Shown: positions 1 through 64,000 of the stretch, in pieces
Layout: every line of letters starts with the position of its first letter
How positions within the stretch are numbered: the first letter of the stretch is position 1
NCBI RefSeq assembly: GCF_000227745.2
Contig: NC_018012.1
Location: forward strand, 124,001 to 188,000
Reading direction: 5' to 3'
DNA: 64,000 nucleotides
From: Thiocystis violascens DSM 198
GTDB taxonomy: Bacteria; Pseudomonadota; Gammaproteobacteria; Chromatiales; Chromatiaceae
Notes under the pieces: model-generated
Told to the model about the DNA's origin: nothing
What the model saw: the letters and a program-made list of their open reading frames with translations, nothing else
Database searches by the model: none
Translations under genes and position numbers: made by a program

Positions 1-162
1 GCCAGGCATTCGAAGATAATAAGAGCCATTCTTAATAGAGGGGGTGCCAGCCTGGCATTCTGGCTGGCGGGACGGATGACTCCCCCGCTACGGCGACTGA
101 GATGAGACGGCGGACCGCGTACCCAAGCCTCCGAGCGAGGCGCCGCGCGTTGGGGAATCGAA

Positions 163-726
163 TTGGCTGATCACATCATCAAACAGGCAGGACTGAGGAT
201 GACCGCCCCCCGGGCGAAGATCCTCGATATACTCGCGCGCAGCGGCAAGCGGCATATGAGCGCCGACGAGGTCTATCGGGAACTGCAAGGCGACGACGCG
301 GAGATCGGCCAGGCGACCGTCTACCGTGTCCTCACTCATTTCGTGGAAGCAGGCCTGGTCTCCAGGCAGTCATTCGATGGCGGCCACTGGGTCTTCGAGC
401 TGAATCGCGGGGAACACCACTACCACCTCATCTGCGATCGGTGCGGACGCATTGTCGAGTTCGCCGACGGACTGATCGCCGGGCGCCAGAGCGACATCGC
501 CCGCAAGCACGGCTTCGACATCCGCAATCACTCGCTGGTGGCCTATGGCCTTTGCAGGAACTGCCAGCGGAGCCTGGCGCGCGACGCGGCGCCTTTTGAC
601 GTCCGTCCCGACCCCACGCCTGAACCCGGAGCCCGGCGGATGGCAATCCGCGCGCCCCGCGCGACCGTTGACACGCCGGGCGATCGACCGTTTCTGGATC
701 CTGGGATCAAGACATCTGCCCGGTAA
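163..726 (+). CDS. fur: Fur-family ferric uptake regulator
   Basis: This 187-residue protein is a Fur-type, metal-sensing transcriptional repressor. The N-terminal winged helix (about residues 8-80) includes TAPRAKILDIL and the recognition region ATVYRVLTHF. The metal and dimerisation half carries HHYHLICDRCGRIVEF and a second Cys pair in GLCRNC, as in Fur. The tail after residue 140 is a proline/arginine-rich extension longer than usual for Fur (about 140-150 residues). The start is a TTG at 163 with GGGGA just upstream; no in-frame ATG gives the conserved MADH-type beginning. A Fur-box-like site and a broken flavodoxin lie within 1.3 kb, consistent with an iron-response neighbourhood. Fur is more likely than Zur or PerR, but reading alone does not exclude the latter. 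Confidence 0.88.
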   Translation: MADHIIKQAGLRMTAPRAKILDILARSGKRHMSADEVYRELQGDDAEIGQATVYRVLTHFVEAGLVSRQSFDGGHWVFELNRGEHHYHLICDRCGRIVEFADGLIAGRQSDIARKHGFDIRNHSLVAYGLCRNCQRSLARDAAPFDVRPDPTPEPGARRMAIRAPRATVDTPGDRPFLDPGIKTSAR

Positions 727-908
727 GCAGGGCGGCCGTGCGGTTTCGGCCATCCCGCGCTCTTCGATCCATTTCCAAGCATTTCGTCACCTGCCGATGG
801 AGCGCGGCGCGGCTTCGGGAACTGCCCGGAGGCCGCTGGTGACGATGCTATGGAGCGCCGGGCAGTCCCCCTGAACGCGGCAGCGTTCAGCCCGGACAAG
901 GATCGAGA

Positions 909-1280
909 TCAACCGACGGCGTCGGCTTCCTCCCGCGCCGGAATCCTCGGCCCAATGACGGACAGCATCGCTGGCGCGATCCGCTCGATCCAGGCATCCA
1001 GGCGCGATTCCGTCAGATCGAACTGATTGTCCTCGTCCAGTACCAGACCGCAGAAAAAGCCCTGGCCGCGGTCGGACTTGGATGCATCGAAGTCATACCC
1101 CTCGGTCGGCCAGTCCCCCACCACATGCGCGCCGCGCGCTTCCAACTCCTCGCACAGCAGACCCAGGGCATCCGCGAGTTCATGCGGATAGCCCGATTGA
1201 TCGCCCAGCCCGAACAGCGCGCCCGTTTTGCCCCGGACGCCATCCTTGCTCGTTTCGCTCAGGGCGCAAGGATCCGGCAT
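909..1280 (-). pseudogene. Flavodoxin, C-terminal half only
   Basis: Translation gives the flavodoxin C-terminal half: [13 protein letters not shown], then VVGDWPTEGYDFDASKS and LVLDEDNQFDLTESRLDAW, which form the FMN-binding 90s loop region and last helix of long-chain flavodoxins. The N-terminal half with the phosphate-binding loop (G-x-x-T-G-x-T) is absent, and the residues before GKTGALF do not resemble flavodoxin. An ATG at 1280 could start a short protein, but it could not bind FMN normally. I read it as a deletion remnant. A Fur-box-like sequence about 150 bp upstream fits the original promoter. Confidence 0.75.
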
Positions 1281-1432
1281 CGCGCACACCCGACGGGCAG
1301 ACGCGACGCGCGGATCCGCCGCGCGGGATATTGAAGAAAACGTCGACGTGACCCTTTCCCTGGCGGAAAGGCGCCGCGTGCGGATGCGGCACTGATGAAG
1401 GCTCGGTTGCGGAGGTCAGCGACAGGAAGTAT

Positions 1433-1451
1433 ATTGGTAATCATTCCTATT
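1433..1451. promoter_or_regulatory. Candidate Fur box
   Basis: The sequence contains GGTAATCATT, one mismatch from the GATAATCATT core of the classical Fur box, within a locally AT-rich stretch. It sits between the divergent flavodoxin remnant and the pseudopilin-like gene, 150 bp from each. Flavodoxins are commonly Fur-repressed, so it probably belonged to that gene. The 310-base gap from 1290 to 1602 shows nothing else recognisable. Confidence 0.4.
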
Positions 1452-1602
1452 AGCGGCAGGGCTGGCGCGCGACGGAATGCTGTCCGCGTATCAATCGCGG
1501 AAAATGCCCTTGGACGGTCGCCCACGCCCCTCGTCACGGCCATCTCCGGTGCTCCGCGTCATCGATCACGTCTCAACCGGGCCTCATGAACGGAGTTGCA
1601 GG

Positions 1603-1986
1603 ATGAATCATCTGGGTTTGGGCGTCACGATGCTCATCGGGTCCGTCTCGGCCATATCGCTGGACGTGCCGGAGCAATTTCTGACGATCCTTGAGGAAAC
1701 CCTGCTCGCGGCCCAGCAGGCTGTCACGGCGGGCGATCTGCATTCCATGTCCGTGATGCTGGATGCGGGTTATGTGATGGATCGGCGATTGCCGGACGAG
1801 GCGGGATTCGATGCCTGGCTGAACCGGGCCTTCAAGGAGAACAGCATCAAGGATCTGGCCCTGGACCATTGGGGACATCATTATATCTACCAACTCTCGG
1901 AAAACAAACGCACCTACTCCTTACGCAGCGTCGGCCCGGACGGGATCGCCGGCACGGTGGACGACCTGACGATCCATGGTCCCTGA
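1603..1986 (+). CDS. GspG-like pseudopilin-related exported protein
   Basis: This 127-residue protein has a hydrophobic N-terminus (GLGVTMLIGSVSAISL) and ends with YSLRSVGPDGIAGTVDDL, closely resembling the GxDG..GTxDDI calcium-binding loop near the end of the major type II pseudopilin GspG. The canonical prepilin cleavage site (G followed by F-T-x-x-E) is not visible, so it may be exported by a normal signal rather than assembled as a pseudopilin. The ATG at 1603 is preceded by GGAG and GCAGG; a longer in-frame extension to 1477 looks non-coding. It stands alone here, although secretion-type genes lie at the far end of the window. Function is inferred from the C-terminal loop only. Confidence 0.55.
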   Translation: MNHLGLGVTMLIGSVSAISLDVPEQFLTILEETLLAAQQAVTAGDLHSMSVMLDAGYVMDRRLPDEAGFDAWLNRAFKENSIKDLALDHWGHHYIYQLSENKRTYSLRSVGPDGIAGTVDDLTIHGP

Positions 1987-2215
1987 GCGGCGTCCGGCAT
2001 GACGGATGTCGGTCCCTTTGGCGCGCGGCGCGTGCCGGTCGCCCGCCAAGACCGACGCCTCGGTGCCATTGAGGAAAAGACCCGTCCAGGCCTTCCCGAT
2101 CTGGTCCGCCGCACGACCGGCCATGCCCCGAGCGAGGACGGGACGCCCGCGCTCCCAAGGTGGTCAAGGGCGGCGGACATTCAACTTGAGATGAAGACTA
2201 TTAGAGCAGCTACAC

Positions 2216-2779
2216 ATGAAGAGCACCTACCGTAGGAAATACCTGGTCGACAGCGGCTATCAGCTCACCCAGGCCGGCGTCGTGGTGGCCGCCAACCTCC
2301 TGGTCGCGCTCCTGATGGCGGCGCTCCTGTCCTGGTTCTACCTGTTGGAATGGGATGGCGCGATCGCCTACGATCACAACCGGCGCATTCCCATCTACAT
2401 CCTGACGCTGATCCTGATCGTCATGTTGAGCGCGATGCTCCTGAGTCTGCGGCGCAGCCGCATGGTCGCCGGCATGCTGAAAAAGCTGCATCGGATCCTG
2501 GACGACGCGGGGGCGGGGGTGCTTCCAGAGCGGGAAGTCGACTTCAGACGCTCGGACTATTTCCGCGAATTGGCCGCCCCCCTGAATCGCTGCCTGGAAC
2601 GGTTGAAGGCGCTGGAGTGCGCGGAAGACGCGGCGCTCCTGGCGGCGCTGAGAGGAGTCGTCGCGCGGGGCGAGTCGCGCGGGACGCCCGACGCGCAACT
2701 GCTCGACGAGATCAAGACGATCGTCAGCCGCTTCGACCGCCCTTCCGAGCCGGCCCTGGCGACGCCCGAAGCGTCTTGA
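2216..2779 (+). CDS. Two-helix inner-membrane protein, function unknown
   Basis: This 187-residue protein has a short basic cytoplasmic start (MKSTYRRKYLVDSGYQL), two membrane helices at about 22-45 and 57-77, then a cytoplasmic helical region containing a HAMP-like linker and an acidic/arginine-rich coiled segment. The layout recalls membrane sensors or chemoreceptors stripped of their output domain, but no kinase, cyclase or methylation region follows. It lies 38 bp upstream of the ABC permease on the same strand, so it may be co-transcribed with polysaccharide export. I do not recognise a characterised family. Confidence 0.7.
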   Translation: MKSTYRRKYLVDSGYQLTQAGVVVAANLLVALLMAALLSWFYLLEWDGAIAYDHNRRIPIYILTLILIVMLSAMLLSLRRSRMVAGMLKKLHRILDDAGAGVLPEREVDFRRSDYFRELAAPLNRCLERLKALECAEDAALLAALRGVVARGESRGTPDAQLLDEIKTIVSRFDRPSEPALATPEAS

Positions 2780-2817
2780 CCGCATCCTGCCCCATAACCG
2801 CCAACCAGGTGCCACCC

Positions 2818-3699
2818 ATGCCGCTCCAGATGACCGCCGATCACGACCCGTCGCCCCTGCCGGTGACCCTCTACACCCCCGACAGCCGGCTCCAGCACCC
2901 CGGCCGCCTGCTGCGCGAGATGTTCCGCGATCTCGCCGCCGGGCGCGAACTGGCCTGGCGGCTCGCCGTGCGCGACATCAGCGCCCAATACCGTCAGGCC
3001 GTGTTCGGCCTCCTCTGGGCCTTCATCCTGCCGCTCGCCAACACCCTCACCTGGATCTTCCTCAGCGCCAGCGGCGTCGTCGCCGTCGGCGACACGGCGC
3101 TGCCCTATCCAGTCTACGTCTTCACCGGCGCCATGCTCTGGGCCATCTTCATGGACGCCCTCAACGCCCCGCTGCAACAGACCGCGGCCGCCAAATCCAT
3201 GCTGGCCAAGCTCAACTTCCCGCGCGAGGCCCTGATCGTCTCCGGCATCTACCAGACGCTCTTCAACGCCGGCATCAAGATTGCCCTGCTGCTCCCGGCA
3301 CTGCTCTGGCTCGGCGTCTATCCCGACTGGAGCCTGCTGCTCTTTCCGCTCGGCGTCCTCTCGCTGATCCTGGTCGGCACCGCCGTCGGACTGCTGCTCA
3401 CCCCCGTCGGCATCCTCTACAGCGACATCGGCCGCGGACTGCCGCTGGTCATGCAGTTCCTCATGTACATCACCCCGGTTGTCTTCCCCATGCCCAAGGA
3501 AGGCTTGGCCGCGACCCTCTTCAACCTCAACCCGCTCACCCCGCTCATCGTCACCGCTCGCGACTGGCTCACGGGACTTCCGCCCGAGTTGCTCGGTGCC
3601 TTCGTGACCGTGAACCTGCTCGCCCTCGTTTTGCTGCTCATGGTCTGGGTGGTCTATCGACTCGCCATGCCCATTCTGATTGAGCGCATGAGTGCCTGA
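2818..3699 (+). CDS. wzm: ABC-2 polysaccharide exporter permease (Wzm type)
   Basis: This 293-residue inner-membrane protein matches the Wzm/TagG/KpsM family. After an N-terminal cytoplasmic region ending LAVRDISAQYRQAVFGLLW (a conserved family signature), about six hydrophobic segments follow, including MQFLMYITPVVFPMP and the typical NPLTPLIVTARDWL loop. With an ATPase it moves undecaprenyl-linked O-antigen or capsule across the inner membrane. The ATG at 2818 gives the normal family length; an open frame continues upstream to 2350 but overlaps the previous gene. Its ATPase partner is normally directly adjacent, but here starts 1.6 kb downstream after an inserted segment. Confidence 0.9.
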   Translation: MPLQMTADHDPSPLPVTLYTPDSRLQHPGRLLREMFRDLAAGRELAWRLAVRDISAQYRQAVFGLLWAFILPLANTLTWIFLSASGVVAVGDTALPYPVYVFTGAMLWAIFMDALNAPLQQTAAAKSMLAKLNFPREALIVSGIYQTLFNAGIKIALLLPALLWLGVYPDWSLLLFPLGVLSLILVGTAVGLLLTPVGILYSDIGRGLPLVMQFLMYITPVVFPMPKEGLAATLFNLNPLTPLIVTARDWLTGLPPELLGAFVTVNLLALVLLLMVWVVYRLAMPILIERMSA

Positions 3700-3999
3700 T
3701 TGAACATCGAAGAGGCGCAGCAGATGCAGTACGTCACCACCGCCGAGCGGATCGGCATCAAAAAAGGCATTCAGCAGGGCATCGAGCAGGGCATTGAGCA
3801 GGGCATTGAGCAGGGCATTGAGCAGGGCATCCCGCGCGGAGAGTCACGCCTGCTGCGGCGTCAGTTAGCGCGCCGCTTTGGCCCGCTGCCGGAGTGGGTC
3901 GAGGCGCGTCTGACGCAGGCGAGCACATCGGAACTGGAGACCTGGGGCGAGCGTTTGCTCGACGCCGCGACCCTCGATGCGGTCTTCCGCGCCGGATGA
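3700..3999 (+). pseudogene. C-terminal remnant of Rpn/DUF4351-type nuclease
   Basis: The translation starts directly after the permease stop with IEEAQQMQYVTTAERIGIKKG, runs through five IEQG-type repeats and ends with LLRRQLARRFGPLPEWVEARL and WGERLLDA. This is the C-terminal DUF4351-like tail of Rpn-family recombination-promoting nucleases (PD-(D/E)XK superfamily). The catalytic N-terminal domain is missing, so I read it as a fragment left by insertion or deletion between wzm and wzt. Confidence 0.65.
3766..3825 (+). repeat. 12-bp coding tandem repeat (IEQG)
   Basis: Five successive 12-bp units of the form GGCATTGAGCAG, the first two each with a base difference, encode repeated G-I-E/Q-Q. 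Such tracts are typical of the linker in Rpn-type proteins and expand by replication slippage. Confidence 0.85.
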
Positions 4000-4020
4000 T
4001 TGCTCCCCTGCGCGACAGCA

Positions 4021-4085
4021 CGGCCATTCCGCGAAGCCGTTCGTGGTTCGAGGGCCTCACCACGAACGGCTTCGCGGAATGGCCG
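4021..4085. repeat. Long perfect palindrome, CCGTTCGTGGT family
   Basis: There are 27-bp perfect inverted arms around an 11-bp loop (TCGAGGGCCTC). The inner arm is AAGCCGTTCGTGGT, shared with copies elsewhere in the window. The outer 13 bp (CGGCCATTCCGCG) are specific to this site yet still fully complementary to the other arm. It lies after the Rpn fragment and could act as a strong transcription barrier. Confidence 0.9.
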
Positions 4086-4161
4086 TGTAGGTACGCATCG
4101 CGCACCTTTCACCTAAAACGTTAACCGCCTCGCCTCGCCTTGCCACTGCGCCAACCCGCAA

Positions 4162-4180
4162 GTATGATGTTTTGTCATAC
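4162..4180. promoter_or_regulatory. Inverted-repeat operator upstream of the antitoxin
   Basis: GTATGA and TCATAC form an inverted repeat separated by seven bases, ending 17 bp before the antitoxin ATG. Ribbon-helix-helix antitoxins repress their own operons through such short palindromes. AAGAGGG between operator and start serves as the ribosome-binding site. Confidence 0.55.
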
Positions 4181-4197
4181 CAAAGAGGGTCGCTGTC

Positions 4198-4440
4198 ATG
4201 AGTCAGAGGAAGGTCGCAATAACCATTGAGGATGGTGTTCTTGCCAAAGTCGATGCCCTGGTCAGACGCAAGGTATTTAGCAATCGTAGCCGCGCCATCC
4301 AAGAGGCTGTTCTCGAAAAGCTGGAGCGGCTTGAGCGGAACCGCCTCGCGGAGGAGTGTGCCAAACTGGATCCTGCCTTTGAGAGGGCCATGGCTGACGA
4401 AGGATTGTCTCAGGAGCTGGACGCATGGCCAAAATATTGA
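4198..4440 (+). CDS. Ribbon-helix-helix antitoxin (MazE/CopG type)
   Basis: This 80-residue protein begins with a ribbon-helix-helix fold: the beta strand [18 protein letters not shown], then the turn and helix [15 protein letters not shown]. An acidic, helical C-terminus follows that would wrap the toxin. The gene overlaps the next one by 16 bp, so the pair is translationally coupled. It should bind the inverted repeat at 4162-4180 and neutralise the downstream MazF-like RNase. Confidence 0.85.
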
Positions 4441-4763
4441 GAGGCGAGATTCGCTGGGCTGATCTCAATCCGACCATTGGGCGCGAGCAATCCGGTGAGC
4501 GGCCGGTTCTCATTCTGAGCCAAGACATTTTCAATGAGCGCTCTGGCACAGTCATGGCAATGGCGCTGACTAGCCAAGAGCAGCGCGCAGGCTTCCCGTT
4601 GACACACGAGATTCTTGCTTCCAGGCCGCCAAAGCGGTCGTGGGCCAAGATCAGTCAGATTCGGACACTATCGACTGAGCGCATCGGAAAGAAAATTGAT
4701 CGCCTCAGTCCAGACGAGCTTGCCCATGTCATCGAAGGGCTGAATGAGATTATCGGTGGTTAA
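4425..4763 (+). CDS. MazF/PemK-type mRNA interferase toxin
   Basis: This 112-residue protein has the PemK/MazF core: [27 protein letters not shown] is the conserved first strand and loop region (read in two parts, [10 protein letters not shown] and [13 protein letters not shown]), and later [18 protein letters not shown] is the family signature around the catalytic face. MazF-type toxins cut single-stranded mRNA. It overlaps the antitoxin and forms a complete-looking two-gene module between wzm and wzt. Length and motifs are intact, so activity is plausible. Confidence 0.88.
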
Positions 4764-4787
4764 CGGCGTTAGCCGGGTAGCCGGGTA

Positions 4788-4928
4788 GGGTACGCATCGC
4801 GTACCTGACGCCCTTGCAAACGGCACGGACGCTGCCTGGATCAACGGATCGTTTGATTCAACCGCGGCGCTTCTTCATGGAACGCGGCGGTTTTGCGGCC
4901 TTGGCGGAACGGTACGCGATGCGTACCC
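4788..4928. repeat. REPIN-like element, copy A
   Basis: The element is bounded by perfect 18-bp terminal inverted repeats (GGGTACGCATCGCGTACC and its complement), and each terminus is itself a hairpin (GGTACGC, 3-base loop, GCGTACC). The interior matches the copy at 18365-18506 almost base for base. A variant single terminus occurs at about 4091-4107. It contains no gene. The 370 bases from here to wzt hold no convincing ORF; near the end are repeated TCCTTCACCT units. Confidence 0.85.
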
Positions 4929-5295
4929 GACGAAGCTGGCGCCGGCCATCGAACGCGCCATCGCGCGCAATCGCACGCGGATATGTGCGCCGTCACCGTG
5001 ACGCTCCCGCCTGGAAATTCCCTCGTACCGCGCCAGCGCCGCCTGGCGGCGAGATAAGCCTTCACTTTGCAGATAAGATCCATTATCATCCGCAACCGGT
5101 GATGTGCAGCGATCCTCTCGCCCCCATCCCGCCGGTCGAGCCGCGCCCCTGCAACGGCGCGCTCGACCGGACGCGATGGGGCAGCGTCTATTCCGAGCGC
5201 CCATCACCGACAGCGGCCGCGCGGGATCGGGAAGACGGCACGTCGGACACAGCCGCGCCTTCACCCTTAATCCTTCACCTTTGATCCTTCACCTG

Positions 5296-6519
5296 ATGCC
5301 CGAAACCCTCATCACCGTCGACAACGTCTCTAAGAAATTCTGCCGCAGCCTCAAGAAATCGCTGTGGTACGGCATGCAGGATCTCGGTAACGAACTGCGC
5401 GGACGGCGTCACGGCGGCGATGGCGAACTGCGTCCCGACGAATTCTGGGCGGTCAAGGATGTCAGCTTCGAGCTGAAGCGGGGGGAGTGTCTGGGGCTGA
5501 TCGGGCGAAATGGGGCGGGCAAGACAACGCTGTTGCGGATGCTCAATGGGCTGATCAAGCCGGACCGGGGGCGGATCGAGATGCGTGGGCGGGTGGGTGC
5601 TTTGATTGCGTTGGGGGCAGGGTTTAATCCGGTGTTGACGGGGCGGGAGAACCTCTATGTAAATGCGTCCATTCTCGGTTTCAGCAAACAGGAAATTGAT
5701 GCCAGGTTTGACGATATCGTCGAGTTTGCTGGCATTGAAGAATTTATTGACACACCAGTACAAAATTATTCTAGCGGGATGGCTGTCCGCCTTGGTTTTT
5801 CCGTTGCCGCTCATCTGAACCCAGATATTCTCATCGTCGATGAAGTGTTGGCGGTTGGAGATGTTGGGTTTCGGATGCGCTGCTTTGAACATATGCTTCA
5901 GTTGAAAAAAAAGGGGGTTGTTATCGTCTTTGTTACTCATAGCATGATAGAGCTTCCACGTATCTGCGAAAGGGCGATCGTTGTTACAGGTGGGCAAATA
6001 GTATTTGAAGGTCTAGTAGAAGTTGCGATTGGCATCTATGAGAAAGATGTACTAGAAGCATCATGTGAAAAGCCGCATTCTGAATCTCCCGCATGGATTG
6101 AATCCGCATCATTAATTGATGAGTCCGGCCGTCCTAAATGCAGTTTTCATACAGGAGAAAACATCGTTATCGATATCCGTCTCAGAAGCCGAATATTTGT
6201 AGAAAATGCTCGGCTCATCGTTCACATTAATTCAGCGACTACCGGAATACTAGGATCTTTTTCCTCTTATCATAAGGGGCTTCCAATTAAAGTTGATAAC
6301 TCTGGAACTCAAATTATTTTAACGATTAGATCTATTCCGCTGTTGATAGGAGGTTATAGTTTTAATTTCAGTCTTTATGGTCCTGGTGTATCTGACTACT
6401 GGCATCAACAAATTAATGTCGCCCGTTTCCATATAGACGCCCCTCCAATCGATACGCTTGGATATGGATTGTGTCATTCAATTGCATTTGATCATGAATG
6501 GTCGAGCGGAATTGGCTGA
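5296..6519 (+). CDS. wzt: ABC polysaccharide exporter ATPase with carbohydrate-binding tail (Wzt type)
   Basis: This 407-residue protein has an N-terminal ABC ATPase (about 1-245): Walker A GRNGAGKTT, signature YSSGMAVRLGF, Walker B ILIVDEVLAVGD and switch His in VTHS. The remaining 160 residues resemble the Wzt C-terminal domain that recognises the capped O-polysaccharide. It powers export with the upstream permease. The ATG at 5296 matches the family start; upstream frame is spurious. Codon use changes abruptly from GC-rich to AT-rich at about 5650, within the nucleotide-binding domain, which suggests a recombination junction that swapped the glycan-specific end with the following cassette. 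Confidence 0.9.
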   Translation: MPETLITVDNVSKKFCRSLKKSLWYGMQDLGNELRGRRHGGDGELRPDEFWAVKDVSFELKRGECLGLIGRNGAGKTTLLRMLNGLIKPDRGRIEMRGRVGALIALGAGFNPVLTGRENLYVNASILGFSKQEIDARFDDIVEFAGIEEFIDTPVQNYSSGMAVRLGFSVAAHLNPDILIVDEVLAVGDVGFRMRCFEHMLQLKKKGVVIVFVTHSMIELPRICERAIVVTGGQIVFEGLVEVAIGIYEKDVLEASCEKPHSESPAWIESASLIDESGRPKCSFHTGENIVIDIRLRSRIFVENARLIVHINSATTGILGSFSSYHKGLPIKVDNSGTQIILTIRSIPLLIGGYSFNFSLYGPGVSDYWHQQINVARFHIDAPPIDTLGYGLCHSIAFDHEWSSGIG

Positions 6520-6564
6520 GCAGGCAAAGAACATATATGTTAATAGCTGGCCAGGATTAGCAAA

Positions 6565-7215
6565 GTGAAATTTCATAGAAGCGCAAGGCGCTTTATCAAT
6601 TCTTTTGGTTACTACCGAGTTTCACCGGACAACTTAATAGAGTTGATTTGTAGTCAACTCAAATATAAATATTCAGAAGATACAGAGTTATTCAATGATT
6701 CTGGGCCTGGCCGTTTGGCATTTCCTGATTTGATTCCTTGTGATGCTGTAGGTATCGAGCTTGGTGTAGCCGAAGGGTATTTTTCAGATGCCATACTTGC
6801 ATCTCAAAAAGTTGTAAGACTTTATTCAGTCGATTGCTGGGCGGACCATCATGATAGTGCTGAATATATTCGCGCTGTTGCAAGGCTTTCAAAATACGGT
6901 ACTCGCAGTGTTGTGATGCGTTCATTTTTTGATGACGCTCTTCCTTTATTTTCCGACGGTTTCTTTGATTTTATTTATATTGATGCTTATGCCCATACTG
7001 GGCAGCAAGATGGCGATATATTAAATAAGTGGTACCCAAAAATTAAAGATGGCGGGATCTTTTCTGGCCATGATTATGATTCGCAGGAATGGCCAAAAAC
7101 AGTAGAAGTTGTTGATCGATTTGCTCGCGCAACTGGCAATACCATATTGCTATTACCAGGTGTTAATTCATGTAATCCAGAAGACAAATATCCAAGCTGG
7201 TATTTTGTTAAATAG
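6565..7215 (+). CDS. SAM-dependent methyltransferase
   Basis: This 216-residue protein has class I methyltransferase motifs: GIELGVAEGYFS (motif I, SAM binding), DFIYIDAYAHTGQQ (motif II/III region) and GGIFSGHDYD (motif post-III). It resembles the Methyltransf_24-like enzymes found in O-antigen loci, where they methylate sugars or cap chains. The start is a GTG at 6565. The gene is AT-rich, like the next several genes, and 11 bp separate it from the following ORF. Its acceptor cannot be inferred. Confidence 0.75.
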   Translation: MKFHRSARRFINSFGYYRVSPDNLIELICSQLKYKYSEDTELFNDSGPGRLAFPDLIPCDAVGIELGVAEGYFSDAILASQKVVRLYSVDCWADHHDSAEYIRAVARLSKYGTRSVVMRSFFDDALPLFSDGFFDFIYIDAYAHTGQQDGDILNKWYPKIKDGGIFSGHDYDSQEWPKTVEVVDRFARATGNTILLLPGVNSCNPEDKYPSWYFVK

Positions 7216-7226
7216 CTTATTTTTCC

Positions 7227-8447
7227 ATGAATAAAATGAATATTTCTGTTATCGGCACACAAAGTCATGAGGGTATAATCTGTGGAGATGCTTTTAATAT
7301 TATAGGTACGGATCCCGTTTATTATTACCCGGGATCGCTTGAACAACTTTCAAGCGATAGGCCAGATGCAGTCATCCTTTCTAGAGAGTGGAATCCTGAT
7401 ATACGATTAGCCGCTGCGGAACTCAGGCGACAAAATATACCTATTATCTATGTTATGGATGGTGTTATCGAATGGTCATACATTTGGAATAATCAAAGTT
7501 TTGTTTTGCCTCACGGGACGGTATTGCAACCTTTAATAGCGAACTATCTGTGCGTTATAGGCAGGCATCCAGCGAGAATACTCGCTTCACTTGGGCTTGC
7601 TGATCGAATCAATATTGTTGGGCTCCCGCGACTGGATGGCATAGATCGCTACAGATGCCAGATCGCAGGAAATAAACCAAAAATAGTCATTGCAACTGCA
7701 AAAACCTACTCTCACAATCTGGAGCATAAGCTGGCGGTAAAAAGAGCGGTAATGGACTTGAAGTTGTTTTTTGATGAAAATCAATGGATGGAATCTGTGT
7801 GGCGTATTTCACATGAGTTAGCTGACGAACTCGGAATTTGTCCTCAAACGGAAGGGAGTATGGTAGACGTATTAAGGGACGCCGCTGGATTATTGTCTTT
7901 CACATCAACTTCGCTTTTGGAGGCGATGTTGTTAGGGTTGCCAACCGCACAAGTCGATTATCGTTCAGTACCAATCTATGTGCAGACAGCTTGGGAAATA
8001 CGATGCGCTGATCATATTGAATCCGTTATACAAGAGCTTCTATACCCTCCGGATCACAAGCTGGCATATCAGGCTCATTGTCTTGAGGACGAACTTGAAT
8101 TCGGCTCTGCTTCTCAAAGACTTGCGGATGTTATATTAAGGGCAGTTATGGAAAAAAAGAACATGAATTCACCTGCACCGATGCGCGATCCCTGTGGTCA
8201 ACTTGATTATAGACTCTATCATTCGCAACTAAGTGCGTTCGCCATGTCTCCTAAATCATTATTACAATATGAGCTAGATGCTTCACACAAAGCATTGCTC
8301 GAAACGCGAATTAAACTGGAAGAAACACGGCACATGCTAGAAGATCATCAGCAGAAACTGCGCAGGATCATTTCGCATATTGTTTTAGGCCCTATTGTTC
8401 GCATTTGGGCTCGGATAATTAATCCTAATCTTTTTGTTCACAAATAA
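7227..8447 (+). CDS. Putative glycosyltransferase-like protein of the polysaccharide cassette
   Basis: This 406-residue protein is not confidently assigned. It has no N-terminal signal; the first 110 residues alternate strands and helices, and the middle contains LLSFTSTSLLEAMLLGLPTAQVDY, which is like the nucleotide-binding C-terminal half of GT-B enzymes (a serine-rich strand followed by a helix and conserved G-L-P). The C-terminal 80 residues form a coiled coil (LDASHKALLETRIKLEE) ending in a hydrophobic helix, suggesting membrane association or oligomerisation. AT-rich codon use and position between a methyltransferase and a GT4 enzyme place it in the same imported cassette. Confidence 0.5.
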   Translation: MNKMNISVIGTQSHEGIICGDAFNIIGTDPVYYYPGSLEQLSSDRPDAVILSREWNPDIRLAAAELRRQNIPIIYVMDGVIEWSYIWNNQSFVLPHGTVLQPLIANYLCVIGRHPARILASLGLADRINIVGLPRLDGIDRYRCQIAGNKPKIVIATAKTYSHNLEHKLAVKRAVMDLKLFFDENQWMESVWRISHELADELGICPQTEGSMVDVLRDAAGLLSFTSTSLLEAMLLGLPTAQVDYRSVPIYVQTAWEIRCADHIESVIQELLYPPDHKLAYQAHCLEDELEFGSASQRLADVILRAVMEKKNMNSPAPMRDPCGQLDYRLYHSQLSAFAMSPKSLLQYELDASHKALLETRIKLEETRHMLEDHQQKLRRIISHIVLGPIVRIWARIINPNLFVHK

Positions 8448-8486
8448 TAATCTTTTCTGATTGTTCGACAATCACAAGAGCGGAAT

Positions 8487-9743
8487 ATGCAAATCGCGCA
8501 GATTAGTAAGGCGGATAGCGCCGGAGGTGGCGCAAGTCGCGTTGCAGAAGACTTGACAATACTTATGAATAAATCAGGACATTGCGCGACTCACTATGTT
8601 TCTTACTCGTCGAAAGGGTATAACCAGCAGCGTCAACCGCTCTACGGATCAAATCCATTTATCAATAGGAATACAAGGCGCGCCCATCATCTTCTACGGA
8701 GAGTTGGTCTTTCCGAACTTGTGCCATTAGAACTGCCAGCTTTGTTAGCCGGAAACATCAAAAGCTTTGATATTCTGCATTTTCATGACTTATCGTCGGC
8801 AATGTCGCCATTGACGCTCGCCTGGTTGTCACGCACCATGCCGGTGGTATGGACTGTTCATGATTGCTCTCCGTTTACAGGTGGATGTCTTTATCCCATG
8901 GATTGTGAAGGTTATAAGTCTCGATGTGGTTCCTGCCCACAGATAGGCTCATGGCCTTTGGATTCTGTTGTTGACGGGACACGTCTTTCCCGCGCTTTGA
9001 AGCGGCGTATTCATCGAACAGGTCGGGTGCAGTGTGTGACTCCGTCGAAATGGATGGCGCAGATGGCGATGGCGAGCGGTCTGCTTTCCACAGAGCCAAT
9101 GGTCATAACGAATGGTGTGGATACCGAAACCTATAAGCCGGCCGCCAATTTTTCGGAGCTTCGGAGGCGTTTAGGATTGCGTGATGATGTACCGATTCTA
9201 TTGGTGTCGGCGGGGCATATCCGTGACCCAAGAAAAGGTATTCAACTTGCGTTAGAGGCTGTGCGGGCGATCGATAGAGAGTTCCGTCCAGTTGTTTTAG
9301 CGATGGGCGCAATGCACAGGGACGACGAAGGTTTGTTTCAGGGTTTACGCTGGTTTTCGACTGGTTATATTTCGGATCCTGCACAGGCTGCGCAGTATTA
9401 TGCCTGTGCCGATTTTTTTCTTTTTTGCTCGCTTGCGGATAATCAGCCGTTAGCCGTCCTGGAATCCATGTCCTGCGGTACGCCAGTCATTGGTTTTGCT
9501 TGCGGTGGTATCCCTGAATTAGTAATAGACAATGTATGCGGTAAACTGGTGCCGCCTGAAGATATGACTTCGCTAATCGAAGTGATGCGCTTTGTTTTGA
9601 GAGAGAGAATCGCGACTGACTTGGGGCGCGCAGCGCGCAAAAGGATAGAGTCGTATCATTCTCAGGAAGTACATTTGGCCGCACACTTAGAATTGTATGA
9701 CGCTATCTTAAGCAGGCAGGAAATTGCTCATGTCTCGTATTAG
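8487..9743 (+). CDS. GT4-family glycosyltransferase
   Basis: This 418-residue GT-B enzyme contains the N-terminal glycine-rich loop SAGGGASRVAEDL and the Cys-containing segment HDCSPFTGGCLYPMDC, a hallmark of the WcaC/WbaZ-like subgroup. The GT4 donor site is LESMSCGTPVIGFACGG with PEL following. It would add a hexose from a nucleotide sugar to a lipid-linked glycan at the inner face of the membrane. The stop overlaps the next gene by 14 bp. Donor and linkage are not predictable from sequence. Confidence 0.85.
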   Translation: MQIAQISKADSAGGGASRVAEDLTILMNKSGHCATHYVSYSSKGYNQQRQPLYGSNPFINRNTRRAHHLLRRVGLSELVPLELPALLAGNIKSFDILHFHDLSSAMSPLTLAWLSRTMPVVWTVHDCSPFTGGCLYPMDCEGYKSRCGSCPQIGSWPLDSVVDGTRLSRALKRRIHRTGRVQCVTPSKWMAQMAMASGLLSTEPMVITNGVDTETYKPAANFSELRRRLGLRDDVPILLVSAGHIRDPRKGIQLALEAVRAIDREFRPVVLAMGAMHRDDEGLFQGLRWFSTGYISDPAQAAQYYACADFFLFCSLADNQPLAVLESMSCGTPVIGFACGGIPELVIDNVCGKLVPPEDMTSLIEVMRFVLRERIATDLGRAARKRIESYHSQEVHLAAHLELYDAILSRQEIAHVSY

Positions 9744-12138
9744 GCTAAAGCAGATCGCGAATTTTAAGCAACTAGACAAAGAGCTGTTTGGCTCGTCGCT
9801 ATTGCGGAACACGGATGTTGTTGCATTCGATGTATTTGACACTCTGCTGTTTAGAAGATGTGATGCTGATGATGTTCAGTTGGGTGTCGCTAGGGCACTT
9901 GGTCATTCTCTCGGTAATGATGAATCATCAGATATCGCTATACTGAGGGTGCGCGAACAGGCGTATTTTGATGCAGCTGCCGAAAATGAATTCAAAGGTT
10001 TTGACAAAGATGCCCACCTGGACGACATCAATCTAGCCTGGGTGAAGCGATTAGCACCTAATGAACCGGGTCGCTGGTCGGACTTGGCGGCTGTCGCACG
10101 CGAGTCAAAGATTCGATATGAACATTGGGCGTGTTTCCCAAATCCAGCCACCGTTCCGATATTGCAGCGTCTTGCAGGCACTGGCAAGCGGGCGGTGTTC
10201 GTTTCTGATATGTATCTTGGTGAAGCAATTGTCTCCGACTTGCTGACGGCTAATGGTTTGCGCCAGTTCTTCTCGGCTGGATACGTGTCAGGAGACATTG
10301 CACTCACCAAAAGTTCGGGGCGCTTGTTCCAGCATGTCTTAGAAAAGGAGGGAATCGATGGTAGCCGGATGCTGCACATTGGAGATAACCCCCATGCAGA
10401 CGGGCGACGCGCCATCGAACATGGCATTAAAGCAATTGTCGTTCGGGAGCGCGACATCCCGCTCAAGCGGATGCGATTCGACCACAATTATGCGCTTCAA
10501 GATCGGCGGTGGTTGGGATACAACGCCGCCAGTTTCGCATCCGCCGCATCGCTACAGCAGGTCGAACCGGAGCTTCATACGATAGGCCGTGATGTACTTG
10601 GCCCTCCATTTTCTGCATTCATCCATGGACTTGCCGAATACTGCATGCGTATCCGTCCGGATGCAGTGTATTTTCTATCCAGAGAAGGGCTACTGCTCAA
10701 AGATCTTTACGATCAGCTAATCGCAACTTTGCAGCTTCCACTGCCTTCCGGTGGTTATCTTTGTACATCACGTTTGAATGCAGCCGTTGCAGCTATGCGC
10801 AGTTTTGGCTGGCGCGAGATTACGCTAAAACTTGGCTCTCATAATAAACCTACCGTTTCTTCTATTTTCTCTCCGTTAGGTTTTTCGCGAGATGAATTAG
10901 CGTCTATTGCGGGCAAATGCGGCATTAGCGATATTGATCAGAAATTTATAATTGATTCTCCAACTATTGCTCGTTTGGTTGCTCACCCGATACTGCAGGA
11001 TCGGGCAATTCGGTTAGGTCAAAATGCGCGCAACGCCTTGCATGAGTATCTCGAAAAGCGGGGATTTTTTAATGCAAGGAGTGTTGTGCTTGTCGATGTC
11101 GGTTGGGCAGGTCAGATTCAAGAAGGACTTAAAATCGCACTTTCAGATAGTCCTGCTCCCATAATCAATGTTTATTATCTGGGTGCTAACCAGCTTGCTG
11201 GTGAGCGGAGAAGGTCAGGATTGAATATCCGTGCGTATCTTGCTGATATGGAGCAGTACGATTGGTTAGGTTCCGCAACATTTGAATTTGTTGAACTGTT
11301 TGAAATACCAAGCCGAGCGCTGCATGGGACTGTCTTAGGGCACAACCAGGGTGAACCGTTATTCGCGTCTGAAGATAGTGCTGAACGTACACCAGAACAT
11401 TCTGACGAACCGCGTATAGCTTTGCTGCAAGAAGGTATATGTGAGTACATGTTGCACTATGCCAGATATGCGGCAATAACGAAAACCTCAGCGGATCATG
11501 CTAAGACTTATGCAATAAATATTGTTGCGCGTATTGTGCGCTTCCCTAGACGGTCTGAACTTTTTTTCTTTTCTTCATTAAACCATATTGCTAACTTTGG
11601 TAGCAGCGAACACTTGCAACTTGCTAAAGTATCTTCGATATTATCGGGCAAGAAATTTCTTGATGCAGTTAATAACTCTCATTGGCGGCAGGGTGCAGCT
11701 GCATTAGGACTTGGCCGCTTTGGCGCTTTGTTGCTATCTTTGTTTCAGGCGCCAAGGATATCTAGGACGCTCCCTTCACAGATCGAAGAACAACGGATAC
11801 ATGACGGAGCAAGCATAGCCGCCTGGAATCCTTTTAGCCCACTCCCTCATGGTTTTGAAACGGATGTGCGGAATCGCTCATTTGTGTTGCTTGAGCAAGG
11901 TCGCGAGGCATCTCTTCACAAAACCTATCGAAGTCCTTTGACTCCTTTTGAATTAGCCATGCTTCACCTGGGGCTTCGGGCAACGAATTTATATCTCTCA
12001 GTAAAAAAGCTGAATCAGTTTCCGGCTGACCTGCTTCCTTTGCGCGCCTGGCTATGGCGCGAGATATATATCCGGCTGCCGGTCCATGGGAAGTTCGGGC
12101 GTTTACTTCGACGCGTAAAGCGATGGATCACCGCATGA
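9730..12138 (+). CDS. HAD hydrolase fused to a COG5610-type C-terminal domain
   Basis: This is a protein of about 802 residues. Residues 30-240 form a HAD phosphatase domain with all four motifs: nucleophile region AFDVFDTLLFR, Ser in FVSDMYLG, Lys in LTKSSG and LHIGDNPHADG. Residues 300-480 carry a second domain with YFLSREGLLLKDLYD and VLVDVGWAGQIQEGL; the rest is helical. This arrangement corresponds to the predicted hydrolase group COG5610, frequent in polysaccharide loci but of unknown substrate. I chose the ATG at 9730 over a TTG at 9724. It overlaps the GT4 gene by 14 bp and is followed after 26 bp by a protein containing only the second domain. Confidence 0.78.
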   Translation: MSRIRLKQIANFKQLDKELFGSSLLRNTDVVAFDVFDTLLFRRCDADDVQLGVARALGHSLGNDESSDIAILRVREQAYFDAAAENEFKGFDKDAHLDDINLAWVKRLAPNEPGRWSDLAAVARESKIRYEHWACFPNPATVPILQRLAGTGKRAVFVSDMYLGEAIVSDLLTANGLRQFFSAGYVSGDIALTKSSGRLFQHVLEKEGIDGSRMLHIGDNPHADGRRAIEHGIKAIVVRERDIPLKRMRFDHNYALQDRRWLGYNAASFASAASLQQVEPELHTIGRDVLGPPFSAFIHGLAEYCMRIRPDAVYFLSREGLLLKDLYDQLIATLQLPLPSGGYLCTSRLNAAVAAMRSFGWREITLKLGSHNKPTVSSIFSPLGFSRDELASIAGKCGISDIDQKFIIDSPTIARLVAHPILQDRAIRLGQNARNALHEYLEKRGFFNARSVVLVDVGWAGQIQEGLKIALSDSPAPIINVYYLGANQLAGERRRSGLNIRAYLADMEQYDWLGSATFEFVELFEIPSRALHGTVLGHNQGEPLFASEDSAERTPEHSDEPRIALLQEGICEYMLHYARYAAITKTSADHAKTYAINIVARIVRFPRRSELFFFSSLNHIANFGSSEHLQLAKVSSILSGKKFLDAVNNSHWRQGAAALGLGRFGALLLSLFQAPRISRTLPSQIEEQRIHDGASIAAWNPFSPLPHGFETDVRNRSFVLLEQGREASLHKTYRSPLTPFELAMLHLGLRATNLYLSVKKLNQFPADLLPLRAWLWREIYIRLPVHGKFGRLLRRVKRWITA

Positions 12139-12164
12139 CCTGTCTTTTTTGATCGGGAGCACCT

Positions 12165-13496
12165 ATGCGGAATACAGTCCAATTGATTACGCAATGGACA
12201 AATATTGCCACGGTTACGGAAGAAGTAATCGCTCCGATTTTGACCGCCTACGTCGCCTGGATATTACAGCACGCCCGTCGACATCAGATCGAACGGCTGT
12301 ATTTCGTCTCGCGGGACGGTCAGATTCTTCAATTGATCGCATCCGTGCTGCGTCGGGATGGCGATCCGGAATGCCGGTATCTATACGGATCCAGACAGGC
12401 TTGGTTTCTGCCGTCGGTTCGGAATCTCGATGAAGAATCACTGAAATGGGCTTGGATGAAAGGCTTGTCGCGGTCGGGGCGCGACATTCTGCGGCGATTG
12501 GAAATCGACGAAGAACCTGTCTTGTCCATTCTGGCGCATGAAGGTTTTGATGAAGCAAGCCTGGCGCGGCAACTGGATGAAAATGAACTTGAGCGCATCA
12601 AGGCTTTGATTAGAAAAGAGCCGATTGCATCGCTACTTTTAAGGAAGGCAGAAACCAGACGGATGCTTCTGTTGGAGTACCTGAGACAGGAGGACTGTCT
12701 TGATGGGGCGAATTGGGCGCTGGTTGATATTGGTTGGAAGCTGAACTGTCAACATTCCTTGTCTCGCGTTATGAAATATACAGAGGCGATTCCTGATGTC
12801 ACTGGTTATTATTTCGGTGTTTCATCTGATCATGCTCCATTGGAACAGGCTGGTGCTGTCTATCCTTTTATTTCTCACAGCAGATCTCGGCTGCGCAGTA
12901 CGCTAAAGGCAGACTGGATCTTCAAGCGCTCGACGGTCGCTGTCATCGAGAATTTTTTCGTCATTTCCGATTATGCCTCAGTGTGTGGTTATCGTCGCAT
13001 CAGTTCGCGTGTCGAGCCAATTTTTAAAGACGCTGTCGAAAAGCGTGAAGGTGGGTCGCTTGCTAGGATCGTTCACGCGACGGTTTTGGCTTATGTAAAT
13101 GAGTTGGCGAGTACCAGAAGTGTGGATCCGGAATCCGAAGATTTTCAGCGTCGATCCATCATGATGATGAAACGGTTTTGTCTGTATCCGAAGCCTATCG
13201 ACGTGATGGGGATTGCCTTATTGCCCATCAACGACGATCAAACGCACGGTGAAGAGCATTGGAATCAGCTTGCTGTCCGGATAGATATGCGATTGTTTCT
13301 CAGGGTTGTTGGTGATTATCTGACTGGGCGCTCGGAGGACAGCGATCAGCTTAGGTTTTCATGGGTGGGAGGCTCGGCCGCGATTTCGAGTTGGCCTGTT
13401 CGGATCGTTATCATATCGGGTAGCGCGTTGAGCAGAACCTTCGATTCGTTGCGCATCTGGTTGGATCGCTCGTTGAAATGGACTAGGACCAAATAA
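12165..13496 (+). CDS. Stand-alone COG5610-type C-terminal domain protein
   Basis: This 443-residue protein shares with the preceding gene the paired signatures LYFVSRDGQILQLIAS and WALVDIGWKLNCQ, spaced about 140 residues apart, but lacks the HAD domain. It therefore appears to be the second-domain module alone, perhaps a partner or paralogue. The ATG at 12165 has GGGAGC upstream. Its stop overlaps the GT2 start by one base (TAATG), so the two genes are coupled. No catalytic function is established; involvement in glycan assembly or modification is inferred from context only. Confidence 0.65.
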   Translation: MRNTVQLITQWTNIATVTEEVIAPILTAYVAWILQHARRHQIERLYFVSRDGQILQLIASVLRRDGDPECRYLYGSRQAWFLPSVRNLDEESLKWAWMKGLSRSGRDILRRLEIDEEPVLSILAHEGFDEASLARQLDENELERIKALIRKEPIASLLLRKAETRRMLLLEYLRQEDCLDGANWALVDIGWKLNCQHSLSRVMKYTEAIPDVTGYYFGVSSDHAPLEQAGAVYPFISHSRSRLRSTLKADWIFKRSTVAVIENFFVISDYASVCGYRRISSRVEPIFKDAVEKREGGSLARIVHATVLAYVNELASTRSVDPESEDFQRRSIMMMKRFCLYPKPIDVMGIALLPINDDQTHGEEHWNQLAVRIDMRLFLRVVGDYLTGRSEDSDQLRFSWVGGSAAISSWPVRIVIISGSALSRTFDSLRIWLDRSLKWTRTK

Positions 13497-14440
13497 TGAC
13501 ATTGCAGAGTTCCTTTGGTGATTTAGGATGCGTTATCGTCACCCGCAATCGTTTCCAGCTTTTGCAGCGCTGCCTTCACGGTCTGCTGAATCAAACACGG
13601 CTCCCCGAAACCCTGATCGTCGTCGATAACGGCTCGGCGGATGACACGTCCTCGCTCTTCCAGACTGGTCCCTTCTCTGCTGATCCGCGCATCGACTATG
13701 TGCGGCTTGAGGGCAATTCCGGCGGTGCTGGTGGTTTCCATACTGGTATCGCCCGCGCGATGGAGCAGGGTTGCGACTGGATCTTCGTGATGGATGACGA
13801 TGGTTGCCCCGCGCCTGATGCCCTGGAACGTCTGATGGCGGTCGATCCGAACCCGGCGGCGATTCATGCGGCGGCGGCGCTGGTCGATTCGGGCGACCCG
13901 CGCGAGTTCGTGTGGCCGGCGGCTCTGGTTGCAGGGGATGACAAGGACAAAATCCTGATGCGGGTCGATGAACTGACCGGGCCGGTGGTGCCGGTGGTGA
14001 ATGCGCCCTTCATCGGGATGCTGTTCCACCGTACCCTGATCGAGCGGATCGGCCTGCCTGAAAAGGATTTTTTCGTCAGCTTCGAGGATGGCGAGATGTG
14101 CGCCCGCGCCTGGGCTCGGGCCAGCGGGGTACGTTTGGTGCCCTCGGCCGTGGTCCGTCATCCGCGCATCGAGCGGCGCTGTTTTCAAGTGGGTCGGCGG
14201 AAATTCTGCGTGATCGCCCTGGCGCCCTGGCGGCGCTATTACGACACCCGCAATCGGTTGGTGATCGCGAAGTGGCATTTTGGGCATTGGCTGTGGACCG
14301 AGGCGCTGCCCGGCACCCTGCTGCGCTGGCTGATGACGCTGGCGGTGCAGCCGAATCGACGGGCGCAGTCGGCGGCCTTCGCGCGCGGGATCTTCGATGG
14401 CCTGACCGGGCGGCTGGGGATGCGTTGGGCGCCGCCGTGA
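13496..14440 (+). CDS. GT2 glycosyltransferase, GlfT1-like (probable galactofuranosyl/rhamnosyl transferase)
   Basis: This 314-residue GT-A enzyme has the opening CVIVTRNRFQLLQRCL, the strand LIVVDNGSADDT, the subgroup signature GNSGGAGGFHTG and the metal-binding motif VMDDDGCP. This signature set is shared by the initiating galactofuranosyltransferase GlfT1 and bacterial rhamnosyltransferases. The acceptor-side acid is in FFVSFEDGEMCARA. With a UDP-galactopyranose mutase 1.1 kb away, UDP-galactofuranose is a plausible donor. Base composition is again GC-rich here, marking the end of the AT-rich cassette. Confidence 0.8.
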   Translation: MTLQSSFGDLGCVIVTRNRFQLLQRCLHGLLNQTRLPETLIVVDNGSADDTSSLFQTGPFSADPRIDYVRLEGNSGGAGGFHTGIARAMEQGCDWIFVMDDDGCPAPDALERLMAVDPNPAAIHAAAALVDSGDPREFVWPAALVAGDDKDKILMRVDELTGPVVPVVNAPFIGMLFHRTLIERIGLPEKDFFVSFEDGEMCARAWARASGVRLVPSAVVRHPRIERRCFQVGRRKFCVIALAPWRRYYDTRNRLVIAKWHFGHWLWTEALPGTLLRWLMTLAVQPNRRAQSAAFARGIFDGLTGRLGMRWAPP

Positions 14441-14530
14441 TGCTTTCGGCAAAATCGAAACAAGCCGGGTAGCCGGGTAGATATACCGTCTTGGAATCAC
14501 AGGCATGCATGATTATTTTTGGTCGCAACG

Positions 14531-14818
14531 ATGCGTCTGACTGAAGACCAGAAGCAAATAATCCGCAATGCGGGGCTGCGACATTTTCGAGTCGTCCCTC
14601 GATTATTCGGCTCTCGGCTGGATGATCATCTTCACGGCGGGGATATTGATCTCTTTATTCCGGGGAACTGGTCCGCCGATGAGCTTGTCACTCGGCGTTT
14701 GCGTTTCTGTGCGGAATTACGACGTGAACTCGGCGATCGGAAAATCGATGTCGTGGTGGGAACAAGCACGCCATCTGCGATTCAAGAGCATGCAAGACAG
14801 ACGGGGGAACCGATATGA
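14531..14818 (+). CDS. MNT-type nucleotidyltransferase domain protein
   Basis: This 95-residue minimal nucleotidyltransferase has the motif FGSRLDDHLHGGDIDLFI, i.e. GS followed about ten residues later by D-x-D, as in the antitoxin half of HEPN/MNT systems. The ATG at 14531 is chosen over an upstream TTG. It overlaps its would-be partner by ATGA. Because the partner is cut short, the module is probably dead or an orphan antitoxin. CCGGGTAG repeats precede it at about 14465. Confidence 0.75.
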   Translation: MRLTEDQKQIIRNAGLRHFRVVPRLFGSRLDDHLHGGDIDLFIPGNWSADELVTRRLRFCAELRRELGDRKIDVVVGTSTPSAIQEHARQTGEPI

Positions 14819-14890
14819 GGCCGCTGGCGGAACTGTTCGACGAGTGCGACCGTCATCTCCAGGCGCTTGAAGAAGCCGTGCAGCGCTGTC
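14815..14890 (+). pseudogene. Truncated partner of the MNT protein (HEPN-like start)
   Basis: The ATG overlaps the MNT stop (ATGA) and encodes MRPLAELFDECDRHLQALEE, the kind of start seen in HEPN-type partners in this gene order. After about 25 residues the reading runs into sequence that makes sense only on the opposite strand (Rpn-like). The open frame to 15336 is proline/glycine-rich antisense. The remnant end is approximate. Confidence 0.5.
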
Positions 14891-14919
14891 CGCAACCCTT
14901 GACGAAGGAGCGCTTTGCG

Positions 14920-15042
14920 ACCCCCCTCTCGCACCTGTTTCAAATTCCGCTGGATGGTGCGCTGCCAGCGCAGTTTATCCAGGCGCGACCTGTGGAGAAA
15001 ACGAGCGCGCTCTTCCTCGGTAAATCCGAACGGAGTCTTCAT
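14920..15042 (-). pseudogene. Short Rpn-type C-terminal fragment
   Basis: About 41 residues (GFTEEERARFLHRSRLDKL then RWQRTIQRNLKQ) align by eye with the C-terminal region of the neighbouring Rpn fragment (GFSEKERDYHRYQSRQEAL then RLQRAVQRALDE). It is a second, diverged copy of the same region, without any catalytic domain. Confidence 0.45.
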
Positions 15043-15073
15043 GGCCTGCCGGTGCGCGACCGCCCGCGTGGCG

Positions 15074-15526
15074 TCAACCTTCGTTTCGCCGGCTCAGTAG
15101 CGCCTGGAGCCGCGCAACTTCGGCTAGGGCCTCTTCTTTGGCCTGGCGCTCGGCCTCTTTGGCTTGGAGCGCCTCTTCCTTGGCCTGGCGCCCCGCATCG
15201 GCCTCCGCGCGTTTCTCATCCAGCGCCCGCTGGACAGCGCGCTGCAGGCGCAATGCCTCCTGGCGTGACTGGTAGCGGTGGTAGTCGCGTTCTTTCTCGG
15301 AAAAGCCGTTCAGGGTGCTCATGGCGTGCCTCATGATGGGATGCTGCATCCAGTCGGGAAGACGGGCGGGGTCGAGATGTTCGCCGTCCTTGAGGAATTT
15401 TAGCCAGCGCTCGGTCTCGGTGGAGACCTGCTGGACATGGAATTTGCCCAGTTCGAAAAGTCGGATTGAGCCGTGGTCGATGAGCGTCCGCCCCTGCTCG
15501 TCGCGCAGACAGTAGCGGTGGGGGCA
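15074..15526 (-). pseudogene. Rpn-family nuclease/transposase, C-terminal part
   Basis: Reading the minus strand from the end of the UGM gene gives RYCLRDEQGRTLIDHGSIRL, FELGKFHVQQ, WLKFLKDGEHLDP, LPDWMQHPIM, then GFSEKERDYHRYQSRQ and an alanine/glutamate-rich coiled tail (QAKEEALQAKEAERQ). This is the latter half of a PD-(D/E)XK Rpn-type protein. The catalytic N-terminal part is missing, cut at the 3' end of the UGM gene. The insertion probably also destroyed the adjacent HEPN-like gene. Confidence 0.65.
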
Positions 15527-16951
15527 CTACCTCTTTTCCATCCACTCCGGATAAGGCCAGACATTGTAGCGGCCGTTGACCAGGTTCGGCTGGAACAAGG
15601 TCAGCTCCTCGCGGCCGTTCACCAGCCGTTCGGCGATCTCGACGCCCTGCATCAGCGAGTGATCCTGATTGCTCACCTCGTAGGTCCAGGCACCGAAGCG
15701 TCCGCGCGCGTAGAGGTCGCGCGCTTCGAGCGCGGGTAGCACGTCACGCAGGATGGCATCGCGCTCGACCGATGGCGTGGGGTAGCCGTGATGGAGGCGC
15801 CGATGCCAGCGGCTGAGGATCGGATCTTCCTCGCCGATCAGATGCGTGGCGCGCATCCCTCGGATGGCATCCGCGACGACGCGCTCCGCATCGACGGGCT
15901 TGCAGGGGCTTTCGGAGACCTCGGCCATGAGCGACCAGGTGGCGCCGGGTTCGGGGACGTTGTTGGGGCTGTAGTTGCTGAAAACGGTGACGCGGTAGAA
16001 GGGGCAGTCGTCCTCGGGGAAGTACATCCAGCACTTGGTGCGCAACGCTTCCGGCGGCTGGCCGCGTAACCCGATGCCGACGACATGGACGCTGGAGTAT
16101 TTGAGTCGGGCGGTCCGTTCGATCAGGGCCGGATCGCCGACGAGCTGGCAAAGGCGGTCGAGCGGGAGGGTGCTGATGAGTTGGTCGTAGCTGAAGCAGG
16201 CGCCGCTGGCCGTGGTGGCGTGGCGACGCTCGGCATCGAGGGCGACGATGCCGTCGCCGAAGTGTTTATGCCGCTCCGGAATATGCGCGGCCAGACCGTC
16301 CCAGATGGCGCCGGTGCCGCCGTGCAGCGGGAAGCGGAAGGTGTTGTTCGGACCCCAGCTCAGGTTGTCTTCATCCAGGCAGATGGACTTGAGCACGGCG
16401 CGCAGATCGGGAACCGCGACCCGTTCGCCGACCCAGTGCGCGTTCATCATCGCCGGCGGATAGGCCCAGACCTTGAAGTTGTAGGGCAGAAGGAAGATGT
16501 CCGCCATGCCCTGGCCGAAGGTGCGCAGGATCCATTGCTCGAAGTCCGCCGGGCGCTCGCCAGACGCGCTTTCCGCCGCCGCCATCAGACCCTGCACACA
16601 GCTCCACATCTCCGGGCCGGGGAGACGGTGCAGGTTGTATTGGAAGGGGTAGGGCACGAAGCGCTCGCGCATCCACACCCAGCTTTCGCGCTGGTGGTCG
16701 ATCCAACCCTCCCGACCCAGCGCCAGTTCCATGTAGCGGTCGAACGTCTGGTAGTGCGAGAACTGGACATGGCCGCCCAGATCCCAGGTGAATCCCTGAT
16801 CGTCGACTAAGGAGGCCGCAAGACCGCCCGCCTGGCCTGCCGCCTCGATCAACAGAAAATCGGTCCCGTCGAGTTCGAGCAGGCGCAATGCCGCGCCCAG
16901 GCCGGTCGGGCCGGCGCCCAGAATGAGAAAGCGATGATGTTCGGATGGCAT
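15527..16951 (-). CDS. Eukaryotic-type UDP-galactopyranose mutase
   Basis: This 474-residue FAD enzyme is predicted to interconvert UDP-galactopyranose and UDP-galactofuranose. It has the Rossmann motif GAGPTGLGAALRLL, GGLAASLVDD and WDLGGHVQFSHYQTFD with the conserved active-site His, then PYNFKVWAYPP, WGPNNTFRFPLHGGTG, KCWMYFPEDDCPFYR, HGYPTPSVERDAIL and RGRFGAWTYEVSNQDHS. These blocks follow, in order, those I know from fungal UGM (Aspergillus GlfA type), and length is nearer the eukaryotic form (about 510) than the bacterial Glf (about 380). Automatic annotation would probably say amine oxidase or protoporphyrinogen oxidase-like. It lies opposite the GlfT1-like gene, separated by gene debris. 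Confidence 0.8.
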   Translation of the reverse strand: MPSEHHRFLILGAGPTGLGAALRLLELDGTDFLLIEAAGQAGGLAASLVDDQGFTWDLGGHVQFSHYQTFDRYMELALGREGWIDHQRESWVWMRERFVPYPFQYNLHRLPGPEMWSCVQGLMAAAESASGERPADFEQWILRTFGQGMADIFLLPYNFKVWAYPPAMMNAHWVGERVAVPDLRAVLKSICLDEDNLSWGPNNTFRFPLHGGTGAIWDGLAAHIPERHKHFGDGIVALDAERRHATTASGACFSYDQLISTLPLDRLCQLVGDPALIERTARLKYSSVHVVGIGLRGQPPEALRTKCWMYFPEDDCPFYRVTVFSNYSPNNVPEPGATWSLMAEVSESPCKPVDAERVVADAIRGMRATHLIGEEDPILSRWHRRLHHGYPTPSVERDAILRDVLPALEARDLYARGRFGAWTYEVSNQDHSLMQGVEIAERLVNGREELTLFQPNLVNGRYNVWPYPEWMEKR

Positions 16952-17082
16952 TTTGATTCCAAATGAGAGAGGTTGGCGTCTATTGTGTTAGTCTATTGAA
17001 AGTCGGTATTTCGATGTGTCCGCGTCGAATTGATCCGATGAATGTTGAGCGTCATGTGTTATTGAATTAAGGGTGTTTTGCC

Positions 17083-18222
17083 ATGCGTATTGGTGTCCTT
17101 TGGAAGCGCCGCTATATGGGACATGACGTGATTGCCGATCGTTATGCGCGGCTGTATGAACTACCATCCGGACTGGCGGAATCGGGGCATGCGGTACGGG
17201 TGTTCTGTCTCGCTTATCGTCGGACTAGTCCGGTGCGGCGTGTCGATGCGATTGCCGCGCCGGGCGAATTGACCTGGCAGGGTTACAATGCCGGTCCATT
17301 CGTGATTGGCGGTCTTCCCGGTTACCGGCGCGTGGTGATTACGGAACTGCACGCCTTCAAACCCGATGTGCTGCTCGGCGGATCCGATGCCCTGCATGTC
17401 GTGCTGACCCATTCTTTCGCCAGTCGTTTATCCATTCCTTACGTCATCGATCTCTACGACAATTTCGAGAGCTTCGGCCTGACCCGTTTGCCCGGACTGC
17501 TCCCGCTCTACCGGCGCGCGCTGCGGCAGGCGCGCGCCATCAGTGCGGTCAGCGCTTCGCTCGCGGACTATGTTCGGGAGTTGGCGCCGGGTGTGCTGGC
17601 GATCGCCCTGGAGAGCACCATTGACCCACGGGTCTTCGTGCCCTCTGATCGGCGGGCCGCGCGCGATCTGCTCGGGTTGCCTGCCGATGGTCGGCTGATC
17701 GGCGTCTGCGGCGGGCTTGATCGCAGTCGGGGCATCGGGTTGGTCTATCGCGCCTTTTTGCAACTCGCCGCATCCGATCCGACCCTGCATCTCGTTCTGG
17801 CCGGCGACCCCGATCCGCATGAGCCGCCGCCGGATCACCCGCGTCTGCTAAAGCTCGGCCGCATCCCGCACGAACGGATGCCGAATTTCTACAGCGCGCT
17901 CGATCTGGCCCTGGTCCCGATGCTCGACACGCCTTTCGGTCGCTATGCCTTCCCGCAGAAGTCCTACGAGATCATGGGCTGCCGCACCCCGATCCTGGCC
18001 GCGCGGGTCGGTGCACTGGCACAGACGCTGGCGAACTATCCCGATTGCCTCTATGCTCCCGATGACCAGGCCGAACTCGAAACACGGATTCGCGGTCAGT
18101 TGACAGCGCCTGTGATCCCGCAGATCGAGATTCCAAGCTGGCGGGAGCAGGCGGTGAGGCTAGAGGGGGTGTTGGCTGATGCCTGCGGGCGTTTTGGGGG
18201 TAGGCGAGCCTGTATTTCGTGA
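17083..18222 (+). CDS. GT4-like glycosyltransferase
   Basis: This 379-residue GT-B protein has Rossmann-like halves: MRIGVLWKRRYMGHD at the N-terminus, a central acceptor-to-donor linker with AISAVSASLADYV, and the donor side FGRYAFPQKSYEIMGCRTP followed by ILAARVGAL. The E in the SYEIMGC segment corresponds to the EX7E-type donor glutamate. It is monocistronic with its own AT-rich upstream region (16952-17082), divergent from the UGM gene. It probably contributes to the same glycan. Confidence 0.75.
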   Translation: MRIGVLWKRRYMGHDVIADRYARLYELPSGLAESGHAVRVFCLAYRRTSPVRRVDAIAAPGELTWQGYNAGPFVIGGLPGYRRVVITELHAFKPDVLLGGSDALHVVLTHSFASRLSIPYVIDLYDNFESFGLTRLPGLLPLYRRALRQARAISAVSASLADYVRELAPGVLAIALESTIDPRVFVPSDRRAARDLLGLPADGRLIGVCGGLDRSRGIGLVYRAFLQLAASDPTLHLVLAGDPDPHEPPPDHPRLLKLGRIPHERMPNFYSALDLALVPMLDTPFGRYAFPQKSYEIMGCRTPILAARVGALAQTLANYPDCLYAPDDQAELETRIRGQLTAPVIPQIEIPSWREQAVRLEGVLADACGRFGGRRACIS

Positions 18223-18334
18223 AGGGATCATTTAGGGCGTGTCATCAATTGTATTCGCGTGGGATGACCGCCGCCCCGCCAATGCTCCAAGGCTGGGATC
18301 GATGCGCTCGACGCGAGTGTTGCGCGGCATCCTT

Positions 18335-18360
18335 GTAGGGGCGAATTCATTCGCCCCTAC
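18335..18360. repeat. Palindromic hairpin, GTAGGGGCGAATT type
   Basis: Arms GTAGGGGCGAAT and ATTCGCCCCTAC form a near-continuous 26-bp palindrome between the GT4 gene and REPIN-like copy B. This motif is a commonly dispersed intergenic hairpin in several bacterial groups. Confidence 0.75.
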
Positions 18361-18364
18361 AGCC

Positions 18365-18506
18365 GGGTACGCATCGCGTACCTTACGCCCTCGCAATCGG
18401 CACGGACGCTGCTTGGATAAACGGATCGCTTGCTTCAACCGCCGCGCTTCCTCACGGAACGCGGCGGTTTTTGATGCCTTGGCGGAACGGTACGCGATGC
18501 GTACCC
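18365..18506. repeat. REPIN-like element, copy B
   Basis: This is the second copy of the 141-bp element at 4788-4928, with identical 18-bp hairpin termini. It ends in the coding region of a methyltransferase fragment read on the minus strand, so it appears to have truncated that gene. Confidence 0.85.
18437..18472 (+). terminator. Terminator-like hairpin inside REPIN copy B
   Basis: A 10-bp perfect stem (AACCGCCGCG with CGCGGCGGTT) is followed by a run of T at 18468-18472. The element may end transcription from the upstream GT4 gene. Copy A has a weaker version of the stem. Confidence 0.5.
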
Positions 18507-18687
18507 TATGAAACTCGGGATGCGTGGCGAAGTAATGAGCGATGCCGCCACAGCCGGTTCCGACTTCGAGCAGAGTCAGCGGCTGTCGACGGCTTGCCAA
18601 GTATAGGAGTTGCTCTATCTTCCGTGCCTTCTTGTGGCGCGATGACAGGTCGGTGAAGGCATGGGGTTGGCGTTTAAGGTCGCTCAA
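18507..18687 (-). pseudogene. Methyltransferase N-terminal fragment cut by a REPIN-like element
   Basis: The first 60 residues include KKARKIEQLLYLASRRQ and the SAM-binding motif I LLEVGTGCGGIAHYFA, typical of class I methyltransferases. The open frame then enters the repeat element and continues as low-complexity sequence. Its start overlaps the stop of the next GT4 gene (ATGA type), so it was the last gene of a three-gene minus-strand operon. Confidence 0.65.
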
Positions 18688-20075
18688 CGTCGAACCCCGC
18701 TACGATCCATTAGCTCTCTGAAAAGATCTCCGAATGCCCTGGCGCTCGCTGCACGCGAGAAATTCGTCGCGGCGTGACGCTGCGCCTCGTTGGCGAGGGA
18801 TCGGGCCTGGGTCGGTTCGGCGACCAGACGACGAATGGCCTCGGCGATCTGTTCGGGAGCACGCTCGTCGATCAACAATCCGGTGCGCTCGTGGATCACG
18901 GCATCGGGGATGCCGCCCAGCCGGGTGGCGATGACCGGGGTTCCGGCGATCATGGCCTCGATGATGGTGAGTCCCTGCGCTTCGACCCAGCCGTTCGGTG
19001 CGCGACGCGATGGCGCGACGAAGTAATCGGCGGCGCTCATCCAGGCGCCGATTTCGGCGCGCTCGACCCAGCCGGGGAAGAGGATGTGCTCACCGAGCCC
19101 CAGCGTCGCGGCCAGTCGCTCCAATTCGGGGGCTTCCGGTCCCGCGCCAATGATCAGAGCGGTGACGTTCGGCAGTTCGGCGCGTAGCAGCGCAACCGCC
19201 CGAATCAGATCCTCCGGTCCTTTCTCATCGATGATTCGTCCCACGAAGGCCAGCAGTGGGCCATTGCCCCGGCGATAACGCGCCCGGATTTCGACGGATT
19301 GTTGGCGCTCGGCATGGGTGGGCGGGTTGGTCGCGACACCCATGGGAATGCGCATGAGTTGCGCCGGTTGAGGCGCCAGTTCGAGCAGGGCGGATTGGGT
19401 ATAGCGGCTATTGACGGTGACGGCGTCGGCGTGACGGATCACCATCCGTTTGAAACCTTGTAGCAGGCGTCCCGACAGACCGAAGAGATCTCCGCCATGG
19501 ACGGTATTGACGTGCGGCAGGCCGCCGATCCGCTGCGACAGGATGCCGACGAACCCTTGCGGCAGCATCCAGTGGGTGTGCAGCACGTCATAGCGCCGGG
19601 TGGCGAGCCGGCGCGCGACGGCCGCCCATTCGGCGGCCACCAGGGCCGGCAGCTTGAGCTTGTCGAGTGGACGCTTGCGCAGATTGACGAGCGCCCCGCC
19701 CTGATAGCAGACGGTTTCGAGCGATGCGGGCCAGAGATAGCGGAAGCGTTCGACATTGACCCCGTCGAGCCTTTCCGACACGGCGGCATTTGGAGCATGG
19801 GGCGCGAGCACGTCAACCTGCCAGCCGAGCGACTGAAGGTCTTGCGCCAGATTCAACACGAAAGGGGTGGTGTTGTCGCCAGTCCAGCGCGGGAAGCTCG
19901 ATGTGACGCATAGCACCCGGCCAGTCTTTTGCTCGTTCCCGCGCTTCCGCGTGGGAATGCCGTCGTACCGCTCCAGCGGTGCCTGTCGGGGACGCGACGC
20001 GGGAGCGTCGCGCACTGCTCCCACGCGGGAGCGTGGGAGCAAGAGGCGTTTTGTGTCGGGCTTTTTCGCCATCAC
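18684..20075 (-). CDS. GT4-family glycosyltransferase with a repeat-derived N-terminus
   Basis: This is a glycosyltransferase of up to 463 residues. The true fold starts at RVLCVTSSFPRWTGDN (about residue 53); further motifs are VLHTHWMLPQG, AFVGRIIDEKGPEDLI and the donor site EAQGLTIIEAMIAGTPVIA. The first 50 residues are encoded largely by a dispersed inverted-repeat element (19931-20047) read in frame, giving an Arg/Pro-rich leader. The start is uncertain: either the ATG at 20075, overlapping the upstream GT2 gene, or no nearer ATG exists before the fold. Operon order is GT2, this gene, methyltransferase fragment. Confidence 0.8.
   Translation of the reverse strand: MMAKKPDTKRLLLPRSRVGAVRDAPASRPRQAPLERYDGIPTRKRGNEQKTGRVLCVTSSFPRWTGDNTTPFVLNLAQDLQSLGWQVDVLAPHAPNAAVSERLDGVNVERFRYLWPASLETVCYQGGALVNLRKRPLDKLKLPALVAAEWAAVARRLATRRYDVLHTHWMLPQGFVGILSQRIGGLPHVNTVHGGDLFGLSGRLLQGFKRMVIRHADAVTVNSRYTQSALLELAPQPAQLMRIPMGVATNPPTHAERQQSVEIRARYRRGNGPLLAFVGRIIDEKGPEDLIRAVALLRAELPNVTALIIGAGPEAPELERLAATLGLGEHILFPGWVERAEIGAWMSAADYFVAPSRRAPNGWVEAQGLTIIEAMIAGTPVIATRLGGIPDAVIHERTGLLIDERAPEQIAEAIRRLVAEPTQARSLANEAQRHAATNFSRAASARAFGDLFRELMDRSGVRR
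19931..20047. repeat. Inverted-repeat element with CGTGGGA hairpin ends inside a GT4 gene
   Basis: The ends GCTCGTTCCCGCG..CGCGTGGGAATGC and GCTCCCACGCGGGAGCGTG form imperfect inverted termini, each itself a hairpin, around about 60 bp containing smaller hairpins. The element lies in the 5' coding part of the GT4 gene without breaking its frame. Confidence 0.7.
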
Positions 20076-20974
20076 CGATCCGCTTCCCGATAGCTGGTCG
20101 CCGTAATCTGTTCCGACACCAATCCCATCATCAGGACGATGACCGCCGCGCTGAAGAGCAGGGCGCTCATGTTGGTGAAGCGGTGCATGGTGATGAAGGT
20201 ATTCAGGTAATTCGCGGCGCCGGCCAGGAAGAACGCCAGGCTCACCGGGAAGAACAGCTTCAGCGGCGAGTAGAGCGTCGCGACCTTGAAGATGATGAGC
20301 AGGAAGCGGATGCCGTCCTTAATAGGGCGGATGTGGCTGCCGCGGGCGCTGCCGCGCCGGGCGGTGACGATGGGGACATAGTCGATCGGGTTGCCGGAGC
20401 GGAAGAAGGCCATGGTGATGGTGGTCGGGTAGGAGAAGCCGTTGGGCAACAGGTAGAGAAAACGCCGGAAGGGCTCGGCGCGCGCGGCGCGGAAACCGGA
20501 GGTGAGATCCCGCACCCTGAAGCCGGTCATGAGGCTGGCGAACCAGTTGTAGAAGCCGTTGGCGATGCGGCGTCCTGGGCTGGCCTGCGAGTCCTTGCCG
20601 CGCGCGCCGACGGCCATGTCGTAGCCGGCCTCCAGGCGGGCGAGCAGGCGGGGGATGTCCGCCGGGTCGTGCTGGCCGTCGGCGTCCATGAAGATCAGAA
20701 CGTCCCCCCGCGCGGCGCGCGCGCCGGACTTGACCGAGGCGCCATTGCCCAGGCTGTAGGGATGAGTGATGACGCGCGCGCCCCGCTCGCGGGCGATGTC
20801 GGGCGTGCCGTCGGTCGAGCCGTCGTCGACCACCAACAGTTCGGCGTGCGGATAGAACTTGGCGATGCTGTCGAGCAGGGGGCCGATGGTCGGTGCCTCG
20901 TTCTTCGCGGGCAGGATGATCGACAGCGAGACTTCCCGTGTGTCTGGTGTCGATTCATGAGTGGCGTGTTTCAT
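20072..20974 (-). CDS. GT2 polyprenyl-phosphate glycosyltransferase (DPM1-like)
   Basis: This 300-residue protein has a GT-A domain with LSIILPAKNEAPTIGPLLD, VVDDGSTDGTPDIA, the metal site FMDADGQHDPADI and the subfamily signature RVRDLTSGFRAARAEPF, followed by two C-terminal membrane helices. It resembles dolichyl/undecaprenyl-phosphate mannosyl or glucosyl transferases, which build lipid-linked sugar donors for membrane GT-C enzymes. A TMTC-like membrane protein is encoded upstream on the same strand, a possible user of such a donor. It overlaps the next gene by 4 bp. Confidence 0.85.
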   Translation of the reverse strand: MKHATHESTPDTREVSLSIILPAKNEAPTIGPLLDSIAKFYPHAELLVVDDGSTDGTPDIARERGARVITHPYSLGNGASVKSGARAARGDVLIFMDADGQHDPADIPRLLARLEAGYDMAVGARGKDSQASPGRRIANGFYNWFASLMTGFRVRDLTSGFRAARAEPFRRFLYLLPNGFSYPTTITMAFFRSGNPIDYVPIVTARRGSARGSHIRPIKDGIRFLLIIFKVATLYSPLKLFFPVSLAFFLAGAANYLNTFITMHRFTNMSALLFSAAVIVLMMGLVSEQITATSYREADR

Positions 20975-21027
20975 GGGTTCACGAGTTCATGGTTTAGGGG
21001 TTAATGCGATTTCCGCGAAAATCTTGT

Positions 21028-21129
21028 CCGTAGGAGCCCGCTTGCGGGCGACGTGATCCGTCAAGATGCCTTTCGTGCGCCAAGATGCCTTTCTTGCGAT
21101 TACCGTCGCCCGCAAGCGGGCTCCTACGG
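21028..21129. repeat. REPIN-like element, GTAGGAGCCCGC type, copy 1
   Basis: Termini CCGTAGGAGCCCGCTTGCGG and the complementary CCGCAAGCGGGCTCCTACGG flank about 50 bp that includes a duplicated AAGATGCCTTTC. Each end contains the GCCCGCTTGCGGGC hairpin. It fills the gap between the GT2 and lipoprotein genes. Confidence 0.85.
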
Positions 21130-21177
21130 GGGGCTAGACATTTCCGAAACATGCGCATGCCATTCGCTTCATCACAC

Positions 21178-21948
21178 CTACAGCTTCAAGAGCCCCCGGC
21201 TGGTGACGAGCAGTTCGCGGTAGCCGAACACGGCGCTCAGGTGATGCAGCAGGGCGTGGCCGCCCTGGTCGCGCCAAAGCGTTTCCAGTTGTTCGTTGAG
21301 CGCGGCGTAGTGGGCGTCGGTCCCGCGCGGGAGCTTGCCGGATTGGCCAAGTTCGCGGATGAGTTCCAGCCAGAGCTGGCTGGCGCCCAGGATGAAGTGC
21401 GGCCAGGCGCGCTGCATCTCGGGGGGCCAGGCGGGGTCGGAGGTGTCGCCGATGCCGGGTCGCTGGGGCTGGGCGGGATCGTCGTGACTGACCTGGAGCA
21501 GGGTGCCCTTGCGCAGCAGGCACGCGACTTGCGGGTCGGCGTCGATCCGCGCCTGGATGCGTCGCGCCATCGCAGGCGTGGCGCGGTAGATGAAGCTGAA
21601 CTGACGTCCGGCGGCGTCGCGCGCGGCGCGGCGGTGGAAGCGCCAGAGCGGGATGCGGTCGCGCTCGGTTTCCAGGATGGGGCGGATGACGAGATCCGCG
21701 AGCAGCAGGTCCGGGTGCCAGGGGGCGGGCTCGCCGTCCGGCCAGGCGAGGCGGAAGCGGCTGTACCACCAGTAAATCTGACCGCCCTCGGGTGGCGGTG
21801 CCACTTCGGTCCCCGGTGCCGGCTTCCGGGCTTCGAGCGCGGGGGATGTCGTGGTCGCGCAGCCGGCGAGCAGGAGCAGGACGCCGAACAGCAGGACGGC
21901 GGACGCACCGAACGGACGGCGGGGCAGGGCGGTGACCGGGCCGCGCAT
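21178..21948 (-). CDS. Lipoprotein of unknown function
   Basis: This 256-residue protein has a hydrophobic leader ending in the lipobox LLLLAGC, so it should be lipidated and anchored in an envelope membrane. The mature part is rich in Trp, Arg and Pro (YWWYSRFRLAWPDGEP) with no recognised catalytic motif. It starts 3 bp after the TPR membrane protein gene and probably shares its transcript. A role in the same glycan or envelope process is only contextual. Confidence 0.65.
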   Translation of the reverse strand: MRGPVTALPRRPFGASAVLLFGVLLLLAGCATTTSPALEARKPAPGTEVAPPPEGGQIYWWYSRFRLAWPDGEPAPWHPDLLLADLVIRPILETERDRIPLWRFHRRAARDAAGRQFSFIYRATPAMARRIQARIDADPQVACLLRKGTLLQVSHDDPAQPQRPGIGDTSDPAWPPEMQRAWPHFILGASQLWLELIRELGQSGKLPRGTDAHYAALNEQLETLWRDQGGHALLHHLSAVFGYRELLVTSRGLLKL

Positions 21949-21951
21949 CCT

Positions 21952-24027
21952 TCAGCCCGCCCGATCCGCGAGCGCGCGTTCGATCAGCGGCAGCAGACCC
22001 TTGGGGTCGGCAATGAAGACCGGACCATGATTGGCCTGGATGCTTGCCAGGCGCCCGAGCAGTGACTCCCAGGTGCGGTCCTGCCGGATCGCCTGGAGCC
22101 GGCGCGCGGCTCGGCGTAGCGCCGCCTCGTCGTTGTTCAGATCGGCGAGCTTCAGGAGGGCGAGATTGGCCTCGATGTCATTGGGGTTGGTATCGGCGAC
22201 GGAGCGCCAGTAGCGCCCCGCCTCGGCGTATTCGCCGAGTCGCAGGTGCGCCTCGCCCAGGATCTTCCGGGCGTACTCGTGAGTCGGATCGCGCGCGAGG
22301 GTCTTGTCGGCCGCCGCGATGGCGGCCGGGTAATCCGCCAGCTTGAAGAGGACGGTGCCGTAGAGCGAGAGCAGGCCGGGATCGTCGGGCAGTTGCGCGA
22401 GTCCCGCTTCCACGACCGGCTTGGCCGCGTCCAGTTCGCCAAGGCCCATCAGCGAAACGATCAGTCCAATCCGATATTTCATGTTGCCCGGATCGATCTC
22501 GACGGCTTGGGCGTAATACTCCCTGGCTTTATCGAGCTTGCGGTCGCGCAGGTAGCCGTTGCCTAGATTGCCGAGCGGCACGGCGCGCAGGTGCGGACGG
22601 TGGTAGCTGTCCGCCGCGAGCGCGGCTTCGTAGGTCTCGCGCGCCTTCTCGGGCATGTTCATGAGCGAGTACACCTGACCCAGATTGGTGTAGACCCGGC
22701 TCTGCCCCGGCGCCTTGGCGAGGTTGTCGGTCCAGACCAGGATCGGATGCGCGAAGATGGCGTTGCGATCCATGACGGTGTAGCCCTGGAGAACGAGGAA
22801 GGCGGCGACGCCGAACGCGACCGCGCCGCGCGCCGCAGGCCTGGCGAGCGTCCGGCCGAGCCAGAGGATGCCGATCGCGGCGAGCGGGTAGAGCATCATG
22901 GAGGGTAAATAGTTGCGGTGCTCGTAGGCCAGTTCGAGCGGGATGATCGTGCTCTCGATGGCGTGATTGATAAGGAAGAAGATCAGCGCGAAGGCGATCA
23001 GGGGACGTTTATCGGCCAGGTAGAGACCGAGCCCGAGCCAGCCGGTCCAGAAGAGGATGGCGGGCAGCGTGGTCCAGGGGTTCCAGAGGGAGGTCGAGAC
23101 CTGGATGTCGTGGATCAGGGCAAAGATGGCCGGGATCGGCACCAGCATCTGCGTGAGATAGAGCAGCAGCACGCGCGGCTCGGTGAGCAGGCGCTCCAGC
23201 AGCGTGAAGGGGCGGTGGTCGTAGCCCGCGAAGATCTTCGCCGGATCGATCAGCATCAGCGTGAGGATCGCCAGGACGGCGAGCGGAATGGCGGCGAGCT
23301 TGAGCTGACGCTTCAGCGCCACCCGGTCGACCTCGCGGATCAGCAGCACGTCATACAGATAGATCGCCAGCGGCAACATGGCCGCGTTTTCCTTGGTGGC
23401 CAGCGAGAGCAGACCCGACAGGACGCAGAGCGCGAGCCAAAGCCACCGGCGGCGCCAGTCCGGCGTGAGCTGGGCGAACAGGTAGCAGAGCATGGAGAAC
23501 AGGAAGAAGAAGGCCGCCATCGAAGCCATGCGCTGCACGATGACGGTGACGGCGGTCACCTGAATCGGACTGGTCGCCCACAGCAGGGCGCCGAGGAAGG
23601 CGATGGCCTTGGCGCGCTCCGCGTAACGGCTCTGGAGCATGGGCAGTTGCAGCGTCTTGAGCAGGAAGACATAGAGCGTCAGCGCGGTCAGGGCGTGGAT
23701 GGTGACGTTGACCAGGTGATAGCCGAGTACGTCCAGGCCGTGGAAGTAGTGGTTGAGTCCGAAGCTCAGGTAGGCCAGCGGTCGGTTGATGTCGTCACGG
23801 GTGCCGATGAAGGTGCCCGAGAGGCTGGTCCAGTCCAGACTGCTCAGATGCAGTCGGGGATTGTCAACGATGTTCGGCAGGTCGTCGAAGATCCAGGAGG
23901 CATCCAGGCTGTTGACATAGACCAGCGCGACCAGGCAGAGGAGCACGGACACCAGGAATCCATGGGTGCGCTGGGCAAGGAATTGATCGAGGCTATCGAA
24001 GGGGGGCGTAAATCGGCTCAGGCGCAT
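21952..24027 (-). CDS. TMTC-like multispanning membrane protein with TPR domain
   Basis: This 691-residue protein has about ten membrane helices (residues 25-430) and a C-terminal tetratricopeptide domain (about 445-690; e.g. SRVYTNLGQVYSLMNMPEKA). The first periplasmic loop has WIFDDLPNIVDN, matching the D-D-x-x-x-I metal/active-site pattern of GT-C enzymes such as TMTC and PMT proteins. It may therefore transfer a sugar from a polyprenyl-phosphate donor to a protein or glycan, with TPRs holding the substrate. The neighbouring DPM1-like GT2 supports that. It could also be a non-catalytic scaffold. Confidence 0.7.
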   Translation of the reverse strand: MRLSRFTPPFDSLDQFLAQRTHGFLVSVLLCLVALVYVNSLDASWIFDDLPNIVDNPRLHLSSLDWTSLSGTFIGTRDDINRPLAYLSFGLNHYFHGLDVLGYHLVNVTIHALTALTLYVFLLKTLQLPMLQSRYAERAKAIAFLGALLWATSPIQVTAVTVIVQRMASMAAFFFLFSMLCYLFAQLTPDWRRRWLWLALCVLSGLLSLATKENAAMLPLAIYLYDVLLIREVDRVALKRQLKLAAIPLAVLAILTLMLIDPAKIFAGYDHRPFTLLERLLTEPRVLLLYLTQMLVPIPAIFALIHDIQVSTSLWNPWTTLPAILFWTGWLGLGLYLADKRPLIAFALIFFLINHAIESTIIPLELAYEHRNYLPSMMLYPLAAIGILWLGRTLARPAARGAVAFGVAAFLVLQGYTVMDRNAIFAHPILVWTDNLAKAPGQSRVYTNLGQVYSLMNMPEKARETYEAALAADSYHRPHLRAVPLGNLGNGYLRDRKLDKAREYYAQAVEIDPGNMKYRIGLIVSLMGLGELDAAKPVVEAGLAQLPDDPGLLSLYGTVLFKLADYPAAIAAADKTLARDPTHEYARKILGEAHLRLGEYAEAGRYWRSVADTNPNDIEANLALLKLADLNNDEAALRRAARRLQAIRQDRTWESLLGRLASIQANHGPVFIADPKGLLPLIERALADRAG

Positions 24028-24423
24028 CGGGGGCTCGGTTAGAAATCGGGCGGTATTCGCCGTTAAAGTTAACGTAAACTATTCCTATCCGCAATATTTA
24101 TATGGGTTGACGAGTCCAGCTAATTTGGCGCCATCCGTAGGAGCCCGCTTGCGGGCGACATGCGCTGCCACTCGCCTTTGGCCTGCAAACGCCATCGCCC
24201 GGATGCAAACCCGTAGGCCCGCAAGTCGCCCGCAAGCGGGCTCCTACGTCAAAATGAGAATTACGGCGACGAGCCGCCTTACTTGCAAACGCTAAACGAT
24301 CTCGTTAACATCTCTGCCTTGTTTGACCCTCGCGGATGCCCCTTTTCCCTCGCCGATGACGGCGTTGAGCGCGCTGGCGCGATGCCCTGAGGGTCAGAGG
24401 CGAGTCCATATCGAGCCCAGACT
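24028..24423. other. Intergenic region holding a second GTAGGAGCCCGC REPIN-like element
   Basis: The gap separates divergent genes. The element at 24135-24248 has the same hairpin termini as the copy at 21028-21129 but a different interior. The AT-rich stretch around 24065-24105 is a reasonable promoter region for the TPR gene. No other gene or site is evident. Confidence 0.7.
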
Positions 24424-25689
24424 ATGAACGAGAGTGACGTGGAAAGATCGGATAGCGGCGGTCATCAAGGTTGCGGCCCGAGTTGCCGGTGCGCATCATT
24501 TGATCGGAGGGAGGGCGATGCGTTCCAGCGTCGGCATACCGATGCGCGCGCTTCCGAGGTCGATGTCAGCGTTTCCGTTTTTCAGCCGAGGCCGGGGGCG
24601 GCCGCCGAAATTAATCTGACCCTCACGGTCGCGGTGCCCCTGAACATCGACGAACAGTTGCAGCGGCTTTCCCGCGCTTATGACGAGACCCTCTCCGGCG
24701 CCGGAACGGACCGCTCCTCGGCGGTCTTCCGGCGTCTCTTCTGCAGCGATCCGGCCAATCAGGCGGAGGCATTGCACGCGAGCGGTCTACTGGGCGACGA
24801 CTGCGCCGTCTCGCTGGTCGGTCAGGCACCCGCCGGACCGGGCAAGGTTGCGCTCTGGGCCTATCATCTGGTCGATCCGGCGGGGCCGCTCGACAGCTCG
24901 CGCGAGGGGGCGACCTTCGCGCTGCGCCGCGATTCGCTCGTTCACTATTGGACCACCGGGCTCACGGACATCAATGGTTCCGACTCCTACGCTCAGTCGG
25001 AGCGTCTGTTAAACGCCTATCTCGGCGAACTGCGATCCCGCGGGCTGTCCCTGGCCGACCACCTGATGCGCACCTGGTTCTTCGTGCGCGACGTGGACGT
25101 GAATTACCAGGGGCTGGTGAAGGCGCGACGCGAGCTGTTCGATGCGCATGGCCTGACGGCCGACACGCACTACACGGCCAGTTCCGGCATCGGCGCCGAT
25201 GCGCCCGACACTCAGGCCCTGGTTCTGCTGGACGCCTGGGCCATCTCCGGTCTTCGGTCGGAGCAGGTGCGTTACCTCAAGGCGCTCGATCACCTGAGCC
25301 CGACCAATGTCTATGGCGTGACCTTCGAGCGCGGGACGGCCATCCGCTACCGCGACCGCGCGCATCTCATCATCTCCGGCACCGCCAGCATCGACGCGAG
25401 CGGCCAGATCCTTCATCTCGGCGATGTGGATCGACAGTTGGCGCGGACCCTGGAGAACGTCGAGGCGTTGCTCGCCGAAGGGGGCGCCACATCAGCGGAT
25501 ATGTGTCACTGGCTCGTTTATCTGCGCGACGACAGCGACGAGCCGAGGGTGCGTGCGCAGATGCGCGGGCGCTACGGATCCGCGCCCATGGTCTTCGTGC
25601 GGGCTCCCGTGTGTCGGCCCGGTTGGCTAGTGGAGGTCGAAGGGATCGCGGCCATCCCCGACGACGCCCCCGAGCTGCCGGCGTTCTGA
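24424..25689 (+). CDS. Tandem Rid/YjgF-fold protein, chorismatase-like
   Basis: This 421-residue protein has a middle domain with SYAQSERLLNAYLGELRSRG and MRTWFFVRDVDVNYQGLV, and a C-terminal Rid domain with LIISGTASIDASGQILH, QLARTLENVEALLAEGG and VYLRDDSDEP. Two consecutive Rid-like folds are the architecture of FkbO/Hyg5-type chorismatases, but also of uncharacterised Rid relatives. The first 70 residues include a Cys cluster (QGCGPSCRC). Its neighbours are an imelysin-like protein and di-haem cytochromes, so the metabolic role is unclear. The family call is moderate and the chorismatase activity is speculative. Confidence 0.6.
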   Translation: MNESDVERSDSGGHQGCGPSCRCASFDRREGDAFQRRHTDARASEVDVSVSVFQPRPGAAAEINLTLTVAVPLNIDEQLQRLSRAYDETLSGAGTDRSSAVFRRLFCSDPANQAEALHASGLLGDDCAVSLVGQAPAGPGKVALWAYHLVDPAGPLDSSREGATFALRRDSLVHYWTTGLTDINGSDSYAQSERLLNAYLGELRSRGLSLADHLMRTWFFVRDVDVNYQGLVKARRELFDAHGLTADTHYTASSGIGADAPDTQALVLLDAWAISGLRSEQVRYLKALDHLSPTNVYGVTFERGTAIRYRDRAHLIISGTASIDASGQILHLGDVDRQLARTLENVEALLAEGGATSADMCHWLVYLRDDSDEPRVRAQMRGRYGSAPMVFVRAPVCRPGWLVEVEGIAAIPDDAPELPAF

Positions 25690-25806
25690 TTCCCGTCAGT
25701 CTTTGCAGCGCCCCTGGATGCGGTCTTCGCGCATGGCCCCGGCGGCGACAGGCTGCGCCAGCCTTGGCCGCGCGGGCTCTTTCTGGTCACAACCAAGCAC
25801 TGAATT

Positions 25807-27009
25807 ATGACGTCGAACCTCAGAAATTTGCTGTACCTGCTGATCCTGGTCTGTCTGGTCAGCGGTGTCGTGCTGTTCGCCAAGCCTGGCGCGAGCATCC
25901 GGGAATTCCTGGTGCAGCGTAGCGTCGAGCGCGCGGTCGAAGACTACGCGGAAAGGAATATCGTCGCCACGCTCGCGCGCCTGGTCGCGAATGTCGAGGC
26001 GCTGGACGTTGCCGTGCGCCGGCTGCGCGACGCGCCGACCGACGCCAAGGTCGCGGCGGCGGCTTCCGCCTGGCGAACCGCCCGCGCCACCGCTCAGTTG
26101 ACGACTGCCTTCGGATTTGGCCCGGCGGCGCATTACAACTTCGACAAGCAGCTCAATACCTGGCCGCTGGACCGACCGCTGGTCGATCACACCCTGGCGG
26201 AAATGGCGGTCGGCCGGCTCAAGCTGAACGCGGTTTATCTGCGCAACCAGGTCTATTCCACGCGGCGCGGCTTCCTGGCGGCCGAATATCTGCTGTTCCG
26301 CGACGGCCAACCGCGTCCGGCGGCGGATCTGCGGGCGTTCGAGCTGGACTACCTGGCGGTGACCGTTGAGGTCATGCGCCTGGAGGCCACGGATTTCCTC
26401 GCCGCCTGGATCGGCACCGACGCCCTGCCGGCCCACCAGGCTCAGGCACTCGCCGCGGCGGGCATCGCGCTAAGAAAGGCGTATGCGGACGAATTCACAC
26501 GCCCCGGCCATTTCGCCAGCCGCTACCCATCTCTCTCGGCCCCGTTGCAGGAGATCATGCAGGACGCGATTACGGTGGTCGAGGAACTGTGCCCGGCGAT
26601 CGACGAGGTGCTGGGCTCGGCCGACCCGCGCGCCAGCGAGACCTGGTACAGCTTTAACGGTCTGGCCGATCTCCAGGGGACGCTCCGGAGTCTGGAAAAC
26701 GCCTATCTCGGCGGACTGGAGGGCAAGCGCGGTCATTCGATGTCGGATCTGGTGGCTGGCATGAACGAGGTGCTGGACCGGCGCATCCGCATCGCGCTGG
26801 CGGACACGGCCTACCGGATCGCCGCAGTCGGCGATCCCTACCGCGCGTCCGCGGATGGCGAAGGCCGGGAACTGGAGGTGCGACGGGCCGTCTCCGCCTG
26901 CGCGAAGCTGGTCGCGCGCGTCGATCTCGCCGTGCCCCTGATCACCATGCATCCCAGCACACTCCCCTGGGCGATCTATGGGGTCTATGAGATGCCATCC
27001 ATGCTGTGA
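25807..27009 (+). CDS. Imelysin-family periplasmic protein
   Basis: This 400-residue protein has an N-terminal membrane anchor or uncleaved signal (NLLYLLILVCLVSGVVLF). It is largely helical, with WYSFNGLADLQGTLRSLENA, equivalent to the conserved imelysin (M75) region, and AAEYLLFRDGQ. Imelysin-like proteins are iron-regulated envelope proteins thought to bind metal. The gene ends 51 bp before the DUF1111 oxidoreductase, a typical pairing. Compared with the two imelysins at 57-60 kb this one is more diverged. Confidence 0.72.
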   Translation: MTSNLRNLLYLLILVCLVSGVVLFAKPGASIREFLVQRSVERAVEDYAERNIVATLARLVANVEALDVAVRRLRDAPTDAKVAAAASAWRTARATAQLTTAFGFGPAAHYNFDKQLNTWPLDRPLVDHTLAEMAVGRLKLNAVYLRNQVYSTRRGFLAAEYLLFRDGQPRPAADLRAFELDYLAVTVEVMRLEATDFLAAWIGTDALPAHQAQALAAAGIALRKAYADEFTRPGHFASRYPSLSAPLQEIMQDAITVVEELCPAIDEVLGSADPRASETWYSFNGLADLQGTLRSLENAYLGGLEGKRGHSMSDLVAGMNEVLDRRIRIALADTAYRIAAVGDPYRASADGEGRELEVRRAVSACAKLVARVDLAVPLITMHPSTLPWAIYGVYEMPSML

Positions 27010-27059
27010 GGCCGGCGCGCCCTTCAACTCCATCCATCCGCCCTGGAATCATCGCCATC

Positions 27060-28529
27060 ATGCGCAATCCGTCGCGACGCACCGTCACCATCCCCCGCAC
27101 CTGGGCACACGTTCTGGCCGCCGCCGCGCTGGCTGGGGCGGGACAAGCGGTCCAGGCGCACAAACCGCTCGGCAGTCCGCCCAGTCTGGCGGATGAATAT
27201 TATGCCGGCGGTCGTCAGGGAACCGTCTTCAGCGCTACCTCCAGGGCCATGGAACTGCCTTCGCCGGCGATCAACGCCGACCCTCGACTCTCGGAGCTGT
27301 TCGCCGAGGGCGAGGTCATCTTCGACGCCGACTATGTGACCGACCCCGACGCGCCCTTCGGCGGTCTGGGGCCGATCTACAACAACATCTCCTGCATGAA
27401 CTGCCATCCCAACTACGGACGGGCGCGGCGCGTGGACAAATGGACGACCCAGTTCGGCAACGGCTACACCGCCCTAGTGCATACCCCGGACGGCAAGCTG
27501 GTCGATGGCTATCTTTTCATGCTGCAAACCATGACGGTGCCGCCCTACGTGCCGCTCGCCAAGGATGTGACGATCGCCTGGAAGCCCTTCGTCGACCGCT
27601 ACGGCAACCGATATCCGGACGGCACGCCCTACAACCAGGGTAAACCGACCGAGGGTACCCTGACCTATCCCACCGCGGATCTGGTCGAGCCGCTGCTCCC
27701 GCTGCCGGAGGATTATCGAGTCTCGCTGGAGGCGACCATCGGACTCTACGGCACCGGACTGCTCGACGCCATCCGCGACGAGGACATCGTCGCCGAGCAC
27801 GAGCGTCAGAAGGCGGCGGGCGGCGCGATCCAGGGGCAACTCGGCAAACGCATGATCGAGTCCCACGACGGTCGGGAGCACATCGGAAAATTCACCTGGC
27901 ACAACACGCGCGCCACGCTGCAGAACGGTCCCGGTTTCAATGGCATGTGGAATGTCTTCAACCTGAATCGGGAGGACCGCCCGCAGCTCTTCGCGTCCGC
28001 GCAGTGGATCGATAAACAGGCCGCACTGGGCCTGGACGTGTCCGCGCTGAAGGACGCGCAGCCGGTCGAGATCAGCCAGAAACAGCTTGATGCACTGATG
28101 GTCTGGCATCGCGGACTCGGCGTCCCCGCCGCGCGCAATCTCGACAAGCCCAGGGTCAAGCGCGGTCGCGCGCTCTTCCACAAAACCGGCTGCGTCGAGT
28201 GCCACAAGCCCTGTTGGACGACCGGCCCCGATGAATTCATCCCCGCCTACGCCGGTCAGACGATCTGGCCCTACACCGACATGCTGATGCACGACATGGG
28301 CGAGGAAAATCGCGGGCTGCTCAGAACCTACCGCACGCCCCCGCTCTGGGGGCGCGGGCTGATGCGCACCACCGTCGACCACAGCGACATGTTCCACGAC
28401 CTGCGCGCGCGCGACTTCGAGGAGGCGATCCTCTGGCACTTCGGCGAGGCGGAGGGTGCGCGCGAGATCTTCCGCAACCTGCCGGCGGAAGACCGTGCGG
28501 CGCTCATCGAATTCGTCAAGTCGATCTGA
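27060..28529 (+). CDS. Di-haem DUF1111-type (thiol) oxidoreductase
   Basis: This exported c-type cytochrome has 489 residues from the ATG at 27060. A signal region (WAHVLAAAALAGAGQAVQA) is followed by a first haem site ISCMNCHPNYG and a second CVECHKPCW, with distal Met candidates in MLMHDMGEENRG. It belongs to the MauG/cytochrome c peroxidase-like superfamily, DUF1111 branch, repeatedly found with imelysins. The C-terminus LPAEDRAALIEFVKS is typical. It should work in the periplasm, possibly oxidising metal or thiol substrates; the substrate is not established. Confidence 0.82.
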   Translation: MRNPSRRTVTIPRTWAHVLAAAALAGAGQAVQAHKPLGSPPSLADEYYAGGRQGTVFSATSRAMELPSPAINADPRLSELFAEGEVIFDADYVTDPDAPFGGLGPIYNNISCMNCHPNYGRARRVDKWTTQFGNGYTALVHTPDGKLVDGYLFMLQTMTVPPYVPLAKDVTIAWKPFVDRYGNRYPDGTPYNQGKPTEGTLTYPTADLVEPLLPLPEDYRVSLEATIGLYGTGLLDAIRDEDIVAEHERQKAAGGAIQGQLGKRMIESHDGREHIGKFTWHNTRATLQNGPGFNGMWNVFNLNREDRPQLFASAQWIDKQAALGLDVSALKDAQPVEISQKQLDALMVWHRGLGVPAARNLDKPRVKRGRALFHKTGCVECHKPCWTTGPDEFIPAYAGQTIWPYTDMLMHDMGEENRGLLRTYRTPPLWGRGLMRTTVDHSDMFHDLRARDFEEAILWHFGEAEGAREIFRNLPAEDRAALIEFVKSI

Positions 28530-28598
28530 AACGGGATGGGTATCGGGGATGGCTGGTGCTGGACCGAGAACCCGTCGGGTCGGGGCGAGAAGTGGGCC

Positions 28599-28946
28599 AT
28601 GCGCCGTGCCGCGACCGGATTGTTGATCGCCGCCTGTCTGTCGAGCGGGTGCGACTTGGGCGGGCGGACGGGAGACCCGGCCGTGGGCCAGGCGCTCTAT
28701 CTGGAACTCTGCCTGGACTGTCATGGCGACTACGGCGAGTTGTCCGCCAAGAAGCGATCCAGACCGCTGCGGGATCTCACGGCGGACGAGATCATGGGGA
28801 TGCTCAGGAAATACCAAAAGGTTACGGACGACACCCCCTGGTGGGCGGAGTTCAAGAGCGGCCTGACGGATGCGCAGATTGGGGATCTGCTGGCGTATCT
28901 CGGAACCTTGCAGGGCGGTCATACAGAGTTGGCGCGGGGCAACTGA
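28599..28946 (+). CDS. Small lipoprotein c-type cytochrome
   Basis: This is a 115-residue protein from the ATG at 28599. The leader LLIAACLSSGC ends in a lipobox Cys, then the haem motif LCLDCHGDYG and a distal Met candidate in IMGMLRKYQ. It is a class I-like cytochrome c tethered to the membrane. It sits 70 bp downstream of the di-haem oxidoreductase and is likely its electron partner. Confidence 0.75.
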   Translation: MRRAATGLLIAACLSSGCDLGGRTGDPAVGQALYLELCLDCHGDYGELSAKKRSRPLRDLTADEIMGMLRKYQKVTDDTPWWAEFKSGLTDAQIGDLLAYLGTLQGGHTELARGN

Positions 28947-29054
28947 TCTCGATAATGAAAAATAGATCGGACTGTTTTTGTCTGGGACGTGGGTAACCCC
29001 CGATTGGATTCGGTTGGCACTGCGTCGATGATTTTACGTGAGAGGGACAGAGCA

Positions 29055-29348
29055 ATGGGTCTTCATGATCGCGATTGGTACTGGAAGCAGGTGGACCGGA
29101 TCGACCAGAAACCGCCGCCGCGCCAAGCCGCACCGCAGCGCGTTCGACAGCCACCGACATCGTTCGACGAGTTGCTGCGCAAACCATCGTCCACGGTCGT
29201 GCGCGACCTGGACGAATCAAATGCCGACTCGGTGCCACGCCCTGTTCTGCCGGTCCTTCTGCTGATCGGCGTGATTCTTATGATCGCGGTGGCCGGCGCC
29301 TGGGTGATCTATCACCCCGACCTCTGGCGGGGTGTCAGCGGTTGGTGA
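29055..29348 (+). CDS. Small single-helix membrane protein, unknown function
   Basis: This 97-residue protein begins MGLHDRDWYWKQVDRIDQK and has a proline-rich linker and one membrane helix near the C-terminus (VLPVLLLIGVILMIAVAGAW). GAGAGGGA about 8 bp upstream supports the ATG at 29055 over the longer frame. Similar MGLHDRDYY-type starts occur in proteins linked to clan AA aspartic proteases, but no protease domain is present here. Confidence 0.6.
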   Translation: MGLHDRDWYWKQVDRIDQKPPPRQAAPQRVRQPPTSFDELLRKPSSTVVRDLDESNADSVPRPVLPVLLLIGVILMIAVAGAWVIYHPDLWRGVSGW

Positions 29349-29477
29349 GGGCGCGCCCATCTTGCGTTTCGATGACTAGGGCAATGAGCATGGCGGCCAA
29401 CTGGTCGAGAATGACGTCCATGTCCGGAATAAGGCGATCCCCGGAAAATTTCATACCCAAGCTTCATCCGTTCGTGG

Positions 29478-29532
29478 TGACATTGAAGCCGTTCGTGGTG
29501 AGCTTGTCGAACCATGAACGACTTCAATGTCA
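29478..29532. repeat. Palindrome, CCGTTCGTGGT family
   Basis: The arms TGACATTGAAG..CGTTCGTGG and CCATGAACG..CTTCAATGTCA surround the loop GAGCTTGTCGA. The inner core is the shared family sequence with minor mismatches; the outer TGACATTG is unique to this locus but complementary to its partner. Confidence 0.8.
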
Positions 29533-29637
29533 GCCTCGGAGTGCGATTTTCCGTTTACCCTTCCACTTTTTAGAAACACAAAAGATCGAGAGGATATCTC
29601 TCGATGGGAGCACGCGATGAGCACGACGGCTGGTTTC

Positions 29638-29766
29638 TCAGTCGGTGTCCAGTTCATCGACCGTTCGTGGCGATTCGCTGCCAAGACGCGCCAGCACGTC
29701 CAGGAAGCGCGCGCTGTCGGCCCGCGCGGCCCGCTGCGTGAACACCTCTTCGGCCTCCAGCGCGGC
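29638..29766 (-). pseudogene. C-terminal fragment of an unrecognised gene
   Basis: The minus strand reads EAEEVFTQRAARADSARFL then DVLARLGSESPRTVDELD and a stop. Amino-acid usage looks coding, but the upstream end merges into a repeat-like AGATTTATTT segment, which recurs inverted at 29821-29842. I cannot name the family. Confidence 0.4.
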
Positions 29767-29875
29767 AGGGAAAAGGGGGCAGATTTATTTTCTAGGTTCA
29801 CGACATCGGAGCGAGAGCAACAAATAAATCTGTCCCTTTTTCCGCAACCTACCCGAGATAATGGTGATCTCTTAA

Positions 29876-31070
29876 GAGGGTGTAGACAAAAATAATTGAG
29901 CTGCTATTTGTATACCAGTCTACAACTGAGCTGGTGTGCGCTGATGTCGAAAGCTGGTCGTCCCCCCAAGATTCACGAGGCGGAGCAAGCGGTATTGCGT
30001 CAAATTGTCACGGATCGCCCGACCTCCACGCTGTCAGAGATTGCCCGGGAACTCGCGGCACGGACGGGAATCGAGGCTCATGAAGCAACGATTCGCAAGT
30101 CCTTGCGGGAGGCGGGCGTCACGCGCCTCCGGGGCGAGAGTGGTCTCGAGGCGCAAGCGCGCGCAACGCCGCGTCGGTATGGGTATACGGATGCGCATCG
30201 TCGCCACGACCCCGACCAAAGCTACCCAAGTTGTCTGACCGATGCGGAGTGGGACTTGGTCGCCGCTCTCTTTGAGATGCCGGGCGGGCGGGGTCAACCG
30301 CCCCGCGTGTCGCGCCGGAGCATCCTGGAGGCGTGTTGCTACGTGGTGCGCACGGGGTGCGCGTGGCGGATGCTGCCGCACGATTTCGCGCCTTGGCAGA
30401 ATGTCTACAAGACGTTTCGCCGTTGGAGTGCGGCTGGGAAGTTTGAGCAGATGCATGATCGACTGCGGGGGCAATGGCGCGAACGCGAGGGGCGTGAGAT
30501 CGCGCCGACGGCGGCGGTGCTGGATGCGCAATCGACCCGCGGCTCGCCGCAGGGTGGACCGAGCGGCTTTGATGCGGGCAAGCAGGTCAAGGGGCGCAAG
30601 CGCAGCCTGGTGGTCGATACCTTGGGGTTCGTGTTGGCGGTGAGCGTGGTCGCGGCCAATCTTCAGGACCGCGATGCCGCCTCGGGCGCCGTCGCTGACG
30701 CGGCCGCCAAGTACCCCCAGATCAACACGCTGTTTGTCGATAGCGCCTACGCCGGTCAATTTGCCCAAACCACCGAGCAGACCCACGCGATCCGCGTGGA
30801 AGTCGTGCGCCATCCAGCCAACAAAAGCGTTGGCTCCTGGCACGTGGACGGGGCGCCTGACCGAGTGGTGATCGCCAACGCCGACGGCTTCGTTCCGCTG
30901 CCGAAGCGCTGGGTTGTCGAGCGCACCCATGCGTGGAATGAGCGTGCCCGTCGATTGATCATGCATCATGACCGTCTGCCAGCGGTCTCCGAAACCTGGG
31001 TTTAGGCTGGCGGAGGCGCGCATCCTGCTGCGGCGGTTGACCACAACGGTTTGATTTTGTCTACACCCTC
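29876..31070 (+). mobile_element. IS5-family insertion sequence
   Basis: This 1195-bp element has terminal inverted repeats GAGGGTGTAGACAAAA and is flanked by the 3-bp duplication TAA (29873-29875 and 31071-31073), as expected for IS5 members that target T-N-A. It carries one transposase gene with a late frameshift. Confidence 0.88.
29944..31005 (+). CDS. IS5-family transposase with damaged C-terminus
   Basis: This 353-residue protein has an N-terminal helix-turn-helix (GRPPKIHEAEQAVLRQIV) and a DDE domain with LDAQSTRGSPQ, FVDSAYAGQ and the final block RWVVERTHAWNERARRL. The frame stops at TAG 31003-31005. Removing the A at 31004 would restore WLAEARILLRRLTTTV and a stop at 31052-31054, the normal end. 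The DDE triad itself lies upstream of the break, so residual activity cannot be excluded. Confidence 0.8.
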   Translation: MSKAGRPPKIHEAEQAVLRQIVTDRPTSTLSEIARELAARTGIEAHEATIRKSLREAGVTRLRGESGLEAQARATPRRYGYTDAHRRHDPDQSYPSCLTDAEWDLVAALFEMPGGRGQPPRVSRRSILEACCYVVRTGCAWRMLPHDFAPWQNVYKTFRRWSAAGKFEQMHDRLRGQWREREGREIAPTAAVLDAQSTRGSPQGGPSGFDAGKQVKGRKRSLVVDTLGFVLAVSVVAANLQDRDAASGAVADAAAKYPQINTLFVDSAYAGQFAQTTEQTHAIRVEVVRHPANKSVGSWHVDGAPDRVVIANADGFVPLPKRWVVERTHAWNERARRLIMHHDRLPAVSETWV

Positions 31071-31199
31071 TAAGTCCGTGCCATTCGGGTCTGACCCCTT
31101 TTTCCTAGGACAAAGCCATGACTGCGCAGTCAGCCTTCGACGACACATCGCTTATCAAACTCGCTGAGCGTACTGAATATGAAGTCTGGCTTCTTGAGG

Positions 31200-32495
31200 C
31201 AGGGCAATCGCATCAAGCGCTGCTAACATTAGCGGGTACCGATGTATCAGCGTCGCCCTTCCTCTGAGGCGACTCGAAGAGCAATTTCGACAGGTAGGAC
31301 TCGTCCCAACCGGCTTTCAAGCGTTTGTTCTGGATGCCGAGCTTGGTGCCGTCATTCTTGAGGCGCGAGAGGGCGAGGTGACGCAGGACGGCAAGATTCT
31401 CGCGCGCCACCGGATCGCGGACACGGCACTCATCCTCACGAAAGGCGATATCGAGATTCCAATGCAACCCGTTTTCGATGCCCCAGTGACCGCGTACTGC
31501 GTGGGCAAAGCGCGCGGCGCTGGTGCCGATGCTGCCAATGAAATAGCGGGTCTCGACCGAGACCTTGCCGGCGACCTCACGGCGCGATTCAACCATTGCC
31601 GATCATGTTCATTGCCTCCCACGAGGCGCTGTGCGGCACGCCGGAAAGATCGCCCAAGGTTTGGTAGCGACGGGTTTCGAGACGACCATGCCCTCGCTCG
31701 ACGGTTTCGAGGAATGCCGAATCGACACCGGCGTAGCCTCTGGCGTCGGCGTCGATGAACGCCTCCTCGACCTCGGCGGCCAGCGTTTCCTGGTTGCCTT
31801 TGAGCGCGAGCACATAGTCCCCTCCCTGGTGGATGATCTGCGCGGCAATCTTGGTCTGGCAGCCCATGGCGTCGATGGTGACGATGCAGCCCTCCAGCTT
31901 CAGCCACTCCAGCAGACGTGGAATGGCCGTGATCTCATTGGATTTGGCGTCGGTGGCGACCTGTCCGAGCACCACCCGATTGGCCGTCGCCCAGGCACTG
32001 ACCAGGTGCAACGCCGCCAAGCCCTTGCCGCGGCTGTGGGAGCGGCGCAGGGTCTTGCCATCGACGGCAATGATCTCTTCGGGGATCAGTTCGGCCACCG
32101 ACGCGCTCCATTGGCGAAAGCAGGCGGCAAACTGTGCGGGATCGATGAGCGCAAACACCCGCCCGAAGGTGTCGTGCGACGGAATGCCCGCGGGCAGTTT
32201 CAGAAACGTGCGCAGCCACGCCTCCTTGGCCTGTCCGAACGTCTCGACACCCACCCAACCGTCGGCGCCACTGAAGGACGCCGCGATGGTGATCACGATC
32301 ATCTCACTTAAGAGGTGCCGTCGTTGGATCGCGCTGCGCGGCTCGTCCAGCGGGGCAAAATGGTGCGCAATCGATCGCTCCACACTCAAGTCGCACATCG
32401 GCGAGATCTCCCCAAGATTCTAAAGACTCAAATCATTGGGGCCGCAGTACGGATTGTCTAACAGTATGCGCTAATGCGTTGATGTGATTGCCCTG
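31200..32495 (-). mobile_element. ISAs1-family insertion sequence
   Basis: This 1296-bp element starts CAGGGCAATCGCATCAA and ends with the near-complementary TTGATGTGATTGCCCTG. The 10-bp duplication CTTCTTGAGG flanks it at 31190-31199 and 32496-32505. Length, CAGGG ends and duplication size all suit the ISAs1 family. Confidence 0.88.
31213..32398 (-). pseudogene. ISAs1-family transposase, frameshifted
   Basis: The first frame (32398 to 31589) carries HDTFGRVFALIDPAQF, the DDE-region EEIIAVDGKTLRRSH and GCIVTIDAMGCQTKIA. The second frame (31596 to 31213) carries RYFIGSIGTSAARFAHAVRG and HWGIENGLHWNLDIAFREDE. One extra A near 31597 breaks the frame within the segment MNMIG/MVESRREV. Both halves together equal a normal ISAs1 transposase (about 390 residues), so the element is probably not autonomous. 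Confidence 0.85.
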
Positions 32496-33428
32496 CTTCT
32501 TGAGGCCGTTTACGCAATTGTCCAACAAGAACTATTTCAATCGTGGCCTGATGGGGTGATTTACCCACTGGGGAAATCAAAAGCTCAGTTTTTTGTGCAT
32601 GCACGCATGAATATCATTCTCGGCGACTGGAGGCCCGGTTTTTTGAATGCAGGGGCGCCGTTAGTCTTTGTTTCGACCTTCAAGCTTATCGATATGCTCA
32701 TCGAATGGGTTTTCGAAGAGAACAAAGTTACATCGACCTTTCGTTTTGATCAGAAGTTGAAAGAACTTAAGCGTTCACACGTCTTTCCACCTTTCATTGA
32801 GTCTCGAATTTGGCTACGGGAGCGTCTCGCTGGTTTTTACAGCACACTAGAACCACTCCGCGGAACGATCATCCATGACAAGCATTTCACTGCCACTGAC
32901 GGCGGCATCCGAGTGGCTAGTTCGAAGAAAGGAACCATAGGGCCGCTAGTTGAGATCAGCGCTTACAATCTTAGAAAGCTCGCCGTTGCGATAGTGAGTA
33001 TTCTTAGGTATGTCGACGGTACTTGGCGTATCGATGATTTTCAAGAAAAAGCATTGAGGTACAACTTGGATGAACTAGCGGCATTGCATGGGTTGCCGTC
33101 TTTAAACCAGAGGCCACCATTCCATACATGTGTGCGAGTATATTTGACGGGTTCTGATCCACTTCTCGCTGATCTGATGTTAATGCGGAGTGACCTTGCA
33201 GCTAAATATGCGGATCAGGATTTATCTTTTGACTTGCGCGTATTGATAGTCAAGAAAGGAGAAGTTGTTGATGCCTATCTTTTTCCTTGGTCAGTCTGCG
33301 GAAGTCAGGGCACTGAGTGGTGGAGTCGTATCATCAATATTCACGAATATAAAACAGCGATACCTGAAGACATCCAACGTGAGCATCTGCGCAATCTCGG
33401 CTAAAGGGAAAACCGAAATAGCGAGGTA

Positions 33429-33456
33429 GATGGGTAGATCGATAGCGAAACCCATC
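33429..33456. repeat. GATGGGT hairpin, copy at the PLD unit 1
   Basis: GATGGGTAGATCGATAGCGA followed by AACCCATC forms a hairpin with GATGGGT/ACCCATC arms. The same hairpin precedes PLD copy 2 (44771-44798), lies inverted at 47187-47214, and a variant is at 56011-56035. Confidence 0.75.
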
Positions 33457-33598
33457 AATACTTTGCAAGCGGCTTATAGAGTGGACTTCGCGGGCGGCGC
33501 GGTGCTCGTCATGCAACATTGTGCCGCGGTGCCGTTTAATCTAATTTCCTAGTTCCCACACCAGCCTTCATGACGGTCTGAAAATGGCAAAATTCCTG

Positions 33599-34395
33599 GG
33601 TAGTGCCCTTCTCTATATGATTTCACGAATGAGCTTTAACTGAGAGAGTGCTATTATAATGATGGACAAAATGCCAAATAGCTCCAATATGGTTCTCAAG
33701 CTTTTTTGAGAAAGAAAGTGCTTTTCGTACGAGCCTGGAAATACGTTGCCTGAGTGTGCAGTTGTATCGTTCGATATGATTTGTCTTTCCCGATTCCTTA
33801 CCGACAGCGTAATGACGGAATTCTGGAAAAACGGATTGATAAGCTTCCCAAAAATCGGTGTAGAAATCGGCCAATTCTTGATAATCGCGTGGCAATGAAT
33901 TCCATAATCCTTGCGCACCCTTAATGCCACGAGATCCGATATAAAGTCCGACAACATATCCAGAGTCACGATCTTTCGCGATCCAAACCCATTGTTTTTC
34001 ATCTTTTTTCAAAACAAATGACCACAGTTCGTCGCACTCGACAACCAGTCGAAAATCAGACAACTTTGGCACGTTTAATTGGCGCGGAACGCCCTCGTAT
34101 TTTTGATTGACATAGATTTGCAACCAGGATTCAGAGACATTTGCAACACGCGCGATACCAGCAAGCGCAATCCGTTCAAGAAGCAGTCGATCGATCAGCG
34201 ATTTGGTCTCTTCAGAAATCGCTGAAACTAAGGGGTCAATCACGAATTGACGGCCACATTCCCGACAAAGATGGTTTTGCTTTCCGGTTGCATTAAATCC
34301 ATTCTTCACGATCTTGGTGGTGTTGCAAGTTGGGCAGTGATTCATGTTTGAATAAATCCAGTCAGATTTTAGATCCTATAGATTGGGGCACTACC
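33599..34395 (-). mobile_element. IS1-family insertion sequence
   Basis: This 797-bp element has termini GGTAGTGCCC and GGGGCACTACC. It is flanked by the 8-bp duplication AATTCCTG (33591-33598 and 34396-34403). Comparison with PLD copy 2 confirms the uninterrupted target exactly. Confidence 0.92.
33623..34345 (-). CDS. IS1-family transposase, single reading frame
   Basis: This 240-residue transposase has an N-terminal zinc ribbon (CPTCNTTKIVKNG and HLCRECGRQF), a helix-turn-helix with ARVANVSESWLQIYV, and a DDE core with VVECDELWSF and a terminal HIERYNCTLRQRISR. Unlike classical IS1 it needs no frameshift between InsA and InsB. The frame is intact, so this is the only one of the four elements with an undamaged transposase. 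Confidence 0.9.
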   Translation of the reverse strand: MNHCPTCNTTKIVKNGFNATGKQNHLCRECGRQFVIDPLVSAISEETKSLIDRLLLERIALAGIARVANVSESWLQIYVNQKYEGVPRQLNVPKLSDFRLVVECDELWSFVLKKDEKQWVWIAKDRDSGYVVGLYIGSRGIKGAQGLWNSLPRDYQELADFYTDFWEAYQSVFPEFRHYAVGKESGKTNHIERYNCTLRQRISRLVRKALSFSKKLENHIGAIWHFVHHYNSTLSVKAHS

Positions 34396-35094
34396 AATTC
34401 CTGAACACCAGCGCGACGAATTACTTCCTTGAGGAAATGATCAAGGACGCAAAGGATCGCCTCATTCTTATCAGCCCATTCCTACGGCTCAATGATCGCG
34501 TCAAGGAGCTTCTCGCGGACAAAAATCGCCTGAAGATCGACGTCAGAATTGTCTATGGCAAGAGCGAGCTGCAACCGGAAGAGATTGGCTGGCTCAACGA
34601 GCTTTCGTATGTTCGCACTAGCTTTTGCCGTAACCTGCACGCCAAGTGCTACATGAATGAAGAACTTTGCATTGTGACGAGCCTCAACCTCTACGAGTTC
34701 AGTCAAGTCAATAACAACGAGATGGGCGTACTCATTCGCCGCTCGGAGGACGCCGATCTTTACCGTGATGCCTACGAAGAATCACAGCGCATCATTCGCA
34801 TCAGTGAGGAGGTCAGAATTACGCTGGAGCGTGTTGCTGCCCAAGGTGACGTGGAAAAAACGGATGAACATGAACCAACGGCAAAGCTCACCTCGTCCAA
34901 GCTCGGTCAGCGCCTCAAACTCAAGACCACGGAACTGATGGGAAAGCTGGTGTCACTTGGCTATCTGGAGATTAAGGAGGGGAAGCATTTTCTCACATCA
35001 AAGGGCAAGGACTCTGGCGGTGAGTTTCGTATGAGTCCAAAGCATGGCCCATACTTTCTTTGGCCACAAGATTTCAAACCATAAAGCATAAAAC

Positions 35095-35517
35095 CGGCAG
35101 GGACCATTCGATCACGAGCGGCAGCGTCTGCTCATGGATGCAGCCGACGGCTGGCTGGCGGCTTACGGTCTGGCGCTGGCGGTCCTGACCGGGGCGCTGC
35201 TGCTCGCCGTCGGGGTGGCGCTGCGGCGCGCGCGGCTGGGCGCGCGCGACCCCGACCGGCCCGCTCGCGCCCTCTATCGGCAATTCCGCAAGCGACTGGC
35301 CAGTGCCGGTATCGATGCGGAGCCGCACGAGCCGCATCAGTCATTGCAGCGCCGCCTGGAGGGCACGGGTCGGTTCGACCCGCGGATCCTCGCCGAGATC
35401 TTCTCCAGTTACGAGCGGCTGCGCTATCGACAGCACGAGCGTCAGGCCGATCCGCGTGCATTGCGTCAGCTACGCAGACGAATCCGGGCTTTGAAGGTCG
35501 GGGAGGTGAAAGGCTGA
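35095..35517 (+). pseudogene. C-terminal DUF4129 part of a transglutaminase-type gene
   Basis: The frame is open from the end of the PLD unit and reads FDHERQRLLMDAADGW, a membrane helix (LALAVLTGALLLAVGVAL), then LYRQFRKRLASAGI and EIFSSYERLRYRQHER. This is the membrane helix plus DUF4129 tail of TgpA-type transglutaminases. The catalytic domain is missing, cut at the PLD unit boundary. An ATG at 35134 could start a short membrane protein. A separate full TgpA gene lies at 37583-39664. Confidence 0.7.
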
Positions 35518-35542
35518 AGGTGAAAGGCTGAAGGTGAAAGGC
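35504..35542 (+). repeat. Short tandem repeat AGGTGAAAGGCTGA
   Basis: About 2.8 units of a 14-bp repeat overlap the stop of the DUF4129 fragment. A related CTTTCACCTT-like repeat occurs before wzt (about 5262-5294). Confidence 0.75.
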
Positions 35543-35642
35543 GAATGGTCACGGGCGGTCTTTCCGGACCCATCGGCGACAGGCGAAGACAAACGCCTTC
35601 ATGGCGAGCGCAAGCGGCTCGCGGCGTGAGGAAAACGGCAAC

Positions 35643-36623
35643 ATGCACAGACAGGATCGAAGGATGCTAGAGCGAACAGAACAGAGCGTGGCGGCGATCG
35701 AAGACGGGCTGCCTGAGAGCGGGCTCATCCCCGTGATCGCGCAGCTCAACAGGATCATTCTGGGGAAAGAGGAGCAGATCAGGCTGGCGCTCACCTGCCT
35801 GCTGGCCGACGGCCATCTGCTCATCGAGGATATCCCCGGCCTCGGCAAGACGGTGCTGGCCCATGCGCTGGGCAGGACACTCGGTCTGTCTTATCAGCGG
35901 GTCCAGTTCACCTCGGATCTGCTGCCGGGCGATGTGATCGGCACCTCGATCTACGACAGGAACAAGGGCGTCTTCGTCTTCAGCCAGGGGCCGGTGTTCA
36001 CCCAGCTCCTGCTGGCCGACGAGATCAATCGCGCCACGCCGAAATGCCAGAGCGCCCTGCTTGAGGCGATGGAAGAGCGACAGGTCAGCGCCGACGGCGC
36101 CACCCGCGAGCTGCCCAGACCCTTCTTCGTCATCGCCACCCAGAACCCGACCGAACAGATCGGCACCTATCCGCTGCCCGAGTCGCAGTTGGACCGCTTC
36201 CTGCTCTGCATCTCCATGGGCTACCCCAACCGCAGCGCCGAACTGGAGCTGCTGCGCGGCGAGAACCGGCGCAGGATGCTTGAAACGCTGGAGCCGATCG
36301 TCTCGGCCAGGCAGTTGAGCGCCATGCAGCGCCGGGTGGAGACGGTGAAGGTGTCCGAGTCGGTGCTCGATTACCTGTACCGCCTCATCGATTTCACCCG
36401 GACCTCGGAGATGTTCCAGGTCGGTCTCTCCACCCGGGCCGGACTCGGTCTGCTCCGCGCCGCTCAGGCCTGGGCGCTGCTGCACGGCCAGGACAGACTG
36501 CTGCCGGGCGACATCCAGAAGGTGCTCGGCCCCACCGTCGGTCACCGGCTGGTGCCGCTGGCCGGGCGTCTGTCTGCGCAGCGCATCGGCGACGAGATCA
36601 TCGCCAGGGTTCCGGTCGAATAG
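35643..36623 (+). CDS. MoxR-family AAA+ ATPase
   Basis: This 326-residue ATPase has Walker A DIPGLGKTVLAHALGR, Walker B LLADEINRATPKCQSALLEAMEE, sensor 1 FFVIATQNPTEQIGTYPLPE and the lid STRAGLGLLRAAQAWAL. MoxR ATPases act as chaperones that mature or activate partner enzymes, usually with DUF58 proteins. The ATG at 35643 follows GAGGAAAAC. Ten bases separate it from the DUF58 gene. Confidence 0.9.
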   Translation: MHRQDRRMLERTEQSVAAIEDGLPESGLIPVIAQLNRIILGKEEQIRLALTCLLADGHLLIEDIPGLGKTVLAHALGRTLGLSYQRVQFTSDLLPGDVIGTSIYDRNKGVFVFSQGPVFTQLLLADEINRATPKCQSALLEAMEERQVSADGATRELPRPFFVIATQNPTEQIGTYPLPESQLDRFLLCISMGYPNRSAELELLRGENRRRMLETLEPIVSARQLSAMQRRVETVKVSESVLDYLYRLIDFTRTSEMFQVGLSTRAGLGLLRAAQAWALLHGQDRLLPGDIQKVLGPTVGHRLVPLAGRLSAQRIGDEIIARVPVE

Positions 36624-36632
36624 CCGTCCGCC

Positions 36633-37586
36633 ATGAATATTCGTCAGCATGCATCCCGGCTGTTGGAGATGCGGATTCCGCTGGGCCGTCCGTTCAGGCC
36701 GGAGCGGGGCCGGGTCATGACCCGCATCACCCCGGCCGGCTGGGGCTTCGGGCTGCTCGTCCTCTGCGGCTTCCTGATGTCGGTCAATTTCTCCAACAAT
36801 CTCATCTTCGCCATGACCTTCCTCCTAGTCTCCATCGCCATGGTCGGCTGGTATGACACGCGGGCCAACGTCAGCGGTCTGATCTGCGGGGACTGGCGGG
36901 CCGAGCCGGCGTTCGCCGGGCAGCGGGTGCGCTGTTCGCTGCGCGTGGACAATCCATCCAAACGGATGCGCCACGGCCTCCTGCCGTTCTCGCCGCAGGC
37001 GGACAGGGCCGAAGCGGTCCATCTCGACGGCCAGGCGCAAGCCGAACTCGTTCTCTATCGCCGGACCACCAGGCGCGGTCTGCTCGAACCCGCAGCCGCC
37101 GATCTTCGCAGTGCCTTTCCCCTGGGCACGACGCGGACCCGGATGATCACCGGCAGGCTTCCGGCCTGTCTGGTCTGGCCGGAACCGTCCGGCGACCAGC
37201 CGTTACCGGACCAGGCATCGGGCCGGCAGGCGCATCTGCGGAGCGAATCCGGCAGCTATACCGATATGCGGCGCTATGCGCCGGGCGATCCGCTGTCGCG
37301 AATCTCCTGGAGGGCATTCGCCAAAACCGGTGAACTCTATACCAAGCAGTTCGACGGGGCGCAGGGTCTGCCGGCCCTGTGGCTGCGCTGGGACGATGTG
37401 CGGGCGCCCGGCGTCGAGCAGAAGCTGTCGCAACTGTGCCGCTGGATCCTCGATGTTCGCAAACAGAATCGCGAATTCGGTCTGGAACTGCCGGATGTCT
37501 CGGTCGAGCCGGCCGGCGACGAGACCCATGTCCGGCGCTGTCTGGAGATCCTGGCGCTCTATCGCGGCGCGGAGAAGGCGTCATGA
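36633..37586 (+). CDS. DUF58 protein, MoxR partner
   Basis: This 317-residue protein has two N-terminal membrane helices (about 36-75), a beta-rich region, then the DUF58 signature YTDMRRYAPGDPLSRISWRAFAKTG (read as YAPGDPLSRISWRAF). DUF58 proteins resemble von Willebrand A-type folds and work with MoxR. Its stop overlaps the transglutaminase start (ATGA), giving translational coupling. Confidence 0.88.
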   Translation: MNIRQHASRLLEMRIPLGRPFRPERGRVMTRITPAGWGFGLLVLCGFLMSVNFSNNLIFAMTFLLVSIAMVGWYDTRANVSGLICGDWRAEPAFAGQRVRCSLRVDNPSKRMRHGLLPFSPQADRAEAVHLDGQAQAELVLYRRTTRRGLLEPAAADLRSAFPLGTTRTRMITGRLPACLVWPEPSGDQPLPDQASGRQAHLRSESGSYTDMRRYAPGDPLSRISWRAFAKTGELYTKQFDGAQGLPALWLRWDDVRAPGVEQKLSQLCRWILDVRKQNREFGLELPDVSVEPAGDETHVRRCLEILALYRGAEKAS

Positions 37587-39664
37587 CCGGGTATCGCAAC
37601 TGGGTGCTTCTGACCCTGGTCATGGCCGCCCTGCCGAGCTTTCTGCGTCTGCCCTGGTGGGTGGCGGCGATCGCCCTGGCCGGCGGCGTCCTCCACTATG
37701 CCGGACGCTGGCGTCGCGGCTGGTCCGGCAGGATCTTCTCGGCGGCGCTCCTGGCGGCCGCCATCGCCGGAATCTGGTTCAGCTTCGAGACCTGGTTCAG
37801 CGGTGACGGGATCCTGAGCTTCTTCATCGCCGTCGTCTTCCTCAAATGGGGCGAATCGACGACCCGCCGGGACGATCTGCTGCTGATCTTCGCCGCCGTG
37901 ATCCTGGCGGCGGTGGGCACGCTCTACTGGGAGAATATGCTCAATATGCTGCATATGTTCCTGGTCGTGTTCCTGCTCGTCGTCAGTCTGATGGCCCTGC
38001 ACCTGGACGCCTCGCCGTCGCGGATGACGTTCCTGCTGTCGCGGACAGGGCGGATCTTCGCGCTGGCGTTGCCGCTGATGCTGCTGCTGTTCCTCTTCTT
38101 CCCGCGCATACCGGGACCGCTCTGGGATGTCGGTCTGGCCTTCGGTCTGCCGATCAAGGCGATGATGGATCGCAGCAAGACCGAATTCGGCAGGATGACG
38201 TCGCTTCAGCCCGGTGGTATCTCGCGGGCGGCCAACGAGAACCAGAACGTCCTGGTCGCCGAGTTCGAGGGTGCGGTGCCCTTCAAGAGCCAGCTTTACT
38301 GGCGCGGCCCCGTCTTCTGGGAGTTCGACGGCCAGAACTGGAATCTGCCCGAAGACTGGGATTCCCGTTCGAGTCTGCTCGGCCGGGCGCTCAGGACGAA
38401 GGCGCAGTGGGAGCGGGAGGTGCGGGAGAAGAAGGATCCGATCCGCTATACCCTGCGGGTGATGCCCAACGGCGGACGCTGGCTCTACGGTCTGGATCTG
38501 CCTGCCGAGGCCGGCCCGGAGACCTTCATCTCGGACGAGTTCCAACTGCTCTCCATTCGTCGCATCAACGATTCCGAGCCAAGACTTCAGACCTCGGCCT
38601 TTCTCACTTACAGCGTCGGCGCCTCCCTGACCGAGGAACAGCGTACCCGGGGACTGAGCTGGCCGGAGGGTCAGAATCCCCGCCTGCTGGCTCTGGGCCA
38701 GACACTGCGGGAACGCCATTCGACCACGGACGACATCGTTCACGAGATCTACGCCATGCTGAGGGTCGGCGAATATCGCTTCGATCCCGGCCATATCCTG
38801 CCGCCCGGCGATCATCTGCTCGACCGCTTCTTCTTCGACGAGAAGCGCGGCGGGGCCGAATATCTCGCCGGCAGCACGGTCATGCTGATGCGTGCCGCCG
38901 GGATTCCGGCGCGGCTCGTGGCCGGTTTTCGCGGCGGCACCATCATTGCGCTGACCGACTTCGTCATCGTCAAGCAATCGGACGCCCATGCCTGGGTCGA
39001 GGTCTGGGACGACGGACGCGGCTGGTTCCGCGTCGAGCCCAAGGACATCGTCGTGGCGCCGGACGAGAAGCGCGAGGCGACGAAGATCGATGAGAACAGG
39101 CAGGCGGCGGTCAAGATGGAGGTGAAGAAGGAACCCCAGCCCGTGCCGGACGACGGGCGACCCGGAGACCCGCCCAGGGCGCCGCCGCCCGCGCCGGCCC
39201 AACCCGGGACGGGCTGGCAACTGCCCGACTGGACGGCCTTTCTCGGGAACCTGCAGAAGTGGGTGATCGATTACAACCCGGACCGGCAGATCGACATCAT
39301 GAAAGGGGTGGGGCTCGAAAAAAGCAACTGGTTCGACCTCATGCTCGGCACCCTGCTCGGCCTGGCGGTCATTCTCGGCGGCTACCTCGCCATCGCATGG
39401 TTCGCCGCTAGGGAACGGATCGACCGGGTCGCCGGGGCCTGGGGCCGATTCTGCCGTCGGCTGGAAAAATTCGGTCTGCACAGGGATCCGCACGAGTGCC
39501 CCCGGGACTTCATGCACCGGGTCGGCGATGCACAGCCGGAGATGGCCCCCGCCACCCGGGACATCATCGGGCGCTATATCGATATTCGTTATGGCGGCGG
39601 GCCTTCGCGGGAGGCCGATGCGGTCTTCATCCGGCAGGTCGAACGCTTCCTGTCCATGACATGA
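37583..39664 (+). CDS. TgpA-type membrane transglutaminase-like protein
   Basis: This 693-residue protein has about five or six N-terminal helices (DUF3488 region, including FFIAVVFLKWGE), a periplasmic transglutaminase domain with the Cys position occupied by GGAEYLAGSTVMLMRAAGIPA and conserved VKQSDAHAWVEVWDDGRGWFRVEP, then a proline-rich linker, a helix and a DUF4129 tail. In the core motif the usual Cys (C-E-x-F/Y-A) appears as G-G-A-E-Y-L-A, so the catalytic nucleophile seems absent although the His (DAHAW) and Asp region remain. It may be a binding rather than catalytic protein. It overlaps FTR1 by 4 bp. Confidence 0.85.
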   Translation: MTGYRNWVLLTLVMAALPSFLRLPWWVAAIALAGGVLHYAGRWRRGWSGRIFSAALLAAAIAGIWFSFETWFSGDGILSFFIAVVFLKWGESTTRRDDLLLIFAAVILAAVGTLYWENMLNMLHMFLVVFLLVVSLMALHLDASPSRMTFLLSRTGRIFALALPLMLLLFLFFPRIPGPLWDVGLAFGLPIKAMMDRSKTEFGRMTSLQPGGISRAANENQNVLVAEFEGAVPFKSQLYWRGPVFWEFDGQNWNLPEDWDSRSSLLGRALRTKAQWEREVREKKDPIRYTLRVMPNGGRWLYGLDLPAEAGPETFISDEFQLLSIRRINDSEPRLQTSAFLTYSVGASLTEEQRTRGLSWPEGQNPRLLALGQTLRERHSTTDDIVHEIYAMLRVGEYRFDPGHILPPGDHLLDRFFFDEKRGGAEYLAGSTVMLMRAAGIPARLVAGFRGGTIIALTDFVIVKQSDAHAWVEVWDDGRGWFRVEPKDIVVAPDEKREATKIDENRQAAVKMEVKKEPQPVPDDGRPGDPPRAPPPAPAQPGTGWQLPDWTAFLGNLQKWVIDYNPDRQIDIMKGVGLEKSNWFDLMLGTLLGLAVILGGYLAIAWFAARERIDRVAGAWGRFCRRLEKFGLHRDPHECPRDFMHRVGDAQPEMAPATRDIIGRYIDIRYGGGPSREADAVFIRQVERFLSMT

Positions 39665-40902
39665 CATTCAACCACGAGATATCCATGAAAACCCGGCTCC
39701 TGCTGACCGTCTTGATGCTCTCTTGTTTGCCTGCGGCGGCGTTCGCCGCCCAGGGCGTGACCGAGTACTACGAACCCGTGGTGGCCGAGATCGTCGAGCG
39801 CGGCGACGCGGCCATCGCGACCTATGACCCGGCCGAGGGCGTGATCGCCGGCAATCTGTTCTCGCGGCTCTATTTCGATGTCTTCGAAAGCAGCGGCATG
39901 GAGTTCACGCTCGGCCTGAAGGACAACGCCTTCATGATGCGGATCGAGTCCGGTTTCAGTCTGGTGATCAGCCAGGCGATGCGTGGCGAGGCGCGGGATG
40001 TCGTCGAGACATCCTGGGTCTCGCTGAAGAAGGATCTCGACGACGCAGTCGAACGCTACTCCACCGGCGAGAATGCGACCTTCTGGGGTCGGGTCGTGCA
40101 GTCGTTCGTCATCCTCTTCCGCGAGGGTGTCGAGGCCATGCTGGTGGTGGCCGCCCTGGTTGCCTATCTGCGCCGGTCCGGTTATCCCGACAAGGTCAGG
40201 ACGATCTGGCAGGGTGTGGCCCTGGCCCTGGTCGCCAGCATCGGCGCGGCCTGGCTGCTGAACCGGGTGGTCAGCGTCAGCGGCGCCAGCCAGGAGGCCA
40301 TCGAAGGGGTGACCATGCTGATCGCCTCGTCCGTGCTGATCTATGTCAGCTATTGGCTGACCGCCAAGCGGGACGCCAACCGCTGGCAGGCCTTCATCAG
40401 GGACGAGATGGACAAGGCCATTGGCCGGGGCTCGCTGTTCGCCCTCGGGTTCGTCGCCTTCCTGGCCGTCTTCCGCGAGGGGGCGGAGACCATCCTCTTC
40501 TATCAGGCCCTGATCGGCGGCTCATCCGGCCAGTTGAATGCGGTCTGGACCGGCATGGCCATTGCTGCCGCCGCCCTGGTGGCGGTCTATCTGGTCGTGC
40601 GCCTCGCCTCCATCCGGCTGCCCATCGGCATCTTCTTCGGCGGCACCGCCATCCTGCTCTATCTCATGGCCTTCGTCTTCACCGGCCAGGGCATGCTGGA
40701 ACTTCAGGTGAGCGGTCTGGTGCCCACGACCAGATTGGAGGGCTGGCCGATGATCAGTTGGCTCGGGATCTTCCCGAGTCAGGAAAGCATCCTCGCCCAG
40801 TTGCTGGTCCTGGCCCTGCTCCCGTTCGGCTGGGTCGCCATGAAACTGAAAGAAAGAAGAGCCATCGCGCGGGAGGCCGCAACGGTGACGCAAGGCGAGT
40901 AA
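39661..40902 (+). CDS. FTR1-family iron permease
   Basis: This protein of about 413 residues has a signal peptide (MKTRLLLTVLMLSCLPAAAFA), a periplasmic domain, then about seven helices with both iron-binding motifs REGVEAML and REGAETIL. FTR1/EfeU proteins import iron through the inner membrane. The ATG at 39661 overlaps the upstream stop; an ATG at 39685 starts the signal peptide more conventionally. Being fourth in a MoxR/DUF58/transglutaminase operon is unusual, since FTR1 normally sits with EfeO, EfeB or a cupredoxin. Confidence 0.88.
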   Translation: MTFNHEISMKTRLLLTVLMLSCLPAAAFAAQGVTEYYEPVVAEIVERGDAAIATYDPAEGVIAGNLFSRLYFDVFESSGMEFTLGLKDNAFMMRIESGFSLVISQAMRGEARDVVETSWVSLKKDLDDAVERYSTGENATFWGRVVQSFVILFREGVEAMLVVAALVAYLRRSGYPDKVRTIWQGVALALVASIGAAWLLNRVVSVSGASQEAIEGVTMLIASSVLIYVSYWLTAKRDANRWQAFIRDEMDKAIGRGSLFALGFVAFLAVFREGAETILFYQALIGGSSGQLNAVWTGMAIAAAALVAVYLVVRLASIRLPIGIFFGGTAILLYLMAFVFTGQGMLELQVSGLVPTTRLEGWPMISWLGIFPSQESILAQLLVLALLPFGWVAMKLKERRAIAREAATVTQGE

Positions 40903-40934
40903 TACCAGCAGCGTCGATCTGCTCGGGGTCCTGC

Positions 40935-41783
40935 CTAACCGCCGAAGCGAACGCGGGTAATGCCCGGCATCTGGTCTCCAAGCCAGGGCGCGTAGATCAG
41001 CGTGTACGAGAGAAGGCTGTACCAGCCGCGTGGGAAGACAAAAGGCAGGCTGTTGATCTCGGCCAGATCGGGCACCCAGGCGCGGAGTGTCGGCGCCATG
41101 CGATCACGGCCAATGCCCCAGGGCATGGGCGGCGTGCGGTAATGCGGGGTCTTCCACCAGCCGCGCAGCGTCTTGCGCGAGAGCCAGCCGGGGATGTGGT
41201 CGAACGCGAACCAGGCGCCGGGCAGCCGTGTTGCCAGATGGCGGAACAGCGTCTCCACCTCCTCCGGCGTGAAATACATCAGCAGCCCCTGTGCCGTGAC
41301 ATAGACGGCCCGCCCGGACGGAACCTGATCCATCCAGGCCGGATCCAGCGCGCTCAACCGCAGGTGCAGATGGCGCGCATCCGGTTGGATGTAACGCTCC
41401 CGCACCGCCATGGCCTCCGGCACATCGACGCTGAGCCAGAGCGCGGACTCGCTGTCGACCCGAAAGCGCTGCGTCTCCAGCCCCTCGCCCAGATTGACGA
41501 TGACGCCGTCCGGGTGGGCGGCGAGGAATCCGCGCAGCTCCGCGTCGAACAGGGCCGAGCGGATGCCGTGCGAGCCGTCCGGCGGCCCGAAGGAGCGCAC
41601 GAAGTCGTAGTGCAGCGAGCGATAGATCTGCAACGCCAGCTCGTCACGGATGACGCCATCCGGACGGGCGGCCTCGGACGCGCGGTTGTGCAGCGTCCAT
41701 AGTCGCTTGTGCGGATCAGGCTGTCCGCAGGTGGGATCCTGGCACGAGATTGCCTTGCCGACAGTGCGGGAAGGATGGTACAA
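40935..41783 (-). CDS. Class I O-methyltransferase (LCMT/TcmP-like)
   Basis: This 282-residue protein has the SAM-site strand VIVNLGEGLETQRFRV, the second strand WLSVDVPEAMAVRERYI and the typical VYVTAQGLLMYFTPEEVETL, matching leucine-carboxyl-methyltransferase-like O-methyltransferases such as TcmP. The first residues include a Cys pair. It is convergent with FTR1, 33 bp apart. The substrate is unknown. Confidence 0.75.
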   Translation of the reverse strand: MYHPSRTVGKAISCQDPTCGQPDPHKRLWTLHNRASEAARPDGVIRDELALQIYRSLHYDFVRSFGPPDGSHGIRSALFDAELRGFLAAHPDGVIVNLGEGLETQRFRVDSESALWLSVDVPEAMAVRERYIQPDARHLHLRLSALDPAWMDQVPSGRAVYVTAQGLLMYFTPEEVETLFRHLATRLPGAWFAFDHIPGWLSRKTLRGWWKTPHYRTPPMPWGIGRDRMAPTLRAWVPDLAEINSLPFVFPRGWYSLLSYTLIYAPWLGDQMPGITRVRFGG

Positions 41784-41808
41784 ATTCGACTAATAACTTC
41801 AATTCTCA

Positions 41809-42003
41809 TTAAACCGCGTCCAGAGCGAGATGCTGCGTTTCGAGTGAGTTCGACGTTTGGCACATCCACGACCCTTAGCCGGGGCGCGGTTTAAAATTTT
41901 ATATTTTTTAATAACTTAAACCGCGCATGCTCCGACGCATCGTCGATGCGGCCAAGGTCGATCCAATCCAAAAACATCGCATACCGCTCTGGGCGCGGTT
42001 TAA
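41809..42003. repeat. Two tandem TTAAACCGCG inverted-repeat units
   Basis: Unit 1 (41809-41894) and unit 2 (41916-42003) each begin TTAAACCGCG and end GCGCGGTTTAA, with a 21-bp AT-rich spacer. The outer boundaries extend the complementarity (CCAGAGCG near the start, CGCTCTGG near the end), so the whole block can also fold as one large hairpin. This looks like a REP-type doublet. Confidence 0.75.
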
Positions 42004-42189
42004 CCTGTTTTGGTCTGCGATGAGGGGCTGGGTTATGCCGTTGGCGGGTAGCCTGTCATCGTGTCGATGATCGGGCATGCCGAGACGGGAACGGACCATA
42101 GAAGGGCGTCAGTCTGCGTCCATCAACAGCGCAAAAGGCGCACAAACCGGAGGGAACCTGGCCTGTCCCGGTTTCTGTCACAGAGCGAG

Positions 42190-42717
42190 ATGAGTGCCAT
42201 GACGAATCACGATGAACCGCCACAAGCGATTTTGCAGGATGTCAATCGCGAACAGACGCTGGAGTACGCGGGATTCTGGATTCGGGTTGTCGCAAGCCTC
42301 ATCGACTCGATCCTGATCGTGCTGGTCACGCTGCCCTTGCTGCTATGGATTTACGGAGTCGAGTACTTCGATCCGGAACAGACCGGATTCGTGGCGGGTA
42401 CTGCGGATTTCCTCATTTCATGGGTCTTGCCGGCAATCGCTGTCATCGTCTTCTGGATCTACAAATCGGCGACTCCGGGAAAGATGCTCGTCTCCGCGCG
42501 AATCGTCGATGCACGCACAGGCGAACGGGCATCGACGGGCCAGCTCATTGGCCGGTATTTCGGCTACTTCGTTTCTGGAATCCCGTTTCTGCTGGGCCTG
42601 ATCTGGGTGGCGTTCGACAGGCGAAAGCAGGGGTGGCATGACAAGCTCGCCGGCACGGTCGTCGTGCGCGAGAAGAATAGAGGGCCGGAGCCGGTGCGAT
42701 TCGATCGGCAGGCATGA
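42190..42717 (+). CDS. RDD-family membrane protein
   Basis: This protein of about 175 residues has the RDD signature GFWIRVVASLIDSILIVLV, two or three further hydrophobic segments, and the typical SATPGKMLVSARIVDARTGE loop and RRKQGWHDKLAGTVVV end. RDD proteins are small inner-membrane proteins, some linked to transport or pH/salt homeostasis. Starts at 42190 or 42199 are both possible; the longer frame from 42061 is unlikely. Confidence 0.82.
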   Translation: MSAMTNHDEPPQAILQDVNREQTLEYAGFWIRVVASLIDSILIVLVTLPLLLWIYGVEYFDPEQTGFVAGTADFLISWVLPAIAVIVFWIYKSATPGKMLVSARIVDARTGERASTGQLIGRYFGYFVSGIPFLLGLIWVAFDRRKQGWHDKLAGTVVVREKNRGPEPVRFDRQA

Positions 42718-43075
42718 CATGGGCGCTGGTTATGAAACCGATCAGGGCGGGTGGATGAGCGTGATCGCAGTCCAACGTATTCAGCGATGAAATGTGGTCT
42801 GTTTCGTTTTTCCGCCCGGTCAGTTTTTATCCAGGAAGCGGAAGGTTGTTCCATCTATTCCGGCAGGGGAGTCGGTCAGGGCATGCGGAAGTCGTCTTGT
42901 TCAAGCTCAGCATCCATTGATGCGCATGGGTTTTTCGAGTGCTTGGAGCACCCGTGCCGAGGTAACGGGCTTGATGCTAGACCGATTCTGTCTGGTACGG
43001 AAATCACGGAATCCTAGTGCCATAATTACGGATTTTGTCTAATCAACTAGTTAGCCCAGAAACGCAGACGAAAGC
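42718..43075. other. Intergenic region without recognised features
   Basis: These 358 bases between the RDD and HNH-like genes contain overlapping short frames in both directions with no plausible protein. The last 60 bases are AT-rich and may hold the promoter of the HNH-like gene. Confidence 0.5.
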
Positions 43076-43849
43076 GTGACACAAGATTCTTGCTATAAGT
43101 GCGGCCATCCTGCCACGACCAGGGAGCATGTCCCTCCCAAGTGCATCTTTCCCGAAAGCAAAGATATGGGTGGAGAAAACTTCAGAAAAAATTTAATTAC
43201 GGTCCCATCGTGTGAGGTCCATAACCTTGAGAAATCGCATGATGACGAATTCTTGATGGTTAGCCTGGCAGGCATATTTGGGAACAATTCTATCGGCTAC
43301 ATGCATAAGCTAGGAAAAGTGGATAGGGCAATTCGAAGAACCTCCGAGAGGCTGCTCGACAAGGTGTTCCTCAGGAAAAAGCGTTACCTTTACGAAGCTG
43401 CTGACAATAAATTCTTTGAAGTTATATGGGGAACACCTGATCAGATTCGCCTTGAGAAGTGTTTTGAGCATATCGCATATGGGCTCCACTACCATCATTT
43501 CGGCCGTCGATTTTCTGGAGCAACAAAAATACTTCTGGGATATTTGCACAACGAGGATGCAGACTCCAGAACCTTTATCGAGTTCATAAAAGACAAGGTA
43601 TCAATTGATCTAGCCACTGCAGAAAAGCACGGAAGCAACGATGACGTTTTCTACTACCAGTTCTCCGAAACGGACCAGTTTGGCCTATACATGATGAAGT
43701 TGGTGTTCTACGGCGGAGTTGATATTTTCATCGCTTTCTTGCCCGATAACCAAGAAATGCCGTTTAATTTGGGTATGGAGCTTATAAAGAGCGGAATTCA
43801 TACCGTGATTACGTTAGGTGATAAGAAATATGAGTTCAACAAGAGCTAA
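43076..43849 (+). CDS. HNH-endonuclease-like zinc-binding protein
   Basis: This 257-residue protein starts with CYKCGHPATTREHVPPKCIF and continues VPSCEVHNLEKS. The C-x2-C, E-H-V-P-P-K and C-x2-H-N series is the zinc-bound HNH/ββα-metal pattern, so DNA cleavage is possible, perhaps as a defence effector. The remaining 200 residues are not recognised. The start is a GTG at 43076. Composition is AT-rich, consistent with recent transfer; it lies in the accessory stretch with DUF2971 and PLD-like genes. Confidence 0.65.
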   Translation: MTQDSCYKCGHPATTREHVPPKCIFPESKDMGGENFRKNLITVPSCEVHNLEKSHDDEFLMVSLAGIFGNNSIGYMHKLGKVDRAIRRTSERLLDKVFLRKKRYLYEAADNKFFEVIWGTPDQIRLEKCFEHIAYGLHYHHFGRRFSGATKILLGYLHNEDADSRTFIEFIKDKVSIDLATAEKHGSNDDVFYYQFSETDQFGLYMMKLVFYGGVDIFIAFLPDNQEMPFNLGMELIKSGIHTVITLGDKKYEFNKS

Positions 43850-43862
43850 CACGAGGCTCAGC

Positions 43863-43930
43863 CCGGCCCAATGCCGCGCACTGAGCTTGGCGCAGAACTT
43901 CAACGCCCTGCCGCCGCGGCATTGGGCCGG
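43863..43930. repeat. 16-bp perfect inverted repeat between accessory genes
   Basis: CCGGCCCAATGCCGCG and its exact complement CGCGGCATTGGGCCGG are separated by 36 bases, preceded by GCTAACACGAGG just after the HNH-like stop. It resembles the folded arm of a recombination site more than a terminator (no T run). Confidence 0.7.
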
Positions 43931-43993
43931 CTAGCCAACACGCTAGCCAGCACAGGGGACGTCGTGCGTATCATCGGCAATCAAGAGCTCGAC

Positions 43994-44689
43994 ATGAACG
44001 AGCCGTTATGGCGGTATTTCAAGACAGATAGATTCTTGGAGTTATTGGATTCCAGCCAACTTTACTTCGCTTCAGCTCGCCAATTTGAAGATCCTTTCGA
44101 AGGAGCAGTTGCTATGCTCCCTCCAGGTTTCCCTATTGACCCCCGCTATGCAGAGCCCGAGTTCGGCGAGAAGGCATTCGAAGAACTTCGGCGTCTTACA
44201 AAAGTCAGTTGCTGGCACCGTGCCAGCTACGAAAGCGATGCGATGTGGCAGCTGTACGCTGGTTCACGAAAAGGGGTTGCTGTGCGCACGAGTCCTGACA
44301 GAATTCGAGCTGCCGTCAAGCCGTTCCACCTAAAGCCCGAGTACGGCCAAGAAGACCTCTGGGCAGGAAACGTGACATACGTCGACCTACTAAAGGAGCG
44401 GCTTCGCGTAAGTATGATGGATCGCTTTTGGTACAAGCACATGGCATTCGCTTGGGAGCAGGAGTTTCGTTTGGCAGTGTCGGTCCGCATTGCAGAGGAG
44501 TTCGGTGTTGAAGTGCCCGAGCATGGAGTCAAGGTCGAATTCGATATTCCGCAACTAATCGAACATATTTACCTCGGTCCGTTGCTGCCTGAGAATGATG
44601 CCATAGCTATTCGGGTCGCTGCGAAGACCCATGGCCTTGAAGACCGAATCAGAGTTACAAGCATGCTTGGAACACCGATGTACACATAG
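43994..44689 (+). CDS. DUF2971 protein
   Basis: This 231-residue protein begins MNEPLWRYFKTDRFLELLDS, followed by LYFASARQFEDPFEGAV, VSCWHRASYESDAMWQLYA and KGVAVRTSPDRI, the standard order of DUF2971. Its biochemical role is unknown; members are frequent in genomic islands. I take the ATG at 43994, because the longer frame runs through the inverted repeat. Confidence 0.8.
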   Translation: MNEPLWRYFKTDRFLELLDSSQLYFASARQFEDPFEGAVAMLPPGFPIDPRYAEPEFGEKAFEELRRLTKVSCWHRASYESDAMWQLYAGSRKGVAVRTSPDRIRAAVKPFHLKPEYGQEDLWAGNVTYVDLLKERLRVSMMDRFWYKHMAFAWEQEFRLAVSVRIAEEFGVEVPEHGVKVEFDIPQLIEHIYLGPLLPENDAIAIRVAAKTHGLEDRIRVTSMLGTPMYT

Positions 44690-44770
44690 TGCAGTCTAGC
44701 CATCGCTTCCACCTGACCGCCCACTCGCTGCGCTTGCGGGCGTCCCGTGAAGCTGAGCGTTAGCAAGGTA

Positions 44771-44798
44771 GATGGGTAGAGCGATAGCGAAACCCATC
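44771..44798. repeat. GATGGGT hairpin, copy at the PLD unit 2
   Basis: Same hairpin as at 33429-33456, located at the 5' boundary of the duplicated PLD unit. The preceding sequence GAGCGTTAGC is not shared with unit 1, so the duplication starts about here. Confidence 0.75.
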
Positions 44799-44925
44799 AA
44801 TGCCTTGCAAGCGACTCATAGAGCTGACTTCGCGGGCGGCGCAGTGCTCGTCATGCAACATTGTACAACGGCGCCGATTAATCTAATTTCCCAGCCCTCG
44901 CATTAGCCTTCATGACGGTCTGACA

Positions 44926-45621
44926 ATGGCAAAATTCCTGAACACCAGTGCGACGAATTACTTCCTTGAGGAAATGATCAAGGACGCAAAAGATCGCCTC
45001 ATTCTTATCAGCCCCTTCCTCCGGCTCAATGATCGCGTCAAGGAGCTCCTCGCGGACAAGAACCGTCTCAAGATCGACGTCAGAATTGTCTATGGCAAGA
45101 GCGAACTGCAACCGGAAGAGATTGGCTGGCTCAACGCGCTTTCCTATGTTCGCACCAGCTTTTGCCGCAACCTGCACGCCAAGTGCTACATGAATGAAGA
45201 ACTTTGCATTGTGACGAGCCTCAACCTCTATGAGTTCAGTCAGGTCAATAACAACGAGATGGGTGTGCTGATCCGCCGCTCGGAGGACGCCGAGCTTTAC
45301 CGTGATGCTTACGAAGAATCACAGCGCATCATCCGTATCAGTGAGGAGGTCAGAATTACGCTGGAGCGTGTCGCCGCGCCGGGTGATGTGGAAAAATCGG
45401 ATGAAGATGAACCAACCGCAAAGCTTACGTCGTCCAAGCTCGGTCAGCGCCTCAAACTCAAGACCACGGAGCTGATGGAAAAGCTGGTATCACTTGGTTA
45501 TCTGGAGATCAGGGAGGGGAAACATTACCTCACGCCAAAGGGCAAGGATTCAGGCGGTGAGTTTCGTATGAGCCCGAAGCATGGCCCATATTTTCTCTGG
45601 CCACATGATTTCAAACCATAA
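44926..45621 (+). CDS. PLD-like phosphodiesterase domain protein, intact copy 2
   Basis: This 231-residue protein has a single phospholipase D H-x-K motif (NLHAKCYMNEELCIVTSLNL, with N/S-L-N following) and an N-terminal half typical of PLD nuclease folds (LILISPFLRLNDRVKELL). A winged-helix-like C-terminus (LKTTELMEKLVSLGYLEI) follows. One HKD motif implies an active dimer, possibly a nuclease. It is the undamaged version of the gene at 33584-35084. The duplicated unit includes about 150 bp upstream. Confidence 0.8.
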   Translation: MAKFLNTSATNYFLEEMIKDAKDRLILISPFLRLNDRVKELLADKNRLKIDVRIVYGKSELQPEEIGWLNALSYVRTSFCRNLHAKCYMNEELCIVTSLNLYEFSQVNNNEMGVLIRRSEDAELYRDAYEESQRIIRISEEVRITLERVAAPGDVEKSDEDEPTAKLTSSKLGQRLKLKTTELMEKLVSLGYLEIREGKHYLTPKGKDSGGEFRMSPKHGPYFLWPHDFKP

Positions 45622-45629
45622 AGCATTCA

Positions 45630-45689
45630 ACCGGCGCCGGCTTCGCGACCCCTCAGGATATGCAGACGGTGCTGCTGGATGGTGTCTGA
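45630..45689 (+). pseudogene. Twenty-codon C-terminal gene fragment
   Basis: In frame from the PLD unit boundary: TGAGFATPQDMQTVLLDGV, then TGA. It reads as the end of a protein cut by the arrival of the PLD unit, mirroring the truncated DUF4129 gene after unit 1. The family is unknown. A CCCGGCTCGGGC hairpin follows at 45729-45758. Confidence 0.4.
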
Positions 45690-45773
45690 TCAATCGCGAA
45701 CGATGCGGTGCCTGAATTCAACCACAATCCCCGGCTCGGGCGTGCCGCCCGAGCCGGGCAGGGTCCGCTACGT

Positions 45774-46373
45774 CTAATCCTGGCGAATCCCCTCAATGCT
45801 CAGGATCATCTCGACATCGCGCGAGGCCGGGCCGAGGTTCCGCTCGATGCCGAAGTCCTTGAGCGCGAAGCGGGTGCTGCCCTGGAAGCCGCGCCGGTGG
45901 CCGCCCCAGGGATCCGGGCCTTCGCCGATCTCGGTGACATCGATCGACACCGGTTTGGTGATCCCGCGCAGGGTCAGATCGCCCTTGAGGACGGCCGTGC
46001 CGTCACCCTTGGCGGTGAAGGACGTGCTCTTGAAGGTCGCTTCCGGATACCTGCTCACATCCAGGAAATCCTTGTCCCGCAGGTGCTTGTCGCGCTCGGC
46101 ATGGTTCGAGTCGATGCTCGCGGTCTTGATGGTGACATCGACCCTGGCGGCGCTCGGGTTGTCCTTGTCGTAACTGAAGTCGCCGGAGAACTCGTTGAAG
46201 CGGCCATAGAGCCAACTGTAGCCGAGGTGGGGGATGCGGAACTGGACAAAGGCGTGGCCGCCCTCGGTGTCGATCACATAGTTTTCGGCCATCGCCAGGC
46301 CGGGCATGGCCAGCGCGGCGGCGAGGGTGAGGGCGGAGAAGGGAAGGGTGGGGAATCGCTTGCTCGTCATCAT
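45774..46373 (-). CDS. YceI-family periplasmic protein
   Basis: This 199-residue protein has a signal peptide (ALTLAAALAMPGLAMA), then the YceI lipocalin-like barrel: YVIDTEGGHAFVQFRI, SGDFSYDKDNPSAARVDVTI, RDKDFLDVSRYPEATFKS and LTLRGITKPVSIDV. YceI proteins bind isoprenoid-like lipids. The ATG at 46373 has AGAGGAAAA upstream. It follows a cytochrome b561 gene, the classical yceI/yceJ pairing. Confidence 0.92.
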   Translation of the reverse strand: MMTSKRFPTLPFSALTLAAALAMPGLAMAENYVIDTEGGHAFVQFRIPHLGYSWLYGRFNEFSGDFSYDKDNPSAARVDVTIKTASIDSNHAERDKHLRDKDFLDVSRYPEATFKSTSFTAKGDGTAVLKGDLTLRGITKPVSIDVTEIGEGPDPWGGHRRGFQGSTRFALKDFGIERNLGPASRDVEMILSIEGIRQD

Positions 46374-46498
46374 GGTTTTCCTCTGTTTGAGTTGACGGTC
46401 GAAAAACACTGAGATCAGCTCGGCGGAAACGCCCGCCGGGCGCGGACAGCAGGCTGGCGCGGCCGCCGGGATGACGGCCTGGCTGGCGGAAGGCGCGG

Positions 46499-47056
46499 CT
46501 AGCGCCGCGCGGGACGGTGCCCCAGCATCCGCAGCAGGGTTGCATCGCGGTCGATAAAATGATGCTTCAGCGCCGCCAGCGCATGGATCGCGGCCAGGGT
46601 CACCAGCGCGATGGCGAGGACCAGATGGACCTCGCCCGCCAGATCGGCCTGATTCGGCAGCCCGGTCAGGGTCGCCGGGACGCTGAACAGACCGAAGACG
46701 TCGAGCGCCCGACCATCGGCCGTTGAGATCAGATAACCGCTCGTCATCACCAGGAACAGTAGCAGGTAGAGCAGGCCGTGCATCAGGCGCGCGAGGCGCT
46801 GCTCGATGAGCGACTGATCCGGCTCCGGGCGCGGCACGGGGTTGATCAGCCGCCAGCCGAGACGCAGCAGCAGCGTCAACAGCAGCAGTACCCCGACGCC
46901 CTTGTGTAGCTCCGGTGCCCGCCTGTACCAGGTGTCGTAATAGGTCAGATCGACCATCCAGAGCCCCAGCGCGAACAGCCCGACCACGACGACCGCGATC
47001 AGCCAGTGCAGCAGCACGGCGATCAGACCATAGGTTTCCTCGGTGTTACGCCACAT
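46499..47056 (-). CDS. Cytochrome b561 (YceJ-like)
   Basis: This four-helix di-haem membrane protein has about 185 residues. The haem-ligand His residues are in LLHWLIAVVVV, ELHKGVGVLLLLTLLLR, RLMHGLLYLLLFLVM and AAIHALAALKHHF. It likely oxidises quinol and passes electrons to periplasmic partners. The ATG at 47056 has AAGGTGA upstream; a GTG three codons earlier is the alternative. Confidence 0.9.
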   Translation of the reverse strand: MWRNTEETYGLIAVLLHWLIAVVVVGLFALGLWMVDLTYYDTWYRRAPELHKGVGVLLLLTLLLRLGWRLINPVPRPEPDQSLIEQRLARLMHGLLYLLLFLVMTSGYLISTADGRALDVFGLFSVPATLTGLPNQADLAGEVHLVLAIALVTLAAIHALAALKHHFIDRDATLLRMLGHRPARR

Positions 47057-47186
47057 GCGATTCACCTTGATGGAGATAGTGCGACGAAAAAAGAGCGACT
47101 GATCGATTGTTCACGGCGTCTTCTCCAAAAATCAATTTGTTTCCTTTTCTGGAAATGCTGTTGGGTTGATGGGGCTTTTAGGGATT

Positions 47187-47214
47187 GATGGGTTTCGCTA
47201 TCTCTCTACCAATC
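47187..47214. repeat. GATGGGT hairpin, inverted copy
   Basis: This is the reverse-oriented version of the hairpin at the PLD units, between the cytochrome b561 promoter region and the 3' end of the TIR-like gene, where it could act as a terminator-like structure. Confidence 0.65.
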
Positions 47215-47560
47215 CTTAGTATGTTCTGCCTTGCTACGTTGATGGCAGCACGCCAGCCGCTTCAAGATCTTTCCGCATGTCGATCAGCTTCTCGGAAACA
47301 TTTGCTTTGAAGCGGTTTTGGATGATGCCACCGAAGTCTGAGAACATTGATGTTCCTTCACGTAGCAGCAGCATCGCGTTGCCACGACCTAAACGCCCGC
47401 AAAACCAGCCCATCTCATAGATGACGTTTGGGCGTGCCTGAAGATAGCTGTCCTCTGCCGATTTAACTTCATCGTCTGGAGTGAATACCGCTATGGCAAA
47501 TGAGCAAGTTTCAGCATGACGCTCGAATTTTTCTATAACGGTCTCCGCGCCAGAGTTTGG

Positions 47561-48980
47561 CTCATCCCATTACACACAACTCTCCGTGTCCGACATCTCC
47601 CTGGCATATTTGATCCCAGCGGCGAAGTCCATGACGCGCTGCAAGCCCAGCCAGATGGTCTTCAAGCCGGGCTCGCCATCGCCTTTGCGACCGAGGAATC
47701 CGCCCAAGCGGGCGATCAGGCGAATCACTTCGTTGAGACGTGGCGGATCCTTGGCGATGGGTTTCTTGGCCAGGATGTACGCCGCCTGCCACTCCTCGGT
47801 TTCCAGCAACAAGCTAGCGTCCAGATCGGGGACGGTGCGCCCCAGGCGCATCAAACGGGCGATGCGCCAACTCACCACCAGGAACAGCGCCAGGGCGCGT
47901 TCGAGACGCGCCATCGTGCCCAGTTGCAGGGCTTCGACGCGGCAGGCTTCCTTGAGCACCAAAAACAGCATCTCGATTTCCCAGCGTGCCCGGTACCACG
48001 CGATCAGTTCGACGGCGGCCTCCAGGGTGGTGGCCTCGCGATTGGTCAGCAGGCGCCATTCGATGGGTTTCACCCCCACCGGGGCGTTGGTTTCGCGGGC
48101 GATCACACAGGTCGCCTCCAGGGTGCCGCGGCGTCCATCCGAGAGGGTAACCCGTTGCGCGTAGAGCTGTTGACGGACCTCGCGCGCCACCCGCCCGCGC
48201 CCCGCCGGCAGGACGAAGCGGATCTCCCCGAGCGGGTCGCTCGCGAGCACCCGCGCCCACAGGCGCTGCCCCTCGGGCAGGGCGCGATTGTGCTTGGCGC
48301 GTAGCAGCCAGTCGGCGGGGTGGCCCAGGTCGCGGGCGCGCACCATCAAGTCCAGCAGATCGCCCTCGCGATCGGCCAGATAGACCAGCCGCGTCTGCGG
48401 CAAGTCGGCGGCCAAGTCGGCGACCCGCGCGTACCCTTCGCCCCAGCGCACGCTCTCCTTGATTCCCGGACGGGTGCCGTCGGGCGCTTTCGGCTCCCGC
48501 GCCCACATCCAGGCATCCACCACGCCCAGCGGCTCGCGCGCGGGGGTGATGGCATACGTCGGGTGCAGGTACATCCCGCGCTGGGCTTCTAAAGCTCAGC
48601 GGACCCAGTCCGTCAATCGCCTGTCCGTTGAAGTTCAGTTCGGTGGTGTCCTGTACGCACAACACCACCGGCTGAGTCGCCATGCGCTCGCGGGTGCACT
48701 GGCGATGCGGCTCCAGAATGTCCATCCAATCGAACCGATCTTGGGACAGAAAGCGGTACGCCGCCTGGGTTTCCGCCCAACCGTTGCAAGCGCCCGGGAG
48801 GCTCGCCGCGGGCCGCTCGGCCAGACGCTCCACCAACTGCACCGCCCGGCGGTCGCGACGCGCGTCGCCCAGATCGATCCCGCGAAATTCGTCTTCTGCC
48901 CAGCCCATGCGATCCCCAATGAACGTGAATGCTCAAACCGATTTTACCCGCACACGGGGAGTTGTGTGTAATGGGATGAG
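47561..48980 (-). mobile_element. IS4-family insertion sequence
   Basis: This 1420-bp element has 20-bp perfect terminal inverted repeats starting CTCATCCCATTACACACAAC. The 5-bp duplication TTTGG lies at 47556-47560 and 48981-48985. Removing the element and one duplication restores the TIR-like reading frame. Confidence 0.9.
47570..48908 (-). pseudogene. IS4-family (Tn5-like) transposase, frameshifted
   Basis: The first frame (from 48908) has the Tn5-like start FRGIDLGDARRDRR, ETQAAYRFLSQDRFDW and VLCVQDTTELNFNGQAIDGL. The second frame (from about 48585) continues QRGMYLHPTYAITPA, VYLADREGDLLDL and the Y-R-E-K-type block YRARWEIEMLFLVLKEAC. One extra base near 48590 separates them. All three DDE residues are present but in two frames. 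Confidence 0.85.
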
Positions 48981-49536
48981 TTTGGCTGCTGCATCAGGAT
49001 GATTGGATTCAGCCGAAATTCGCTCTGCACGATGTCTTTTAGCTCCCTCCACTTCGCTTCATCCCTCCCGTGAACTATGAACAGATTCTCGCGCTTTCTG
49101 GTGGACTCCTGGGATCTCCGCGAAATAAGCAGATCGGGGTTTCTGTTAAGGCGCGTTAACGAAGCGCGCACCACCCCGAGCACGTTCTCCACTCCTTTAA
49201 GTGAAGGGCTTCCCAGGTAGCCGAATCCGTTCTGAAATTCATGCGCAATTTGAGCCGCATACACATTACGCCCAAGGGCATCATTGTAGAGATCAAGCAG
49301 TTCACGAACATACTGACGGTACAATGCGTCGTCGCCTTTAGCTATGTAGATGCCCTCTCGTGTGTGTGTAAACGAGTTGTACATTCGAAAAAGCTCGGTT
49401 TCGTACCTCTTTATCTCTGCGATGATCTGCTCTGGAGTCAAGTGGTCCTCCTAGTTACGAATGTTGGGGGTTACCGTGTAGTTGCGTTCATGTTAGCCCT
49501 AACAGTTGGCTAGACAAAACCGCGCAACAGACGGTA

Positions 49537-50418
49537 CTACCGCGCGCCCTCCAACCGCCCCACGATACGCGCCACATAGTCCCGCGTCTCCCGATACGGC
49601 GGGATGCCGCCGTGACGCCGGACGGCGCCCTCGCCGGCATTGTAGCCGGCCAGCGCCAGCTTCAGGTCGCCGTCGAAATAGTCGAGCAGCCACCGTAAAT
49701 AGGCCATGCCGCCGCGCAGGTTCTGCTCGGGATCCCAGACATCCCGCACGCCGAAACGCAGCGCCGTGGCCGGGATCAGTTGCATCAGCCCCTGGGCGTT
49801 CTTGCGCGAGCGGGCATTCGGGTCGAAGCTGGACTCGGTCTCGACCAGGGCGAGCACCAGTCCCGGATCGAGTGCGTAATGCGGTGCCAGCGCATGCACC
49901 AGACGCTCGATCTCGGCGGGCGGTCGAATCGACCGCCGCGCCACAGTGCGGGTGGGTGGCGAGACCAGCTCGCCGCCTTTATCGATACACGACGGGCGGC
50001 GCTTGGGGCGCTCGGCGATCTTCAGCGTCTCAAGGATCTTGCGCGCCTTCGCGTGATCCGACTGGGCTGCGTCGTAGAACCAGGCGGCGGCCAGATCCGC
50101 GTCGTTGGGGATGCCGCGCCCGAACGCATAGACCTGACCGAGCCGATACTTGGCCTCGGCATCCCCCTGCATGGCAGCCCTGCAATAGAGCCGGATCGCC
50201 TTGCGCGCGCTCTGGTCGACGCCGACGCCGGCCTCGTAGCGCTTGCCCCAGGCGGTGAGCCGGTAGGCTTCACGATTCTGAACCGCCTGCTCGAACCAGG
50301 GATCGAGCGTCGTCGCGGCCGGCGCGTTCGCCAGCCAGAGCCACAGGAGCGGCGCGGCGCGGGCCAGCGTCCACCATGGCCGCCGTCTTGCGCCATCCGA
50401 TGCGCGTCGCGGTGTCAC
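49537..50418 (-). CDS. SLT-family lytic transglycosylase with Sel1-like region
   Basis: This protein of about 293 residues has a signal region (LLWLWLANAPAA), Sel1-type repeats (AAMQGDAEAKYRLGQVYAFG) and a goose-lysozyme-like SLT domain: ALVETESSFDPNARSRKNAQ with the catalytic Glu, GLMQLIPATA and LALAGYNAGEGAVRRHGGIP. It cleaves peptidoglycan glycan strands. The GTG at 50418 overlaps the stop of the upstream gene; the longer frame is spurious. Confidence 0.88.
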   Translation of the reverse strand: MTPRRASDGARRRPWWTLARAAPLLWLWLANAPAATTLDPWFEQAVQNREAYRLTAWGKRYEAGVGVDQSARKAIRLYCRAAMQGDAEAKYRLGQVYAFGRGIPNDADLAAAWFYDAAQSDHAKARKILETLKIAERPKRRPSCIDKGGELVSPPTRTVARRSIRPPAEIERLVHALAPHYALDPGLVLALVETESSFDPNARSRKNAQGLMQLIPATALRFGVRDVWDPEQNLRGGMAYLRWLLDYFDGDLKLALAGYNAGEGAVRRHGGIPPYRETRDYVARIVGRLEGAR

Positions 50419-50666
50419 TCCAGCCCCTCCTTGCGCAGACGCTCGGCGTCGTTGGAGACCACTGCCAGCAGTTCGGCGGCCAGCTCGATGGCCTCGCTCG
50501 GGCGCAGCGGCACCGCGACCTTGAACGAGGGCGCGAGGATGTCCTCTTCGGTGGGGACAGACCGGCGGACTTGAAGCGTCAGCCCTCGCGAGTTGCTGTA
50601 GACATGGATACAGCCGTCCGCGACAAGTCCGATTTTGCGGCAGCGTGTCCCTTTGGGCGTGGTCAT
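50415..50666 (-). CDS. Small conserved-looking protein, unknown function
   Basis: This is an 83-residue protein from the ATG at 50666. The first part has TRCRKIGLVADGCIHVYSNS, with predicted strands, and the end is a helix (PSEAIELAAELLAVVSNDAE). The GTGA overlap with the lytic transglycosylase suggests coupling. No known domain was recognised. Confidence 0.6.
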   Translation of the reverse strand: MTTPKGTRCRKIGLVADGCIHVYSNSRGLTLQVRRSVPTEEDILAPSFKVAVPLRPSEAIELAAELLAVVSNDAERLRKEGLE

Positions 50667-50725
50667 GGGCGCTTGAATCCTGAACTTGAGACAGAAAGGG
50701 CGAAGCGTCTGCTCCGGCCAAGGCG

Positions 50726-51499
50726 TCAGGGCAGATCCCGCGTCGACTGGCAGTCGGGAAAGCCCGAGCAGGCCCAGAAGCGCCGACCGGCTTGCGTGCC
50801 CTTCTTCACGGTGCGGAGGATCATCGGACGGCCACATCTGGGGCACCGCTGCGATGCGTCCGGATTCGACCGTTGCTTGAGTGATCGGACGTGTGCCCGG
50901 TGCGTCGCCAGAGTCGGGGCCAAGCGCCCGTCCTGGAGCCGCCGCACCAGTTCGACGACCTGCGTCTCGGTGAAGACCGGCTCGCGGAAGGATTGGATAT
51001 GGCGGACGAAGCCGTTCCCCTGGGTGACGTTCGGCGGCATCTCGGTCTTGAAGGTGCTGTCGCCGACGAAGGCGACGACCGAGTGGATGGTCTCAAGCGG
51101 AACTGGCAACGCGCGCTCCAGCGCCTTGAGGTGCTTGTAGTTCTGGCGTAAAGGGTTCTGAAAGCGGGTGGTGCGGCGATAGATCTTCTGCGTCCACTGT
51201 GCCTGGTGCTCCCCGCCGAAGATCCAGCCCGTCATGTTCTTGGTCTCCAGTACGAAGAGTCCGAAGCGCGAGACGAAGACATGATCGATCTGGGTCGTGC
51301 CGTCCGGGGTCGGCAGGGTCAGATTGTGCAAAGGGTGATAAGTCATCGGGTCCAGCCTGGTCCTGGCGATTCGGCGGACCCGCGATTCCCCCAGATAGCC
51401 CTTCACGGATGGGGACTTCAGCAGGCCGACCAGGAGCGCGAGCGGAATCAGCCACCAAACGAGACCCAGGATCTGTTCGACAATGAGGAAGACGTCCAT
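50726..51499 (-). CDS. NERD-domain protein with topoisomerase-type zinc finger
   Basis: This 257-residue protein has an N-terminal membrane helix, a NERD (nuclease-related) domain with GESRVRRIARTRLD, TTQIDHVFVSRFGLFVLETK (PD-(D/E)xK-like ID..E-x-K core) and a C-terminal four-Cys finger CPRCGRPM..FWACSGFPDC as in topoisomerase I. This architecture suggests a membrane-tethered, DNA-processing enzyme of unknown role, sometimes found in defence contexts. Confidence 0.85.
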   Translation of the reverse strand: MDVFLIVEQILGLVWWLIPLALLVGLLKSPSVKGYLGESRVRRIARTRLDPMTYHPLHNLTLPTPDGTTQIDHVFVSRFGLFVLETKNMTGWIFGGEHQAQWTQKIYRRTTRFQNPLRQNYKHLKALERALPVPLETIHSVVAFVGDSTFKTEMPPNVTQGNGFVRHIQSFREPVFTETQVVELVRRLQDGRLAPTLATHRAHVRSLKQRSNPDASQRCPRCGRPMILRTVKKGTQAGRRFWACSGFPDCQSTRDLP

Positions 51500-51502
51500 G
51501 GC

Positions 51503-51691
51503 TCAAGCCCTCGTCTCATGCCGCCGCACCCAGAGCGCTGTCGGCAGGATCAGGCTTTCCAAGAGCATGTCCAAATCGGGCGCGATCGATCCCGCAAGCC
51601 CCCAGAACATGAAGGTCTGGCGGCTAGGGATCCGCGCCCGCAAGCGCCAGTGGGCCAGCCGGTAGCCCGCCGGGAGATGAGCGAGGATCAT
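51503..51691 (-). pseudogene. YdjM-type membrane hydrolase, N-terminal remnant
   Basis: About 62 residues: ILAHLPAGYRLAHWRLRAR, then GLAGSIAPDLDMLLESLILP and a stop. The HLPAGY and PDLD motifs start YdjM/metal-dependent membrane hydrolases, which are normally over 150 residues with further His-rich helices. The rest is missing here, so it is probably truncated. Confidence 0.5.
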
Positions 51692-51998
51692 GTCCGCGCA
51701 GCCACGCATGCGCTGGCGGGCCAACCGCGGGTTCGGCTGATGTTCATGCGGTGCGGAGGCTCCATCGGCCCGGTTCAAATCTTGACAGCCAGTAGAATAT
51801 CACGAATCATTCGCGTTAATATACCCTGACCCTATGGCAGTAACCGCCGCCAGTACGCTGCTTCGCGGTATCGCGCCGCGCCGGGAGGCGCGGCTGGTCG
51901 CACGGCGCTTGCCCGCTCCTCGGCCTGGCAGAGCGCCCGCGAGGCGACGCGAGTCGCCACCTCCAGGTCGAATCGAAGACAACCGGCAACCGGACTAC

Positions 51999-52376
51999 AT
52001 GAGCGATCCAAGCCTTTCGTTTTTCAAGACCTTCGTCGCGCTCTATCAGGAGATCATCGCGCATGACGGCTACGGGGATATCGAAGTCAATATCCGCCTC
52101 TTGCCTGGCAGGAAGAAAGAGGTGCGGCTGCGCTGCGGCCGGGAGTACCGCTACCTCGTCGTCGCGCCATCGAGTCGGAACGCGCGGAAGCGTTACCGGG
52201 TGATCGAGGAATGCCCCGGCGATCCCGGATATCGGGGGCCTGAGCGTCGCTCGACGTTCGACCGTCGCGACGATGGCAGCCCGCGCCGGAACAAGAGCCA
52301 GCGGCGCGACTTTCGGCTGGAGCGACGCATCAAGCCCGAGCGCCGCCGGGGGCGCGGGCGGCGGCATGACGATTGA
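51999..52376 (+). CDS. Protein with a highly basic C-terminal tail, unknown
   Basis: This is a 125-residue protein from the ATG at 51999. The first 70 residues look folded (SFFKTFVALYQEIIAHDGYG and VRLRCGREYRYLVV); the last 45 are dominated by R/D/E repeats such as PERRSTFDRRDDGS and KPERRRGRGRR, as in nucleic-acid binding tails. The opposite strand is open too, but has no coherent product. Confidence 0.6.
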   Translation: MSDPSLSFFKTFVALYQEIIAHDGYGDIEVNIRLLPGRKKEVRLRCGREYRYLVVAPSSRNARKRYRVIEECPGDPGYRGPERRSTFDRRDDGSPRRNKSQRRDFRLERRIKPERRRGRGRRHDD

Positions 52377-52410
52377 TCTGTTCGCCGGATCGAGACAAGT
52401 CGATTTCCTG

Positions 52411-53754
52411 TCAATCGGAATCCGCCTTCAATGGCGTCAAACTTGAGTTGGGATCAAGCTGACGAACCCAGAGGTCCAACTTGGCCAATTCGGCGGGAAG
52501 GTCGGAGATCGCCGCGTTTGCCGATTCGCGGCTGGCATGCAGGCTGTGAATGAGGGCGAACCAGGGACGGCCCCGATAGGTTTCCTGCTTGTAATACACC
52601 CTGGATGGAAGTGGGGCGATGCGCGTGTAACTCAGGAGTTTTTCGAGCGAAAAGAAACCGATCAACTGCAGCGAATAGGGCGTTTCGCCAACACGGATGT
52701 TCCCTGAAACCGGCTCCGCAGCAGATTCGGCAGCGTTTGAAACCAAGGGAGTATCAGGAGCTTTTTCATTCGGTGTCGGCGCGGATTCACTCGCTCGCGA
52801 TGGTTCGCGTGGAGGCGTTGGCTCATGGGCCTGGAGCGGTCGGGAGTCAGCTTCGGCTTTCGCTTGCCGCGCATCCGCCTCGGCCTTCTCTTTCGCGGCC
52901 CGCGCATCCGCTTCGGCTTTTGCGATCATTTCCGCATCGGCTTTCGCTTTCGCTTCCTGTTGAGTTGCGTCCGTGCTGGAGCCAGAGTCCGCAGGCTCCT
53001 TACCGCTCGCTTCCGATACCGGCGCAGCCTCGCCGAGGCTATCCAGCGTCTTGGACATTGATTTGATCGCAAGGGATAGATTCAACAGCTTTTCTTGGGT
53101 CAGTTGGTTCTGTGCGACGTTGTCCGGGAGCTTGACCTGGACCTGTTGAATCGCTTGTCGGAGTTCGGCAATTTCGTCGACCGCAGCCTTCCGGCCATTC
53201 TCGAACCTGGAATATAAAAAGGCCATGGCAACCGCGACCAGAACCCCAAAGAGGAGAAAGCCAATCGCCGTCATCGTACCCTGACGCCTCAAGCTGCCGT
53301 CGATCTCCTCGCGATTGCTCTGCCAGGTTTTCTGGGACTGACTCGCGGTCAGCCGCCGGTCCTCATCGACGCCGGCAAGGCGTGTCATGAGCGACGACTC
53401 GGTTTTTCGGATATCGGCCCTCTGTTGCTCCACACTGGACTTGAGGGTATTGATCTGGGTCGCCTGCTCCGTCAGCCGTCTGAGCAGATCGCGGCTTTCG
53501 TAACCCGGAGCCGCGTCATTGCCACGGGCGGCGGCTGGCCAGCCCCGCTCATCTTTGCGGCTATCCCGATCATGCGCGAGTTGGGCGTCTCGTCCGCCGA
53601 CGGGGGGGATACCCGCCCCCCTGGCGGCCTGACCGAGGGGCGAGTTCCGACCGGATAGCGTGTCGCCCGCTGTCGGAGTGACGGCAGAGCGCGGCAGTGT
53701 CGTCTCCGCGTTATTGGTCTGAGCGCGAGGATCGATTTTTTTCTCGTTTCCCAT
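52411..53754 (-). CDS. Membrane-anchored coiled-coil SPOR-domain protein
   Basis: This is a 447-residue protein from the ATG at 53754. The cytoplasmic N-terminus includes a coiled coil (RRLTEQATQINTLKSSVEQQ), one membrane helix (MTAIGFLLFGVLVAVAMAFL), then periplasmic coiled regions with A-K-A/E-A-D repeats and a C-terminal SPOR domain (YSLQLIGFFSLEKLLSY to WFALIHSLHASRESAN). SPOR domains bind denuded septal peptidoglycan, so this is DamX-like and likely septal. The Ala/Lys/Asp repeat tract (about 290-325) may vary in length. Confidence 0.8.
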   Translation of the reverse strand: MGNEKKIDPRAQTNNAETTLPRSAVTPTAGDTLSGRNSPLGQAARGAGIPPVGGRDAQLAHDRDSRKDERGWPAAARGNDAAPGYESRDLLRRLTEQATQINTLKSSVEQQRADIRKTESSLMTRLAGVDEDRRLTASQSQKTWQSNREEIDGSLRRQGTMTAIGFLLFGVLVAVAMAFLYSRFENGRKAAVDEIAELRQAIQQVQVKLPDNVAQNQLTQEKLLNLSLAIKSMSKTLDSLGEAAPVSEASGKEPADSGSSTDATQQEAKAKADAEMIAKAEADARAAKEKAEADARQAKAEADSRPLQAHEPTPPREPSRASESAPTPNEKAPDTPLVSNAAESAAEPVSGNIRVGETPYSLQLIGFFSLEKLLSYTRIAPLPSRVYYKQETYRGRPWFALIHSLHASRESANAAISDLPAELAKLDLWVRQLDPNSSLTPLKADSD

Positions 53755-53985
53755 GAGCAATGCATCCCGATGCTGATGTATTTCGACCTGATCGACGGTA
53801 AGTATCGGCATCCGCATCGACGACGGCAATTAAAACCACGTCTATTAAGCTGGTATTTTATCTTGATTGAAGGCGTGCCAGCTTCTGGCCGTCAGCCTCC
53901 GCCAATGCGTCTCAAGGCAGTCCGTGCGCGCTGACTGGCTTGGTGTATGCTTTGCGCAGTTAACCCGGACGCAGAGGAGCAACCC

Positions 53986-54315
53986 ATGCATCCGCTGCCG
54001 CATTACGACCCCGACGCCCCCTACCCGGAGAGCGATGGCCAGCCGATGGCGGAGAACGCCGAGCAGTATGACTGGCTGGTCAAGATCAAGGAGAACCTGG
54101 AGATCCTGTTCGCCGCGGAGCCGAATGTCTTCGTGGCCGGAGATCTGTTCTGGTATCCGGTGGCGGACCGGCGCGTCGCCGGCCCGATCGCGCCCGACGT
54201 GATGGTCGTGCTTGGCCGTCCCAAGGGGCGGCGCGGCTGCTACTGCAGACACCCTGGATCGCCGCGCGGGACAGCAGGCCGAGAGTTCGCGCTACCAGTT
54301 GTTGTGCGTCGATGA
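53986..54315 (+). pseudogene. Uma2-family (DUF820) endonuclease, N-terminal fragment
   Basis: MHPLPHYDPDAPYPESDGQP through NVFVAGDLFWYPV and GPIAPDVMVVLGRPKGRRG is the start of a Uma2/DUF820 PD-(D/E)XK protein, including the P-D-V strand. After about residue 85 similarity ends and the frame becomes unrelated. The missing part carries the E-x-K catalytic residues. Confidence 0.6.
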
Positions 54316-54341
54316 CCTCGGTCATGGCCATGGTCTCCAGC

Positions 54342-54899
<558 letters not shown>

Positions 54900-54930
54900 T
54901 CATGTCGAAGAATATGATCATATAAGTGTA

Positions 54931-54946
54931 AAGCATTCTCGTTTAT
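54931..54946. promoter_or_regulatory. Candidate Fur box upstream of the flavodoxin
   Basis: On the minus strand ATAAACGAGAATGCTT resembles the AATGAGAATGATT half of a Fur box, 40-55 bp upstream of the flavodoxin start. It is weaker than the site at 1433-1451. Confidence 0.3.
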
Positions 54947-55067
54947 ATGGCCAAGCCCGTCCCTGGATCAAGGAGGATGCCGACGAAGAGGTGGACACCG
55001 CCTAGGCGGCATGGACGCGGCCCGCCGCGCTGGGGTCCATGAGTCCGTGATCCGTAGGTTGCGACCA

Positions 55068-55142
55068 ATGGAGCAGGCACAGTTCGCTTTCGTGTGGAAC
55101 AACGGCAACGCCGACCGCGTTGAGATTTGCGACTACCATTGA
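55068..55142 (+). pseudogene. HigB toxin C-terminal remnant
   Basis: The last codons before higA read QFAFVWNNGNADRVEICDYH and TGA, the conserved end of HigB/RelE-type RNases (W-x-N/D-G..V-x-I-x-D-Y-H). Upstream sequence has lost the rest of the toxin. Confidence 0.7.
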
Positions 55143-55151
55143 GGCAACGGC

Positions 55152-55442
55152 ATGGACAGGATCAAGAATATCCACCCCGGCGAGGTGCTCCGCGAGGAAT
55201 TCCTGGAACCGATGGGCATCAGCCAATACCGCCTGGTAAAACAGATCGGCATTCCGGCGATGCGGATCAGCGAAATCTGCGCCGGGAAGCGGGCCATCAC
55301 CGCCGACACCGCGTTGCGTTTTTCCCGTGCCTTGGGTACGACGTCGGGCTTCTGGCTGTCCTTACAGGCCGATTACGACACTGAGGAAGTGCTGCGCGCT
55401 CGGGGCGATGAGTTGTCACGGATTCAACCGCTGGCCGCCTGA
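55152..55442 (+). CDS. higA: HigA-type antitoxin, orphan
   Basis: This 96-residue XRE-family helix-turn-helix protein: IHPGEVLREEFLEPMGISQY, then the recognition region IPAMRISEICAGKRAITADT and FWLSLQADYD. These are the standard HigA blocks. It starts 9 bp after the remnant toxin gene. With HigB truncated it may act only as an orphan repressor. Confidence 0.88.
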   Translation: MDRIKNIHPGEVLREEFLEPMGISQYRLVKQIGIPAMRISEICAGKRAITADTALRFSRALGTTSGFWLSLQADYDTEEVLRARGDELSRIQPLAA

Positions 55443-55619
55443 GTCCGTCGGCTGGAGCGCGAACCTCGGCGTGATGTCGAACCTGGATGCTAGGGTTCAC
55501 TCTCGTTCATCCCAGCCTACTCGGGCTGATCCGTCAGTGCGACTTGGAAGGGTTTGGTCGCGATTTCCTAGGCGCTGGCGGCGCTGACGAAAACGGCGTT
55601 GGTCGCATCGAGCAGCCGC

Positions 55620-55952
55620 TTATTCGCGCCGCTTAAACCTCTCACAGGCGAACAGGTCGCCAAATTGATCGCAAAGCTCCGTGCAGGCCGTGCGATCCCC
55701 GCGCTGGCACCATCTCTCGCGATAGGTACGCTCTGACTGTCTCTCGAATCCACGGTTTGAAATGAACGCGCTGGCCTTCGCCATCAGCTCGCGTAGCGAG
55801 CCGAGCGCGCCATCGAGCCCCGTCCGGTAAGCAAGCCCCGACACCTGATCGGAAAGCGTGGAGTTCCGCTCCAGGATACGCCCTTCATAGAGCAGGTAAC
55901 CGCCTCCGACGACGATGATCAGGGCCACGACCAGCAACAGTTTCTTGAGCAT
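55620..55952 (-). CDS. Small Cys-containing membrane-anchored protein
   Basis: This 110-residue protein starts MLKKLLLVVALIIVVGGGYL, a single membrane anchor. The outside part ends RWCQRGDRTACTELCDQFGD..ACERF with four or five cysteines, probably disulfide-bonded in the periplasm. The ATG at 55952 is the natural signal-anchor start. Family not recognised. Confidence 0.6.
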   Translation of the reverse strand: MLKKLLLVVALIIVVGGGYLLYEGRILERNSTLSDQVSGLAYRTGLDGALGSLRELMAKASAFISNRGFERQSERTYRERWCQRGDRTACTELCDQFGDLFACERFKRRE

Positions 55953-56010
55953 GCAGTTTTCCTGGATCAAGATGGTGAATGACAAAAGCCTCTTTTACCC
56001 GTCACCCCCC

Positions 56011-56035
56011 GTGGGTTTCGCTTCGCTCTACCCAC
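56011..56035. repeat. GTGGGTTTCGC hairpin
   Basis: GTGGGT and ACCCAC arms around TTCGCTTCGCTCT form a known-type dispersed hairpin related to the GATGGGT copies. Confidence 0.7.
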
Positions 56036-56059
56036 GCTACGCCACACTGCAATAAGTTA

Positions 56060-56108
56060 AGGATTTTCCGTTCGCCCTTCGACAAGCTCAGGGCGAACGG
56101 AAAATCCT
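56060..56108. repeat. Palindrome, CCGTTCGCCC variant
   Basis: Arms AGGATTTTCCGTTCGCCC and its exact complement surround TTCGACAAGCTCA. The core belongs to the widespread CCGTTCG/TTCGACAAGCTCA palindrome class; the outer AGGATTTT extends the perfect pairing. Confidence 0.85.
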
Positions 56109-56118
56109 GGGCGCCTGA

Positions 56119-56182
56119 AAGTTAAGCCGTTCATGGTTCGACTCTTCGACGGGCTCAGGACTCACCACGAACGGCTTAACTT
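56119..56182. repeat. Palindrome, CCGTTCATGGT family
   Basis: Arms AAGTTAAGCCGTTCATGGT and ACCACGAACGGCTTAACTT (one mismatch) flank a 26-base loop containing a short hairpin. The outer AAGTT is specific to this copy. The following AATGGCAGTG is shared with the copy at 62608-62664. Confidence 0.8.
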
Positions 56183-56195
56183 AATGGCAGTGACG

Positions 56196-57182
56196 CTACG
56201 CCACGCCATCCCGCGCAGCCTGGGTCGGGTCGAGCCACAGGAGGTGGTTGTCCCAGACGCCGGTGGCGGTGTGGATGCGTTCCGGAGTGCCGCCGGGGAT
56301 CAGGCGGTGGACCTCGCCGGTGGCGCCGGTGATGAGGTAGGCGCCGTCGCAGGCGAGGGCGGCACCGTAGGGCTGACGGATGTCATAGCTGGCGATGAGG
56401 CGGGCTTCGGTCAGGTTCCAGAGGGTGACGAGGTTGCTCTTGGGGCAGGTGACCAGGGCGGTGCCGCTGGCGCCGACGCCGAGGTGACGGATGCTGAGCT
56501 GGTGGTGGGGCAGGCGATGCTGCTCCAGAATCCGGCCGCTGGCGCTGTCGAGATAGGCCAGGCTGGGATCCATGGTGGCGAGGTTGAGCTTGCGCCGACG
56601 CAGGTCGGGGTGGGTCTCGATGCCACCGTTGGCGACCGCTAGGGTGCGCCCGTCGGAGAGCAGGCGCACGTCGTGCGGGCCGATGCCGCCGCTCGGCATC
56701 TCATCCAGCACGCGGTAGTCCTGGGCGTCGCGCACCCGCACCAGGCCGGTGCTGTCGCGGTAGCGGTTCTCGGTGGTATAGAGGCGCGTCCCGTCGTGAC
56801 TGAAGACGCCATGGCCGAAGAAGTAATGCCCCTCGTCGGCGGGTACGTCGGCGGTGATGGCGCCGCGCTTCAGGTCGATCTCCCACAGGCGGTCGCCCGG
56901 CCGCCGCGCGAAGCAGACGACGTGATCCGGCTTGCCGGGGTGGCGGCAGAGCCCGTGACCGCGCAGCGGCAGTTCGAGCCGTCCGCCGCGCGTCCCGGCG
57001 GGCTCGCTCCAGACCAGCCAGTCGCGGCGCGCCTCGCCTTTGCCGGCGTAGAAGGCGGAGACCAGCCGCCCCTCGGGTAGCGCCTCGGCGCTCTTCGTCC
57101 AGCCCAGGCGCGGCAGCGGCAGCGCGGCCAGACCCAGACCGGCGAGTAGCCGCCGGCGGCGACGGTCGAGCGGATCGCGCAT
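56196..57182 (-). CDS. DUF1513 Tat-exported beta-propeller protein
   Basis: This 328-residue protein has an N-terminal twin-arginine type signal (DRRRRRLLAGLGLAALPLP). The body has propeller-like repeats with HYFFGHGVFSHDGTRLYTTE, GPHDVRLLSDGRTLAVANGG and SIRHLGVGASGTALVTCP. DUF1513 proteins usually follow imelysin genes, as here (start 1 bp beyond the imelysin stop). A periplasmic role in iron-linked metabolism is inferred. Confidence 0.85.
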   Translation of the reverse strand: MRDPLDRRRRRLLAGLGLAALPLPRLGWTKSAEALPEGRLVSAFYAGKGEARRDWLVWSEPAGTRGGRLELPLRGHGLCRHPGKPDHVVCFARRPGDRLWEIDLKRGAITADVPADEGHYFFGHGVFSHDGTRLYTTENRYRDSTGLVRVRDAQDYRVLDEMPSGGIGPHDVRLLSDGRTLAVANGGIETHPDLRRRKLNLATMDPSLAYLDSASGRILEQHRLPHHQLSIRHLGVGASGTALVTCPKSNLVTLWNLTEARLIASYDIRQPYGAALACDGAYLITGATGEVHRLIPGGTPERIHTATGVWDNHLLWLDPTQAARDGVA

Positions 57183-57183
57183 C

Positions 57184-58278
57184 TCAGTCTCCGTCCTGAT
57201 GGGTCTGGATCGGCAGCGCCAGGGTCTCGCCGGTGCCGGCGATCTGGTCCTGCAGCGCCTGGACCTGACGGTAGACTCCCTTGAGCCGGGACGGCTCGCG
57301 GTGCAGGGTGGCGGACAGCGTCTCCGCCGCTTCCGCCGTGTCCGGTTCCAACTCGGCCAGGGCGCGCTCGCCGCGGCTGATCATGTCCGCGGCGCGTTCG
57401 GGCTCCAGACCGGCGATCAGGGCGGCCAGCCCCGGTTGTCCCTCGGCGCCGGCCGCCAGCCGGTGCAGCGACTCCAGGGTCTCGCGCAGACCCGCGCGCG
57501 CGATCCCGGCGTGGGGTGCCTCGATCATCTCCAGCTTGAGACTGGACTCGCCGCGAAAGAAGCCGCTCGGTACACCGATGCGCTCCCAGAGCAGACGCTC
57601 GGTGACGTTGAGTCCCTCGGCGAAGATCACGGCGAGCGCCTCTTTCTGGCTGGGGATGGGCGAGCCGGGCGCGCCGGCGTCGGCGAAGGCGCGCCCGTAA
57701 TCCCCGGCCTAGCGCTGGCTGACCCCGGCGGTCAGATCCATGATCTCGCGGGTCAGGTCGGTGAGATGGGCGCAGCGCTGGTCGGCGGTCGCCGCCCCGG
57801 CCTCGACCGGGAGGAACAGCAGGTACTCGACGGCGGCATAGCCGCGCAGGTCGTCCGCCCCGCGCATGTGACCGAACTTGTCGGAGGCCACCGCGTGATC
57901 CAGCACGACGGCGTTCACCGGCCAGCTCCCGAGTCGGCGTTTCATGGTCACCTCGTCGGCCAGTCCGAACAGATAGGGCGCGGCGGCGCGCCAGGCGAGA
58001 TAGGTCGACCGCCAGGCATCCCGCGCCCGCTCCAGCTCTACGTCCGCGGGGTGGCGACAAAGCTGGCGGACGGTTTCGTCGAGCGTCTTCCCTTCTTTGG
58101 CGAGCCGGGTCATGGTCGGGACTGCGCCCTGATTCACGAGCGCGCTCAACACCGCTTGCGGCTTGGCCGGTGCGATGGGCGCGGTGGGATCGGAGCAGCC
58201 GGCCGCGGCGAGCGCGCCCGCGAGCGCGAGCCAGACCAAACCGGTCGGAACGCCCGAAGGCGGGTGGCGACGAATCAT
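57184..58278 (-). pseudogene. Imelysin-family lipoprotein gene with an in-frame TAG
   Basis: Both halves are in the same frame. The first (58278-57712) has a lipobox AAAGC, the domain start LSALVNQGAVPTMTRLA and YAAVEYLLFLPVEAG. The second (57708-57184) has FAEGLNVTERLLWERIGVPS and the C-terminal imelysin helices. They are separated only by TAG at 57709-57711, between GVSQR and AGDYGRAF. The usual residue at this place could be Trp (TGG), a single G-to-A change. Without suppression a 189-residue product results. Confidence 0.8.
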
Positions 58279-58494
58279 GCAGGAAAACTCCAGTCGATCA
58301 AGCGTGAAAGAGCGTTTGGCCCCGCCGCTGAAGCGGTGACGGACGCGGTGTAAACATCCTTGGGGTCAAGTCGGACCCGGCGCATCAGGTCATTTCCGAA
58401 AAAACCTGACCGTGATTCCGTTCGTCCCGAGTCCGCTCGCTGCAAGGACAGGTCCGTCGAATGGGACGCGCGGGAAATCCGGAACCTCGGCGCG

Positions 58495-58572
58495 TGAAGC
58501 CGTTCATGGTTAGAGAACCTCACCACGAACGGCTTCAGGTTGGTTCGAGGGCCTCACCACGAACGGCTTCAA
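58495..58572. repeat. One and a half CCGTTCGTGGT palindrome copies
   Basis: TGAAGCCGTTCATGGT pairs with ACCACGAACGGCTTCA (58495-58537), followed by a second right half with loop (TTCGAGGGCCTC) and ACCACGAACGGCTTC to 58572. This appears to be a partial duplication. The 320-base gap from 58279 to 58598 otherwise holds only the probable imelysin promoter. Confidence 0.75.
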
Positions 58573-58598
58573 ATTACCTGATCCCTTATCCCTTGCCC

Positions 58599-59693
58599 CT
58601 AAAAAGCCGGCTGCATATTGGTCGGCAGCACATCCAACTCCAGCACCAGGGTGACTTCCTCGATGTCTTTCTGCAGACGCTCGACCTCGCGATAGAGACG
58701 CTTGAGCCGGTTGGGCTGGTCGCGCAGTTCTTCGTGCAGCGGACGCCCGGTGTCATCCAGCTCCGCGATGGACTTGGCAAACCGGCGTTCGAGTCGGGCG
58801 GCCAGCTTGGGATCCTTGCGGGACAGCACGCCGTCACGGGTCGCGACCAGGGCCGCGACTCCGGTCGCGCCGTCGCCCAGCATCAGCAGGCGCAGTCCCT
58901 CCAGGCTCGCCCGCAAAGCCTCGCGCGAGGTGCCGCTGTGCCAGGCTTCCAGTCGCTCGGGGTCGGCCGGTCCCTCGAAAAAACCGCTCGCCGGGCCGAT
59001 GCGATCGCGTAGCATCCGCTCGGTGACGTTCAGTGCCTCGGCGATCGGCAGGCTGAGGGCATCGCCCGGCAGTAGGAAGGGCGCGCCGTCGCCGGCGGCG
59101 CGAAAACCGGACTCGCTCTCCTGCCGCCAGACCGCGAGCGCGAGCGCGGTCAGATCGGCGATCTCGGCGGTGGTGTCGGTCAGATGGGCACAGCGCTGGT
59201 CGCGGGTCGCCGTCCGCGCATCGCCGGGGACGAACAGCAGAAACTCGGCCGCCGCATAGCCGCGCGCGTCAGGGGAGCGCAACAGATGGCCCAGCTCGGG
59301 CGATGTCACCGCCCCGTCCAAGACCGTGGTATTCGCCGGTTCCTTGCCGATCCGTTTGCCCAGCTCCAACGCCTTCAGGGCGCCGAACTGAAAGGGTTCG
59401 GCGCGGCGCCAGGCAAGATAGGCCGTGCGCCAGGCGGCGCGTGCCCGCTCCAGGCCGGCGGCGTCCGGCCGCTCGCAGAGCGCCCGCACGGCCCCGGTCA
59501 GGTTCGCCCCGGCGTTCGCCAGGTCCGACAGCGTCGGACGCACGCCGGTCAGCGAGAACGTGGCCAGCACCTGGGATTCCGTCGGCGCGGCGCTGTCGGC
59601 GGCGGTTGGCGTGCCGGGCGTCAGCAGCAGCGCCGTCAGCGTCAGGGCCGACAGGCTCGGCAAGGCGGCGGGATAGTCGGCGTTTCGTGTCAT
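58599..59693 (-). CDS. Imelysin-family periplasmic protein
   Basis: This 364-residue protein has a signal peptide (LSALTLTALLLTPGTPTAA). The imelysin domain includes WRTAYLAWRRAEPFQFGAL, YAAAEFLLFVPGDARTATRD, EALNVTERMLRDRIGPASGF and a C-terminal helical hairpin. It is a paralogue of the adjacent TAG-interrupted gene. Imelysins are iron-responsive envelope proteins and may bind metal or haem-related ligands. Confidence 0.85.
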   Translation of the reverse strand: MTRNADYPAALPSLSALTLTALLLTPGTPTAADSAAPTESQVLATFSLTGVRPTLSDLANAGANLTGAVRALCERPDAAGLERARAAWRTAYLAWRRAEPFQFGALKALELGKRIGKEPANTTVLDGAVTSPELGHLLRSPDARGYAAAEFLLFVPGDARTATRDQRCAHLTDTTAEIADLTALALAVWRQESESGFRAAGDGAPFLLPGDALSLPIAEALNVTERMLRDRIGPASGFFEGPADPERLEAWHSGTSREALRASLEGLRLLMLGDGATGVAALVATRDGVLSRKDPKLAARLERRFAKSIAELDDTGRPLHEELRDQPNRLKRLYREVERLQKDIEEVTLVLELDVLPTNMQPAF

Positions 59694-59706
59694 AGTGACT
59701 CCAGTC

Positions 59707-59856
59707 TCACAGCGATTCGAGAAAAAACAGCAGGGCCGCGCGATCCGCCTGATCCAGGCGCATGAAACTCATGTCGTCCTCGCCATAGGGCAGCCAGGGC
59801 AGAGGGAGGACGGGGACCGGCGCGCTCCCCGGCGCGAAGGTATCGGATTCGCCCAT
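59707..59856 (-). CDS. 49-residue ORF, possible C-terminal remnant of a DUF1111 protein
   Basis: The peptide includes LPYGEDDMSFMRLDQADRA and LLFFLESL. Its end resembles the DRAALIEFVKS end of the DUF1111 oxidoreductase at 28.5 kb. In related clusters DUF1111 and imelysin genes are neighbours, so this may be what is left of one. It has an ATG with GGGAGG ten bases upstream, so a small functional protein is also possible. Confidence 0.45.
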   Translation of the reverse strand: MGESDTFAPGSAPVPVLPLPWLPYGEDDMSFMRLDQADRAALLFFLESL

Positions 59857-59874
59857 GACTGCCTCCCTGCCCGG

Positions 59875-60114
59875 TTAGCGCGCGGCCTCGCCGCTGGTGT
59901 AGATAAACACCCGTTCCGGCAGCGTCATGCCGTCGCCCAGCGCCACGTAATAGCCCTCCCGCTCCAGCGCCTGAGCAACGGTGGGATCGGTGTAGCGGGT
60001 CGAGTCGGGATCCTCGCCAGCCGGCAGCGGCGTCGCGCAACCCGCCAGCAGCAGCAACGCCGACAACGCCCCGACCGCCCCGCACAGTCTCCCACCGGGA
60101 ATGCAACCTCTCAT
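59875..60114 (-). CDS. Small lipoprotein
   Basis: This is a 79-residue protein from the ATG at 60114 with leader GALSALLLLAGC (lipobox LAGC). The mature region reads YTDPTVAQALEREGYYVALG and ends VFIYTSGEAAR. It is the first gene of the minus-strand imelysin cluster. Function unknown. Confidence 0.65.
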   Translation of the reverse strand: MRGCIPGGRLCGAVGALSALLLLAGCATPLPAGEDPDSTRYTDPTVAQALEREGYYVALGDGMTLPERVFIYTSGEAAR

Positions 60115-60179
60115 CGAATCCTCTCCATTATTTCGTGTCATTCAAATGCTGTCCGAACCAGCGCATCGCGTTCGCCCCG

Positions 60180-60294
60180 CCTGAAGCCGTTCGTGGTTCG
60201 AGTGCCTCACCACGAACGGCTTCAGGCTCCAAGTTCGAGGATTTTCCGTTCGTTCTGAGTCCTGAGGGTCGAACCATGAACGGCTTCAGGCTCC
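60180..60294. repeat. CCGTTCGTGGT palindrome followed by a mixed copy
   Basis: CCTGAAGCCGTTCGTGGT pairs with ACCACGAACGGCTTCAGG (60180-60226). A second structure to about 60294 joins a GAGGATTTTCCGTTCG half (as at 56060) to a ..CCATGAACGGCTTCAGG half, i.e. a hybrid of two palindrome types. Confidence 0.75.
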
Positions 60295-60330
60295 AGATCC
60301 AAAGGGGAGGGAACGAAGACCAGTTCGCGA

Positions 60331-62511
60331 TCACGGCACCGCCACCTCATGAAACGGCCGGTCGGAAATCAGAAAGACATGGGTTCGCTCGCCCGGCGCG
60401 AGCGTCGGGGTCTGCGCCGCCGCCGCGAGCCACTGGCCCTTGAAGCGCCGTTCGTCCAGGGTATTGGTGAGCGTCCCGCGGTTGCGCGCCACCACGGCCG
60501 TCACAAAGAGCCCGCCGTCGCGCCAGCCGCGCTTGGGCGTCGCCTCCACCGTCGCGTCGGCGACCAGATGGAAGGGACGGTTGTTGGTCAGTTGCACGTT
60601 CTCCACATTGGCATGCGCGCGCTGCAACAGGCGCGGCGAACGGATGCGCTCGGCCGCGAAGCGGGTCAGGGCGAGATAGGCGGGCTCGCGCGCCGAGCGC
60701 GGCGCGATCGGCTCGGGCGCGGCGGCGCGGATCGCCGCGTTGTCGACCCGGCCGCGCGCGTTGCGCGAGCGGGTGCGCTCCAGCCGGTCGAGATAGACAT
60801 CGATCTCGCTCGGCGTCCGCGCCACATCCCCCAGCCGATGCCGCGACACCGCCTCCGCCTCCTCGGGCGTGCTGAAGACGTGCGGCGTGATCAGCAGGAT
60901 GAGCTGCTCGCGCTTTTTGGTGCGATCCACCTGCTTGAAGAGCGCGCCCAGCATGGGCACGTCGCCGAGCACCGGTACCTTGCGCTCGCCATTGGACGTG
61001 GTTTCGGTGATCATGCCGCCCACTACCACCGCCAGCCCGTCCTTGGCCATCGCCGTGCCCTCCATGGTCGAGATGTCGACCGTATCGATGGCGACCTGGG
61101 TCACCGCGCCACCGGCCACGACCGGGATCATGCCGCCGTCGGTTTTGATTCGCGATGCCTCCTGGAGCATCCGCATCACCACCGTGCGGTCGGCGTTGAT
61201 GCTGGGCAGGATGGTCAGGGTGTTGCCGACCTCCACCGTCTCCGTCTCGGGAACCGGCGTCGTGATGAAGGTGTTGCCGACGCCCCCCGAGCCCGCCGAG
61301 GTCGAGGTCTGGGCCGTGAAGCCCGTGGTCAGCACCGCCTGCTCGCCGATAAAGATCTTAGCCGGGCGGTTATTGGCCGCCAGCAGCAGGGGCGTGGCCA
61401 GGATGTTCACCCGTCCGTCGCGCTCCATCAGCTGCAGGCGCGCGCGCACCTTGTCGTTCATCGCCTGAAAAACGAAGGTACTGCCTGCCATGAGCGAACT
61501 ATTGACCGATCCGATCGTTCCCTCCGAGCCAAGCGCTGATTCCGGCGAGAGCGGATTCGGCGGCTGTCCGTCGTTGGGCCCGGTGAGTTTCACCTCGCTC
61601 CCGAAGCTGAAATCGAAGGCGTACTGAAACTCGTCGTCCAGGGTCACCGAGAGCACCTTCATCTCCAGCAGCACCTGCGGCGTCGGGCGGTCGGACTCGG
61701 CGACCAGGCGACGGATCTCGACCATCGCCTGCTCGTCAGAGGTGCGCGCGAACAACTGGTTGTGCTCGCGGTTGATCGCCAGGTAGATAGGCGACTGGCT
61801 TTCCTGTTTGCGCACCTTGATGATCGTCTCCTCGGAGAGCATCAGCGGATCCTCACCGGGGGCCAGCTTGGTTTGCTCAAGCCGCTGAATCTGATCCTGA
61901 GTCATGCCTTGCAGGGTTTCGTCGACGGAAGCCTTGCGCCCGGAGCCCCGCCCCTGGCTGGTATTCCGCCCGCGCGAGCCGCCGCGCCCGCGCCCGCTCG
62001 TCGAGTTGGAAAACTCCGCGTTCAGGGTGGCGCCTGGCAGATCCAGATCGTCGTTCGAGTTGTCCACGTCGAGACTCACCCGATCCTCGCCGAACATGGC
62101 CTGGACGGTGTTCGCCACCTTCAGCACATTCTGAAACTTGAGCGTGAAGACCTCGGTCTTTTCCTCGCGAAAGACGGTGATGTCCCGGAAGTACTCTTCC
62201 GTGGTCATCACCAGATAGACCCCGGTCTTGTCGTTGAAGCGGTACCAGAGACCCGCCACCCGGGCGATGCTGTCGATCGCCTCGCGCACCGTGAGCGCGC
62301 GCAAAAAGAGGGTGAAGCGCCGCCCTCCGGCCTCCCGCGTCGCCACGATGTTGACGCCGGTCTGCTCGGCGATGACGCGGATCGCGTCCTGCACGCTGGC
62401 ATCGCTGAACTCGATCTCGCGCAGCGGCATGGTCACGTCGCTCGCCGCGGAGTGCGCCGGAGCGACCGCGCACAGGCTCAGACAGGCAATGAAAAAAAGC
62501 AGATGTCTCAT
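60331..62511 (-). CDS. Secretin (GspD/PilQ superfamily) with C-terminal extension
   Basis: This is a 726-residue protein from the ATG at 62511. Signal LLFFIACLSLCAVAPAHS; N-domains with VQDAIRVIAEQTGVNIVA and VFTLKFQNVLKVANTVQ; a Gly/Arg/Ser linker (GRGRGGSRGRNTSQGRG); the secretin barrel with VLLEMKVLSVTLDDEFQYAF, NILATPLLLAANNRPAKIF and VPVLGDVPMLGALFK. Another 170 residues follow the usual secretin end, containing LQRAHANVENVQLTNNRPF and WRDGGLFVTAVVARNR. It forms the outer-membrane gate of a type II/IV pilus-like machine with the following two genes. Confidence 0.88.
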   Translation of the reverse strand: MRHLLFFIACLSLCAVAPAHSAASDVTMPLREIEFSDASVQDAIRVIAEQTGVNIVATREAGGRRFTLFLRALTVREAIDSIARVAGLWYRFNDKTGVYLVMTTEEYFRDITVFREEKTEVFTLKFQNVLKVANTVQAMFGEDRVSLDVDNSNDDLDLPGATLNAEFSNSTSGRGRGGSRGRNTSQGRGSGRKASVDETLQGMTQDQIQRLEQTKLAPGEDPLMLSEETIIKVRKQESQSPIYLAINREHNQLFARTSDEQAMVEIRRLVAESDRPTPQVLLEMKVLSVTLDDEFQYAFDFSFGSEVKLTGPNDGQPPNPLSPESALGSEGTIGSVNSSLMAGSTFVFQAMNDKVRARLQLMERDGRVNILATPLLLAANNRPAKIFIGEQAVLTTGFTAQTSTSAGSGGVGNTFITTPVPETETVEVGNTLTILPSINADRTVVMRMLQEASRIKTDGGMIPVVAGGAVTQVAIDTVDISTMEGTAMAKDGLAVVVGGMITETTSNGERKVPVLGDVPMLGALFKQVDRTKKREQLILLITPHVFSTPEEAEAVSRHRLGDVARTPSEIDVYLDRLERTRSRNARGRVDNAAIRAAAPEPIAPRSAREPAYLALTRFAAERIRSPRLLQRAHANVENVQLTNNRPFHLVADATVEATPKRGWRDGGLFVTAVVARNRGTLTNTLDERRFKGQWLAAAAQTPTLAPGERTHVFLISDRPFHEVAVP

Positions 62512-62607
62512 GGATTCCGGTTGTCCTGAACCGCGCCCCGCGCGGTATTGTTTGTTGGATTGGCTCGGCCAACGGCCGCCTCCGCGACCCTCGGAGCGGG
62601 GCACCGT

Positions 62608-62664
62608 CATTCAGTGAAGCCGTTCGTGGTTCGAGGGCCTCACCACGAACGGCTTCACTGAATG
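62608..62664. repeat. CCGTTCGTGGT palindrome with direct-repeat flanks
   Basis: CATTCAGTGAAGCCGTTCG.. pairs perfectly with ..CGAACGGCTTCACTGAATG. The direct repeat TCGGAGCGGG occurs on both sides (62591-62600 and 62671-62680), suggestive of a duplicated insertion target. Confidence 0.85.
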
Positions 62665-62788
62665 GCAGTGTCGGAGCGGGCGCGGTTTCGCGGTAGCGAT
62701 AAACCGCCAACCCTGATCCTTCGGGATTTCTGAGGGATGCCTCACAGATGTTCCGATCATGGATGACGCCCCCTAAGCGATCTCCCCA

Positions 62789-62815
62789 TTGCCCCTTGCC
62801 CCTTGCCCCTTGCTC
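62789..62815. repeat. TTGCCCC short tandem repeat
   Basis: Three to four units of TTGCCCC lie just after the stop of the GspC/PilP-like gene. It is a slippage-prone tract with no evident role. Confidence 0.7.
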
Positions 62816-62825
62816 CCTGCCCCTC

Positions 62826-63284
62826 TCACCGAACAAGAATGACCTGCCGCATGGAGCCGACCTCGACCTCGATCTGCATCCGGTCGATGCGCTTGACCCG
62901 GATCACCGCGTTCGGAGAGGCCACGTTGATACCGATGGTGTCGCCCTCGCGCACCACATGCGTGCCCACCCCCTGCACCTCCAGCAGCGCCGCCTTGTTG
63001 CCGTTCTGGAGCATCACCATGCCCTTCAGCTTCATCTTGGGCGCCGGGGCGTTGCCCTCGGCATTCTGGAAGCCTACCTTGGCCTCGCTGTCGCTGAAGC
63101 GCTTGAGGATGGGCGCCGTCAGATCGAAGGGATTGCGCGCGTCGCCGCGATAACCGGGCCGGTCGGCCGTCTGCGCCCGGACACCGCTCCACTGGGGCGC
63201 GGCCAGCAGGACCGCCAGGATCGCCGCCGCGGACGGCAGAACGCGCGCGCGGCGGCGCGCGCGCTGGACCTCATGAAGCTGCAT
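62826..63284 (-). CDS. GspC/PilP-like pilus or secretion assembly protein
   Basis: This 152-residue protein has an N-terminal membrane anchor (VLPSAAAILAVLLAAPQW), a linker with RNPFDL, and a homology-region-like beta domain (KLKGMVMLQNGNKAALLEVQ then HVVREGDTIGINV and a final VKRIDRMQIEVEV). GspC and PilP connect the inner-membrane platform to secretin N-domains. It lies between secretin and GspF-like genes, matching that role. GGAG precedes the ATG at 63284. Confidence 0.7.
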   Translation of the reverse strand: MQLHEVQRARRRARVLPSAAAILAVLLAAPQWSGVRAQTADRPGYRGDARNPFDLTAPILKRFSDSEAKVGFQNAEGNAPAPKMKLKGMVMLQNGNKAALLEVQGVGTHVVREGDTIGINVASPNAVIRVKRIDRMQIEVEVGSMRQVILVR

Positions 63285-63304
63285 GCGAACGTTTAACTCC
63301 TGCA

Positions 63305-64000
63305 CTATTTCGTCGAGACCTTCAGCGCCGCCTGGAAGAAGGCCAGATACACCGTCCCCACCATGCCGCCCACGATCAGAATCATCACCGGCTCGACCCA
63401 GGCCGCCATCACCTTGACGCGCGCCTGCAAGTCCTTGCGGTAGTAATCGGCCAGCGACTGCATCACCGCCTCCAGCTCGCCGCTGCGCTCGCCGATGGCG
63501 GCCATGTGCCGCACCAGCGGCGGCATCACCTTCGCCCGCAGCGCGATCGACAGCGGCTGCCCGCCCAGGATGCGCTCGCCGGCCTGCTCGAAGGCATCGG
63601 CAAAGGCTTGATTGCCGATCACCCCGGCGGCGATCGAGAGGCTCTGCAACAGCGTGATGCCGCTGCGCAACTGCATCGCCAGCATCGAGGCCGCCTGACC
63701 CAGCGACGCCGAGCGCAGGGTGCCGCCCACCACCGGGATCTTCAGCATCAGACCGTCGATGACCCGCTTGCCGCCCTTGGTCGTGTAGGACGCCAGCGCC
63801 GCGAAGATGAAAAGCCCCACGCCGCCGCCGAAGATCGCGCCCCAATCCTGGAACCAGCCCGCCAGATCCATCAGGAACTGCGTCACCGGCGGCAGTTCCA
63901 CCCCGCGCGCGCCGAGAAACACCGCGAAGCGCGGGATGACCCAGCCGACCAGCGCCGCCGACACCCCCACCGCCACCAGGAACACCAGGCTCGGATAGGT
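63305..64000 (-). CDS. GspF/PilC-type inner-membrane platform protein, partial
   Basis: The gene runs off the window end (coding continues through 64000). Visible C-terminal 231 residues: helix FLVAVGVSAALVGWVIPRF, the second F domain LRSASLGQAASMLAMQLRSG, the conserved MPPLVRHMAAIGERSGELE, and a final helix VEPVMILIVGGMVGTVYLAF. This protein forms the platform that couples the assembly ATPase to pseudopilus growth. Confidence 0.9.
   Translation of the reverse strand, partial: TYPSLVFLVAVGVSAALVGWVIPRFAVFLGARGVELPPVTQFLMDLAGWFQDWGAIFGGGVGLFIFAALASYTTKGGKRVIDGLMLKIPVVGGTLRSASLGQAASMLAMQLRSGITLLQSLSIAAGVIGNQAFADAFEQAGERILGGQPLSIALRAKVMPPLVRHMAAIGERSGELEAVMQSLADYYRKDLQARVKVMAAWVEPVMILIVGGMVGTVYLAFFQAALKVSTK

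Follow-up and report, generated by a model that had tools for sequence, protein, structure and literature searches.

Predicted eukaryotic-type UDP-galactopyranose mutase facing a putative galactofuranosyltransferase in a glycan locus of Thiocystis violascens

In bacteria, the presence of galactofuranose (Galf) is predicted by finding Glf. For the UDP-galactopyranose mutases (UGMs), passages of PMC3624792 report identities of 47-60% among the eukaryotic enzymes and of 14-18% between the eukaryotic and the bacterial group, state that R182, R327, H63 and Q107 of Aspergillus fumigatus UGM (AfUGM) are absent from bacterial UGMs, and mention that the eukaryotic UGM has been proposed as a target for drugs against fungi and trypanosomes. 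A second acidic motif has been described for the transferases GlfT2 and PamC (parts of PMC12269835 and PMC7168186). In the pamABC galactan locus of Kingella kingae, a mutase and a GT2 galactofuranosyltransferase are encoded together in one LPS locus, and the mutase was likened to E. coli UGM, that is, to a canonical Glf (passages of PMC12269835); PamA is of the DUF4422 type. In the open-licence literature, nothing was found on bacterial UGMs of the eukaryotic type or on a "bacterial origin" of GLF, and searches directed at purple sulfur bacteria gave no paper either.

In Thiocystis violascens DSM 198, the window (the whole stretch of 64,000 nucleotides analysed here) contains a flavoprotein gene and a GT2 gene which face each other, with 1,086 bp between them. 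The features of the locus are as follows.

2815..3699 (+), probable Wzm-type ABC-2 permease with 4 hydrophobic stretches; NF050109 at 36.7 bits, below the cut-off of 380; no Pfam match; ORF called by the program from 2350, its N-terminal part judged spurious
5104..6519 (+), Wzt-type ABC ATPase with a Wzt_C domain (Pfam/NCBIfam); the true start is probably downstream of 5104
6565..7215 (+), methyltransferase (Methyltransf_24, Pfam)
8487..9743 (+), GT4-family glycosyltransferase (Pfam)
12165..13496 (+), protein without a Pfam or NCBIfam match, adjoining the GT2 gene here and in locus L009 (42% identity)
13496..14440 (+), GT2 glycosyltransferase, GlfT1/GlfT2-like, putative galactofuranosyltransferase, 314 aa (GNSGGAGGF, DDD)
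14441..15526, spacer between the facing genes
14531..14818 (+), nucleotidyltransferase-like small ORF within the spacer
15527..16951 (-), predicted eukaryotic-type UGM (FAD), 474 aa, by sequence, fold and residues
17083..18222 (+), GT4-family glycosyltransferase (Pfam), adjacent to the UGM gene and divergent from it
18684..20075 (-), GT4-family glycosyltransferase (Pfam)
20072..20974 (-), GT2-family glycosyltransferase

Our main reading, to which we give a probability of roughly three in four, is that the flavoprotein is a working FAD-dependent UGM of the eukaryotic type, that the facing GT2 adds Galf to the glycan of the locus, which would be exported by Wzm/Wzt, and that the UGM gene has a bacterial and not a recent fungal or protist source. 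With reduced flavin, the enzyme would interconvert UDP-Galp and UDP-Galf, the flavin probably attacking the anomeric carbon as a nucleophile, as was shown for other UGMs (in part after passages of PMC3624792). The GT2 would move Galf from UDP-Galf onto the glycan, and the Wzm/Wzt exporter would carry the glycan across the inner membrane. Family, fold, active-site residues, the lack of a PF03275 match and the linkage of close GT2 relatives to Glf or to this type of UGM were observed here, and catalysis, donor specificity, product and export are inferred. The best reading is a Wzm/Wzt-exported glycan with Galf; Galf was predicted for the surface glycan in a preliminary description of this DNA and appears to be the likeliest product.

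In the translations, both ORFs were found where the preliminary description had placed them, with the flavoprotein blocks in the order given there (GGHVQFSHY, then PYNFKVWA, then KCWMYFPEDDCPFYR) and with GNSGGAGGF and MDDDG in the GT2 product. A phmmer search of PDB sequences with the flavoprotein gave A. fumigatus UGM at 8e-149 and Trypanosoma cruzi UGM (TcUGM) at 1e-144; these values, like that of the Pfam match of the GT2 (2e-22), are far beyond chance. UGMs led the PDB matches of the flavoprotein by over 100 orders of magnitude. The identity is 47% to AfUGM and 49% to TcUGM, which are themselves 47% identical, so that the protein falls into the range published for the eukaryotic group. 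Of the AfUGM positions checked, 23 of 25 are identical; for the Table-3 contacts this holds for 19 of the 20 residues checked, that is, those other than L46, D38, S39 and V242, with a Ser at G456 as the exception. R182, R327, H63 and Q107 are all retained among the FAD and substrate contacts. In the Pfam scan, Amino_oxidase and NAD_binding_8 were the only matches and PF03275 (Glf) gave none; the NCBIfam matches, PRK07208, HpnE and desaturases, all lie far below their cut-offs. PF03275 also had zero matches in the organism's own genome, where the window gene is the sole UGM detected by the searches made.

The Pfam and sub-cut-off NCBIfam matches would also fit a protoporphyrinogen oxidase, a carotenoid desaturase or an amine oxidase. 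Against this stand the PDB matches, the conserved substrate residues and the predicted fold: the model (pLDDT 92.1) compares with AfUGM at Z 49.0 and with TcUGM at Z 48.8, versus 30.2 for protoporphyrinogen oxidase and 29.4 for the Deinococcus radiodurans UGM (3hdq), and is thus nearer to the eukaryotic UGMs than to Glf or the oxidase. Such an identity was rejected on the PDB matches and the fold, and its probability is negligible. Neither finding which the preliminary description had named as speaking against a UGM was obtained, since the protein does not group with protoporphyrinogen oxidases and R182, R327 and the UDP-binding contacts are kept. From sequence and model, the product of 15527-16951 is classed as a UGM of the eukaryotic type, as had been proposed, and not as a bacterial Glf, with mutase catalysis as the predicted activity.

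The enzyme might act on another nucleotide sugar, such as UDP-GalNAc, UDP-arabinopyranose or dTDP-galactopyranose, and give a different furanose. A UDP-N-acetylgalactopyranose mutase exists in the Glf family (4mo2), and two genomes, Thiodictyon and Rariglobus, carry both a eukaryotic-type UGM and a strong PF03275 match, so that the two mutases are possibly not interchangeable. In Thiodictyon, a canonical Glf (TIGR00031, 342.9 bits versus a cut-off of 303.75), a GT2 and a facing eukaryotic-type UGM lie side by side. A PF03275 match was absent from 46 of the 50 genomes surveyed, which represent 50 of the 80 UGM loci. However, the window UGM shares every AfUGM residue checked that contacts uracil, diphosphate or galactose (Y104, F106, Q107, F158, R182, N207, Y317, R327, Y419, Y453 and N457), and a different substrate is considered improbable. 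UDP-Galp is kept as the predicted substrate.

In one scan, 451 stretches related to the window UGM were identified, of which the best 80 come from 12 phyla; in phages, relatives were found on two viral contigs, and a repeat viral scan gave the same two. The eukaryotic-type lineage is not unusual for bacteria, contrary to what had first been assumed. In NCBIfam, the models matched by the members scanned (35 of 35) are named "hypothetical protein". Within its own family the gene is patchy: none of six congeners carries it, and among 26 other family members one has a relative of 28% identity and 25 have none at E 1e-20; sampling of the relatives' genomes gave almost no further UGM copies.

A tree was calculated from 65 of 91 rows, the 26 left out being L075 (a wrongly called ORF), the distant L002, L003, L007 and L092, and 21 near-duplicate Bacteroidota. 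The window UGM lies inside a Chromatiaceae clade (100/97), within a 61-row clade of bacterial and phage sequences (100/96), and both eukaryotic sequences fall outside the latter. An AU test with these two eukaryotic sequences rejected a clade of the window, Af and Tc enzymes (p 9.4e-5), and did not reject Af and Tc as a single clade (p 0.152). Thus, the window UGM is eukaryotic by type, whereas eukaryotic descent, judged from two eukaryotic sequences, is not supported. The sequence type common to fungal and trypanosome UGM could point to recent acquisition of the gene from fungi or protists; with two eukaryotic sequences, the tree and the AU test rejected this explanation, which is very improbable. 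By our main reading, bacteria would have passed the gene down or exchanged it among themselves. In the block GGHVQFSHY, the Gln is present in all 82 bacterial and phage rows (79 of the 80 loci, the window and two phages) and an Ile in the fungal and the trypanosome enzyme, and the block, regarded at first as fungal, is the bacterial form.

The product of 13496-14440 belongs to the GT2 family (PF00535, Glycos_transf_2, 2e-22). The DDD at residues 100-102 and D198 are invariant in 7 of 7 sequences, and D198, matched by eye, would fall into the second acidic motif known from GlfT2 and PamC. The best NCBIfam match was GlfT1 (NF050113), with 94.7 bits against a cut-off of 330, and the TIGR01556 rhamnosyltransferase model matched with 58.9 bits. 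The model of the protein is poor (pLDDT 67.8); its top fold match is GlfT2, ahead by little (Z 13.6, rmsd 4.6, 248 aligned), in a list in which the absence of a family carries no evidential weight. Thus, the assignment as GlfT1-type holds insofar as the protein is a GlfT1 relative with close relatives linked to Glf, and fails insofar as it is not a GlfT1 equivalog. The GT2 is described here as a GlfT1/GlfT2 relative and a putative galactofuranosyltransferase.

In 274 genomes of the class, all four independent GT2 relatives with NxGGAGGF lie less than 2.7 kb from Glf (77-2,620 bp to the Glf domain match), whereas none of the 11 weaker GT2 matches without NxGGAGGF comes from a Glf-positive genome. 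Four of these 11 unlinked GT2s were scanned against NCBIfam and score best with TIGR01556, two of them above its cut-off, whereas the four Glf-linked GT2s and the window GT2 score best with GlfT1. In genome G045, Glf lies in a row with two GT2s which are 35-39% identical to the window GT2, and the GT2s of G724 and G727 (312 and 253 bits) also adjoin Glf. Five relatives were found on plasmids or phages, with GGAGGF in L097, L098 and L101, GGSGGF in L100 and neither in L099. Since L101 alone has a Glf in the flanking DNA covered, at a distance of about 0.85 kb and with 251 bits, yet all five have GlfT1 as their best NCBIfam match, neither the motif nor the model proves the donor. Both were rejected as proof of Galf transfer, and GNSGGAGGF, taken initially as a galactofuranosyltransferase signature, does not identify one by itself.

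The GT2 may transfer another sugar, for example rhamnose, with the mutase serving a different transferase. The TIGR01556 match would agree with this, as would two motif-bearing relatives with no Glf within 6 kb, one from Lactiplantibacillus and one on a Palleronia plasmid (32% identity) beside the rhamnose genes rfbABCD. In contrast, the closest relatives outside UGM loci adjoin Glf, the unlinked GT2s scanned prefer TIGR01556, and the top fold match is GlfT2; another donor thus seems unlikely, and transfer of Galf is preferred. A close GT2 is present at only 4 of the 80 UGM loci (tblastn E 1e-70 or better, the next at 3e-15; flanks of up to 10 kb, often less), and a general pairing of this GT2 type with the UGM was rejected. 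Genome-wide, Thiocapsa marina has no close GT2 (best 60.5 bits).

In L009, the spacer between the GT2 and UGM genes has only 20 bp. A homologue of the GT4 at 17083..18222 is found near the UGM in L008-L011 (47-76%), and in L014 the UGM gene sits between Wzm and Wzt. Of the 39 neighbouring ORFs upstream of such UGMs on the same strand, 22 match GT2 and 6 ABC_tran. These counts come from 57 loci, since 22 near-duplicates were taken out of the 79 (39 upstream and 31 downstream ORFs of at least 150 aa, at most 260 bp away, chosen longest-first without a gene caller, some of them wrong).

As scanned, Pfam and NCBIfam hold no model of their own for this second UGM lineage, and Galf may therefore be overlooked in bacteria, namely in Bacteroidota, Verrucomicrobiota, Acidobacteriota, Omnitrophota and purple sulfur bacteria. 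We tentatively suggest, while regarding it as rather doubtful in its full extent, that bacteria hold two far-diverged UGM lineages, of which the "eukaryotic" one is old and widespread (phages and at least 12 phyla), supplies Galf in organisms that count as Galf-negative as long as Glf is the sole enzyme sought, and gave rise to the fungal, trypanosome and nematode UGMs by transfer from bacteria. The origin of the eukaryotic UGM thereby becomes a testable question.

Compared with known systems, the window GT2 resembles GlfT2 (4fix, 9nj0) in fold match, in the DDD motif and in the Asp of the second motif matched by eye, but differs in having ED in place of DD at this motif, as do the GT2s of L008 and L009; GlfT1 is its best NCBIfam match, yet the score is far below the cut-off. 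The pamABC locus of K. kingae likewise combines a mutase with a GT2 galactofuranosyltransferase, but its mutase is of the canonical Glf kind. The mutase is similar to AfUGM (3ute/3ukh) and TcUGM (4dsg) over nearly the full length, in fold and in the FAD and substrate contacts. It differs from AfUGM by its bacterial host, by a Gln where AfUGM has Ile65 and a Ser where it has Gly456, and by the lack of about 22 residues between the N-x-P-E and WS blocks (10 alignment columns plus 12 AfUGM residues not printed in the phmmer alignment), which TcUGM lacks likewise; from both enzymes it is set apart by its separate bacterial clade. With bacterial Glf (PF03275/TIGR00031), it shares the predicted reaction and the overall flavoprotein fold, at Z 29.4 for D. 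radiodurans and 27.0 for E. coli (1i8t), whereas the identity is 13-21% in the structural alignments listed and PF03275 is not matched; close relatives of the window GT2 adjoin Glf as well.

The flavoprotein is encoded opposite a family 2 glycosyltransferase (GT2) in a source genome assembled as a single contig of 5,017,071 bases, of which the window covers bases 124001-188000. The open reading frames and motifs of the pair agree with the preliminary description:

13496-14440, plus strand, GT2 of 314 aa (GNSGGAGGF)
14531-14818, nucleotidyltransferase-like ORF in the spacer 14441-15526
15527-16951, minus strand, flavoprotein of 474 aa

Among PDB sequences, 14 of the 16 matches at E 0.01 or better were UDP-galactopyranose mutases (UGM) of A. 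fumigatus (Af) or T. cruzi (Tc), with values of 8e-149 to 1e-144. The other two were an oxidoreductase (2e-4) and a protoporphyrinogen oxidase (1e-3), and canonical bacterial UGM (Glf) was absent at this threshold. The identity amounts to 47% with AfUGM and 49% with TcUGM, which are themselves 47% identical; a review (PMC3624792) gives 47-60% for eukaryotic UGMs compared with one another and 14-18% for their comparison with prokaryotic enzymes. The AlphaFold2 model (pLDDT 92.1, pTM 0.91) was superimposed on AfUGM with Z 49.0 (rmsd 1.9, 468 residues) and on TcUGM with Z 48.8 (1.7, 457), followed by M. xanthus protoporphyrinogen oxidase with Z 30.2 (3.3, 409) and D. radiodurans UGM with Z 29.4 (3.4, 358).

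Of the 25 AfUGM positions compared, 20 were obtained from Table 3 of PMC3624792, and I65, F66, H68, W315 and R91 were chosen in addition. Identity to AfUGM was found at 23 of the 25, the exceptions being I65 (Q63 in the window protein) and G456 (S427). R182, R327, H63 and the uracil-binding Q107 are retained as R177, R320, H61 and Q104, and equivalents of these four are described as missing from bacterial UGMs in PMC3624792. The eukaryotic type is thus borne out by sequence, contact residues and fold, Af and Tc UGM being far closer than Glf or protoporphyrinogen oxidase. On these grounds, the flavoprotein is very probably (about 0.9) a mutase, which would interconvert UDP-Galp and UDP-Galf (Galf, galactofuranose).

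Among the members scanned, the eukaryotic-type bacterial UGM has no model of its own in Pfam or NCBIfam. The window UGM matched only Amino_oxidase and NAD_binding_8 in Pfam, and all its NCBIfam matches lay far under their cut-offs. All 35 members searched in NCBIfam matched the PRK07208 'hypothetical protein' models, ten of them also TIGR00031, weakly (best 7e-8). The Glf domain PF03275 had no match in the genome of the window, nor in 46 of the 50 genomes carrying a eukaryotic-type UGM; the other four comprise two with strong matches (262.7 and 246.5 bits) and two with weak ones (34.2 and 32.6 bits).

This UGM belongs to a bacterial lineage that is widespread. When an alignment of four sequences was used to search one genome from each of 84,980 species of bacteria and archaea, 451 stretches encoding a relative were identified. 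The four nearest belong to purple sulfur bacteria, namely Thiohalocapsa (85%), Halochromatium (80%), Thiodictyon (76%) and Thiocapsa marina (74%), which makes a member of the Chromatiaceae the most likely host. The best 80 of the 451, biased towards the query since the most query-like were kept and two exact peptide patterns were required, span 12 NCBI phyla. The tally of these 80 comprises Bacteroidota (46), Pseudomonadota (8), Verrucomicrobiota (6), Sumerlaeota (4), Omnitrophota (3), Acidobacteriota (3), Myxococcota (2), five phyla with one each and three relatives without a group. In a tree of 65 rows, with two Streptomyces relatives as root, the window UGM falls inside a Chromatiaceae clade of five rows (support 100/97). 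This clade lies within one of 15 rows (100/97) that also includes Acidobacteriota, Omnitrophota, Armatimonadota and others, and the latter within a clade of 61 bacterial and phage rows (100/96) with Af and Tc outside. Grouping of the window protein with Af and Tc was rejected (p-AU 9.4e-5) and grouping of Af with Tc alone was not (p-AU 0.152), the eukaryotes being sampled by these two sequences, each on a long branch. The view of a lineage unusual for bacteria therefore has to be given up, and with it the reading of GGHVQFSHY as a fungal block, because its Gln is present in all 82 bacterial and phage rows and both eukaryotes have Ile. In total, 20 of the 25 positions are invariant in these 82 rows, including the Gln replacing Ile65; at T18, F106, G456, Q458 and S461, 1 to 8 rows deviate from the commonest letter.

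In the taxonomic group of the source genome, the gene occurs only sporadically. A relative (28% identical) was present at E 1e-20 in one of 26 other family members and in none of six congeners, and at E 1e-60 none was identified in other genomes among 398 of the phylum and 274 of the class.

UGM relatives were also seen on viral contigs and plasmids and, with other neighbours, in Bacteroidota. Two viral contigs, L004 (7998-16213) and L005 (100-5912), encode a eukaryotic-type UGM 56% identical to that of the window, directly followed by a ParB/methyltransferase-like gene, next in L004 by a protein matching the glucosyl-HMC glucosyltransferase family, and then by terminase, portal and head protease; genes were called by family search in L004 and by reading only in L005. 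These genes could form a cassette that glycosylates DNA or the surface from a furanose donor. The Streptomyces plasmids L006 and L093 code for a flavoprotein 41-42% identical, annotated as FAD-dependent oxidoreductase, which keeps most UGM contact residues, with Met for Gln458 and Ala for Ser461; a glycosyltransferase gene lies three genes downstream. On the Methylomagnum and Pantoea plasmids (L007, L092), longer proteins have a C-terminal part 31-33% identical to UGM with the checked arginines kept, and in Methylomagnum a glycoside hydrolase gene and then galT and galK follow. In Spirosoma and relatives (for example L050, 9143-14210), a GT2 of about 250 aa precedes UGM and an ORF of about 905 aa follows; in L050, the GT2 weakly matches ArnC and dolichyl-phosphate hexose transferase, and the ORF matches nothing in Pfam or NCBIfam. 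These Bacteroidota loci perhaps represent a different Galf pathway.

For the facing GT2, the best NCBIfam match was the galactofuranosyltransferase GlfT1, with 94.7 bits (the cut-off is 330), followed by rhamnosyltransferase TIGR01556 with 58.9 bits. Its fold model is weak (pLDDT 67.8); the top match was Nocardia GlfT2 (Z 13.6, rmsd 4.6, 248 residues, 23% identity), then M. tuberculosis GlfT2 (Z 12.4), other GT-A enzymes trailing by no more than one to two Z units. Among the 398 phylum genomes, only one other, G045, gave matches at E 1e-30, two GT2s that are both preceded by a Glf gene in the same orientation. A seven-sequence profile including this pair (A2) matched at E 1e-22 in 15 of the 274 class genomes, 13 after removal of the own genome and G045. 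PF03275 is present in 18 of the 274 (the two class surveys agree in genome number and in the genomes shown) and in four of the 13. In these four, the A2 score of the GT2 and its distance from the Glf domain match are 311.8 bits and 77 bp (G724), 253 bits and 1,105 bp (G727), 121 bits and 2,620 bp (G615), and 116.6 bits and 109 bp (G726). PF03275 was not found in the other nine (11 A2 matches, at most 106 bits), and 13 further Glf genomes of the class had no such GT2 match. NxGGAGGF occurs in all four Glf-linked GT2s and in none of the 11 unlinked ones. In eight GT2s scanned, GlfT1 scored best for the four linked and TIGR01556 for four unlinked, two of which exceed its cut-off.

Five further relatives (26-33% identity) were obtained from plasmid and phage records. 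GlfT1 was the best-scoring NCBIfam model for all five, and three (L097, L098, L101) contain GGAGGF. No Glf was identified within 6 kb either side of the GT2 of Palleronia (L097, adjoining rfbABCD), Lactiplantibacillus (L098) or Paracoccus (L099, without the motif), nor in 7.7 kb in total around L100 (GGSGGF); the search around these four covered flanking DNA of up to 6 kb per side. The A2 scores of L097-L099 (158-184 bits) exceed those of two of the four Glf-linked class GT2s. Motif, model and score alone thus do not give the donor, and GGAGGF or a best GlfT1 score was rejected as stand-alone proof on account of these relatives. On L101 (3634-6520), a scaffold from human faeces deposited as Bacteriophage sp., the GT2 with GGAGGF adjoins a canonical Glf (251 bits) at about 0.85 kb; this is either phage-borne or wrongly labelled bacterial DNA. 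The Glf proximity in G045, G724 and G727 is the better argument for Galf. From the linkage of these close relatives, the window GT2 probably transfers Galf, a confidence lowered after the plasmid and phage results. Of the GlfT1-like assignment made beforehand, the best match and the relatives beside Glf stand, but the score remains far under the cut-off.

A close homologue of this GT2 (tblastn, E 1e-70 or better; next match 3e-15) is present in four of 80 UGM loci, L008, L009, L010 and L014. The facing order is conserved in the window, L008, L009 and L010 (Thiodictyon), with spacers of 1,086 bp in the window, 20 bp in L009, 218 bp in L010 and about 2.8 kb, containing a GT4 homologue, in L008. 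Since the spacer is only 20 bp in L009, the content of 14441-15526, where the nucleotidyltransferase-like ORF is followed by a second ORF without Pfam match, looks like an insertion. In L010, which shares its contig with L142, three genes adjoin: a canonical Glf (342.9 bits, where TIGR00031 requires 303.75), the GT2 (490 bits, itself a member of the profile used; NLGCSAGF at the motif position) and the facing eukaryotic-type UGM. For Thiocapsa marina (L011), UGM and GT4s were identified and a close GT2 was not found.

The surrounding glycan locus contains the following features:

2815-3699, probable Wzm (36.7 bits to a galactan-exporter permease model, cut-off 380)
Wzt with Wzt_C domain (Pfam)
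methyltransferase and several GT4/GT2 enzymes

This content makes an ABC-exported surface polysaccharide likely, and Wzm/Wzt export into an O-antigen or other surface glycan is fairly likely. In L014, UGM is flanked by genes for an ABC-2 permease and for Wzt, and the gene ends overlap. In L085, an ORF containing the Wzt match stops 81 bp upstream of UGM; in L013, the match itself ends about 0.5 kb upstream. Same-strand UGM neighbours were Glycos_transf_2 in 22 and ABC_tran in six of 39 upstream cases, several of the 22 being related, not independent, Bacteroidota loci, and in five and one of 31 downstream cases. In the window, probable Wzm and Wzt are separated by a gene for a PemK/MazF-like toxin (4425-4763) and a small ORF upstream of it (together 4198-4763). 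Outside the glycan genes, 24424-28529 encodes a protein with an L-PSP endoribonuclease domain, a peptidase of the imelysin type and a di-haem oxidoreductase.

A 2005 paper reportedly dealt with eukaryotic GLF genes. The literature searched, including PMC8092308, PMC3624792, PMC1852411 and PMC7278926, contained no account of bacterial eukaryotic-type UGMs. UGM and Galf chemistry itself is already known; its eukaryotic type, by contrast, seems not to have been described as so broadly spread among bacteria, nor as a neighbour of a GT2 with close relatives adjoining Glf.
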